Below, piece after piece: positions 1 to 33,120 of a DNA stretch of 33,120 nt (within the stretch, counting starts at the first letter, position 1; each line of letters opens with the position of its first letter). Origin of the DNA: a virus; IMG/VR virus record IMGVR_UViG_3300050821_005256, positions 1 to 33,120 of that record, one strand, 5' to 3'. Below the pieces are notes generated by a model. It saw only the letters and a program-made list of their open reading frames with translations, was not told the DNA's origin and made no database searches. Both the position numbers and the translations under genes were made by a program.

Positions 1-117
1 CAAGCGTACTATCGGTCACTACGCGGCTTCCAATACTTTGGTACGGATTGGATTCGCCGCGCGGTGGAGATTGGTGCAGAAGCAATTAAGATGATTCCAA
101 CAGGAGCTACGACATGA
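1..117 (+). CDS. C-terminal end of a probable endolysin (partial)
   Basis: The open frame enters from the left edge and stops at 115-117, giving 38 visible residues that include YRSLRGFQYFGTDWIRRAVE. The pattern of an aromatic YRSL, then FG-x-x-W-x-x-RR, then a helix resembles the C-terminal peptidoglycan-binding domain that follows glycoside hydrolase family 108 lysozymes. Its stop overlaps the start of the next gene (ATGA), and that gene encodes a two-helix membrane protein, which fits an endolysin-holin pair. No catalytic residues are visible because the N-terminus is outside the window. The reading frame is secure; the family call is tentative. Confidence 0.55.
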   Translation, partial: QAYYRSLRGFQYFGTDWIRRAVEIGAEAIKMIPTGATT

Positions 118-389
118 CTATCGACCCACGTTTTAGTTTCTGGCTCAGCATAACGCTGGCCGTTCTCGGCTTTCTGTCCGGCGCTGGTGGCCAATTCACC
201 GACCTGGGCTTGGATGCGGTTAAAGTGAAAGCATTACTTGCGTTGATTGCGCTTATCATTGGCGTGGGCAATGCGCTTAATGCTGTCCTGGCCGCGATCC
301 CGAGCAAACCCGGCAATCCGAATTTCTATTTGGGTCCGAAGGTCCAGGACCCGCCTGCTCCACAGCCTCCGCTTAAGGCGGTTTCCTGA
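114..389 (+). CDS. small membrane protein, putative holin
   Basis: This 91-residue protein has two strongly hydrophobic segments, about residues 9-27 and 38-62, followed by a proline-rich soluble tail (PPAPQPPLK). The start ATG at 114 overlaps the stop of the upstream endolysin-like gene, and its own stop overlaps the start of the next small gene, so all three are probably translated together. Two membrane helices, under 100 residues and a place beside a cell-wall hydrolase are the usual marks of a phage holin, which would open the inner membrane at lysis. No named holin family is recognised, so the role rests on size, topology and context. Confidence 0.6.
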   Translation: MTIDPRFSFWLSITLAVLGFLSGAGGQFTDLGLDAVKVKALLALIALIIGVGNALNAVLAAIPSKPGNPNFYLGPKVQDPPAPQPPLKAVS

Positions 390-559
390 TGGACCTCTCA
401 ACCATCTTCCAATTCCTGCCCTACGCTTCTCGGCTGGCGGCGGCAGCACAAACCATCGAACGCCTGGAAAAAGACCCTGGCGTTCAAGACATCCTCAAAC
501 TGGTGGAAGAACTCGGGCCGTTGCTGGCCAAGGCTGCGGCGCCGGTTCAGCATGGGTGA
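389..559 (+). CDS. small protein of the lysis cluster
   Basis: This is a 56-residue frame starting at the ATG that overlaps the previous stop (TGATG at 387-391). It begins MDLSTIFQFLPYASRLAAAA and continues with an amphipathic, probably helical region rich in Leu, Glu and Ala (about residues 15-50). There is no clear transmembrane helix. Position and tight coupling suggest a lysis accessory protein or antiholin-like partner, but that is inference only. The stop at 557-559 is followed by about 217 bases without a convincing gene, so this is the last gene of the cluster. Confidence 0.5.
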   Translation: MDLSTIFQFLPYASRLAAAAQTIERLEKDPGVQDILKLVEELGPLLAKAAAPVQHG

Positions 560-568
560 AAGGCGCGG

Positions 569-601
569 CGGCCGTTGAGATTTTTGAAACCCCAACGGCC
601 G
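569..601. other. inverted repeat downstream of the lysis cluster
   Basis: Two perfect 9-base arms (CGGCCGTTG at 569-577 and CAACGGCCG at 593-601) flank a 15-base loop just after the last lysis-type gene. It would form a stable hairpin in RNA of either strand. There is no T tract after it on either side, so it is not a standard intrinsic terminator. It could be a processing or factor-dependent termination site. The rest of 602-776 holds nothing I can name. Confidence 0.4.
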
Positions 602-776
602 ACCTTAGTTTGTGCGGAGGAACTTGGACTTCCGTACCGCTTTCAGAGCCGGGACGTGCGATGCCACATATAACAAACTGTCGAATTAAGGCAAGTGTTG
701 CACGAGGGTCACAGGTTTAGGTCGCGTTTCGGCTTAGAGTTGCGCTTGTAAATGAACCCGATTTAGGAGATTTGAC

Positions 777-1451
777 ATGCGCAGATTTCTCCCCTTCCTT
801 GCCCTTCTGGCGGCCACTGGTACGGCGTCCGCTGCCGATCTTCCTCTAAAGGCCGCGCCCAAGCCCGCGCCGGTCGTCTGTAGCCTGACGCAGTGCAATG
901 TGTGGTTCATCGGTCCATCGATCATGGGCATTGGATCGAACCTGGACATCATCGGCCAGGGAATCGACAACTCCGTCTTCGCCAATGGCGGGTACGTCGC
1001 TCTCACGGGTGGCGCGCAGTATTGGATGAACGGCATGTTCCTCGGCGTCGAGAACATGGGTGGCTGGGCCTTCGGCTCGCCGGCCAGTGTGAACGGCGGC
1101 AGCGTCACGACCCAAGGCGGCCTGGACGTTCTGTGGTTCGAGGCCGGCGGGAGCCTCGGCGATTTCTTCGGTTCCGGCGCCCAGCCGGTGACGATCAACA
1201 ATGCCCTCGCGTCGGACCTGATCTCGCTCTACTTCGGCACGGGCCCGGCACTGCCTTTCGGCAACTCATCGCTTGGCACCCAAAGCTTTTGGACCAGCGG
1301 CGCGGGCGCAAGGTATCTGCTCCCGGCTGCACACCCCATGATGATCGACGTGAAGTACATCTATGGCAACAATCAGAACACCACCGGCCTCGCTGCCAAC
1401 AAGAACGTGCAGCTGGTGGGTGTGAGCCTGCTCGTGCCGTTCGCTTATTGA
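777..1451 (+). CDS. outer-membrane beta-barrel protein (Omp25/Omp31-like)
   Basis: A 224-residue precursor. Residues 1-19 form a Sec signal peptide (MRRFLPFLALLAATGTASA) with an A-x-A cleavage site, followed by ADLPLKAAPKP, a mature start seen in many small outer-membrane proteins of Bradyrhizobium and relatives. The remainder alternates aromatic and glycine-rich strands and ends in VPFAY; a terminal aromatic residue is the usual signal for insertion by the BAM machinery. The start is fixed by AGGAG at 765-769, seven bases upstream. It stands apart from the lysis genes with its own upstream region, as expected for a gene that can be expressed from a prophage. It may alter receptor display or exclude other phages; that role is inference. 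The fold call is fairly secure. Confidence 0.75.
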   Translation: MRRFLPFLALLAATGTASAADLPLKAAPKPAPVVCSLTQCNVWFIGPSIMGIGSNLDIIGQGIDNSVFANGGYVALTGGAQYWMNGMFLGVENMGGWAFGSPASVNGGSVTTQGGLDVLWFEAGGSLGDFFGSGAQPVTINNALASDLISLYFGTGPALPFGNSSLGTQSFWTSGAGARYLLPAAHPMMIDVKYIYGNNQNTTGLAANKNVQLVGVSLLVPFAY

Positions 1452-1452
1452 C

Positions 1453-1539
1453 ATGCAAGACGCGTTCAACATCATTGTCGGTTTAGTGCTTCTGGTTATC
1501 GTCCTGCGTTGGGCCGCAGCAGCGTTGAACCGGCAATGA
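1453..1539 (+). CDS. 28-residue single-pass membrane peptide
   Basis: A short frame starts one base after the stop of the outer-membrane protein gene. It encodes a short polar N-terminus, one hydrophobic helix (about residues 6-19, containing IIVGLVLLVIVL) and an Arg/Trp/Ala tail. Its stop overlaps the start of the next tiny membrane gene. Expression is plausible from tight spacing and the clean helix, but at this length chance cannot be excluded. Function unknown. Confidence 0.35.
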   Translation: MQDAFNIIVGLVLLVIVLRWAAAALNRQ

Positions 1540-1634
1540 TGCACGATCTTATCTGGGTTGGGTTCTGGGTCGAGGTGCTGGCACTCTTATCGGTGCTGGC
1601 GTTCATGACCCGGAACTTCAACAATCCAGGATGA
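1536..1634 (+). CDS. 32-residue single-pass membrane peptide
   Basis: It starts with tandem ATG codons overlapping the stop of the previous frame (CAATGATG) and encodes one hydrophobic helix (about residues 4-24, VGFWVEVLALLSVLAF) and a polar tail ending at 1634. Together with the previous frame it makes a coupled pair of tiny membrane peptides between the outer-membrane gene and a strong hairpin. Function unknown; spanin or toxin-like roles are possible but not supported by any motif. Confidence 0.35.
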   Translation: MMHDLIWVGFWVEVLALLSVLAFMTRNFNNPG

Positions 1635-1667
1635 TACTTTAGTACCGGGACTTAAGTATTGGAATAA

Positions 1668-1706
1668 AAATCCATGCTACGGTGTACCATTACGTAGCAT
1701 GGATTT
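1668..1706. other. long perfect hairpin between gene groups
   Basis: A perfect 14-bp inverted repeat: AAATCCATGCTACG at 1668-1681 and its reverse complement at 1693-1706, separated by 11 bases. The A-rich left edge and T-rich right edge would allow weak bidirectional termination. It sits between the tiny membrane genes and the next small gene, so it may instead be an operator or a processing site. I saw no second copy of the arms. Confidence 0.55.
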
Positions 1707-1736
1707 CTCCACTTGAGACTTAACACAGATGGTGGC

Positions 1737-2036
1737 ATGTCGGCGGAACAATTGCAGTTTTTGATATCACTGCTGACGGGCATGGGGTCGCTGCTGGTAG
1801 CCGGGGGGACGCTCGCTTGGTTCATCGCCACCCAATTCCGCAAGAACCGCAGCGAGTTTTGGCGCGGCTTGACGGAGCTGCACAACACCATCACTTCCAA
1901 GATCGATGACCATGCCAAGGACGACAAGATTCAGTTCAAGGATTTGAGTAACGAGATGTGGCGGCTGCGGCTGGCAGTCGCTCGGGGCAACGGCGAAGAA
2001 ATACCACACCGGCCGGAGAGTAACGGGGATTTCTAA
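1737..2036 (+). CDS. membrane-anchored coiled-coil protein
   Basis: About 99 residues from the ATG at 1737 (an in-frame TTG at 1713 would add eight). One hydrophobic helix lies near residues 7-32 (LISLLTGMGSLLVAGGTLAW), followed by a charged helical region (TELHNTITSKIDDHAKDDK) and a basic, proline-containing tail. No good ribosome-binding site distinguishes the two starts. The next gene has the same architecture. A membrane helix followed by a coiled coil fits small phage envelope proteins such as spanin-like components, but no family is recognised. Confidence 0.55.
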   Translation: MSAEQLQFLISLLTGMGSLLVAGGTLAWFIATQFRKNRSEFWRGLTELHNTITSKIDDHAKDDKIQFKDLSNEMWRLRLAVARGNGEEIPHRPESNGDF

Positions 2037-2051
2037 GGGTGGGGCGGTGAT

Positions 2052-2336
2052 GTGGACTACCAGCTTGTCATAGCTATCGGTGCGCTGCTGGTTTCTGTCC
2101 TCGTCGCTTTCAGCCGAACGATGGACAAGTCTCTCTCCATCCGTGAACACGAGGAATTCAGTAAAAATACCAAAGAGCAGATCGAGCGGCTAAGGCAGGA
2201 TGCAATTCGCGACACATTTGGAATCAAGACAGACTTCAATCGCGATGTGGACCGAATCGAGAAACGGCTGGATTACATCGAACAGACTCGCCCAACTACG
2301 GGAGAGCTTGAGGCTCGACTTGATAAGAAGCCATGA
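2052..2336 (+). CDS. membrane-anchored coiled-coil protein
   Basis: 94 residues from a GTG start preceded by the G-rich stretch GGGGCGG. A single N-terminal membrane helix (about residues 4-20, LVIAIGALLVSVLVAF) is followed by a long charged helix with heptad-like spacing (residues 25-90, including KEQIERLRQD and DRIEKRLDYIEQ). It repeats the anchor-plus-coil design of the gene before it, so the two may act together at the inner membrane. An ATG at 2050 is out of frame. Function not recognised. Confidence 0.55.
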   Translation: MDYQLVIAIGALLVSVLVAFSRTMDKSLSIREHEEFSKNTKEQIERLRQDAIRDTFGIKTDFNRDVDRIEKRLDYIEQTRPTTGELEARLDKKP

Positions 2337-2339
2337 TCG

Positions 2340-2519
2340 ATGCCCTCCATCCAACTCCCCGCCAACGGCAAGTGCCCGAAGTGCGGTGCTCATATCACGC
2401 TCTCGCGGATCGAGCCGCACCCGGTCAAGCCAATCGCATACCACTACTACGATTGCGCCACGTGCGGGCCGGTGCTGGTTAAGGTGTACGACATCAGCGT
2501 TCGACAACCTGATCCCTAA
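2340..2519 (+). CDS. small zinc-ribbon protein
   Basis: A 59-residue frame three bases after the previous gene. It holds a CPKCG knuckle at residues 12-16 and a C-x-x-CG knuckle near 39-43 (CATCG), spaced as in a zinc ribbon, with a His/Tyr-rich linker. It probably folds around one zinc ion and may bind nucleic acid or protein. The last 26 bases overlap, tail to tail, the 3' end of the leftward gene at 2494-2853, so this is where rightward and leftward transcription meet. Confidence 0.55.
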   Translation: MPSIQLPANGKCPKCGAHITLSRIEPHPVKPIAYHYYDCATCGPVLVKVYDISVRQPDP

Positions 2520-2853
2520 CAGTCGGCGGTGCAAATTTAAGAACAGTGGGGTCCTGTTTGGGTGGATGCGTGGCCCGTAGCGTTTCTTGCGCTTCCGCAA
2601 AAATCACCTTCATCTTGGATTCGTACAGATCGACCTTGCGCAAGGCTGCGTCGCGCTGTCGTACCAGCTTTTCGACGTACTTGCGTAGATGTTCGTTTTC
2701 TTGTGACACCGCCTGGAATGCGGTTTTTAAAGAATCGTTTTCCGCTTCCAAGCTGTCGTTGCGCTCGTAAATTTGATCGACCTTAATCGTCAAGGCGCTG
2801 GCCATTTCTATGGCACCAGCGCGCTCGTCGCTTGAAATTTCCTCAATGCTCAT
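2494..2853 (-). CDS. coiled-coil protein, last gene of the leftward operon
   Basis: 119 residues. The start ATG (2851-2853) has GGAG six bases upstream, which favours it over an in-frame TTG two codons earlier. Residues about 20-95 are a continuous charged helix with heptad leucines (RNDSLEAENDSLKTAFQ, ENEHLRKYVEKLVRQ), so the protein is probably a dimeric coiled coil. The tail is proline-rich. It lies beyond a hairpin terminator for the upstream leftward genes, so it may have its own promoter or depend on readthrough. No specific function is recognised. Confidence 0.6.
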   Translation of the reverse strand: MSIEEISSDERAGAIEMASALTIKVDQIYERNDSLEAENDSLKTAFQAVSQENEHLRKYVEKLVRQRDAALRKVDLYESKMKVIFAEAQETLRATHPPKQDPTVLKFAPPTVRDQVVER

Positions 2854-2908
2854 TCTCAACTCCTTTGGTTTTCGATTTTACCGACAGTTCTCTTGACAGC
2901 AGGGGAAA

Positions 2909-2932
2909 GCCGCCCTCATTGCTGAGGGCGGC
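2909..2932 (-). terminator. intrinsic-type terminator for leftward genes
   Basis: A perfect 10-bp stem (GCCGCCCTCA with TGAGGGCGGC) around a 4-base loop. In the leftward direction the stem is followed by a short T run (TTTCCCC). It starts seven bases beyond the stop of the 48-residue gene at 2939-3085, where a terminator of the leftward small-gene operon would be expected. The T run is short, so it may be leaky and let RNA reach the coiled-coil gene beyond. Confidence 0.65.
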
Positions 2933-2938
2933 ACCACC

Positions 2939-3085
2939 CTACTTCTTTCCAATCGTTTTTGATGTCTCCAGCGAGCACATCGCGTTCGCCGCATTGCAGG
3001 CCGCTTGGGAGAACCGCAAGGCGTCCTCCGACTTATCAGCCTTTGCCGCCTTCGTAATCATTTCCTTCACTTCGGTGTCACTCAT
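2939..3085 (-). CDS. small helical protein
   Basis: A 48-residue frame, MSDTEVKEM at the start and TSKTIGKK at the end, rich in Ala, Lys and Glu and predicted to be mostly helix, with two Cys (QAACNAANAMC). A GGAG lies about 12 bases upstream. It ends just before the hairpin terminator, as expected of the last gene of a transcript. No function recognised. Confidence 0.5.
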   Translation of the reverse strand: MSDTEVKEMITKAAKADKSEDALRFSQAACNAANAMCSLETSKTIGKK

Positions 3086-3157
3086 CGGGTTCTAGCTCCG
3101 ATTTGAGAAAGCTAGCGGCTTAAGTCCGGGTCGCCAGCGGTCCCGGTTGTTTGGCCA

Positions 3158-3400
3158 TCAGCCGTCAAGTTCTTTCAGCCACTCCCGAACGTCGCGGGGT
3201 TCGACCCCGGAATCAACCGGGTCCTTCGTGGGTTGGGCTTCCCCACTCTCAACTTGATCGAAGGCCTTGTTGATTTCGGCGCATAGTTCCTCGGCAGTGC
3301 ATTCGTGGGCGCGCTCGCTGGGGAAGATATTAAAGTTGAGGCAACGCCGGTCAGGGTCGCCAAATAGGCGATCCATGAGGCGCGTCTGTTCCGGTCCCAT
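3158..3400 (-). CDS. hypothetical acidic protein
   Basis: 80 residues from an ATG preceded by GGAGATTGAA. The protein is acidic, with a basic aromatic N-terminal part (RLFGDPDRRCLNFNIFP) and a C-terminal helix ending WLKELDG. There are no membrane helices and no recognised domain. It belongs to the leftward early operon. Confidence 0.55.
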   Translation of the reverse strand: MGPEQTRLMDRLFGDPDRRCLNFNIFPSERAHECTAEELCAEINKAFDQVESGEAQPTKDPVDSGVEPRDVREWLKELDG

Positions 3401-3421
3401 TTCAATCTCCGTGTTAATCGC

Positions 3422-3637
3422 TTATGAGCGCCTGATTTTATCAGGTCCCTTGCGCGGGTGCGGGTCCTGCCGCAGTAGGCTCGGCCACGTTCCGTCGTCC
3501 TCCACAATGCTCGTCACCACGCGCCCCGACCCGCTGCAATGAGTGCAGCTCAGGTCTGGCGCGGTCATGCGGTCGTTAAAGCCCTTTCCGGTGCCGCCGC
3601 ACTTAGGACATACGCCATAGTGTGTCGTGCGCTTCAT
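3422..3637 (-). CDS. DnaJ-type zinc-finger protein
   Basis: 71 residues from the ATG at 3635-3637, which has GAGG seven bases upstream and overlaps the stop of the gene before it. It holds two CxxCxGxG repeats, CPKCGGTGKG near residues 8-17 and CTHCSGSGRV near 29-38, the pattern that binds zinc in the cysteine-rich domain of DnaJ. There is no J domain, so it is not a co-chaperone. Phage proteins with this finger probably use it for protein or nucleic-acid contacts. The 11382-11939 protein carries a related finger. Confidence 0.6.
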   Translation of the reverse strand: MKRTTHYGVCPKCGGTGKGFNDRMTAPDLSCTHCSGSGRVVTSIVEDDGTWPSLLRQDPHPRKGPDKIRRS

Positions 3638-3804
3638 TTGTTTGCCTCGCGGATTATTTGTTCCAGCGTGTCGTTGTTGTCTTTGGCCCAAGTATAGCCG
3701 ACCGCTACCATCGTTTGCATTCCCGCCCTAACGCCGCGCGGTAATAGTTTGTAGCCCCACCATATCATTAGGCATCCCATACGGAAGCGGATTAGGTGTA
3801 TCAC
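3634..3804 (-). CDS. small protein with a hydrophobic N-terminal segment
   Basis: 56 residues from a GTG (3802-3804) that overlaps the upstream stop (GTGA); its stop overlaps the next start (ATGA). These overlaps on both sides support the frame and the GTG start. The N-terminus is basic and hydrophobic (HLIRFRMGCLMIWWGYKLLP) and may insert in the membrane; the rest is polar and ends IIREANK. Function unknown. Confidence 0.55.
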   Translation of the reverse strand: MIHLIRFRMGCLMIWWGYKLLPRGVRAGMQTMVAVGYTWAKDNNDTLEQIIREANK

Positions 3805-4118
3805 TTTGGGTCCCGTGTTAACTGCTCAATAGTCTCCGCAAGCGCGGCTTCTGCCTCGTGGGCGCACTCAGTGGCGATCTTGGAAAGTCCATCCATGCCT
3901 TCGCCTTTAGCTGCGAATGCCAATAGCCCGAATGTCATGGCTGATCTGTCAAGCGCCTCCCTCAACGCCGCGATCACCTTCGCGTCGGATTCGCGTTTGG
4001 CTTCATATTCAGGGATGCAATCGACTGCCTCTTGCATCTGGGCAATTCGGGTGTCGCGTTCGGCAATTGCCTTCGCATCGGTTTCGATCTTTAGATTCAA
4101 TTCGGAATGTGTTTTCAT
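3801..4118 (-). CDS. coiled-coil protein
   Basis: 105 residues, ATG overlapping the upstream stop. The first half is a charged helix (LKIETDAKAIAERDTRIAQM) and the second contains an Ala-rich helical stretch ending ETIEQLTRDPK. Coiled-coil dimerisation is likely. It is coupled by overlaps to genes on both sides. No enzymatic motif is visible and no family is recognised. Confidence 0.55.
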   Translation of the reverse strand: MKTHSELNLKIETDAKAIAERDTRIAQMQEAVDCIPEYEAKRESDAKVIAALREALDRSAMTFGLLAFAAKGEGMDGLSKIATECAHEAEAALAETIEQLTRDPK

Positions 4119-4291
4119 TTCCCGACTATCTCGGCGTTACGCGGCTGTGACAGAACTTCGAGCAGGCTCACCAGGGCATCCTCAACCTCGACGGCCATAA
4201 CTTCAGCGCGCTCTACGTCATTGCGGTAGCGTCCTCGCCTAGCCTTGGTGAGCCTATCGAGAATATCCTTGAAGGTTACGCGCTGTGTCAT
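4115..4291 (-). CDS. small basic-acidic protein
   Basis: 58 residues from the ATG at 4289-4291, with GGAGAG upstream; in-frame codons further upstream lack a site this good. The N-terminal half is basic (TFKDILDRLTKARRGRYRND) and the C-terminal half acidic and helical (AEVMAVEVEDALVSLLEVL). The stop overlaps the next start. Function not recognised. Confidence 0.5.
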   Translation of the reverse strand: MTQRVTFKDILDRLTKARRGRYRNDVERAEVMAVEVEDALVSLLEVLSQPRNAEIVGK

Positions 4292-4293
4292 CG

Positions 4294-4557
4294 TTACTCT
4301 CCGGCCGCCTTGGCCCACTCGCGCAGCTTTGCTGCTGCGCGTTGGCCTTCGGCGCGATCTTCCTCCGTGTCGTTTCCAATTGGTTCCTCCATCGCCTTGG
4401 CGAGATTTTCCAATTTCTCAGCCTCGGTAAGATGCCGCCCGCGCCGGATTGCCGCACCTGCGGCAGCTAGAGCGGAGCGCGCCCACAGATAATCGCGCCA
4501 TGGCGTCTGATCCATCATGACCTCAACCAACCTTGCGTGCTTCTCGCGCTCGTCCAT
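4294..4557 (-). CDS. hypothetical helical protein
   Basis: 87 residues from the ATG at 4555-4557, followed two bases after its stop by the next gene. It is highly charged and Ala-rich (WARSALAAAGAAIRRGRHL, RAEGQRAAAKLREWAKAAG). The leader bases AGGCAACTCAA before the ATG are nearly the same as those before the IS-interrupted gene at 11343, hinting at a duplicated leader. No domain recognised. Confidence 0.5.
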   Translation of the reverse strand: MDEREKHARLVEVMMDQTPWRDYLWARSALAAAGAAIRRGRHLTEAEKLENLAKAMEEPIGNDTEEDRAEGQRAAAKLREWAKAAGE

Positions 4558-4580
4558 TTGAGTTGCCTGCTTGTGGAGGT

Positions 4581-4793
4581 TTAATCGCCTTTGCGAATGC
4601 GATCTTGGACTCCACGTAGGAGCGCCTCTACGGCACGTCCATCCAGCGGCGGCCGCGCTACATCTTTCCCCGTTAGGAGGGAATCGCACCAATTCGTCGG
4701 CACCAGTCTTGCACAGCGCTCTCGTTCGGCAGCAACCGCTATCTCAATGGCGCGTTTGCGGGAGGATGTCTTGGGTATCACGGATTTCTCCAT
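4581..4793 (-). CDS. hypothetical protein
   Basis: 70 residues from the ATG at 4791-4793. The frame stays open upstream to 4868, but that would overlap the conserved gene at 4813-5229, so the internal ATG is preferred. It contains an Ala/Glu/Arg helix (RAIEIAVAAERERCARLVP) and a C-terminal helix (AVEALLRGVQDRIRKGD). The AERERCA motif is common in small phage proteins that deal with nucleotides or replication, but no function can be given. Confidence 0.45.
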   Translation of the reverse strand: MEKSVIPKTSSRKRAIEIAVAAERERCARLVPTNWCDSLLTGKDVARPPLDGRAVEALLRGVQDRIRKGD

Positions 4794-4812
4794 GCTGTTG
4801 TGATGTTTGTGC

Positions 4813-5229
4813 CTAACCGTCTTCGCTTTGCCTAGAGACTTCACGATCAATACGCTCGATCTCGGCAACGATCAGCGCGCCAGCTTTAACGAGATCACGT
4901 CGACGATTTCCCCTCATGTGGCAATCTGCAATATCCCACGGCCAAATGGTGACGTTGGCATGATGCCCAGCTCGGCATTGCCCGCTGACGGCCCGGCGCC
5001 CAATGGCATAGGCCGCCGCAGCGTAAGCGAGATCACCTTGGCCGTGTATTTGGTCATCATGCGATGGCGACCAGCCTTTTATTTCGATCTGGCGCTTGCG
5101 CTCGGCGGCAATATCTTCGATTGCGGCGGCTAGGCATAACGATTTCTGAGCAGCCACGATGTCGAGCAGGCGTTTGATTTCCGCGCGCTGACCGCTGATC
5201 ACGTCTTGCTGGTGCTTTCGTAAAATCAT
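4813..5229 (-). CDS. conserved phage protein of unknown function
   Basis: 138 residues. The core has a pattern I recognise from many phage and prophage proteins: IAAERKRQIEIKGWSPSHDD near residues 40-59, then an Ala-rich helix (DLAYAAAAYAIG), a WPWD motif near 95, and the closing RRDLVKAGALIVAEIERIDR. The family is widespread in phages but has no established activity that I can state. The N-terminal 35 residues look like a coiled coil. It is the best-conserved member of this small-gene run. Confidence 0.65.
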   Translation of the reverse strand: MILRKHQQDVISGQRAEIKRLLDIVAAQKSLCLAAAIEDIAAERKRQIEIKGWSPSHDDQIHGQGDLAYAAAAYAIGRRAVSGQCRAGHHANVTIWPWDIADCHMRGNRRRDLVKAGALIVAEIERIDREVSRQSEDG

Positions 5230-5288
5230 GGCTGCTAACGTCCTGTTAACCGGCTTTTGCGCCTTCGATGACCAAGGCGCATGGTTGG

Positions 5289-5468
5289 TTAGAGTAAAAT
5301 TTCATTCCTGACGGGCTTAGGCAAAGGTGAAACTTTGCTTTCGGGATCGACCGCGTAGGCAATGAAGCCGTTGGGGCTGCGGTCAACAATACAAACGCCG
5401 TCACGAAAACATTTGACCACAGACGCGATGATTTCAGTTGGCGAAGCATGGTCGGCATTCCTTTCCAT
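5289..5468 (-). CDS. small conserved-looking protein
   Basis: 59 residues from the ATG at 5466-5468, three bases after the previous stop. The sequence (TEIIASVVKCFRDGVCIVDR, then a Pro-rich tail) has normal amino-acid balance and two Cys nine residues apart. A longer frame on the same strand (to 5620) exists in another register, but it overlaps the well-started gene at 5472-5648 and has odd composition, so this one is preferred. Function unknown. Confidence 0.45.
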   Translation of the reverse strand: MERNADHASPTEIIASVVKCFRDGVCIVDRSPNGFIAYAVDPESKVSPLPKPVRNEILL

Positions 5469-5471
5469 GGA

Positions 5472-5648
5472 CTATTTTTCCAGATGAGGTAGGGCCGCAA
5501 GCATCGTCCTCGCGGCGGCGATAGTTTGTTCAACCGTGAGATTGCTTCCAGCATCCTCGTCGCGGTCGCCATCCTCGCGAATAATGGCATCTGCCCAAGC
5601 CTTGAGGGCGGTCCAGGCATTTTCCTTACTCAGTTCTGGAACAATCAT
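5472..5648 (-). CDS. small acidic helical protein
   Basis: 58 residues, ATG at 5646-5648 with GGAGA upstream, overlapping the stop of the gene before it. It includes NAWTALKAWADAIIRE and VEQTIAAARTMLAALPHL, both amphipathic helices, with an acidic loop (EDGDRDEDAG). A longer upstream extension to 5732 is open but has poor composition and would overlap the 53-residue gene. No function recognised. Confidence 0.5.
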   Translation of the reverse strand: MIVPELSKENAWTALKAWADAIIREDGDRDEDAGSNLTVEQTIAAARTMLAALPHLEK

Positions 5649-5806
5649 TGGGGCTTCTCCTGCAACATCTGTTTTAGGACAGTGATGCGCGTCCGTAGCA
5701 GCACTATTTCGGCAATCGCATCTGTGGCGCATTTGGCGACGTAATAATGGCTGCGCTCCGTCGTCGCTTGTTTGCGAAGGTCGTCTAGCCGCTCCAAAAT
5801 ATCCAT
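5645..5806 (-). CDS. 53-residue helical protein
   Basis: Starts at the ATG 5804-5806 and ends in a TGA overlapping the next ATG. The sequence (MDILERLDDLRKQATTERSH, LLRTRITVLKQMLQEKP) is a charged amphipathic helix likely to form a coiled coil. The internal ribosome-binding site of the following gene lies in its last codons. No function recognised. Confidence 0.5.
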   Translation of the reverse strand: MDILERLDDLRKQATTERSHYYVAKCATDAIAEIVLLRTRITVLKQMLQEKPQ

Positions 5807-5818
5807 GCTAACCCCGTG

Positions 5819-6052
5819 TTAGCGTCTATTCGCTGCGGCTAAAAGCCGTTCGTACTCGGCGAGAGGAACAAGTTTGAACTTACGGTCACGTCCATAGTCC
5901 ACATTTGGATTGTGCTTGTTCCGAAACATTCCGTTACGATGCCAAACAGATCGCACGTAGGCTGGGTGGCACGAAACACGCTCTGATATTTCCTCGCTTG
6001 TTAGCGCCGGGCTAGTCTTGCAGAGCGCCAAAATTTGTTCAGCTTTACTCAC
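5819..6052 (-). CDS. small helix-turn-helix DNA-binding protein
   Basis: 77 residues from a GTG start at 6050-6052 with AGGAG five bases upstream, overlapping the 3' end of the HNH gene. Residues about 5-40 look like a winged or simple helix-turn-helix (ILALCKTSPALTSEEISERV followed by HPAYVRSVWHRNG, the recognition helix). The C-terminal part is basic (NVDYGRDRKFKLVP). A role in regulating early genes is plausible. The ATG further upstream lies inside the HNH gene and is less likely. Confidence 0.6.
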   Translation of the reverse strand: MSKAEQILALCKTSPALTSEEISERVSCHPAYVRSVWHRNGMFRNKHNPNVDYGRDRKFKLVPLAEYERLLAAANRR

Positions 6053-6458
6053 TGGCGCTCCTTGTCTGGCCGCAGGCCGCCCCGGCGGATTGCTGAGAGC
6101 CAAGTACTAAGTCCGTGGCGGGAGGTTGACCCGTTGTTCCACGGCCAGCAGTGAGCGGGGCCTGCCCGAGGCTCTCCCTGCGATAACGCATCATTTCCTT
6201 CTTGGCGTCGCCATTTTGCCCGTAGATTTTCCACCAGAATGGAAACTCGTGCATGAACCAAGCCCATTCGTCAGGCATCATGTTTGCCTTGAGCATGTTG
6301 CATAGGCGGCAAGCCCACACAGTCCGCTCGCCAAGGATGGCTCCGCGCGACTTGGGGACGACGTGATCCCTGGTTGCGGCGACGCGCGAGCTTGCTGTTA
6401 CGGACTCTAGTGTCCGCTTACAGTAGGCGCACCGCTCTCCCTTGCCGCGCTTGCTCAT
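6045..6458 (-). CDS. HNH endonuclease
   Basis: 137 residues from the ATG at 6456-6458, preceded by GGAAGGGA. The N-terminal half carries the HNH fold markers: CAYC at 10-13, RDHVVPKSRG near 30-39 (the Asp-His of the active site) and CRLCN near 50-54 with a following lysine, so two zinc-binding Cys pairs frame the catalytic residues. The C-terminal 60 residues are low-complexity. In phages such nucleases help DNA packaging or behave as free-standing homing enzymes. Here it sits far from the terminase, among small early genes, so homing or host DNA attack is more likely than packaging. Confidence 0.75.
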   Translation of the reverse strand: MSKRGKGERCAYCKRTLESVTASSRVAATRDHVVPKSRGAILGERTVWACRLCNMLKANMMPDEWAWFMHEFPFWWKIYGQNGDAKKEMMRYRRESLGQAPLTAGRGTTGQPPATDLVLGSQQSAGAACGQTRSASE

Positions 6459-6492
6459 GGTCCCTTCCGTGAAGTTGCCGACTAACGACGCA

Positions 6493-6672
6493 TCAATCTG
6501 CCGGCGAGAAAACAACAAGCCGTCCTTCTGGGTCGTTGTCGTACATCGATTGAACGTCCAGTTTTCGATAGTCCGCGCCGTCGAACAAACACTGGAAAGT
6601 GAGTTCGTCGGGAAGATTGCGCAGTACTGCTCGCAATTCTCCGATAGTTTCCACTGTGAATTTGAGGCCCAT
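6493..6672 (-). CDS. small acidic protein
   Basis: 59 residues from the ATG at 6670-6672, overlapping the previous stop (TGATG). It has a mixed alpha/beta look (KFTVETIGELRAVLRNLPDE, then GRLVVFSPAD). Small phage proteins of this pattern are common, but none has a known role that I can name. A GTG one codon earlier is also possible. Confidence 0.5.
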   Translation of the reverse strand: MGLKFTVETIGELRAVLRNLPDELTFQCLFDGADYRKLDVQSMYDNDPEGRLVVFSPAD

Positions 6673-6854
6673 CACGCCACCTTCTCGCTGCTCTTTTCCA
6701 TCCGCATCCGCTGCACGGTATGGGTGTTCTCCCGGCTGGCGCGGCTGTAGTCCATCGTTATCTTAGTCCAGCGGGACCGGACTCCCTGGTCCCGGTCGTC
6801 GCCTCCGCTTTCGCGTGGCTCAGTTGGGAGATTCGCTGCCGCTGGATTCGCCAT
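6672..6854 (-). CDS. small hydrophilic protein
   Basis: 60 residues from the ATG at 6852-6854, joined to the previous stop in TGATG. It is rich in Arg, Ser, Glu and Asn with no hydrophobic core, so it may be disordered. The start lies in a 17-base sequence repeated at 7110-7126. Evidence is mostly the tight coupling on both sides. Confidence 0.4.
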   Translation of the reverse strand: MANPAAANLPTEPRESGGDDRDQGVRSRWTKITMDYSRASRENTHTVQRMRMEKSSEKVA

Positions 6855-7096
6855 CAGGTGAGCCGCCACGCATCAAACCTTTCCAGAGCAGTTCTATCCT
6901 CTGATAGAGCCCGTTTGGCGATTTGCTCAGCCCACGGAATATCATTGATTATTTCTCGGAGCGCTGACCGGAGTCGCACCGTTTCATCACGTAATCCGAG
7001 AATCAGATTATGTAGGTGATCCGGTCCAACATAAGCGTTCAAAATCACATTTGCGATTTCCACGATGTCGGGTGCCGGGGCATCATTGTGGCTCAT
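6854..7096 (-). CDS. hypothetical helical protein
   Basis: 80 residues from an ATG with GGAG upstream, overlapping the stop of the preceding gene. It begins MSHNDAPAPD and is mainly helical (DIVEIANVILNAYVGPDHLH, LRSALREIINDIPWAEQIAK). No catalytic motif and no membrane segment. Probably a small early phage protein that binds another protein. Confidence 0.55.
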   Translation of the reverse strand: MSHNDAPAPDIVEIANVILNAYVGPDHLHNLILGLRDETVRLRSALREIINDIPWAEQIAKRALSEDRTALERFDAWRLT

Positions 7097-7230
7097 TTCA
7101 TTTCTCCATCCATCAGGTGAGCCGCCGCACAGTCCGGCGTCACCGCAGGACCACTCTCACCGATCAGGGTTGGCGCTGCCATTGACGCGCCCTGGAGGTA
7201 GAGAGCTTTAAAAACGGCGGCTCGCCTCAT
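7093..7230 (-). CDS. 45-residue protein
   Basis: Start ATG at 7228-7230 and stop at 7093-7095, each overlapping the neighbouring gene in ATGA. The sequence has a basic start (MRRAAVFKALYLQGASMAAP) and an Ala-rich end. The coupling on both sides is the main support. Function unknown. Confidence 0.4.
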   Translation of the reverse strand: MRRAAVFKALYLQGASMAAPTLIGESGPAVTPDCAAAHLMDGEMK

Positions 7231-7373
7231 GGTATCCAATCCCTGTGCAATCGGTATTGGCGATCAAGTTTTCGCAACTGCCGAGCCTTCAAGTGCAACC
7301 TGATTGACGCGATGCAGGCCGCAGTACCGAGCAAGCCGACGGCAATTGCCAGATATATGGCGAAGTCTTTCAT
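7227..7373 (-). CDS. 48-residue single-pass membrane protein
   Basis: Begins MKDFAIYLAIAVGLLGTAAC, one membrane helix at residues 4-24, followed by a strongly basic tail (RLHLKARQLRKLDRQYRLHR), so the tail should face the cytoplasm. Start and stop overlap both neighbours in ATGA. Small basic membrane proteins in early phage operons often act on host functions, but nothing specific can be claimed. Confidence 0.5.
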   Translation of the reverse strand: MKDFAIYLAIAVGLLGTAACIASIRLHLKARQLRKLDRQYRLHRDWIP

Positions 7374-7573
7374 TGCGATTGCCCAATGTGTTGCTCATAC
7401 CCCGCCATAAACGCCTCATGGTCCGCAGCCGTCCTAAACTTCATGCCTTCCAGCCATTGCCAAGCGCGATAGGCGAGGACTTGCAGTTCACCGGGCCATT
7501 GCGGGCAGGCGGCATCGGCCCATTTCCGAAATGACGGGGCGTCGGTCGGGATTTTGTCGGGGGTGAGGTTCAC
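7370..7573 (-). CDS. hypothetical protein
   Basis: 67 residues from a GTG (7571-7573) that follows the XRE gene stop in TAGTG. It is Trp- and Pro-rich (FRKWADAACPQWPGELQ, YRAWQWLEGMKF). Longer in-frame starts would run far into the XRE gene, so the coupled GTG is preferred. Family not recognised. Confidence 0.5.
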   Translation of the reverse strand: MNLTPDKIPTDAPSFRKWADAACPQWPGELQVLAYRAWQWLEGMKFRTAADHEAFMAGYEQHIGQSQ

Positions 7574-7770
7574 TACAACACCTTGATTTGGTCGAATGTG
7601 ATCTTGCCCGCGACAAGCTGGGCAAGCTGATCGGCTACGTCCTGCGGCACCGGCCGCTCGCCAAGCGCCCATCGCCGGGACGTGCGCTCATTCACCTTGA
7701 AAAGTCGCGCCACGCCTCGCTGCGAGAGTTTGAGGCGGCTTAGCGTGGCGCGGAATTTGGTGGAGGTCAT
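7573..7770 (-). CDS. XRE/Cro-type transcriptional regulator
   Basis: 65 residues: a single helix-turn-helix domain of the lambda Cro/repressor type. Helices 2-3 are LSQRGVARLFKVNERTSRRW, residues about 14-33, followed by GERPVPQDVADQLAQL. It is the second gene of a leftward transcription unit whose promoter region, about 260 bases upstream of its start, contains two palindromes. It is therefore a natural candidate for the protein that binds them and regulates its own operon. Start ATG at 7768-7770 shares a base with the previous stop (TAATG). Fold call good; target inferred. Confidence 0.7.
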   Translation of the reverse strand: MTSTKFRATLSRLKLSQRGVARLFKVNERTSRRWALGERPVPQDVADQLAQLVAGKITFDQIKVL

Positions 7771-7985
7771 TAGGCGCTCATTTCCTCTTTCGCAGCCTGC
7801 TTCGCCAGCCACCCCGTCGCGTCGTTCGAGATTTCGTAACTCGGCCGTTGGCAGGCCAGAAACCAAGCATCGCGCCATTGGTAGCGATTGTTGAGAGGGT
7901 GATTTGGCCGGCAGGCGTGCAGAGCATTGAGCATCTGCGGATTGTTGGTTAGGCTACAAATCCGGTCCAGGGTCCAAGCGGTCAT
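7770..7985 (-). CDS. hypothetical protein, first gene after the regulated promoter
   Basis: 71 residues from the ATG at 7983-7985 with GGAGAG upstream; an in-frame ATG four codons earlier lacks a good site. The sequence (MTAWTLDRICSLTNNPQMLN, YQWRDAWFLACQRPSY) is rich in Trp, Asn and Arg. The stop shares a base with the XRE regulator start. It may act with that regulator. No domain recognised. Confidence 0.5.
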   Translation of the reverse strand: MTAWTLDRICSLTNNPQMLNALHACRPNHPLNNRYQWRDAWFLACQRPSYEISNDATGWLAKQAAKEEMSA

Positions 7986-8025
7986 CGGTCTCTCCATCCG
8001 GGCCTAAGTGCCCTTGAATGACCCC

Positions 8026-8053
8026 AAGATATACGGCCCTAGGGCCATGTCAA
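8026..8053 (-). promoter_or_regulatory. sigma70-like promoter of the leftward operon
   Basis: On the minus strand a perfect -35 box TTGACA (8048-8053) is followed after 16 bases by TATCTT (8026-8031), a fair -10. The predicted RNA start is about 35 bases before the first gene at 7985. The spacer contains one palindrome and a second lies just upstream of the -35 box, so the promoter is almost certainly controlled by a repressor. Confidence 0.65.
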
Positions 8054-8066
8054 GTGCCCTAGGGCA
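8035..8066. promoter_or_regulatory. paired operator palindromes
   Basis: Two perfect 12-bp palindromes, GGCCCTAGGGCC (8035-8046) and TGCCCTAGGGCA (8055-8066), share the core GCCCTAGGGC. Their centres are 20 bp apart, about two helical turns, so two bound dimers would lie on the same face. One fills the promoter spacer, the other abuts the -35 box. Half-sites related to the core recur at 8006-8014 (AAGTGCCCT, as at 8052-8060) and 8075-8080 (GGGCAC). The likely binder is the XRE protein at 7573-7770. Confidence 0.65.
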
Positions 8067-8098
8067 TTTATTTTCGGGCACATAACCTCAGTCAGTGC

Positions 8099-8377
8099 CT
8101 AAATGTCGCCGCCGCACGGACACCCAGCCATGGTGCAAGTGTCGCCGAAGAAAAACGGCTTCTTGCAGTGCGAGCATGGGTTGCCGCTGCGAGGATGATT
8201 GTCCATCAGGTCGCGGATCGCAGCTGCCTCAGTCGCGCCATGCCCAGCCGCCATGCGGCCATCGTCGTCCGGCTCGTCATCGTCATAGACGGCTTGCCAA
8301 TCGAACATGCGAACGGGGATCGGCGGATAGACGTTATCCGTTCTGATTTTGGGCTGTTTCTGTTCGGTCACGATCAT
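8099..8377 (-). CDS. hypothetical protein with a Cys-rich C-terminus
   Basis: 92 residues from an ATG with TAGGAG close upstream. The middle has an acidic stretch (DDDEPDDDGR), then ATEAAAIRDLMDN, a helix seen at the end of many small phage proteins, and finally a Cys cluster (CSHCKKPFFFGDTC, then CPCGG) that could bind zinc. It is transcribed leftward, upstream of the regulated promoter. Its own original promoter has probably been cut off by the IS element. Confidence 0.55.
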   Translation of the reverse strand: MIVTEQKQPKIRTDNVYPPIPVRMFDWQAVYDDDEPDDDGRMAAGHGATEAAAIRDLMDNHPRSGNPCSHCKKPFFFGDTCTMAGCPCGGDI

Positions 8378-8557
8378 GCTCCTACGTCAGATTTGGTCGT
8401 AGCAACTGGCGACATTGCAGAAGTTAGCCGCCAACTTCGGCGAACATGCCGTCGTCATCCCATCCCCGTGAAGTTAGCGAGGGTTCCGCTGCCGCGCAGG
8501 TCACCCACAACCCCCGGCCAGCGTCCGCCCGCTGGCGAGCCTACTCCCACTTCCTCA
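8378..8557. other. left flank of the IS element, remnant sequence
   Basis: No firm gene. On the minus strand a 33-codon open stretch (8556 down to 8455) runs out of the IS boundary and reads EEVGVGSPAGGRWPGVV then GDLRGSGTLANF before its stop. It may be the 3' end of a gene cut by the insertion. A 23-codon frame (8458 to 8387) overlaps its stop. Neither joins in frame to the fragment on the other side of the element, which suggests loss of some DNA. Confidence 0.35.
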
Positions 8558-8580
8558 GGCGATGTTTCACTTGACTTACC
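8558..8580 (+). repeat. left terminal inverted repeat of the IS element
   Basis: The 23-bp end is identical, in reverse complement, to 11237-11259, and marks the transposase side. It includes an inward-pointing TTGACT that could act as a -35 box for the transposase, though no good -10 box follows at the right distance. Confidence 0.85.
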
Positions 8581-8621
8581 CAAGCACATGATTTAGTGTT
8601 GCGGCCATTGGAGATCGTGCC

Positions 8622-9578
8622 ATGGCCAAACCCGTTCTTTCTGACGCTCGGTTCTTTAGTGAGGCTGCCGCCTTCGATTACGTCGAAGGCCAAATCTGGC
8701 CGGAAGGCCCGATTTGCCCCCATTGCGGCTCTACGGCTGAGCGGATCGGGCGCCTTGAAGGCGTGCATTCCAAGCCCAGCAAGAAGAACCCGGAAGGTGT
8801 GGTGCAGATCGGCTTGCGCAAGTGCTACGCCTGCCGTGGCCCGGCCTTTACCGTGCGCAAAGGTACGATTTTCGAGGATAGCCACCTGCCCCTGCGCATG
8901 TGGCTGCAAGCAATCCATCTGCTTTGCGCGTCGAAGAAAGGCATCTCGACCCGCCAGCTTCAACGGATGCTTGGCTGCGGTATGAAAACTGCGTGGCACC
9001 TTGGGCACCGCATTCGCGAAATGATGGCGCCTGCGGCCAACTCTGGCCCGCTGGGCGGGCCTGGAAAGACCATCGAAGCTGACGAAACCGAAATGGGCCG
9101 GTCTCGTAAGACGCGGCGGCCGGAAGGCTTTCGCCGGTCCAAGCACAACATCAAGGTTCTTAGCCTTGTCGAGCGCGGCGGCAATATCCGTTCCGTGACG
9201 CTTGATCACCGTGGCGCTGGCGCGCGGCTGCGCAGGATGGCGCACAAGGATAGCCGGCTTGTGACGGATATGGGCCAGCCATTCAAATTCCAAGGCTTTG
9301 CGGCCCATGAAACGGTTGACCATTCCAAGTTTGAGTGGGCGCGCGGCGACGTTCATACCAATACGCTCGAAGGCTTTTTCAGTGTGTTCAAGCGCGGCAT
9401 CGTCGGCGTTTATCAGCACGTCGATACCAAGCATTTTGACCGCTATCTGTCGGAATTTGATTTCCGTCAGAACACTCGCGCCAAGCTCGGCATCAATGAC
9501 GTGCAGCGCGAGGCCATTGCGGTCAAAGGCGCCCCCGGCAAGCGTTTGACGTATCAAACAACTCACCGCGAAGCGTGA
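8622..9578 (+). CDS. IS1595-family (ISXO2-like) transposase
   Basis: 318 residues, full length for the family. An N-terminal zinc ribbon (CPHCG at 32-36, CYAC at 68-71) is followed by a helical DNA-binding part (ISTRQLQRMLGCGMKTAWHL) and the ISXO2-like catalytic domain. The catalytic residues are Asp154 in IEADETEMG, Asp216 in LVTDMGQ, Asn247 or Glu250 in HTNTLEGFF, and a following Lys257. It cuts and joins the element ends. The ATG has GGAG eight bases upstream. No frameshift or stop, so it is probably active. A long antisense frame across it is a shadow. Confidence 0.9.
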   Translation: MAKPVLSDARFFSEAAAFDYVEGQIWPEGPICPHCGSTAERIGRLEGVHSKPSKKNPEGVVQIGLRKCYACRGPAFTVRKGTIFEDSHLPLRMWLQAIHLLCASKKGISTRQLQRMLGCGMKTAWHLGHRIREMMAPAANSGPLGGPGKTIEADETEMGRSRKTRRPEGFRRSKHNIKVLSLVERGGNIRSVTLDHRGAGARLRRMAHKDSRLVTDMGQPFKFQGFAAHETVDHSKFEWARGDVHTNTLEGFFSVFKRGIVGVYQHVDTKHFDRYLSEFDFRQNTRAKLGINDVQREAIAVKGAPGKRLTYQTTHREA

Positions 9579-9624
9579 GCCAGCGGCTCTGTTCCAGTAT
9601 GAATTGCCGCTTGAAGATACCAAG

Positions 9625-9819
9625 TTAGGCCCCCTCCGTAAGAAGCGTAGCTAGATGCTTGCAGTCGGCTGGCGTGAGCGGAAACCGTAGCGTTACGTCA
9701 TTCCGCCGCGCCACAAGCCACGTCACGACGGACTCGCGTTCAATGCTGATTTGCTCCACATTTGGCGGGAAGCGAGTTAGCGCTTGTTTTGCGTGAGAAA
9801 AGCCGGAGTTTTCAGTCAT
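9625..9819 (-). CDS. small passenger protein of the IS element
   Basis: 64 residues from the ATG at 9817-9819, which shares bases with the divergent start at 9818. It contains VVTWLVARRNDVTLRFPLTP and a helical end (ADCKHLATLLTEGA). It converges on the transposase gene. The composition looks like a real small soluble protein. Function unknown; it may regulate the element. Confidence 0.5.
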   Translation of the reverse strand: MTENSGFSHAKQALTRFPPNVEQISIERESVVTWLVARRNDVTLRFPLTPADCKHLATLLTEGA

Positions 9820-10120
9820 GGTGACACCTATAGAAGCTAGTGCAGGAAAAACGCTCGTAGGCTGGATCAAAAACGGCGCCGACAAACTCTTTAAGTACGG
9901 CAAGAGAATCGCCACGTTGGAGGAGCGTGTCAGCGCACTTGAAAACGCGCTGAAAACTCTGCCACCAGAGGCGTGTCCATTTTGCGGTGAACGTGCTATG
10001 CGACTGCAAGAACAAAGTGGGCTGATGGGGGACCCGGGTAAACAATGGACAGAGGAGATTTGGCGCTGTGAAAAATGCGGGAAAAAGTACTATGAGCGGG
10101 AAAAGCTCAAAAGCAGATGA
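9818..10120 (+). CDS. coiled-coil zinc-ribbon passenger protein
   Basis: 100 residues. The N-terminal part has an amphipathic region (TLVGWIKNGADKLFKYGK) and a short coiled coil (IATLEERVSALENALKTLP). The C-terminal part is a zinc ribbon with CPFCG near residue 53 and CEKCG near 83. GGAG lies ten bases upstream of the ATG. Similar coil-plus-ribbon proteins are scattered in mobile DNA of proteobacteria; the activity is not established. It may bind DNA or the DUF3800 protein in the same element. Confidence 0.6.
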   Translation: MVTPIEASAGKTLVGWIKNGADKLFKYGKRIATLEERVSALENALKTLPPEACPFCGERAMRLQEQSGLMGDPGKQWTEEIWRCEKCGKKYYEREKLKSR

Positions 10121-10244
10121 TCCTGTGCAGTACCAACGTTTCCTCGAGGCCGCGAAAAAGGCTGAGGCGGCTAACTCAAAAGAGGTTGCGGATCGCATAT
10201 TCAAGAAGGTTGCCCTTTCGAAGAATCGGAAGGGGGCTTCTTAG
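10092..10244 (+). CDS. 50-residue basic passenger protein
   Basis: Starts inside the end of the zinc-ribbon gene (29-base overlap) and ends inside the 3' end of the convergent DUF3800 gene (44-base overlap). The sequence (DPVQYQRFLEAAKKAEAANS, EVADRIFKKVALSKNRKG) is a helical, basic small protein of a type common next to phage and plasmid accessory genes. The natural composition argues for a real gene; function unknown. Confidence 0.5.
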   Translation: MSGKSSKADDPVQYQRFLEAAKKAEAANSKEVADRIFKKVALSKNRKGAS

Positions 10245-11211
10245 GCCATTTTTTCCTAGCACGCTTTCGAATAAGCCTTCTTTCTTGCGCCGTTTCGGCG
10301 AAGCCAAAAAGTTGGGCCGCTGGGTATCTTTCGAGCAATAGATTTTTGAATTTAGCAAGATGGTTGTGTAATTCCTCTAGCTCCTCAACCGTACAATCGT
10401 GATTTATTTCGCGCAGCGGCAAGATTTGGCGCAAAACTCTATTAGGCGGGACAATGATGCGGCCTGAATTTAGCTCTAAATAGTTGCGGTATTGATTGGC
10501 AAAAAGATCGGCCGCTTGGAGCGGGTTGAAGCATTTATCGTTGCGAAAGATCGGCCGCTCCCCGAGGAAAGAGGGAAAGTCCGATTTGCTCACTCGCAAC
10601 GCGGTTGCTTTGAAGTCCGGCCATTGGCGAAATATCTCATCCGAAATGCCTTCCTGGTCATCGAAGATGAAATCGCATGGCTCGTTTATGTTAAAAAGAG
10701 TGCTGCGAACGGCCATCGCACAGATTAGCTTCGTAAACAGATAGATGTACGGATAGTCACTCACGCTTTTACGTTCGGGAACCTCAATTGAAGCAATGTA
10801 TTTTTCGAAATCAACAAATTTAATAGAAGCGTTTAGCCGAAGAAGAACATGCTTCTTGATAATCCGGGTTAGAGTAATGAGGCGATCGTCTCGCAACGGT
10901 TCCGTCCACCCGCGGTCGCGTGCAAATTCTCCAACCAGTAGGTTGGCCTCGTTCATTTTGAAGTAGGCGAGCTTCGGTTCTAAATCCAAAGCCGCTTGCC
11001 ACTCGTCAGAAAATTCAGCCCACCGAGCCGCCGACGACACAAAGCCGGCCAACACGAAATATCGGGGGTTTGGCTGCGTGGCGCTGTCATCAATTACGGC
11101 TTGTGGTTCTAGGATCACGAGCTTGCGTCTCTCACGTTTGCCGGACGGAAAGCCCGACACAAGCCGCCAAACCTGGGCAGCCGGACGCACCGCATGTGCC
11201 GGGGCATCCAC
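10201..11211 (-). CDS. DUF3800-family protein carried by the IS element
   Basis: 336 residues from a GTG at 11209-11211; internal GTG codons could give a start nearer the domain at residue 31. The domain shows the DUF3800 signature: an Asp-Asp pair after a beta strand (LEPQAVIDDSATQPNPRYFV, near 33-52), FIFDDQEG in the middle and QAADLFANQYRNYLE toward the end. The family is thought to have an RNase H-like fold with these acidic residues as the active centre, and is common in mobile and defence loci. Its target is unknown. The first aspartate motif is DDSA rather than the usual DESG. A lysine-rich tail ends the protein. Codon use is more A+T-rich than in the phage. Confidence 0.75.
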   Translation of the reverse strand: MDAPAHAVRPAAQVWRLVSGFPSGKRERRKLVILEPQAVIDDSATQPNPRYFVLAGFVSSAARWAEFSDEWQAALDLEPKLAYFKMNEANLLVGEFARDRGWTEPLRDDRLITLTRIIKKHVLLRLNASIKFVDFEKYIASIEVPERKSVSDYPYIYLFTKLICAMAVRSTLFNINEPCDFIFDDQEGISDEIFRQWPDFKATALRVSKSDFPSFLGERPIFRNDKCFNPLQAADLFANQYRNYLELNSGRIIVPPNRVLRQILPLREINHDCTVEELEELHNHLAKFKNLLLERYPAAQLFGFAETAQERRLIRKRARKKWPKKPPSDSSKGQPS

Positions 11212-11236
11212 TTAAAACCTACCATATCTAGTGTAT

Positions 11237-11259
11237 GGTAAGTCAAGTGAAACATCGCC
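11237..11259 (-). repeat. right terminal inverted repeat of the IS element
   Basis: Perfect 23-bp partner of 8558-8580. Its inner end overlaps a 7-bp inverted repeat, TACCATA (11220-11226) with TATGGTA (11234-11240), absent from the left end; it may bind transposase or affect expression of the DUF3800 gene, which starts 26 bases inside. Confidence 0.85.
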
Positions 11260-11343
11260 CTTCGCAATCTGCGAGGTGGACCATTCGGGATGCTCCTTTC
11301 TCAGAGCGATAATCTCGTGCCCTATTTTTTCCGGTCGGCTCAT
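11260..11343 (-). pseudogene. 5' fragment of a gene cut by the IS element
   Basis: The ATG at 11341-11343 opens a frame reading MSRPEKIGHEIIALRKEHPE then WSTSQIAK, after which the IS end begins. The pattern resembles the start of a small helix-turn-helix protein: the SQIAK segment is where helix 2 of such a motif would be. No matching 3' part in frame is found at the left side of the element. The leader before the ATG (AGGCAACTCAAA) resembles that of the gene at 4294-4557. Confidence 0.6.
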
Positions 11344-11381
11344 TTTGAGTTGCCTGTTAATTCCGTATGAACCGCCAACTC

Positions 11382-11939
11382 TCAGGCGGCTTTTGTTTCC
11401 GACCACGGATCGAAGTGGCGATCATAGGCTAAGCGCAAAGGCATCACTGATCCGATCCCGCCCCGAAAACGAAACAGAAGTGGCTTGCCATCTTCATTGC
11501 TGGCGGCAATCTCGACCTCCGGCAGTGTCAGCATCCTGTTCACGTATTTCAGCGCGAATGGAACGCCGCCGATAGATACGGACGCTTTTTCCCAAAGCAG
11601 TCCGCTTCCATTGCAGGCTTCGCAGATGCATTCACAGTCAGGGCAGTCATGTTCTTTGCCCCGGCCATCGCACTTGGTGCAGGATTCTTTCTGAGCACCC
11701 GGAAGATCGGCCGCCGGCAAACGGCGATAGGTGATCGCATCCGCGCCCTCTAGCGGCTTTTCCAACGTCTTGATCTCTTTGGCGTCGCGCGTGATGGCGG
11801 CGACCCGGGCGACGCGCACCATAATCCTGCCATCGGTCGCATAGGTGAAATCGCCGCGAGAAAACGGAGTGTGGATGTAATCGCGATATGGCTCCGTGTT
11901 GGCGTCCGCACAAAAGCCCTGTAATTCTTCCCTGTCCAC
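11382..11939 (-). CDS. phage protein with a DnaJ-type zinc finger
   Basis: 185 residues from a GTG at 11937-11939, fixed by an excellent AGGAGG five bases upstream. The N-terminal part contains FTYATDGRIMVRVARV, a strand pattern seen in phage proteins of unknown role. Near residues 87-113 lie CTKCDGRG, CPDCE and CEACNGSG, a DnaJ-like cysteine-rich module. The C-terminal half looks beta-rich (ASVSIGGVPFALKYVNRML). It is the gene downstream of the SSB-like gene, so a part in DNA metabolism is reasonable but not shown. Confidence 0.6.
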   Translation of the reverse strand: MDREELQGFCADANTEPYRDYIHTPFSRGDFTYATDGRIMVRVARVAAITRDAKEIKTLEKPLEGADAITYRRLPAADLPGAQKESCTKCDGRGKEHDCPDCECICEACNGSGLLWEKASVSIGGVPFALKYVNRMLTLPEVEIAASNEDGKPLLFRFRGGIGSVMPLRLAYDRHFDPWSETKAA

Positions 11940-11996
11940 GGTGTCCTCCTACCTCTCAGATGGCGGCATACTTGAATGGCGCATGTTGCCACGCGG

Positions 11997-12656
11997 TCAG
12001 AAAGGAATCTCTGTTTCGCCGGTTGCTGTCCTTACCGTGTCCAGCCCAAAGCCGTCCGTTGCCGGCGGTGGATTACGTTCGTCGTGATGAACCGCTGCGG
12101 CTTTAGGTGGTGCAGCTGCGTGTTCGTCAAATGCAGGAACCCGAGATCGCGGCACCCACCCTTTGAGCGTGAACAGCGGCTCGTAATTCACACCGTATGC
12201 GCCATTGATCGGCTTGACGCCTTCGCACACAAAAATAGGCACGGCACCAGGATTAGCTGCCACAGCAGCTTCGTAGTCGGCATACATTCGCAACATGGCG
12301 GTGATGACGTTGCCGGCGGTACTCGATAGTTCACGCAAACCGAGTTTCTGAGTCGTGCGCGGAATAATACCGTTGCCGTACACCATGACCTCGAAACCGC
12401 GCTTGAACTTGCGCGGGTCCTTTGGCTTTGGAGCCACCTGAGTTGGCGACGGGTCCCATATTTTCTCGGGGCCGGACCCTTCCGCGTAGAACAGCCAGCC
12501 GGTGCGGATGTTGGCCATGTCGAAGGCGAGTACCGGATTGACGATTTCGATCTCGCCGTCCACGCCGTCGGCGCGGGCGTAGAACCGGCCGGCTTTGGCA
12601 TTGTATTTCAGGAACGGCGTAAAATCCGCGTCGCCGACCGACAGATTAAGAGGCAT
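11997..12656 (-). CDS. probable phage single-stranded-DNA-binding protein
   Basis: 219 residues. The first 170 form a beta-rich domain (VGDADFTPFLKYNAKAGRFY, ANIRTGWLFYAEG, FKRGFEVMVYGNG, YGVNYEPLFTLKGWV) that recurs in phages of alphaproteobacteria. A proline- and alanine-rich linker follows, and the protein ends TGETEIPF. That end closely matches the acidic-hydrophobic tip of bacterial SSB proteins (DDIPF), which recruits replication and repair enzymes. I infer a phage ssDNA-binding protein with an OB-type domain. Position beside replication genes agrees. The tip is seen directly; the fold is inference. Confidence 0.6.
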   Translation of the reverse strand: MPLNLSVGDADFTPFLKYNAKAGRFYARADGVDGEIEIVNPVLAFDMANIRTGWLFYAEGSGPEKIWDPSPTQVAPKPKDPRKFKRGFEVMVYGNGIIPRTTQKLGLRELSSTAGNVITAMLRMYADYEAAVAANPGAVPIFVCEGVKPINGAYGVNYEPLFTLKGWVPRSRVPAFDEHAAAPPKAAAVHHDERNPPPATDGFGLDTVRTATGETEIPF

Positions 12657-12885
12657 GTTCTTTCTCCGGTTGCATCAGTTGTTGATGTTGCTTCTCGATC
12701 GCCGCGGCCAGCATGCGCAAATTCCGCACATCGTCGGCCATCTGCAGCATGGGCAATGTGCCGGCCGCAAAGCCGAACTCGTGTAGCTTGGCCAGTTCAT
12801 CCAGCCAGTACCGCGCGTCGGACACGAACGAGCCGGTCTGCACATGCAGCGAATTGCACAGGTGGTGAACAGGAAAAGTTTTCAT
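12646..12885 (-). CDS. hypothetical early protein
   Basis: 79 residues from the ATG at 12883-12885; the upstream extension has poor composition. Largely helical with an N-terminal Cys/His patch (HHLCNSLHVQ) and a Gln-rich end. The last nine bases overlap the SSB-like gene start, so the two are co-translated. Function not recognised. Confidence 0.5.
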   Translation of the reverse strand: MKTFPVHHLCNSLHVQTGSFVSDARYWLDELAKLHEFGFAAGTLPMLQMADDVRNLRMLAAAIEKQHQQLMQPEKEHAS

Positions 12886-12902
12886 GACGTTTTGCCGTTT
12901 GT

Positions 12903-13076
12903 CTAGCCATAGACACCCGCCTCCCCGTGGTCCGCAGCCCATTCCTCGTCGGTCAATTGCGATTCGACGTAGCATGTCGCCACGATAGCGGCCGCGTGCA
13001 GCCGGGCCGCGCGCAGGTCCAAGCCCTCGTCAATCAGCCGAGCGATGGTATCGAGCATGAATTGTTCGCGGGTCAT
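12903..13076 (-). CDS. small helical early protein
   Basis: 57 residues from the ATG at 13074-13076, which overlaps the stop of the leader gene (ATGA); an ATG three codons earlier is also in frame. The sequence (MTREQFMLDTIARLIDEGLD, ESQLTDEEWAADHGEAG) is helical and acidic. Function unknown. Confidence 0.5.
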   Translation of the reverse strand: MTREQFMLDTIARLIDEGLDLRAARLHAAAIVATCYVESQLTDEEWAADHGEAGVYG

Positions 13077-13180
13077 AAGTCCCATGGCAATCTCGTCTGT
13101 TGCCGCCAGATGATCACGACCGCAGCTATCAACAAGCCGAGGAAGATCAGGGCGAGGAATGGTGAACCTTCGGTGTACAT
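13073..13180 (-). CDS. 35-residue membrane peptide, first gene of the leftward early operon
   Basis: Starts at 13178-13180 with MYTEGSPFLALIFLGLL and has one membrane helix (residues about 7-26) with a basic tail (WRQQTRLPWDL). Its stop overlaps the next start. It is the first frame after the leftward promoter of the divergent switch. The predicted RNA start falls almost on its ATG, so it may be translated from a leaderless message. A short membrane peptide as the first early gene is unusual; role unknown. Confidence 0.45.
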   Translation of the reverse strand: MYTEGSPFLALIFLGLLIAAVVIIWRQQTRLPWDL

Positions 13181-13186
13181 GCCGGC

Positions 13187-13255
13187 ATCATGCACACGGC
13201 ATTACGCGGCTGTCAAGAATTATTCTTGACGCATACGATGCAATGTGCATATTAG
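13187..13255. promoter_or_regulatory. divergent promoter-operator switch
   Basis: A 19-bp palindrome at 13212-13230 (GTCAAGAAT, central T, ATTCTTGAC) has a -35 box in each arm. Leftward: TTGACA (13211-13216) with CATGAT (13187-13192), spacer 18. Rightward: TTGACG (13226-13231) with TATTAG (13250-13255), spacer 18. A protein bound at the palindrome would block both. Outer half-sites ATGCACA (13190-13196) and TGTGCAT (13244-13250) overlap or touch the -10 boxes. The XRE gene starts at 13260, so it is the likely binder. Confidence 0.7.
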
Positions 13256-13259
13256 GCGC

Positions 13260-13460
13260 ATGATTTCACGAACGGTTGCCAATACGCGCAAGCGACTCGG
13301 CGAAAGCCAGGCCGAATTTGCCAAACATTTCGGCGTCAATCAAAGCACGATCCAGCGGTGGGAAAACGCCAAGTACGAGATTCCGCCGCGGACAGCCAAG
13401 CTGATCGAGATTGTAATTTACCAGCTCGGATTGTCGTTTGCCAAACGGAGCCGGCAATGA
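13260..13460 (+). CDS. XRE-family repressor (CI/Cro-like)
   Basis: 66 residues: a compact helix-turn-helix domain with ESQAEFAKHFGVNQSTIQRW near residues 15-34, the canonical XRE pattern with Gln at the start of the recognition helix. No cleavage or oligomerisation domain follows, so it is Cro-sized. It sits directly beside the divergent switch and probably regulates itself and the leftward genes. Predicted transcription starts within two bases of its ATG, so the message may be leaderless, as for lambda cI. The stop overlaps the GcrA-like gene start. Confidence 0.75.
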   Translation: MISRTVANTRKRLGESQAEFAKHFGVNQSTIQRWENAKYEIPPRTAKLIEIVIYQLGLSFAKRSRQ

Positions 13461-13999
13461 CTTACTACGGCAACGGTAAATCCGATTGGCCAACTGAAAT
13501 GGTCGAGCATCTCAAAATCTGCCACGCCAAGGGCATGACCGATTTTGAACTTACGCAGGATAGAGTTTTCAGGGGGTTTTCCCGCAACGCCATCATCGGG
13601 CGCCGGAACAGGCTTGGCCTGAAAGCTAACCGGCCAACCACGCCAGAAGCCATCCGCCGCTCAAAACTGAATCCTCACCAGCGCCGCAATAAGCAGCCGA
13701 AAACCAAAGTACAGCTTTTCGACGGCTGGAAAGCACCCCGCCAATCGCCTTCCAAGCCTCGTACAGCGGGCTTTGCCGGCCCGGTGGTATTGCCGCCCAC
13801 GGAGCCGGGCGAGCTGCCGACGGTCTTTCCGCCGCTGCCGCTGGTGCCGATCGGCATTGCCGAGCTCGAGGACGCCAGCTGCAGATGGCCGACCCACGGC
13901 ACCGGGGCCACGATGCTGTACTGCGGTGCGACAAAAACCGATGACAAGCTGTCGTTTTGCCGGTTTCATTGCCGGTTGGCATATAGGCCACGGGCATGA
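13457..13999 (+). CDS. gcrA: GcrA-like cell-cycle regulator
   Basis: 180 residues. GcrA is an alphaproteobacterial protein that binds sigma70 RNA polymerase and favours promoters methylated by CcrM. The N-terminal DNA-binding part begins near W11 (DWPTEMVEHLKICHAKGMTD) and includes the hallmark FSRNAIIGRRNRLGLKA. The C-terminal sigma-binding module shows CRWPTHG and, after a gap, FCRFHCRLAY, the conserved Cys/His set. The middle is basic and proline-rich. The ATG overlaps the XRE stop. A phage copy could redirect host transcription or tie phage genes to host methylation state. The family assignment is strong; the role is inference. Confidence 0.8.
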   Translation: MTYYGNGKSDWPTEMVEHLKICHAKGMTDFELTQDRVFRGFSRNAIIGRRNRLGLKANRPTTPEAIRRSKLNPHQRRNKQPKTKVQLFDGWKAPRQSPSKPRTAGFAGPVVLPPTEPGELPTVFPPLPLVPIGIAELEDASCRWPTHGTGATMLYCGATKTDDKLSFCRFHCRLAYRPRA

Positions 14000-14442
14000 C
14001 CGGGCGCCAACTCCCAACTGACTGGACCCCATCCCTTACCGATAAAGGCTACGGCCTAAACCTCGGTTTAAGTATGTCACAAGTGCTTGATTGTGCAGAG
14101 GAAATGCGTTTATGGGCCGGTGCCAATGCCAACCGGCAGGTGGCCCGAAAGCTCGACTGGTCCATGGCGTTCAAATCCTGGATGCGTCGCGAAGCAACAA
14201 AACGAGGAACCAATGGCGCAAGACCTGCAAACGCAACGATGGCAGCCTTTGACGAGCTTATCACCCACGCGCAAATGGGAAATCGCGACAGCAAAGGTCC
14301 GCTACTCGACCTCACCGCAGAGAGCAGCGCAGCTCGGCAAGCAATTGCTGGGCCAGTGGCCGCACGCGAACCCACCGGACCCGCAGACCTATTCGCTGTC
14401 GATCGCAAAGACTCTGGAAAAATACCCCCTGGGCGTGGCTGA
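13996..14442 (+). CDS. putative phage replication protein (C-terminal-domain-like)
   Basis: 148 residues, start overlapping the GcrA-like stop. The first 65 residues (LPTDWTPSLTDKGYGLNLGL, then KLDWSMAFKSWMRREATKRG) match the C-terminal module of phage replication or helicase-loader proteins, which end in a D-W-x-x-x-F-x-x-W-x-R-R segment. A preceding winged-helix domain is missing, so this is a short form. Residues after about 72 are low-complexity and share their DNA, in another frame, with the next gene for about 230 bases. Confidence 0.55.
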   Translation: MTGRQLPTDWTPSLTDKGYGLNLGLSMSQVLDCAEEMRLWAGANANRQVARKLDWSMAFKSWMRREATKRGTNGARPANATMAAFDELITHAQMGNRDSKGPLLDLTAESSAARQAIAGPVAAREPTGPADLFAVDRKDSGKIPPGRG

Positions 14443-14674
14443 GGAATGCAGCGATCCGCAGCTCGGCCTGGCGCGGTTTCGGGAGTTTCCGCCTACGGTC
14501 GCGGCAATAACGCAATGGTGCGAACTGACCACGCGGGCTTACGTGGCCGTGGCGCAGCGTGGCCAGCCGCCGGCGGAAAAAGTGGAGCAGCAATTCAGCG
14601 ACGAGCACCGCAAGACCATGCTGGGCCGGCTGCGGGATCTGTGGAAGGGCTTATTAAAGCCGGTGACGCAATGA
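14213..14674 (+). CDS. phage replication-associated protein
   Basis: 153 residues from the ATG at 14213 with GAGGAA just upstream. The sequence is well balanced and helical (PTRKWEIATAKVRYSTSPQR, DPQTYSLSIAKTLEKYPLGV, FREFPPTVAAITQWCEL), typical of a conserved protein next to replication genes in prophages of this group. It overlaps the previous gene out of frame by 230 bases, and its stop overlaps the next start. I am confident it is translated; its function is not established. Confidence 0.6.
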   Translation: MAQDLQTQRWQPLTSLSPTRKWEIATAKVRYSTSPQRAAQLGKQLLGQWPHANPPDPQTYSLSIAKTLEKYPLGVAEECSDPQLGLARFREFPPTVAAITQWCELTTRAYVAVAQRGQPPAEKVEQQFSDEHRKTMLGRLRDLWKGLLKPVTQ

Positions 14675-14847
14675 GTTTTCCACAACGCAATACCGACCGC
14701 GACAAATACGAGCAGGCTTGTTTCACTTATCTGCGGTTTGTGTTCAACGGCGCACCGAACAGTTTCATCCGGGCAGCGGCCATGGAAGTATTCAAATGGA
14801 CGTTGTATCCGCGGCCGATGCGGCGCGATGACGACACGGTGCACTAA
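14671..14847 (+). CDS. 58-residue protein
   Basis: ATG overlaps the previous stop (ATGA). The sequence (DRDKYEQACFTYLRFVFNGA, AAMEVFKWTLYPRPMRRDDD) is aromatic-rich and probably folded. It ends directly before the cupin gene. Possibly a helper of replication or of the sugar genes; no family recognised. Confidence 0.5.
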   Translation: MSFPQRNTDRDKYEQACFTYLRFVFNGAPNSFIRAAAMEVFKWTLYPRPMRRDDDTVH

Positions 14848-15372
14848 ATGATCAAGCTCAAACGCCAATCCCCGGAAGTCTATTTCGTGGCCAATCCGAT
14901 CAGCGGCATCGGCTCGGCGGAAATCAAATTCCTCAAAGGTGCCGCCCATCGCTCGTTGCGGCAACGCTGCCGCATCTGCCTGCACGCGGACGAGCAGGCT
15001 TTGCTGCACGAGACCGTGCTGGTCTACACCCGCGACACGTTCAATCGGCCGAACCGGCATCCGATGGCGGAATCCTTCCATGTGCTGGAAGGCGCGTGCG
15101 ATGTGATTTTCTTCACCGAGGACGGCAAGCCGGACAAGATCATGCACATGGAAGCCGCGGTGCGCGGCAACGGCCACCCGTTCATCGTACAGTTTCCGGT
15201 GATGGTCTATCACACCATCATCGTGCGCAGCGATTGGCTGGTCATCCACGAGACCTGCCGCGGGCCGTTCGTGCGCGGGGCAACCACGCTGTATGCGCCG
15301 TGGGCACCCTTGGAAACCGATGTGGCCGATGTGGCGGATTTTCTGGCGAAGCTGGAAACGTACTGCAAATAA
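14848..15372 (+). CDS. WbuC-type cupin-fold protein
   Basis: 174 residues with a single cupin beta-barrel. Signatures are RPNRHPMAESFHVLEGACDV near 68-87, the first metal-binding motif with His residues, and later VYHTIIVRSDWLVIHETCRG near 120-142, closing with LYAPWAPLE. This matches the WbuC family, small metalloproteins found in O-antigen gene clusters whose exact reaction is unsettled. It starts right after the previous stop and stands with a dehydrogenase and a sugar-type C-methyltransferase, so a part in making a modified surface sugar is the best guess. Confidence 0.7.
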   Translation: MIKLKRQSPEVYFVANPISGIGSAEIKFLKGAAHRSLRQRCRICLHADEQALLHETVLVYTRDTFNRPNRHPMAESFHVLEGACDVIFFTEDGKPDKIMHMEAAVRGNGHPFIVQFPVMVYHTIIVRSDWLVIHETCRGPFVRGATTLYAPWAPLETDVADVADFLAKLETYCK

Positions 15373-15383
15373 GGAAAATCACA

Positions 15384-15515
15384 ATGGTTTTTGGACACCA
15401 CATACGTGGTGGATCACTATCGCCAGCACAGCAATGGTTGGCATTTTTAACCGGGGTCGGGATTGGCGCTGTTATTTTGGGCGCCGGCTTGGCACTCATT
15501 TGGTATTTCGATTGA
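15384..15515 (+). CDS. 43-residue single-pass membrane protein
   Basis: Starts after AAGGAAAATCACA, a fair ribosome-binding site. A polar N-terminus (MVFGHHIRGGSLSPAQQWL) is followed by one glycine-rich membrane helix (GVGIGAVILGAGLALIWYF, residues about 24-42). Its stop overlaps the dehydrogenase start. It could anchor an enzyme of the cassette at the membrane; this is speculation. Confidence 0.5.
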   Translation: MVFGHHIRGGSLSPAQQWLAFLTGVGIGAVILGAGLALIWYFD

Positions 15516-16171
15516 TGACCCGCTCCCTCATCATCGGCGCCACTGGCGGCATTGGCCGCGTGGTCTGTGCCACACTGGCCGCGCGCGGCGACAGCATCGT
15601 GCCAATGGGCCGCGAGCGTACCGGGCAGGCTTATCCACAGGATGTGGATTATGTGGTGTTCCTGCAGCGCAATCGCGAATCCGAAAACGCCTGGATGCAT
15701 GAGTTCAACATCAGCCTGGATTTGACCAAGCGCATTGTGGAACTGATGGCACCGCGCTTCACCGGGGCGGACAAGGCCATCGTGATTGTCACTTCCGTCA
15801 ATGCCCGGCTAGTCAACAACCGGCTGCCGATCGGCTACCACATGGCCAAAGCCGCGCTTGAGCAGATGGCGCGCTATTGGGCCGTGGAGCTCGGGCCGCG
15901 CGGCATCCGCGTCAACTGCGTGGCGCCGGGCACAGTTCACAAGGGCGGGCCGGATTGGCCCAACAAGGATTTTCATGCGCGGATCACGCCGCTGCGGCGC
16001 ATGGGCTATGCGGACGAGGTTGCCAGCGTCATCGCGTTCCTGGCCTCGCCGGCTGCATCGTTCGTGACCGGGCAGACAATCACAGTCGACGGCGGCGTGT
16101 CGCTGCAATGGCAGGAGAGCTTGGCTAATTCACTGTTGCCGATGGAGGGCCTTTCAACGCAGCCGGGATAG
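15515..16171 (+). CDS. short-chain dehydrogenase/reductase
   Basis: 218 residues. The NAD(P)-binding glycine motif GATGGIG lies at 8-14, the catalytic Ser is near 94 (VIVTSVNA), and the active-site pair is Tyr108 and Lys112 (YHMAK). NCVAPGTV and the closing TGQTITVDGG complete the classical SDR pattern, so the enzyme should be active. The start ATG overlaps the previous stop; the open frame extends further upstream but inside the preceding genes. Flanked by a WbuC-like cupin and a C-methyltransferase, it may oxidise or reduce a sugar nucleotide. A lipid substrate is possible too. Confidence 0.8.
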   Translation: MTRSLIIGATGGIGRVVCATLAARGDSIVPMGRERTGQAYPQDVDYVVFLQRNRESENAWMHEFNISLDLTKRIVELMAPRFTGADKAIVIVTSVNARLVNNRLPIGYHMAKAALEQMARYWAVELGPRGIRVNCVAPGTVHKGGPDWPNKDFHARITPLRRMGYADEVASVIAFLASPAASFVTGQTITVDGGVSLQWQESLANSLLPMEGLSTQPG

Positions 16172-16195
16172 CAACGGGCGTGCAGCTGCAACAAG

Positions 16196-16245
16196 GTGCG
16201 GTTTCTGCCTTCATCGGCCCATGGTGGGTACGGGTGAAACCGCAC
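16196..16245 (+). promoter_or_regulatory. hairpin leader before the methyltransferase gene
   Basis: A perfect 10-bp inverted repeat, GTGCGGTTTC (16196-16205) and GAAACCGCAC (16236-16245), encloses 30 bases that can fold further (CCCA at 16218-16221 with TGGG at 16225-16228). It ends 24 bases before the start codon. It may protect the message, regulate translation or attenuate transcription within the operon. Confidence 0.5.
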
Positions 16246-16269
16246 AAGCTATCGAAAGGATTTTCCCGA

Positions 16270-17514
16270 ATGACCTACCACCGCCGCACCACATGCCGCC
16301 TGTGTGATTCCACACAACTGACACTGGCGCTGCACTATCCGCCGCAGCCGCTGGCGGACGAATATCTACGGCAGCCCAAGCCACAGCCGAGTTATCCACT
16401 GGATTTATATTTGTGCGATGATTGCGGCTGCGGGCAGTTGCTGGATGTGGTGTCAGCGGACGAGATTTATCCTTCCTACACCTACGAGACCGGCTCAAGT
16501 GCGGCATTGGTGGAGCATTTCCGGCAGTATGCGATGGACTTAGATGAGCGGCTAAAGCCGCGACTTGGTTCGTTGATTGTCGATATCGGCAGTAATGACG
16601 GGACATTCCTGCAGTATTTTCCACATTTAAAGCGAATGGGAGTTGATCCAGCACCGGTTGGACCTGAATTTTCGGAAGCCGGCTTTGCGACGTGGGACGT
16701 ATTTTTTACGCCAGCGGTGGCTGATAAAATCCGCCACAATCACGGCCCGGCCAGCATCGTCACAGCCAACAACGTCTACGCCAACATCGACGACCTGCGC
16801 ACATTTACCGAGGCCGTGCGCAACCTGCTGGCGCCGGATGGCGTGTTCGTGTTCGAGACTTTCTACCTGGCCGACCTGGTCGACCACATGGTATTCGATT
16901 TCATCTACCACGAGCATCTGACCGCGTTCGCATTGTCGCCGCTGATCGGCTTCTTCCAGCGGCTGGGCATGCAGGTGTTCGACGTGCAGCGCGTGGCGAC
17001 CAAGGGCGGCAGCATTCGCGTTTATGTGCAGCATGATGCCGGCAAACGGCCGGTGAGCTCGGACGTGGCGGCACTGGTGGAGTGGGAGTATTTGCGCGGG
17101 TTCGGTAACAAGCTGATTTTTCATAACTACGCAGAAAAAATCAGCAATACTTTGATTGGGCTGCGTAATGTACTGCACGATGCCAACTGCGATCTTCAAT
17201 CGATAGTCGGCTACGGGGCTTCGCCTACCAGCACCACGCTGATTTATGCAGGCAAAATAGGCATGTTCATCGAATATTTGGTCGACGATTGGGATGGCAA
17301 GATTGGCACGTATTCACCGGGACTGCACTTGCCGGTACGGGCTGCAGCCGAGCTCAACGCGGATTACTGCATCATCCTGGCCTGGCGCTATGCCGAGCAG
17401 ATCATGGCCCGCAATCCGCAATACCGCGGGACGTGGGTGGTGCCGCTGCCGGAGCTGCGGGTGATCAACGCTGCAACAGAACAATCGCCAACATCAGCAG
17501 CGCAACCACGATAA
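16270..17514 (+). CDS. sugar C-methyltransferase (TylC3/NovU-type)
   Basis: 414 residues, the normal length of the family. An N-terminal zinc site (C9-x-x-C12 in CRLCDS and C49-x-x-C52 in LCDDCGCGQL) is followed by a Rossmann methyltransferase domain with motif VDIGSNDGTF at 104-113 and FYLADLVDHMVFDFIYHEHL, and a C-terminal domain (SIVGYGASPTSTTLI, ADYCIILAWRY). This three-part layout is that of enzymes that put a methyl on carbon 3 of deoxysugar nucleotides, using S-adenosylmethionine. The ATG at 16270 has AAGGA upstream. Stretches near 16500-16740 and 17090-17280 are more A+T-rich than the rest. Confidence 0.8.
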   Translation: MTYHRRTTCRLCDSTQLTLALHYPPQPLADEYLRQPKPQPSYPLDLYLCDDCGCGQLLDVVSADEIYPSYTYETGSSAALVEHFRQYAMDLDERLKPRLGSLIVDIGSNDGTFLQYFPHLKRMGVDPAPVGPEFSEAGFATWDVFFTPAVADKIRHNHGPASIVTANNVYANIDDLRTFTEAVRNLLAPDGVFVFETFYLADLVDHMVFDFIYHEHLTAFALSPLIGFFQRLGMQVFDVQRVATKGGSIRVYVQHDAGKRPVSSDVAALVEWEYLRGFGNKLIFHNYAEKISNTLIGLRNVLHDANCDLQSIVGYGASPTSTTLIYAGKIGMFIEYLVDDWDGKIGTYSPGLHLPVRAAAELNADYCIILAWRYAEQIMARNPQYRGTWVVPLPELRVINAATEQSPTSAAQPR

Positions 17515-17596
17515 TAATCGCGCCGTTATTAGCAACCTCGGCAAATGCTGGGCGTCTCCATCCTGTCAGGCGGGATAGGCGCGACCTGACTTTCAC
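17465..17596 (-). CDS. 43-residue membrane peptide
   Basis: Starts at a GTG two bases after the stop of the membrane gene upstream. A basic N-terminus (VRSRLSRLTGWRRPAF) is followed by one hydrophobic helix (AIIIVVALLMLAIVLLQ, residues about 26-42). Its last 50 bases overlap the 3' end of the methyltransferase gene on the other strand. Function unknown. Confidence 0.4.
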   Translation of the reverse strand: MKVRSRLSRLTGWRRPAFAEVANNGAIIIVVALLMLAIVLLQR

Positions 17597-17598
17597 GA

Positions 17599-17817
17599 TT
17601 AGAGCCGTGGAAAGTGCATTTCGTTGATGCCACCTCCCGCCAACAGCGTGAGCGCGCCGATCAAAACAAGTATGAACGCAATAGCCCAGATGGCCTTCTC
17701 GATCGGCGCCGGGATGGCCATGAACAGCTTGACTACATAAAGTGCGATCCAGATCACGCCGAGTAAGACAATAATCGATATGACGAGCCAGAGTATAGCT
17801 ATGGCAAGCGAGATCAT
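17599..17817 (-). CDS. two-helix membrane protein
   Basis: 72 residues with two long hydrophobic segments (residues 3-33, containing ILWLVISIIVLLGVIWIALY, and 40-61), joined by a short polar loop (MAIPAPIEK). GGATAGG precedes the ATG. The size and topology resemble holin-like proteins, but it is far from the endolysin-type gene; it may instead be an envelope protein made by the prophage. Confidence 0.55.
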   Translation of the reverse strand: MISLAIAILWLVISIIVLLGVIWIALYVVKLFMAIPAPIEKAIWAIAFILVLIGALTLLAGGGINEMHFPRL

Positions 17818-17820
17818 GGC

Positions 17821-18258
17821 CTATCCAGTGCTCGCAACGAGTGAATCCAGCGGCGTGAGATTGCCCGACTGTTGCGCGGCGACCACCGGCTTGCCAGCCT
17901 CTGCGGACTTCTTCTCGGCCAGCTGCGCGGCTTCCAGCGCTGTCTTGTGATCGGCCTTGAGCGTGTCCATCTCGGACTTCTGCCGCGCGGTGACGATCTC
18001 GAGCTCGGCTTTCTGCTCGGCCTGCAGCTTGGCAACCGGCTTGAGCTTGGGTTTGTTGTGGTCGGCAATGACCGCCTCGCGCATGGCCTTGCCGGCCTTC
18101 TCGTCGGTGCGTTCCAGCGCGGCGGCGTGTGCCAGCGCCTGGTCGACCGGATCGGCCGAACCGCGGCCGGTCTCGATAATGCCGCCGGTAATCGGGTGGC
18201 GCCAGGCGTCGGATCCGAACACGTTGAGCTCGGCGCCGGTCAGTTTGTTGTGTTCCAT
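17821..18258 (-). CDS. coiled-coil protein
   Basis: 145 residues from the ATG at 18256-18258, with AGGAG eight bases upstream. After a small N-terminal part (LTGAELNVFGSDAWRHPITG), residues 40-125 form a highly charged helix (LQAEQKAELEIVTARQKSEM, LKADHKTALEAAQLAEKKSA) that should be a long coiled coil. It heads a three-gene leftward set with two membrane proteins and may connect to them. No family recognised. Confidence 0.6.
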   Translation of the reverse strand: MEHNKLTGAELNVFGSDAWRHPITGGIIETGRGSADPVDQALAHAAALERTDEKAGKAMREAVIADHNKPKLKPVAKLQAEQKAELEIVTARQKSEMDTLKADHKTALEAAQLAEKKSAEAGKPVVAAQQSGNLTPLDSLVASTG

Positions 18259-18334
18259 CGGATAAACTCCTGCCACACACAATGCGGGGCTGCGTATCAA
18301 CGCGCGGTTGGGTTTTAGGTTCCGCAATAGGAAC

Positions 18335-18364
18335 GGGCCGGGAAGGTTGGCGCCCTCCCGGCCC
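18335..18364 (-). terminator. GC-rich hairpin after the 18406-18702 gene
   Basis: Perfect 9-bp stem GGGCCGGGA (18335-18343) and TCCCGGCCC (18356-18364) with a 12-base loop. It stands between two leftward genes. In the leftward direction it is followed by GTTCCTATT, only partly T-rich, so termination may be weak. Confidence 0.45.
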
Positions 18365-18405
18365 TAGCCACCATGTCCAGCATCCACGCCGGATTCGTAT
18401 CAGCT

Positions 18406-18702
18406 TCAAATCGCCGCATACCTCGGCACAAAGCAGTCCGTCAGATCGCCTGTCTCACGATCAATGTGACGGCGAATGCCAAACACGTCGTGCGCAAAGT
18501 TATAGTCGTCTGTGGCGAGCAGGCCGGCGAGATCGAGCGGACATGAATTGTGCGTTGCGCACAGGTCCATATGCCACGTCATCAGGTCGCGTCTGCCGAA
18601 CCGGGTGCCAGCGCCATGCTCAAGCGCAACAGCACGATCGGCAATCTGTTCGATCAGCGCCAGCTGTTCGCCAGTCACGCTGAAATTCGGATGTTTTGTC
18701 AT
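18406..18702 (-). CDS. small conserved prophage protein (DUF6874-like)
   Basis: 98 residues. The pattern QLALIEQIADRAVALEHG, then CPLDLAGLLATDDYNFAHDV and FGIRRHIDRETGDLTDCFVP, with conserved His, Cys, Arg and Pro, matches as far as I can judge the DUF6874 family of phage and alphaproteobacterial proteins, which has no known activity. It has its own promoter (18752-18779) and a good ribosome-binding site. Single-gene control with an operator-like palindrome suggests expression separate from the main operons. Confidence 0.6.
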   Translation of the reverse strand: MTKHPNFSVTGEQLALIEQIADRAVALEHGAGTRFGRRDLMTWHMDLCATHNSCPLDLAGLLATDDYNFAHDVFGIRRHIDRETGDLTDCFVPRYAAI

Positions 18703-18751
18703 GTCACCTGTCCTTCGCTGTATCGGTCAATGCCATATCGACCGTGGCTGC

Positions 18752-18779
18752 ATTATGCACAGTGCATTGGTGATGTCAA
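18752..18779 (-). promoter_or_regulatory. strong sigma70-like promoter with operator
   Basis: On the minus strand TTGACA (18774-18779) is followed after 16 bases by CATAAT (18752-18757), five of six to consensus. A palindrome ATGCAC-A-GTGCAT (18755-18767) overlaps the -10 box. The same half-site ATGCACA occurs at the divergent switch near 13.2 kb, so the two may share a regulator. It drives the gene at 18406-18702. Confidence 0.65.
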
Positions 18780-18846
18780 GGGGTGACATGCGATTAGCTG
18801 CGGCAGAGTGTCGCTGAGATAATATTCCCATATGTGCTGATTAAAT

Positions 18847-18860
18847 TCCTATCGATAGGA
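18847..18860. promoter_or_regulatory. palindrome over the ribosome-binding site
   Basis: The perfect 14-bp palindrome TCCTATCGATAGGA ends in the AGGA that serves the start codon at 18865. It could be an operator, or a hairpin hiding the ribosome-binding site. Confidence 0.4.
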
Positions 18861-18864
18861 TTAA

Positions 18865-19107
18865 ATGTGTTGTGGATTGCCAAACCACGTTTTTTTGTGC
18901 CAGCGTGGTCGCGCCATGAGCCCAAGGTCTCGCGCGCAACGTTCCCAAGCCAAGCATAGAGCTGCACATGAGTTGCTGATGCTCAGTCAGGTCCGGCGCA
19001 AGCGCAGACTTGGCAAGCGGTTGCAGATGCCAACCGATAAAGCCGAGCTGCGTAGTGTAGCCGATCGGCTTGTCTCCGAGTATCGGGCAAGGCAGAAGCC
19101 TTCGTGA
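18865..19107 (+). CDS. small strongly basic protein
   Basis: 80 residues from the ATG at 18865, which has AGGA five bases upstream; an ATG at 18916 without such a site would give 63 residues. It is very rich in Arg, Lys and Gln (PRSRAQRSQAKHRAAHELLM, QVRRKRRLGKRLQ), suggesting nucleic-acid binding. It starts a rightward pair opposite the DUF6874-like gene. Function not recognised. Confidence 0.45.
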   Translation: MCCGLPNHVFLCQRGRAMSPRSRAQRSQAKHRAAHELLMLSQVRRKRRLGKRLQMPTDKAELRSVADRLVSEYRARQKPS

Positions 19108-19220
19108 GTCCTTTCGACGGCAAGCCGCTTTCTTTATCCTCAGAAGGTGAGGAACACTCAGCCTATCGTGAAACGGAGTGAGAGCGTTGTCACGCTTCGC
19201 ACCACAAGGATTATAATCCC

Positions 19221-19412
19221 ATGGCATTCGATTGCTGTCCCAAATGCGGCGCAAAGATTCGTGGTACTGTCCAGTGCAGGCATTGTGGCCGAATGCCAAC
19301 GGTTGATTGGCCCTGGCGCTCAGCTAAGCCTCGCAAGCGCAAGCAAATTCCAGTCGATTACAACATCAAGCGGCTTATGACCGAGCGGCGCAGAGCAGCG
19401 GTGTGCCAATAG
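19221..19412 (+). CDS. small zinc-ribbon protein
   Basis: 63 residues. CPKCG at 6-10 and CRHCG at 19-23 form a short zinc ribbon, followed by a basic tail (SAKPRKRKQIPVDYNIKRLM) suited to nucleic acid. AAGGA lies 13 or more bases upstream, rather far. An overlapping frame (19147-19380) has less natural composition and is rejected. It is the last gene before the large gene-free region upstream of the terminase. Confidence 0.55.
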   Translation: MAFDCCPKCGAKIRGTVQCRHCGRMPTVDWPWRSAKPRKRKQIPVDYNIKRLMTERRRAAVCQ

Positions 19413-19626
19413 TGGTATTTATCTCATTTATGGATCATTACGCATAACAACGGTTGCAGCCGCAACTAATTGGAACAACACATGAACTGAATATGGTTGC
19501 AACCGGAACAAATAATGCGTATGCTATTGATATGGCTGCACAATATGCCAATTCACGGCAAAATGTTCCATAATACATCTTATGCGAATTGCGTGTAAGC
19601 CATTGATATCGCTACACCTGGCGCGG

Positions 19627-19644
19627 GACAGCTGCCGAGCTGTC
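19627..19644. other. short perfect hairpin
   Basis: GACAGCT (19627-19633) and AGCTGTC (19638-19644) around a GCCG loop, 7-bp stem, just after the second TTGATAT box and before the G-rich tract. Possible recognition structure for packaging or replication proteins. Confidence 0.45.
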
Positions 19645-19661
19645 ATGGGCAAGCATGCTTA

Positions 19662-19688
19662 GGGGCCGGCATGGGGTGGGGGAGGGGG
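19662..19688 (+). other. G-quadruplex-type tract
   Basis: Four runs of four or five G (19662-19665, 19673-19676, 19678-19682, 19684-19688) separated by 7, 1 and 1 bases meet the standard G-quadruplex pattern. It is on the plus strand, about 200 bases before the terminase small-subunit gene. Confidence 0.55.
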
Positions 19689-19886
19689 ATTTCTGCGCTC
19701 GCCGAAAACTCGACATAGGCAGTCTAGCACGCGCCGGATTTTGAAAACATGACGGTCGCATGTAACCTGTTGATATTGCTACAGTTACTACCATTCAGTG
19801 CCGGTTATTAGCGGCTATTAGACGTCGGACTAACTTTGCGCTTTTCTGTTGCAATTTGGCCACGGCGGGAGTAACCGCGTTATGCG

Positions 19887-20405
19887 ATGACTATGATTGA
19901 ACTCTCGCCTGACTTTCAATGGGGTCCCAGGATGGCTGCGCTGACCCCACAGCAGCGCCGCTACGTCATGGCGATGGCGAGTGACCCTTTTGGAAACCCC
20001 ACTCAGTGGGCTCGGCTGGCCGGTTACAGCGATGTCAAGGAAGCGGCCAAGGTGCGGGGGCATGAGTTGTCGCACAACCCCGAGGTCGAGAAGGCGGTTC
20101 AGGAGTTTTCTAAGACTGCGCTGGGCACTCTCGGGCCAATGCTGGCCACGGCGGGATTGCTGCGAATCGCGCGGTCCAAGAGCCACCCCGATCATTTGAA
20201 GGCATTGCTGGCGATTGCCAACCGTGCCGGGCTGCATGAGACCACTGAGCATCGGGTCCAGGTCCAGCACACCGACCTGACCGGACAGGCGATCATCAAC
20301 CGGATTGCGGCCTTGGCAGCCAAGCACGGGCTGGACCAGGCCAAGCTGATTGGCGGCAACACGATTGAGGCTACCGCGGTGGAGGTAAAGCCGGATGAGC
20401 AATAG
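19887..20405 (+). CDS. terS: terminase small subunit
   Basis: 172 residues. An N-terminal helix-turn-helix (LTPQQRRYVMAMASDPFGNP, then QWARLAGYSDVKEAAKVRGH and ELSHNPEVEKAVQEF) has the usual pattern of terminase small subunits, which recognise the phage packaging site and load the large subunit. The C-terminal part is helical, with VQVQHTDLTGQAIINRIAAL. It begins the late module; the next gene overlaps its end and the large subunit follows, confirming the call. The start ATG at 19887 has another ATG two codons later. Confidence 0.8.
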   Translation: MTMIELSPDFQWGPRMAALTPQQRRYVMAMASDPFGNPTQWARLAGYSDVKEAAKVRGHELSHNPEVEKAVQEFSKTALGTLGPMLATAGLLRIARSKSHPDHLKALLAIANRAGLHETTEHRVQVQHTDLTGQAIINRIAALAAKHGLDQAKLIGGNTIEATAVEVKPDEQ

Positions 20406-20691
20406 GTTCGCCCAAGATCTGAACGATCCTTCATTCTTTCGCAAGGGTGGCTTGCTCATCCCCGGCCCCGACCGGGTGCATATCCAGGTGGGCAAGAACC
20501 CGGATGGCTGCTGGTACATCGACCTGCGCGGCCCGACTGGGGCCACCGGCAACATCCGCTCGGTGATGACGCCGCTGCAGATGTTCAATCTGTGCACGCA
20601 GACGCTAGGGCATATGGGCTATGCGGTGGAGTTGAAGCCGCCACAGCCGGATAGCTATGAACTGCAACTAGCGGCAGCGGATAAGCCGTGA
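20395..20691 (+). CDS. conserved protein between the terminase genes
   Basis: 98 residues, overlapping terS by 11 bases and the large subunit gene by 4 (GTGA). The core GPDRVHIQVGKNPDGCWYID and IRSVMTPLQMFNLCTQTLGH is compact and beta/alpha. Its place between terS and terL suggests a packaging accessory protein, but no family with known function is recognised. Confidence 0.55.
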   Translation: MSNRFAQDLNDPSFFRKGGLLIPGPDRVHIQVGKNPDGCWYIDLRGPTGATGNIRSVMTPLQMFNLCTQTLGHMGYAVELKPPQPDSYELQLAAADKP

Positions 20692-22151
20692 CGCAGCCGA
20701 GCCTCGCCGAACTGAAGGAAACCTTGGCTGTTTTAGAGGCCATTGATTACAGAAAAACTTATCAACAGTTTTTTTATTTTGAGCCGTATGAGAAGCAGAA
20801 GGCGTTTTTCGATCTTGGTGCGACCAAGCGGGAACGGTTGCTAACCAGCGGTAATCAAATGGGAAAAACGACTTCGGGTGCGTTTGAAGTCGCGGTTCAT
20901 ATGACCGGTCTTTACCCTCCCTGGTGGGCCGGCCGCCGGTTTACTCAACCCACCAAAGGCTGGATTTGCGGCGAAACGTCAACCGCGGTTCGGGATACGC
21001 AGCAAAAAAAGCTGTGCGGCGAGGCCGGTGTTGAGGCGCTGTTTGGAACCGGTCTGATTCCAAAAGACAAATTTGCTGACAAACCATCGCTGGCCCGCGG
21101 TGTCACCGACGCCTACGACACAATCCAGGTGCGGCATATCAGTGGCGGCATCAGCGTGGGACGGTTCAAGTCGTATGAACAGGGTCGCGCAAAGTTCCAG
21201 GGTGAGACTTTGGATTGGGTGTGGGACGATGAGGAATGCCCGATCGAGATTTATCAGGAGCAGCTGGCCCGTATCACGGCAACGAAAGGCATCGTGTTCA
21301 CCACGTTCACATCCATGCTTGGCGAGACCGCGCTGACCGATCGGTTCTTTCGCAACGAGTCGGCCGACCGTGGCATGGTGCAGATGGGGCTCATTGACGC
21401 CAAGCACATCCCGGAGGCCGAACATGCCAGTATCATTGCAGGTTATCTGCCTCATGAGCGTGTTGCTCGCGTGTATGGCGGCATCATGCGTGGGGAGGGG
21501 CTGGTGTTCACCACGCCCGAGGAAACCCTCAAGGAAGAACCGATCGTCTCTATCCCGCCATTTTGGGTTAAAATCTGGGGAATAGACTTCGGCATTGGCC
21601 ACCCCTTTGCCGCGGCGCTGATCCTATGGGACCGGGACGAGGATGTGATCCATGTGCATACAACCATCAGAATGGCGGATGCTCTATCAATTGTGCACGC
21701 CGACAGTATCAAAAGAATTGGTGCTGATGTCCCCGTGGCTTGGCCAAGAGATGGAACTGAGCGGGATTCTCACTCCGGGGAACCCTTGGCATCCATCTAC
21801 AAAAAGCACGGTCTCCACATGCTGCCCGAGCACGCCACCTGGCCGGAAGGCGGATTGAGCACCTATGCGGGCGTCAAGGAGATGGACGAGCGCATGAAAA
21901 CCGGCCGGTTCAAGGTGGCCAGCCATCTCAATGAGTTCTTCGAGGAATACCGCAACTACCACTACAAGGACGGCAAGATCGTCAAGGTGCGGGACGATAT
22001 ACTCTCGAGCGTGAGAATTGGCCTGATGATGAAACGCTTTGCCCGCTCGGTGCCGCTGGGTGGCTTCCGGGCCAAGCGTAACGATCCCCGGATGAGGTTT
22101 GCGGTCGGCAGTCCGCTGCATCCGGACGGGGATGGCAATATATTCGGTTAA
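20688..22151 (+). CDS. terL: terminase large subunit
   Basis: 487 residues. The ATPase half has Walker A SGNQMGKT at 54-61 and Walker B LDWVWDDEE near 175-183, with coupling residues TTFTSMLGETALTD. The nuclease half begins with GIDFGIGHP, Asp300 being the first metal ligand, and DDILSSVRIGLMM near the end. The protein drives DNA into the prohead and cuts it. Start is a GTG overlapping the previous stop. A+T-rich stretches near 20730-20900 and 21540-21770 stand out against G+C-rich surroundings, a sign of mosaic origin. Confidence 0.9.
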   Translation: MTQPSLAELKETLAVLEAIDYRKTYQQFFYFEPYEKQKAFFDLGATKRERLLTSGNQMGKTTSGAFEVAVHMTGLYPPWWAGRRFTQPTKGWICGETSTAVRDTQQKKLCGEAGVEALFGTGLIPKDKFADKPSLARGVTDAYDTIQVRHISGGISVGRFKSYEQGRAKFQGETLDWVWDDEECPIEIYQEQLARITATKGIVFTTFTSMLGETALTDRFFRNESADRGMVQMGLIDAKHIPEAEHASIIAGYLPHERVARVYGGIMRGEGLVFTTPEETLKEEPIVSIPPFWVKIWGIDFGIGHPFAAALILWDRDEDVIHVHTTIRMADALSIVHADSIKRIGADVPVAWPRDGTERDSHSGEPLASIYKKHGLHMLPEHATWPEGGLSTYAGVKEMDERMKTGRFKVASHLNEFFEEYRNYHYKDGKIVKVRDDILSSVRIGLMMKRFARSVPLGGFRAKRNDPRMRFAVGSPLHPDGDGNIFG

Positions 22152-22210
22152 TCCCAGTGCCAGATGCAGAGCCGTTGACCGTCCGAGGTATCCTAGGAGC
22201 CGAGGTCAAG

Positions 22211-22278
22211 AGGCCGAACAGGGAGTGCAACTCTCCCGACTGGGGCCAATCCTGTTGCATATATTGTAGTCTCGGCCT
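22211..22278 (+). promoter_or_regulatory. possible structured RNA element after terL
   Basis: In the 155-base gap between terL and the next gene, nested complementary segments occur: AGGCCGA (22211-22217) with TCGGCCT (22272-22278), ACAGG (22218-22222) with CCTGT (22251-22255), and GAG (22223-22225) with CTC (22231-22233). They could form a three-layered hairpin ahead of a translated gene. The next ATG follows the leader CATAGGAGCCGTCC, nearly repeated before the gene at 28697. Confidence 0.45.
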
Positions 22279-22306
22279 AAACATCCACAACCCATAGGAG
22301 CCGTCC

Positions 22307-22663
22307 ATGGTGACCAAGACCCCCAAAGAGATCGACGAGATGCGCCGGCAGATGGCGCAGGGTTTGCTCCCGCCCGACGCCATCGAGCAGCACATCGAGC
22401 ACGAATACCAGCAGACGTTCGGGCAGAACTACAAGACCGATGGGGACGGCAACCCGATCGAGCAGGGCCGCGGCAGTAAGGCCCAGCCCACCCGCGGCAG
22501 CATCGACGCCTACATCAAGAACCAGACCGAACGGCGTCACGGCGGCCCCGAGAAGGGCTATGCCGAAACCCTGCAGCGCATGGAGGACGAGCTCGCGGCG
22601 TTCAATGCCAACAAGCCGGCACCGGCAAAGCGCAAGCCCGGCCGCCCCGCGCGGGCGGCATAA
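22307..22663 (+). CDS. hypothetical virion-module protein with AT-hook-like tail
   Basis: 118 residues, mostly hydrophilic (TPKEIDEMRRQMAQGLLPPD, IDAYIKNQTERRHGGPEKGY). The basic end KRKPGRPARAA contains the RKPGRP core of an AT-hook, which binds the minor groove of A/T-rich DNA. AGGAG lies six bases upstream of the ATG. The place between terminase and portal suggests a head or packaging role; not recognised. Confidence 0.6.
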   Translation: MVTKTPKEIDEMRRQMAQGLLPPDAIEQHIEHEYQQTFGQNYKTDGDGNPIEQGRGSKAQPTRGSIDAYIKNQTERRHGGPEKGYAETLQRMEDELAAFNANKPAPAKRKPGRPARAA

Positions 22664-22861
22664 ATGCCCACATCGCTCACCACCCCCGGCGCGTCGAATC
22701 TCATGACCGGCACCGATCTGTCGGCCGCGGTCAATGGCGAGACCGATGAGCAGCGCCGCAAGCGATTGATGGCACAGGCACAGAACCGGCTGCTGCCGAA
22801 CACCTCAAGCACCCCCGGTGCATCCTCACTCGGCCTCACCCTGACCGGCTATGGCGGATAG
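22664..22861 (+). CDS. small Ser/Thr/Gly-rich protein
   Basis: 65 residues, start immediately after the previous stop, end overlapping the portal gene by 11 bases. Two similar short motifs, TTPGASNL and STPGASSLGL, flank a charged middle (DEQRRKRLMAQAQNRLLP). Probably a flexible head protein; comparable small proteins precede the portal in related phages. Function unknown. Confidence 0.5.
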   Translation: MPTSLTTPGASNLMTGTDLSAAVNGETDEQRRKRLMAQAQNRLLPNTSSTPGASSLGLTLTGYGG

Positions 22862-24575
22862 AACACAAGGTTACGTTCCGTCCGATGAGGAAGTTCAGCT
22901 CTATCGCGACGACTATCGGCTGTTCACCGAACTGCAATTGTACCGCAATGTCTTTGCCGCGCAGTGGGAAGAAGCCGCGCGGCTGATCCTGCCCACGTCG
23001 CTCAATACGTTCTACTATGGGGCGTACAATTTTCCCGGCATGAAGAAAACCGCCGAGCAGGTCGATGCCAGTGGCGCGCTGGCATTGTCGCAGTTTGTGG
23101 CCATCGTCGACTCGCTCGTCACACCCAAGAACCAGATTTGGCATGGCCTCAAGGCCGATCCTACCATCATGAAAAACCGTGATGTGCGCGAGTATTTCGA
23201 CGATGTGCGGGATATCCTGTTCGACTACCGCTACCGCCCGATCGGCAATTTCCACGGCCAGAACACCAACAACTGGCAGTCGTTGGGTGCGTTCGGCAAT
23301 GCAACCATGTTCGTCGACAAGCTGGACTCGCGCTGGCACCACGGCTCCAAGGGCCTGCGCTATAAGGGCGTGCCGCTCGGCGAGACCTTCTATGGAGAGA
23401 ACCATCAGGGTATCGTCACCATCATGATCCGCTGGTTCCGCCGCACCGCGCAGCAGGCCGCGGAGGCCTTCGGATTCGAGCGGTTGCCGGGCACGCTGCG
23501 CACCGCACTGGACAAGCAATCGCAGACGCCGTTCGATTTTTTGCATGTGGTCCGCCCGCGCGAGGATTATGATCCCAGGCGCCTCGACGTGAAAGGTATG
23601 CCGTTTGCCAGCCGTTACTGGTGCGTGGCCGGCGAGGCCATGATGGCGCCGGAAGGCGGCTTCCGGGTGTTCCCTTATGCGGTCAGTCGCTACGACCAGA
23701 CGCCCGGCGAATGCTACGGCCGCGGACCTGCTCAGTTAGTATTGCCCGGCCTCAAGACCCTCAACGCGATGAAGCGCACGTTTCTCAAGGTCGGCCATCG
23801 CATTGCCGATCCGGTGTACCTCATTGGCGACGACGGGCTGATGAGCCTTGACCAGCGGCCTGGCGCGATCAATCCGGGCGGCATGTCGGCGGACGGCAAA
23901 CCCTTGGTGGGCAAGCTGGTGGAAGGAAATATCCAGGTCACACTCGAGATGATGCAGGAAGAACGCAGCATCATCGACAACACGTTCTTCACGCCGCTGT
24001 TCAAGACGCTCACCGACCACCCCGACATGACCGCAACCCAGGTGATCGAATTGATGAACGAGCGCGGCATGTTGATCGCGCCGACGCTCGGCCGTCAGCA
24101 CAGTGAATATGTCGGCGGGCTGGTCGAGCGCGAGATCGATCTTCTGTCCGAGATGGGCGTGCTGCCGCCCATGCCGCCCGCGCTCAAGGAAGCCCGCGGC
24201 GAATACCAGATCACCGATACGTCGCCGCTGTCCATGGCGGCCAAGGCCAATCAGCTGGCCGGGTTCAACCGGTGGGTGTCGCAGTTGCACGAATGGGCGT
24301 CGGTGACCGGGGACATGTCGATCCTCGACCCGGTCAACTTCGAGAATGCCACCCCTGATGCCGGGCGTATCCAGAACGTGCAGGAGAAGTGGATTTCAAC
24401 GCCGCAGCAGATACAGGCCAAGGAAAAGAACCGCGCTGCGGCCCAGCAACGCCAGGCCGCCAATGAGGCCGCGCCCGGCCAAGCTCAGTTGCTCACCGCA
24501 CAGGCCAAGATACAGAAGCTCAATCCCGGCGCTCAATCGGCCGGTCAGCCGCAACCACAACCGCAAGGGGTGTGA
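22851..24575 (+). CDS. portal / head-to-tail connector protein (T7 gp8-like)
   Basis: 574 residues. The start region (LFTELQLYRNVFAAQWEEAA, LILPTSLNTFYYGAYN) and middle (YGRGPAQLVLPGLKTLNAMK, FFTPLFKTLTDHPDMTATQV, LGRQHSEYVGGLVEREIDLL) follow the head-tail connector family typified by T7 gene 8, the dodecameric ring through which DNA enters and leaves. Length is right for the family. The tail is Gln/Ala-rich and disordered. This type of portal indicates a short-tailed phage. Confidence 0.85.
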   Translation: MADRTQGYVPSDEEVQLYRDDYRLFTELQLYRNVFAAQWEEAARLILPTSLNTFYYGAYNFPGMKKTAEQVDASGALALSQFVAIVDSLVTPKNQIWHGLKADPTIMKNRDVREYFDDVRDILFDYRYRPIGNFHGQNTNNWQSLGAFGNATMFVDKLDSRWHHGSKGLRYKGVPLGETFYGENHQGIVTIMIRWFRRTAQQAAEAFGFERLPGTLRTALDKQSQTPFDFLHVVRPREDYDPRRLDVKGMPFASRYWCVAGEAMMAPEGGFRVFPYAVSRYDQTPGECYGRGPAQLVLPGLKTLNAMKRTFLKVGHRIADPVYLIGDDGLMSLDQRPGAINPGGMSADGKPLVGKLVEGNIQVTLEMMQEERSIIDNTFFTPLFKTLTDHPDMTATQVIELMNERGMLIAPTLGRQHSEYVGGLVEREIDLLSEMGVLPPMPPALKEARGEYQITDTSPLSMAAKANQLAGFNRWVSQLHEWASVTGDMSILDPVNFENATPDAGRIQNVQEKWISTPQQIQAKEKNRAAAQQRQAANEAAPGQAQLLTAQAKIQKLNPGAQSAGQPQPQPQGV

Positions 24576-25015
24576 TGCAATTTGCCAGGATGGACAAGCA
24601 TCAGCTAGCCGCCACATGGCAGGTCCGCTGCCTGAAAGCGGCCGACCACAAGTTCGCATCGGTGATGCTGACCGTGTTCTATTTTGTCTACATGGAGCAG
24701 GCGCAGTATCTGATGTGGCAGGCTTACGGCCGCGCCACCGATTTGCGGTTTCCGTTTCACACCGGCGGCGCCACGATAGTCAATTCCGGTCAGGTGGTGT
24801 GCGACCTCAACATCGGCCGGCTTGGCGAGCGGTTCAAGGTGCGGCGCAATGTCAAGGTGTTCGACACCGAGGGCGAGTTGATACGGGAGTTTCGCAATCT
24901 TGCCGACAAGCTGAAACTCACCGACACCGAACGTACCGACATAACCGACACCATCAGGAAATGGGTGGTGGCCGATCATCGCATCAATTATCTGGGCCAG
25001 CGGGTGGTGGCGTGA
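24575..25015 (+). CDS. conserved head-module protein
   Basis: 146 residues from the ATG that shares a base with the portal stop (a GTG one codon earlier is also possible). Sequence features: a hydrophobic patch (MLTVFYFVYMEQAQYLMWQA), RVRRNVKVFDTEGE-like strands and a C-terminal helix (TERTDITDTIRKWVVADHRI). Not recognised. It may be an internal head or scaffold-associated protein, given its place between portal and scaffold. Confidence 0.5.
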   Translation: MQFARMDKHQLAATWQVRCLKAADHKFASVMLTVFYFVYMEQAQYLMWQAYGRATDLRFPFHTGGATIVNSGQVVCDLNIGRLGERFKVRRNVKVFDTEGELIREFRNLADKLKLTDTERTDITDTIRKWVVADHRINYLGQRVVA

Positions 25016-25299
25016 TGGCTGTCAACATGCACGAGCAGATGAACATTGCCCGCTACAAGAAGGCCGGGTATCAGCAGATATTCGGCATCGAAGGCAGTGC
25101 CGGTCATGCGGCGTTGCAGGACTTTGCCAATTACTGCCGCACGTTTGATGTTGCCATTCACGATCACGACAGCGCACTGGTCGCGGTTGGACTGCGCCGC
25201 GCGTTCTTTCACATCTGGCAGTATCTCAAACTTGAGCCGGACGAGTTGGCCGTGCTCTATCGCGATCATGTCCTCAATCGCAATCAAGGAGATGGGTAA
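25015..25299 (+). CDS. conserved small head-module protein
   Basis: 94 residues from the ATG overlapping the previous stop (TGATG). Helical and His/Tyr-rich (NIARYKKAGYQQIFGIEGSA, LRRAFFHIWQYLKLEPDELA). The stop overlaps the scaffold gene start. No family recognised. Confidence 0.5.
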   Translation: MAVNMHEQMNIARYKKAGYQQIFGIEGSAGHAALQDFANYCRTFDVAIHDHDSALVAVGLRRAFFHIWQYLKLEPDELAVLYRDHVLNRNQGDG

Positions 25300-26252
25300 T
25301 GCTGTGGCAAAGAAATCATGGGAAGTTCTATTCGCCCGAAGGGACCGGATCAGGCGACGGCGGCGCGGCTGGCGCAGCCGCCGCTGCCGGTGGGGCACAG
25401 CAAGGAGCCGCTGGTTCCGCCGCGGCAGCAGCAGCGGCCTGGCACACGGGTCTCGACCCTGAGGCGTTGGGCGTTGCCAACAATAAGGGCTGGAAACTCG
25501 ACGATCCCAAGACCGCGTTCGAGACCGCGGCCAAGGCGTACAAGTCCTTCGAGGCTCTGCGCGGCATTCCCGCCGACGAACTGGTGCGGGTGCCCAAGGC
25601 CAATGCTGCGGCCGACGATATCAAGGCGTTCCGGCAGCGGCTTGGCGTGCCCAAGGAGGCCAAGGACTATGACCTGTCCGGCCTAAAATTTGCCGGCGCC
25701 GACCTCGAACCGGGCTTTGCCACGGCACTCCGCAATGGATTGCTGGAAGCCGGTGTGACCAAGGACAATGCTGCTGCCGCCATCAAGCCGGTGCTCAAGT
25801 GGCTGGAAGATTCCGATGCCGAGGAAAATGCGGTCCTGACTGCCAAAGTCACCAAGGAGAAGGAGGACTTGGACCGCTCGTGGGGCTCCAACAAGGACAA
25901 GAACGAATTTATCGCGAAATCCTACCTGTCCAAGCTCGCCAATGCCGCGGGCGTGTCGGCCGAGGAAGCCTTGGCTGCATGGAACGCACTGTCCAAGACC
26001 GGCGGCATCGGCGCGGCTTCCGCCATGAAGATGCTGCTCGCGGGCGGCATTGCCACCGGCGAGGACCGCTATGTGGGAGGCGGTGGCGGGCAGGAGAACA
26101 TGCCGCTGTCGCGTGAGGGCGCGTTGGCCCGCATCGACGCGCTCAAGAAGGACAGCGATTGGCAGGCGCGGTATCTCAAGGGTGGCGTCAAGGAAACCCA
26201 GGAACTGCATGGGCTGCACGTCATTGCCTATGCGCCAAGCCGGGCGGCGTAA
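25299..26252 (+). CDS. capsid assembly scaffolding protein
   Basis: 317 residues. An N-terminal low-complexity Gly/Ala stretch (GAAGAAAAAGGAQQGAAG) is followed by a helical acidic protein (FRQRLGVPKEAKDYDLSGLK, VTKEKEDLDRSWGSNKDKNE) typical of scaffolding proteins of short-tailed phages, which line the prohead and leave before DNA enters. It comes between portal and capsid genes, as in T7-like phages. Sequence alone does not fix the family. Confidence 0.65.
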   Translation: MLWQRNHGKFYSPEGTGSGDGGAAGAAAAAGGAQQGAAGSAAAAAAAWHTGLDPEALGVANNKGWKLDDPKTAFETAAKAYKSFEALRGIPADELVRVPKANAAADDIKAFRQRLGVPKEAKDYDLSGLKFAGADLEPGFATALRNGLLEAGVTKDNAAAAIKPVLKWLEDSDAEENAVLTAKVTKEKEDLDRSWGSNKDKNEFIAKSYLSKLANAAGVSAEEALAAWNALSKTGGIGAASAMKMLLAGGIATGEDRYVGGGGGQENMPLSREGALARIDALKKDSDWQARYLKGGVKETQELHGLHVIAYAPSRAA

Positions 26253-26254
26253 TC

Positions 26255-26416
26255 GTGCCGCTGTCCGACAAGGGCAAGAAAATACTGTCCGCCATGAGGC
26301 GGCAGTACGGTGGCAAGAAAGGCGAAAGCGTCTTTTACGCCAGTATCAACAAGGGCAACGTCACCGGCGCCGAGAAGCGCAAACCGAGCGGCAAGCATGT
26401 CGGAAAAAAGGGATGA
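26255..26416 (+). CDS. 53-residue basic protein
   Basis: Starts with GTG two bases after the scaffold stop. The sequence (VPLSDKGKKILSAMRRQYG, GESVFYASINKGNVTG) is familiar from small proteins in the head operons of many phages of proteobacteria. It ends overlapping the next gene by 20 bases. Role not known. Confidence 0.55.
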   Translation: MPLSDKGKKILSAMRRQYGGKKGESVFYASINKGNVTGAEKRKPSGKHVGKKG

Positions 26417-27629
26417 CGTAGCCGCGCTCGGCAACCGCGCCGTGGTGCAGATGCTTGAGGAAGTCCTGGCCGAAGCCCGCAAGGGCAAGATGAACCACTG
26501 CGCGGTGATCATGTCGATCATGGGTCAGGACCCCGGTTTTGGCGTCGCCGGGGAGGTTTGCATGGGCGACGTGTGCAAGCGCGGCATTGTCGAACTGATC
26601 CGCTCGATCGACGGCCGCGCCAGTAACGGCATCATGCCGCCGCGCAACGAGACATTGGGAGACGATTATGTCTGCTACAATATGGTGGTCAGTCCAGTTG
26701 CTTTTGATTTTCTGTTCTGGCTGGTTGATGCGGAAATGCGTCGGATTGCATCAGGTGCGCCGGCCCCGCTCAAGGTAGCATTCTGGAAAGGCCAGGACGG
26801 CATCGGTCGGTTGAACGAGCCGATCATGCGGCAGTTCTACGACAATGTGATGCGGCCATTGCTGCCCATGATCGGCGCGGTTGAGGTTGATCACAAGAAG
26901 TTCATGGGCCGCTGCAAGAACCTCTATGTGCCGCGCGATATCGTGAACTATTGCACCGAGGGGCAACCGGTTCCGAAGCTGAAAGCGCCGTCCGGCTCAA
27001 AACTGGAAGTGGCGTTCTGGCTGCACAAACGCGGCATCGTCAATCCGGTCACCATCACGTTGCGCGAGGCCCAGCATTGGGATCATAGGAATAGCAATAT
27101 TACAGCATGGATGCAGTTTGCTGTTCATCTAACTAAGATGGGCGAGCAAGTAGTTTTTGTTCGAGATACGCGGCGAGCAATGGAAAAGTTGCCGGCAATT
27201 GATCGTTCCTTTCCTTCTTTTCCAACCTATCCCGAGGCCGCCATCGACCTGCACATCCGCACCGGATTGTACGAGATGGCCAAGGCCAATCTGTTCGTGG
27301 CCAACGGCCCGGCCGCGCTGGCGCTGTTCACCGACAAACCGATGTTCTCGCTGACGCCGCTTGAAGATGAAGGCCACACGTATTTCCCGAACACGCCGTC
27401 GTTCTGGACACAGCACATGGGCATCACACCGCCCGCGCAGTTCCCGTGGCTCAAGCCCGATCAGTTCCTGGTTTACGAGCACGATACTTATGAGAATATC
27501 TGCGCGGCGTGGGGGCGGTTGAGCGATGTCTTGACCAAATCTGAAATCTATGAAACTAATCACGCCGTTGACCTGAGTGTTGCCGGTCCCCGCAAGGACA
27601 CGTCCGGCCAGGTGTTACAGCCCCGGTAG
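26397..27629 (+). CDS. glycosyltransferase-like protein in the head operon
   Basis: 410 residues from the ATG at 26397. Residues 1-75 are a separate helical unit (NRAVVQMLEEVLAEARKGKM). The rest looks like a GT-B glycosyltransferase: a first Rossmann-like part (LKVAFWKGQDGIGRLN) and a second with ITAWMQFAVHLTKMGEQVVF, then LYEMAKANLFVANGPAALAL and DKPMFSLTPL, the order found in family 9-type heptosyltransferases where a nucleotide-sugar pocket sits. It lies between scaffold and capsid genes, so it may glycosylate the virion, or use the sugar made by the 15-17 kb cassette. No active-site residue can be proved. Stretches 26670-26790 and 27060-27230 are unusually A+T-rich. Confidence 0.5.
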   Translation: MSEKRDDVAALGNRAVVQMLEEVLAEARKGKMNHCAVIMSIMGQDPGFGVAGEVCMGDVCKRGIVELIRSIDGRASNGIMPPRNETLGDDYVCYNMVVSPVAFDFLFWLVDAEMRRIASGAPAPLKVAFWKGQDGIGRLNEPIMRQFYDNVMRPLLPMIGAVEVDHKKFMGRCKNLYVPRDIVNYCTEGQPVPKLKAPSGSKLEVAFWLHKRGIVNPVTITLREAQHWDHRNSNITAWMQFAVHLTKMGEQVVFVRDTRRAMEKLPAIDRSFPSFPTYPEAAIDLHIRTGLYEMAKANLFVANGPAALALFTDKPMFSLTPLEDEGHTYFPNTPSFWTQHMGITPPAQFPWLKPDQFLVYEHDTYENICAAWGRLSDVLTKSEIYETNHAVDLSVAGPRKDTSGQVLQPR

Positions 27630-27757
27630 CCCGATCCGGCTGATTCCTATCAGAACGCAAGGCCCTCGTTAGCGCGAGAACCGCCGAAACTTGCTTCGTC
27701 TGGTCCCTGCAGTAGCAGACTCGACCGCCAGATCGTCTTGCAACTTCGGGGTTTCAG

Positions 27758-28687
27758 ATGGCCGCTCAGACGGAATTCCAAGGCCTTTCAGCTATATTTA
27801 CGCAGGAGTTCTCCACAAACGTGGAGTTGCTTCTGCAGCAGATGACTTCCAAGATTCGCGGCAAGGTTCGCGAAGGCGGTCATACCGGCAAGGCGGCATC
27901 GCCCATCAACCAGTTCGGCGAGGTCGCGGCCCGCGCGCCCACCGGCCGTTTTGCGCCGCTGCAAATCCAGCAGCCGGACACCATCCGCCCGTGGGTGTTT
28001 CCGCAGCCGGTCGAGATTCCGCAACTGATCGATTCGTTCGACACCGAGGAAACCATTGTTTCCGCGCAGGGACCGTATGCGCAGGCAGCTGCCGCCGCAC
28101 TCGGCCGCGCCTATGACGACGCGCTGATCACCGCGTCGACCGCCAGCCGACAGCTCGGCACCGATACCGGCACGCTGACGGCAACCAGCTATTCCACCAC
28201 CAACTTCCAGGTGGCTTCTACGTTTGGTTCATCGTCGGCGTCGGGGCTGTCGGTGGCGAAGATGATCGAAGCCCGGCGCATTCTCGAGCATTACCACAAT
28301 GATCTCGAGATGGACCCGCCGTTCATGGTCATCGGCAGCCAGCAGCACGCCGACCTGCTCAATCAGGTGCAGGTGGTGTCGACGGAGTTCAACGAGACTC
28401 CGGTGCTGCAGAACGGCCGCATCCGCCGCTTCCTCGGCTTCGAGCTCGTGGTGTCCGAGCGGCTTTCCACCGCGGCCAGCGTTCGCACCGTGTGGTGCGC
28501 GGTTAAGTCCGGCATGTACCTCGGCATCTGGAAGGACATGGTGAACTTCGCCGACTACCGCTACGACCTGTCCGGCCGGCCGCTGCAGTTGCTCACGCAG
28601 GCCATGTACGGTGCGCTGCGGCTGCAGGACGGCAAGGTGGTTTCGATCCTGTGCAGCGACAGCACCGGGTCAGATATTACTCCATAG
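27758..28687 (+). CDS. major capsid protein
   Basis: 309 residues. Position after portal and scaffold, the length, and a sequence with PWVFPQPVEIPQLIDSFDTE, AAALGRAYDDALITASTA, PPFMVIGSQQHADLLNQVQV and a closing YRYDLSGRPLQLLTQAMYGA support a phage capsid protein of the HK97 fold. It forms the icosahedral shell. The 128 bases before it hold only a few short hairpins and no strong ribosome-binding site close to the ATG, odd for the most abundant virion protein. Confidence 0.75.
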   Translation: MAAQTEFQGLSAIFTQEFSTNVELLLQQMTSKIRGKVREGGHTGKAASPINQFGEVAARAPTGRFAPLQIQQPDTIRPWVFPQPVEIPQLIDSFDTEETIVSAQGPYAQAAAAALGRAYDDALITASTASRQLGTDTGTLTATSYSTTNFQVASTFGSSSASGLSVAKMIEARRILEHYHNDLEMDPPFMVIGSQQHADLLNQVQVVSTEFNETPVLQNGRIRRFLGFELVVSERLSTAASVRTVWCAVKSGMYLGIWKDMVNFADYRYDLSGRPLQLLTQAMYGALRLQDGKVVSILCSDSTGSDITP

Positions 28688-28696
28688 GAGCCATCC

Positions 28697-29335
28697 ATGG
28701 CCGTAGACGCAATCAAGTCACAGTCGATCACCAACCTCGACAGCACGCCGATTGTCAGCAACTCGGCGGGCCAGGGCGCACCGTCGCGGTTCATGGACGT
28801 GGACGACCTGGTCGGCATCACCACCAACGGCTTGGCCTCCACCGGCTCGACCTATCGTGTGGTCCGCTTCCCGACCGGGGCCATCCCGAAGAATCTGACC
28901 ATCTATACCGACAGCTATCTGGACAGTCACTCGACCCCGGCCGTGGTGCTCGACCTCAACATCGCGTTCTCGGATTCGACCGTGGACGGCACGCAGTCGG
29001 CATTGCAGGGGCTGATCCCGCTCAACTCCAACACCGGCGGTACGACCAACATCACGTCGTATTCGAACCCGAACCTGATCTTCGGTCAAGTCACGCCGAC
29101 CTCGGCCACTGGTTCCTACGGTCCGACGAGCCTGATCTTCAACGGTAGCCGCACCAGCTATTCGGCGCTCAACCTGACCCAGCAGCCGCTGTGGCAGACC
29201 TTCGGGTTCACGGACGGCCGCGGATTGGCAGCCGATCCGGGCGGCTATTTCGATCTGCTGATCTACATCTCGACGGCAGCCAGTACCGCTCATGCCGCGA
29301 ACCTTTACGCGCGGTTCAGTTACGCCAGGGCCTAA
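28697..29335 (+). CDS. beta-rich virion protein, possible head decoration protein
   Basis: 212 residues starting after the leader CCATAGGAGCCATCC. Rich in Thr, Ser, Gly and Asn with many strand-forming segments (RVVRFPTGAIPKNLTIYTDS, PAVVLDLNIAFSDSTVDG, SYGPTSLIFNGSRTSYSALN, GGYFDLLIYISTAAS). It follows the capsid gene directly. A head decoration or adaptor role fits place and composition but is not shown by any motif. Confidence 0.55.
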   Translation: MAVDAIKSQSITNLDSTPIVSNSAGQGAPSRFMDVDDLVGITTNGLASTGSTYRVVRFPTGAIPKNLTIYTDSYLDSHSTPAVVLDLNIAFSDSTVDGTQSALQGLIPLNSNTGGTTNITSYSNPNLIFGQVTPTSATGSYGPTSLIFNGSRTSYSALNLTQQPLWQTFGFTDGRGLAADPGGYFDLLIYISTAASTAHAANLYARFSYARA

Positions 29336-29338
29336 ACA

Positions 29339-29590
29339 ATGACGGCTGTTTCCGTTGCCATCAATCGCGGCCAGGCGGGCGTCAAGCTCAGCGACTTCTC
29401 GATCGCTGCGTCGGCGCCCACCGGCTCGGCCGATATCGAGTTGCGGTTTCAGTTGCTGGACGCCAATTCCAAGCCATTGACCCGCGAGGATATCCGGCTG
29501 GCATTGCTGGCATTCGAGCGGGCACTGACGCAAACCGGATTCCAGTCGCCGGCCGGCACCTACCCGTACTTTCCAGGGTTGGGCATTTAG
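29339..29590 (+). CDS. small virion-module protein
   Basis: 83 residues beginning three bases after the previous stop. It combines strand-forming (AVSVAINRGQAGVKLSDFSI) and helical parts (TREDIRLALLAFERALTQTG). A similar phrase about the distribution of strands occurs in head completion proteins, but no family is recognised. Confidence 0.5.
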   Translation: MTAVSVAINRGQAGVKLSDFSIAASAPTGSADIELRFQLLDANSKPLTREDIRLALLAFERALTQTGFQSPAGTYPYFPGLGI

Positions 29591-29601
29591 GGGAGGCGCA
29601 C

Positions 29602-30522
29602 ATGCGGCGCCTCGCTCTCTCGCTTGGCTTTCTGCTGGTTTTCTGCGTAGCCGCCCAGGCGCAGACCTCATCGGCAAAAGTGGTCACGACTTGCGGCACC
29701 GAAACCCTGCCGCTGGTTCCCGGCGCCACGCCGCTTCGCGTCGATACGACCGGCGATCTTTGCACGAACGCCGGCGGTGGCGGTGGCGGGGGTGCCATCA
29801 CCGCCGCAATCAATTCATATGCGGTAGGTGCGCTGCAAGACGGCGCGGATGCTACTCAAGGCACCAAAGCCGACGCTGCCTATGCCGGCTCTGGATCGGC
29901 CACAGTCGTTTCGATATTGAAGGGCATCTATAACGCTTTGGTCGCCGCCCTTCCGGCCGGATCAAATATCATCGGCAAGGTAGGCATCGATCAAACGACG
30001 CCCGGCACGACCAATGCGGTGCAGCCGCTCACGTCCGGCGACATCATCATCAATCCATCGGCAAATTTCACGCGACCGGCAAATACGACGGCCTACGCCA
30101 GCGGACAGCTTGTGGCAAATTCGGTCACAGCCGGTTCGGTCACGCCGTTATCATGGACAGCCGCCCGCGTGGCAACCGGCAACTTCCGCATCAGCCGCGT
30201 CCGCATGACGCTTAGCTCCAAGAGCGTGACCAATACGAACTTCCGTGTTCATTTCTTCAACCTGACGACCGGCGTATCGAACGGCGATGGTGCAACATTC
30301 CTGCCGTCGCTCGCGGCCGATGAGGTCTGCGAAATGGATGTGACGATTGCTCTTGCCGGTGCGGATGTATCGACCGGCTACGGGGCGGCCAATCAGGGTT
30401 CGGCATGTGATGTAGCGCTGGGTTCCGGTTCTTCGCTATTCGGATTGATCGAAGCCCGCGCGGCATATACACCGGGCAGCGCCGAGGTTATTACGGTCGT
30501 CCCCGAAATCCACCAGAACTAG
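29602..30522 (+). CDS. virion-module protein with a signal peptide
   Basis: 306 residues. The start at 29602, fixed by GGGAGG six bases upstream, gives a clear Sec signal peptide (MRRLALSLGFLLVFCVAAQA, cut before QT). The mature protein has a poly-Gly linker (NAGGGGGGGAIT) and a beta-rich C-terminal half (FRISRVRMTLSSKSVTNTNF, RVHFFNLTTGVSNGDG). A cleavable export signal on a late phage protein is unexpected because virions assemble in the cytoplasm. It may be a surface-displayed or envelope-directed protein, or the signal may act as a membrane tether. Confidence 0.6.
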   Translation: MRRLALSLGFLLVFCVAAQAQTSSAKVVTTCGTETLPLVPGATPLRVDTTGDLCTNAGGGGGGGAITAAINSYAVGALQDGADATQGTKADAAYAGSGSATVVSILKGIYNALVAALPAGSNIIGKVGIDQTTPGTTNAVQPLTSGDIIINPSANFTRPANTTAYASGQLVANSVTAGSVTPLSWTAARVATGNFRISRVRMTLSSKSVTNTNFRVHFFNLTTGVSNGDGATFLPSLAADEVCEMDVTIALAGADVSTGYGAANQGSACDVALGSGSSLFGLIEARAAYTPGSAEVITVVPEIHQN

Positions 30523-30523
30523 C

Positions 30524-31756
30524 ATGAAGTGGGTTTTATTTCTTGCGGCGCTGCTTACTTGCGGTCACGCTGACGCGCAAGATCGTGCCGCTACACTTAT
30601 GGACCCTCCTGCATGGGTCCTCAAACCCACCCCTGCCATCGACTGCAACTTCGCCCTCGGCGCCTATTACAACTGCCCGCTCGATAAAACCTTCTCCGTC
30701 ACCCGCGCCTCAACCAAATACTGCCAGTGGCAATCGCAAATATGGATGTCGGTTGCCAGCGGTGCGCCGTGCATCACGGATCAAGGCTGGCTGATCGAGG
30801 AAGCCCGGACGAATATCGCGCTATGGGCGCGGGACATGACCCAGAGTGGGACGTGGGTTGCTGTCACAATGACGGCGGCGCTCAACGCGGTTGGGATCGA
30901 CGGCACGGCTAATTCGGCTACCACGCTCACGTCAACGTCTGCTGCCGGCACGATCCTGCAAAGCCTGACTGCGTCCTCGACTGCGTACACCTACACGGTG
31001 TTCGTCAAGGGCGTGACGGTCACTGGCGCGATCCAAATTGCGGATTATCCGGTTCTCACGCCAGCATTCACCACGCTTACGTCATCCAACTGTTTCAACC
31101 CTGTGACGGGTGTCGGCACTGCACCGGCAAGCGGGCAGGCGATCTTTCTCCGCTGCACGATCACAGCAACCTCGCTTAATCCCGTCATCGGCTTCAAGTT
31201 CGCCAATTCCGGCGATAGCATCATTGTGGATTTCAACCAGCTTGAGGCGGCGGCTTTCGGTACTTCGCCGATCTTGACGACGAGCGCAAGCGCAACGCGG
31301 GCGGCGGATGTAGTAGCAACAAATAGTAGTAATTTATTGGACTTGATTGCTCAAGGGACATTCACAATTTTCATGCAGACGAATGTACTAAACAATACCG
31401 CAAATTTTGGCTATCTTTGGTGGTTCAGCGCGAACAATAAGACATTTGTTGGCAACGGCAACACTACCTTGACAATCCGGGGTACGTCTGCCGACGCTAC
31501 GGTGACCGTAGGTTCCGGGGGATGGACAACTTTGGTTAGAACCGCAGCGTATTACGATACGGCAAATCATGGCGGTGTAGCTAATAGCGGAACGGTAGTA
31601 AATAACGCAAATCCTTTATCCGGCCTCCCACTGACGACGGTTGTATGGGGATCAAACAACGGGGCTAACTTTGCGGACGGCAATATCCAGCGGTTGACAG
31701 TGTGGCCCTGGCGAGTGCCAAGCGCGCAACTCCAAATGCTCACGAGCCCAAACTGA
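30524..31756 (+). CDS. phage spike-like protein with a signal peptide
   Basis: 410 residues. Signal peptide at residues 1-18 (MKWVLFLAALLTCGHADA). Then the hallmark of phage head-spike or fiber proteins: FSVTRASTKYCQW, GWLIEEARTNIALWARDMTQ, then SGTWVAVTMTA, and a long Thr/Ser-rich beta region with a second lectin-like (concanavalin A-type) part (LLDLIAQGTFTIFMQTNVLN, GGWTTLVRTAAYYDTANHGG). Such proteins bind host polysaccharide. It overlaps the next gene. The signal peptide is unusual for this family. The stretch 31300-31620 is A+T-rich. Confidence 0.65.
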   Translation: MKWVLFLAALLTCGHADAQDRAATLMDPPAWVLKPTPAIDCNFALGAYYNCPLDKTFSVTRASTKYCQWQSQIWMSVASGAPCITDQGWLIEEARTNIALWARDMTQSGTWVAVTMTAALNAVGIDGTANSATTLTSTSAAGTILQSLTASSTAYTYTVFVKGVTVTGAIQIADYPVLTPAFTTLTSSNCFNPVTGVGTAPASGQAIFLRCTITATSLNPVIGFKFANSGDSIIVDFNQLEAAAFGTSPILTTSASATRAADVVATNSSNLLDLIAQGTFTIFMQTNVLNNTANFGYLWWFSANNKTFVGNGNTTLTIRGTSADATVTVGSGGWTTLVRTAAYYDTANHGGVANSGTVVNNANPLSGLPLTTVVWGSNNGANFADGNIQRLTVWPWRVPSAQLQMLTSPN

Positions 31757-32181
31757 TGAAGCGCCTAGCAATCATCGCGTCGCTTTTGTTCGCCTCGCCA
31801 GCATGTGCGCAACCCTTCGACTATTTCTGCATCTTCACCAATCAGGCAGCGGCGGAAGCAGATGCGACGGTCGGTCCGTACTGGAACGGCACGACTTGGG
31901 ATTTGAGCCAAACATTCCCCGGCGTGACCGTCTCAACTCCATCGGCGCTCGTTGACGGCATATCCGCCGTAACCGGCTTCTGGATCGTAGTCTCAAGTCC
32001 GGTCGATAATGCCGCGCTGGATGCCAAGGCAAATTGCGTGATGAAGCTGGACCGGCAGGCGGCTATCCTTGGCAATGCGTTTGTCGTCGCGGCGACAGGG
32101 TTGACAGGAACCGGCCGAACGAGTTTCACATTCCAGCCCGTCCCGCATGGGTCGCGCTATCCGAGGCCGTTGGGGCAATGA
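31756..32181 (+). CDS. small secreted protein in the virion module
   Basis: 141 residues with a strong signal peptide (MKRLAIIASLLFASPACA, cut before QP). The mature part has two Cys (YFCIFTN, ANCVMKLDR) that could form a disulphide outside the cytoplasm. ATG overlaps the previous stop. It is the third consecutive gene with an export signal. No family recognised. Confidence 0.55.
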   Translation: MKRLAIIASLLFASPACAQPFDYFCIFTNQAAAEADATVGPYWNGTTWDLSQTFPGVTVSTPSALVDGISAVTGFWIVVSSPVDNAALDAKANCVMKLDRQAAILGNAFVVAATGLTGTGRTSFTFQPVPHGSRYPRPLGQ

Positions 32182-32261
32182 TGTTCTGGCTCGACTTCGG
32201 CATGGCATGGCTGGCAGCCATCGTTTATCTGGTGGCCTGCCACAAGGCTATTGCCGACTAA
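32178..32261 (+). CDS. 27-residue membrane peptide
   Basis: Tandem ATG codons overlap the previous stop. One hydrophobic helix (WLDFGMAWLAAIVYLVAC) and a short polar end. Coupling and composition support translation; function unknown. The 50 bases after it hold no clear terminator. Confidence 0.35.
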   Translation: MMFWLDFGMAWLAAIVYLVACHKAIAD

Positions 32262-32311
32262 ATCTGGTGCCAAGTTGCGTTAATCGGCCCCTATAGGTAG
32301 ATTGGCGCGCC

Positions 32312-33120
32312 ATGAGTTTTCAAACAGACACGGATATCGGCAATCGTGCACTCCAACACTGCGGAGTGCCGCGCATGGACCCGACATTGGGGTTCAGCGA
32401 GGGCACCGAACGGGCCAACGAGGTCAGTTTTGCCTATGGCAAGCTGAAAGTCGCCGAGCTGCAGCGGGCAATGTGGACGTTCTCGACCCGGCAGGCGCCG
32501 CTCCGGGCCATCGATTCCAATACCATGCTGCTGTCGCCGGCACTGTGGCAGTCCGGCAGCACGTATTTCAAGGGGTCGCTGGTCGTCGACCAGAACAACA
32601 CCATCTGGCAATCGCGTATCGTCAACAACATCGGCAACCAGCCGGGTCAGCCCGGTGCCATCTTTGCATGGGAGCCGTATTTCGGGCCGCTGACTGTCAC
32701 GGCTTATGATGGGACCAAGGTGTATTTTGCCGGCGAGGTTGCCTACACCGCACCGGGCGACGGCACCTATAACGTCTATATATCGCTGGTCAGCAACAAC
32801 GCCCTCGATCCATCGTTGCCAAATCAGTGGTCGGCCACCACGACATATTTCCAGAATGCCGTGGTGCAGCAGTTCCCGGTATGGGCTGTCGGCACGACTT
32901 ATGCCGCGGGCGCCACGGTTATCTACACGGACGGCAATACCTATTCGTCGGTGACCTCCGGCAACGTCGGCCATATCCCGCCGTCGAGCTCGAGCAACTG
33001 GTGGCCGGTGCCGGTGCTGATCCTGCAGTCGCTTGCCGTGCCAGCGGCCGGGCAACCGCCGATCACGCCGGTCTCAAGCCCGATCATCGAGTGGAACGTC
33101 GGTACGGTCTATTCCATCGG
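32312..33120 (+). CDS. tail-tube-like protein with carbohydrate-binding-like repeats (partial)
   Basis: At least 269 residues; the frame is open at the right edge. The start (TDTDIGNRALQHCGVPRM, then ERANEVSFAYGKLKVAELQR and AMWTFSTRQAPL) matches the N-terminus of tail tubular protein A of T7-like phages. Inserted after it are units of about 40 residues with the pattern W-x-x-G-x-x-Y-x-x-G-x-x-V: LWQSGSTYFKGSLVVDQ near 79, YDGTKVYFAGEVAY near 132, VWAVGTTYAAGATVIYTDG near 190, and a fourth beginning WNVGTVYS near 261. They resemble chitin-binding CBM5/12 modules. No ribosome-binding site is obvious. The tail can probably touch surface glycans. Confidence 0.65.
   Translation, partial: MSFQTDTDIGNRALQHCGVPRMDPTLGFSEGTERANEVSFAYGKLKVAELQRAMWTFSTRQAPLRAIDSNTMLLSPALWQSGSTYFKGSLVVDQNNTIWQSRIVNNIGNQPGQPGAIFAWEPYFGPLTVTAYDGTKVYFAGEVAYTAPGDGTYNVYISLVSNNALDPSLPNQWSATTTYFQNAVVQQFPVWAVGTTYAAGATVIYTDGNTYSSVTSGNVGHIPPSSSSNWWPVPVLILQSLAVPAAGQPPITPVSSPIIEWNVGTVYSI

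Follow-up and report, generated by a model that had tools for sequence, protein, structure and literature searches.

Candidate ATGC-N5-GCAT operators connect a Cro-like regulator with back-to-back early promoters in a virus contig without an adjacent cI gene

The small XRE-family protein encoded at 13260–13460 is probably, at a rough probability of 0.8 judged from the sequence, a Cro-type autorepressor that acts on three promoters, PL, PR and P3, through an operator belonging to each, in an early region with no cI gene next to it. The candidate operators share the form ATGC-N5-GCAT, and their identification corrects the intuitive assumption that the operator of such a region is its most conspicuous palindrome. 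The DNA analysed, referred to here as the window, comprises positions 1–33,120 of IMG/VR record IMGVR_UViG_3300050821_005256, a linear virus contig fragment of 33,120 bp whose rightward genes include those for terminase, head-tail adaptor, head and tail proteins. The features on which the argument depends are as follows.

13073–13180, minus strand: gene for a predicted membrane peptide of 35 aa, first gene of PL, predicted leaderless
13187–13192, minus strand: PL -10 box, CATGAT, 6 nt before the ATG at 13180
13190–13202, minus strand: candidate operator OL, ATGCCGTGTGCAT read with PL, overlapping the PL -10 box
13211–13216, minus strand: PL -35 box, TTGACA
13212–13230, no strand: 19-bp palindrome, GTCAAGAAT-T-ATTCTTGAC, mostly two back-to-back -35 boxes
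13221–13235, plus strand: possible weak operator, TATTC-N5-GCATA, over the PR -35 box (tentative)
13226–13231, plus strand: PR -35 box, TTGACG
13238–13250, plus strand: candidate operator OR, ATGCAATGTGCAT, overlapping the PR -10 box, at -21 from the XRE start
13248–13253, plus strand: PR -10 box, CATATT, 6 nt before the ATG at 13260
13260–13460, plus strand: gene for the XRE (HTH_3) Cro-like regulator, 66 aa, the only HTH_3 gene in the whole record
13457–13999, plus strand: gene for a GcrA-family protein (Pfam GcrA, 3.3e-18), sharing 4 bases with the 3' end of the XRE gene
18406–18702, minus strand: first gene behind P3, phrog_12453
18752–18779, minus strand: P3, TTGACA-N16-CATAAT (11/12), reading into the leftward operon from 18702 to 17599
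18755–18767, minus strand: candidate operator O3, ATGCACTGTGCAT read with P3

The original prediction had called the XRE gene at 13260–13460 and a GcrA gene paired with it, both correctly, and its divergent early promoters with a common -35 region are likewise supported by the sequence. It had placed a -10-like box 18 bases from each -35 box, which holds leftward, where the spacer is 18 nt, and fails rightward, where it is 16 nt. Seven bases past each -10 box lies the A of an ATG, at 13180 leftward and at 13260 rightward. A leaderless start is therefore predicted on both sides, as had been proposed earlier for the same two codons, and transcription from PL and from PR probably begins at the A itself. 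Such starts are plausible because both messages of the divergent cI/cro regulators of phage PY54, whose cro -10 box is CATAAT, are leaderless (PMC4488713), and because 171 leaderless starts have been mapped in Sinorhizobium meliloti (PMC3616915).

Exact copies of ATGC-N5-GCAT number three in the 33 kb, at 13190–13202, 13238–13250 and 18755–18767, the first two of which form an imperfect inverted repeat flanking the palindrome. The motif alone is not rare, with 1.4 copies expected per shuffled window, and the case for operators rests on where the sites lie. Each lies 6–8 bases 3' of a TTGAC hexamer and extends into the -10 box of that promoter, its GCAT joining the -10 box in one register at all three promoters. 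Only three of the 64 TTGACs in the window have ATGC-N4..6-GCAT 6–10 bases downstream, and these are the same three sites. P3 is the best sigma70-like promoter of its region, and control of it by XRE, suggested by its one site, may be proposed on that ground. A candidate operator occurs inside the XRE gene's own promoter and again at other promoters, as far as sequence can tell. The motif was first spotted by eye in the window, and an unbiased enumeration together with data from other phages then served as the test.

The XRE protein carries a Pfam HTH_3 domain (4.8e-9) and matches the 434 repressor by sequence at E 0.0026. Its predicted structure (mean pLDDT 79) places the helices in 434-like order, consistent with an HTH_3 domain of 434/P22-type fold, and a Foldseek search listed 434 and P22 c2, with no match below E 0.001. 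Relatives of the protein were found in L007, L002 (record G007), L009 (G005), L010 and L028 (G010), the XRE of G007 being 50% identical to that of the window. When every 4-N(0-12)-4 palindrome upstream of XRE was enumerated, no motif but ATGC-N5-GCAT was present twice in the window as well as in G007, and each has one of its copies at -21 relative to the start of XRE; 1.9% of tiles contain some motif in two copies. G007 contains four copies in two promoter clusters, and a matrix built from G007 only places OR first in the window, the weak site at 13221–13235 second and O3 third; a larger matrix ranks the weak site 25. The more distant XREs of L009 and L028 go with GTCA-N5-TGAC instead, which in G010 occurs twice upstream of XRE and twice elsewhere, far from the XRE gene. 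Q28, Q29 and Q33 are DNA-contact positions of the 434 repressor. The residues aligned to them are Q, S and R in the window and L002 and R, T and G in L028, and at the last of these recognition-helix positions L009 and L028 have N or G instead of R. In L007, TTGC-N7-GCAA occurs twice around the -35 pair. Wider searches were less productive: tblastn searches of named phages with XRE and GcrA found no close match, matches in plasmids were distant, a genome_contigs scan gave weak partial matches only, and the GcrA search yielded no relatives. A search with the protein encoded at 11997–12656 led to L005 and L006, with no matching early switch in the stretches read.

The association with XRE genes extends to phages selected without reference to any protein. 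The pattern TTGAC-N7..9-ATGC-N5-GCAT-NNT-N5..7-ATG, run over IMG/VR without protein sequence (such searches may omit near-identical records), yielded 91 stretches comprising 80 loci. In 31 of the 81 matches, the ATG predicted to be leaderless starts an XRE-family ORF, against 36 XRE hits among all 2858 ORFs of these loci; the 31 are not independent events, many of the loci being mutually related and one being the L002 record itself. The other 50 of 81 matches have no XRE by the ORF test (e.g. L057, with no clear XRE). A further perfect site reading GCATTGAC lies exactly 12 bases before the TTGAC in 26 of 30 XRE loci, and another lies 34 bases before it in 15 of the 30. These sites, which played no part in the selection of loci, make up a lambda-like array. 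A matrix built from them ranks O3, OR and OL first, second and fourth in the window. In most of the 30 loci a CI-like gene lies leftward (HTH-like N termini, judged by eye), and in such CI-bearing phages CI may be the main reader of the sites, with Cro sharing them. Five example operator sequences were absent from the open-access full texts searched, a weak test of novelty.

The closest relative of the window is L101, in which TM72, the 72-aa membrane protein of the leftward operon behind P3, is 80.6% identical over 67 aa, a 318-aa protein is 43.6% identical, and DNA identity spans 13245–13366. L101 retains OL nearly letter for letter as well as the PR stretch from GCATATT to the ATG, and has an OR-like ATGC-N4-GCAT in the same place and back-to-back TTGACs with an 11-bp gap; where the window has its palindrome, L101 has ATGT-GATCC-GCAT, a near-operator over the -35 box. 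Short membrane peptides follow the same operator promoter in L101, where the peptide is leftward, and in L075. A second search, with ATGC-N5-GCAT-N6..9-GTCAA-N3..14-TTGAC, returned 84 stretches, and among the loci examined an XRE gene adjoins the pattern only in L101, the L084 group and the window. The palindrome is not kept in L101 or the L084 group, both with operators on either side; therefore, conservation extends to the operators on the flanks and to the -35 pair, and not to the symmetric 19-bp sequence. Back-to-back -35 boxes occur elsewhere with gaps of 8 (L007), 3 (L009), 11 (L010 and L101) and 5 bp (L084 group). The idea that the pair is peculiar to the window was rejected, since the pair recurs, although the symmetric 9-bp gap does not.

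The palindrome itself was the centre of the original prediction, in which one XRE dimer bound at 13212–13230 occupies the two -35 boxes and silences transcription in both directions. Its position, its perfect 9-bp arms around a 1-bp centre, and its TTGACA leftward and TTGACG rightward were all confirmed, and the adjacent XRE protein, named there as the likely regulator, is supported in that role by the sequence. Under a second-order model, a 33-kb window should contain about 0.5 perfect 9-bp arms with a loop no longer than 1, and the 79-bp intergenic stretch therefore about 0.001. The palindrome is also central, its centre at 13221 falling close to the middle-operator position of the other phages' array, a position that it occupies in the window, and the GTCA-N5-TGAC sites of G010 and G005, with their more distant XREs, overlap -35 boxes. 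Its half-sites, however, are spaced as GTCA-N11-TGAC rather than at the N5 of the operators, and an independent matrix ranks it 1101 in the window in the operator register. No further copy with up to three mismatches occurs in the window, and thus none at P3, and its loss in L101 and the L084 group leaves the operators on both sides in place. With candidate sites provided instead one per promoter, and with ATGC-N5-GCAT as the candidate that recurs across phages, a single XRE dimer on the palindrome seems highly improbable. The single exact copy found elsewhere in IMG/VR, on the 126-kb contig L004, is at about chance level and has no XRE noticed adjoining; an operator of this form common to phages was rejected.

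Two further explanations were considered. CTTGAC, present twice, accounts for six of the nine bases of each arm and is the sigma70 -35 consensus in S. meliloti (PMC2873474). Given both copies, the three inner base pairs beyond CTTGAC would match by chance with a probability of about 0.017, and this symmetry could point to a second host or phage factor layered on the XRE operators; such a factor is highly improbable, with the palindrome in single copy and not kept in relatives, no candidate protein, and one HTH_3 gene in the record. Alternatively, ATGC-NN-TGTGCAT could belong to a promoter consensus specific to the phage or the host and located around the -10 box, with XRE binding somewhere else, as the nearly fixed register of the three window sites with their -35 and -10 boxes might imply. 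Yet other phages have the same site at -12 and -34 as well, beyond the -35/-10 spacer, and ATGC-N5-GCAT is palindromic and associated with XRE genes and not with promoters at large, which makes a promoter consensus a highly improbable account as well.

Under the preferred reading, in which XRE represses PL, PR and P3 through ATGC-N5-GCAT, PL would drive the leftward early operon that begins with the small membrane peptide, PR the XRE gene itself and then gcrA, and P3 the leftward operon from 18702. XRE, presumably dimeric, would bind the 13-bp sites between the -35 and -10 boxes, overlapping the latter; as it accumulated, polymerase would be blocked at the -10 box of each promoter through that promoter's own operator, with autoregulation through OR. 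The palindrome would be where the -35 boxes of PL and PR meet, and not the repressor's site. Because these boxes lie 9 bp apart, two polymerases are unlikely to be accommodated there together, and PL and PR may exclude each other. In E. coli bidirectional promoters, polymerases exclude each other when one side is strongly activated (PMC12825309).

Much of this arrangement resembles that of lambda, with a small Cro-like first gene in the rightward early operon, palindromic operators overlapping promoters, and promoters placed back to back. The design had been described as more compact than lambda PR/PRM, which is marginally so: the -35 gap is 9 bp here against 12 bp, and the -10 boxes span 67 bp, compared with 70 bp. 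Between the start codons the distance is 79 bp, and 100 bp in lambda. The window is about as compact as lambda at its promoters, and differs in what is controlled. Like lambda, the related phages carry a CI-like gene leftward, and their ATGC-N5-GCAT sites, up to three in number, are spaced about 22–24 bp apart. In contrast, the window has a different operator sequence from lambda, no cI-like gene divergent from cro, and one consensus operator per promoter rather than two or three at 22–24 bp spacing at PR, the single PR site lying 48 bp from the single PL site. The leftward promoter that faces XRE drives the 35-aa membrane peptide, not a repressor. With no cI gene between PL and PR, no second HTH_3 gene and no tyrosine integrase match in a PF00589 search of the record, absences that apply to this linear fragment and not to a complete phage, the region looks like a lambda-type early region without cI in which PL and PR abut. 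The likeness to PY54 lies in divergent genes with leaderless messages, the latter only predicted here. The Cro protein of PY54 binds a single 16-bp site and is believed not to act as an autorepressor, unlike the window XRE, with its candidate site in its own promoter. Divergent promoters on common DNA at which polymerases can compete are also found among E. coli bidirectional promoters and at pLS20 Pc/Pr (PMC12825309, PMC4207663), where promoter elements overlap or coincide; the window promoters adjoin at their -35 ends. The TgrL regulator of Caulobacter phage phiCbK and the Rtr/Cdx XRE regulators offer a further parallel, that of an XRE repressor carried by a phage in alphaproteobacteria (PMC10688885); TgrL differs in acting on many host promoters.

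A cI-like gene is flanked by operator-bearing promoters in G007 and L075, and, as a hypothesis, loss of that gene would join PL and PR as in the window. The CI-less arrangement occurs in three phage types: the window, L101 and the L084 group. More tentatively, these could form a distinct class of CI-less phage early regions, probably alphaproteobacterial, with back-to-back PL/PR, one small ATGC-N5-GCAT autorepressor governing a third operon as well as the two leaderless early messages, and CI/Cro antagonism replaced by exclusion between polymerases at the common -35 region; this generalization is rather doubtful. The three types raise the testable question of how a phage uses Cro without CI. 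Additionally, ATGC-N5-GCAT is a specific candidate operator that predicts regulator genes in dozens of uncultivated phages from DNA alone, and the related XREs, which differ in half-site (ATGC or GTCA, both at N5) and correspondingly in the recognition helix, offer a direct test of an operator code.

Several other features of the record were observed. An alphaproteobacterial host is suggested because the phage carries GcrA. The window contains 57 copies of GANTC, the site methylated by CcrM, where base composition alone would predict about 123, despite the GcrA-family gene, and no such CcrM/GcrA sites fall in the PL/PR region or P3, the nearest being inside the XRE gene. Within 1–8500, long open frames are scarce and family matches few, an HNH endonuclease at 6045–6518 among them, and one-stop-codon readthrough of this stretch yields no clear gene set. 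A short-chain dehydrogenase and a C-methyltransferase (Methyltransf_13/14) at 15293–17514, between the early and packaging genes, look like cargo. The leftward operon behind P3, at 17599–18779, is set in an otherwise rightward arm. Finally, a direct repeat of about 20 bp, GTAnnCnnTTGATATnGCTnCA, occurs three times, near 19521, 19597 and 19764, in a 470-bp intergenic stretch before the gene for the terminase small subunit; the same stretch holds a near-operator, TATGCGAATTGCGTG, at 19581–19595, and the repeats possibly mark a late-gene control region.
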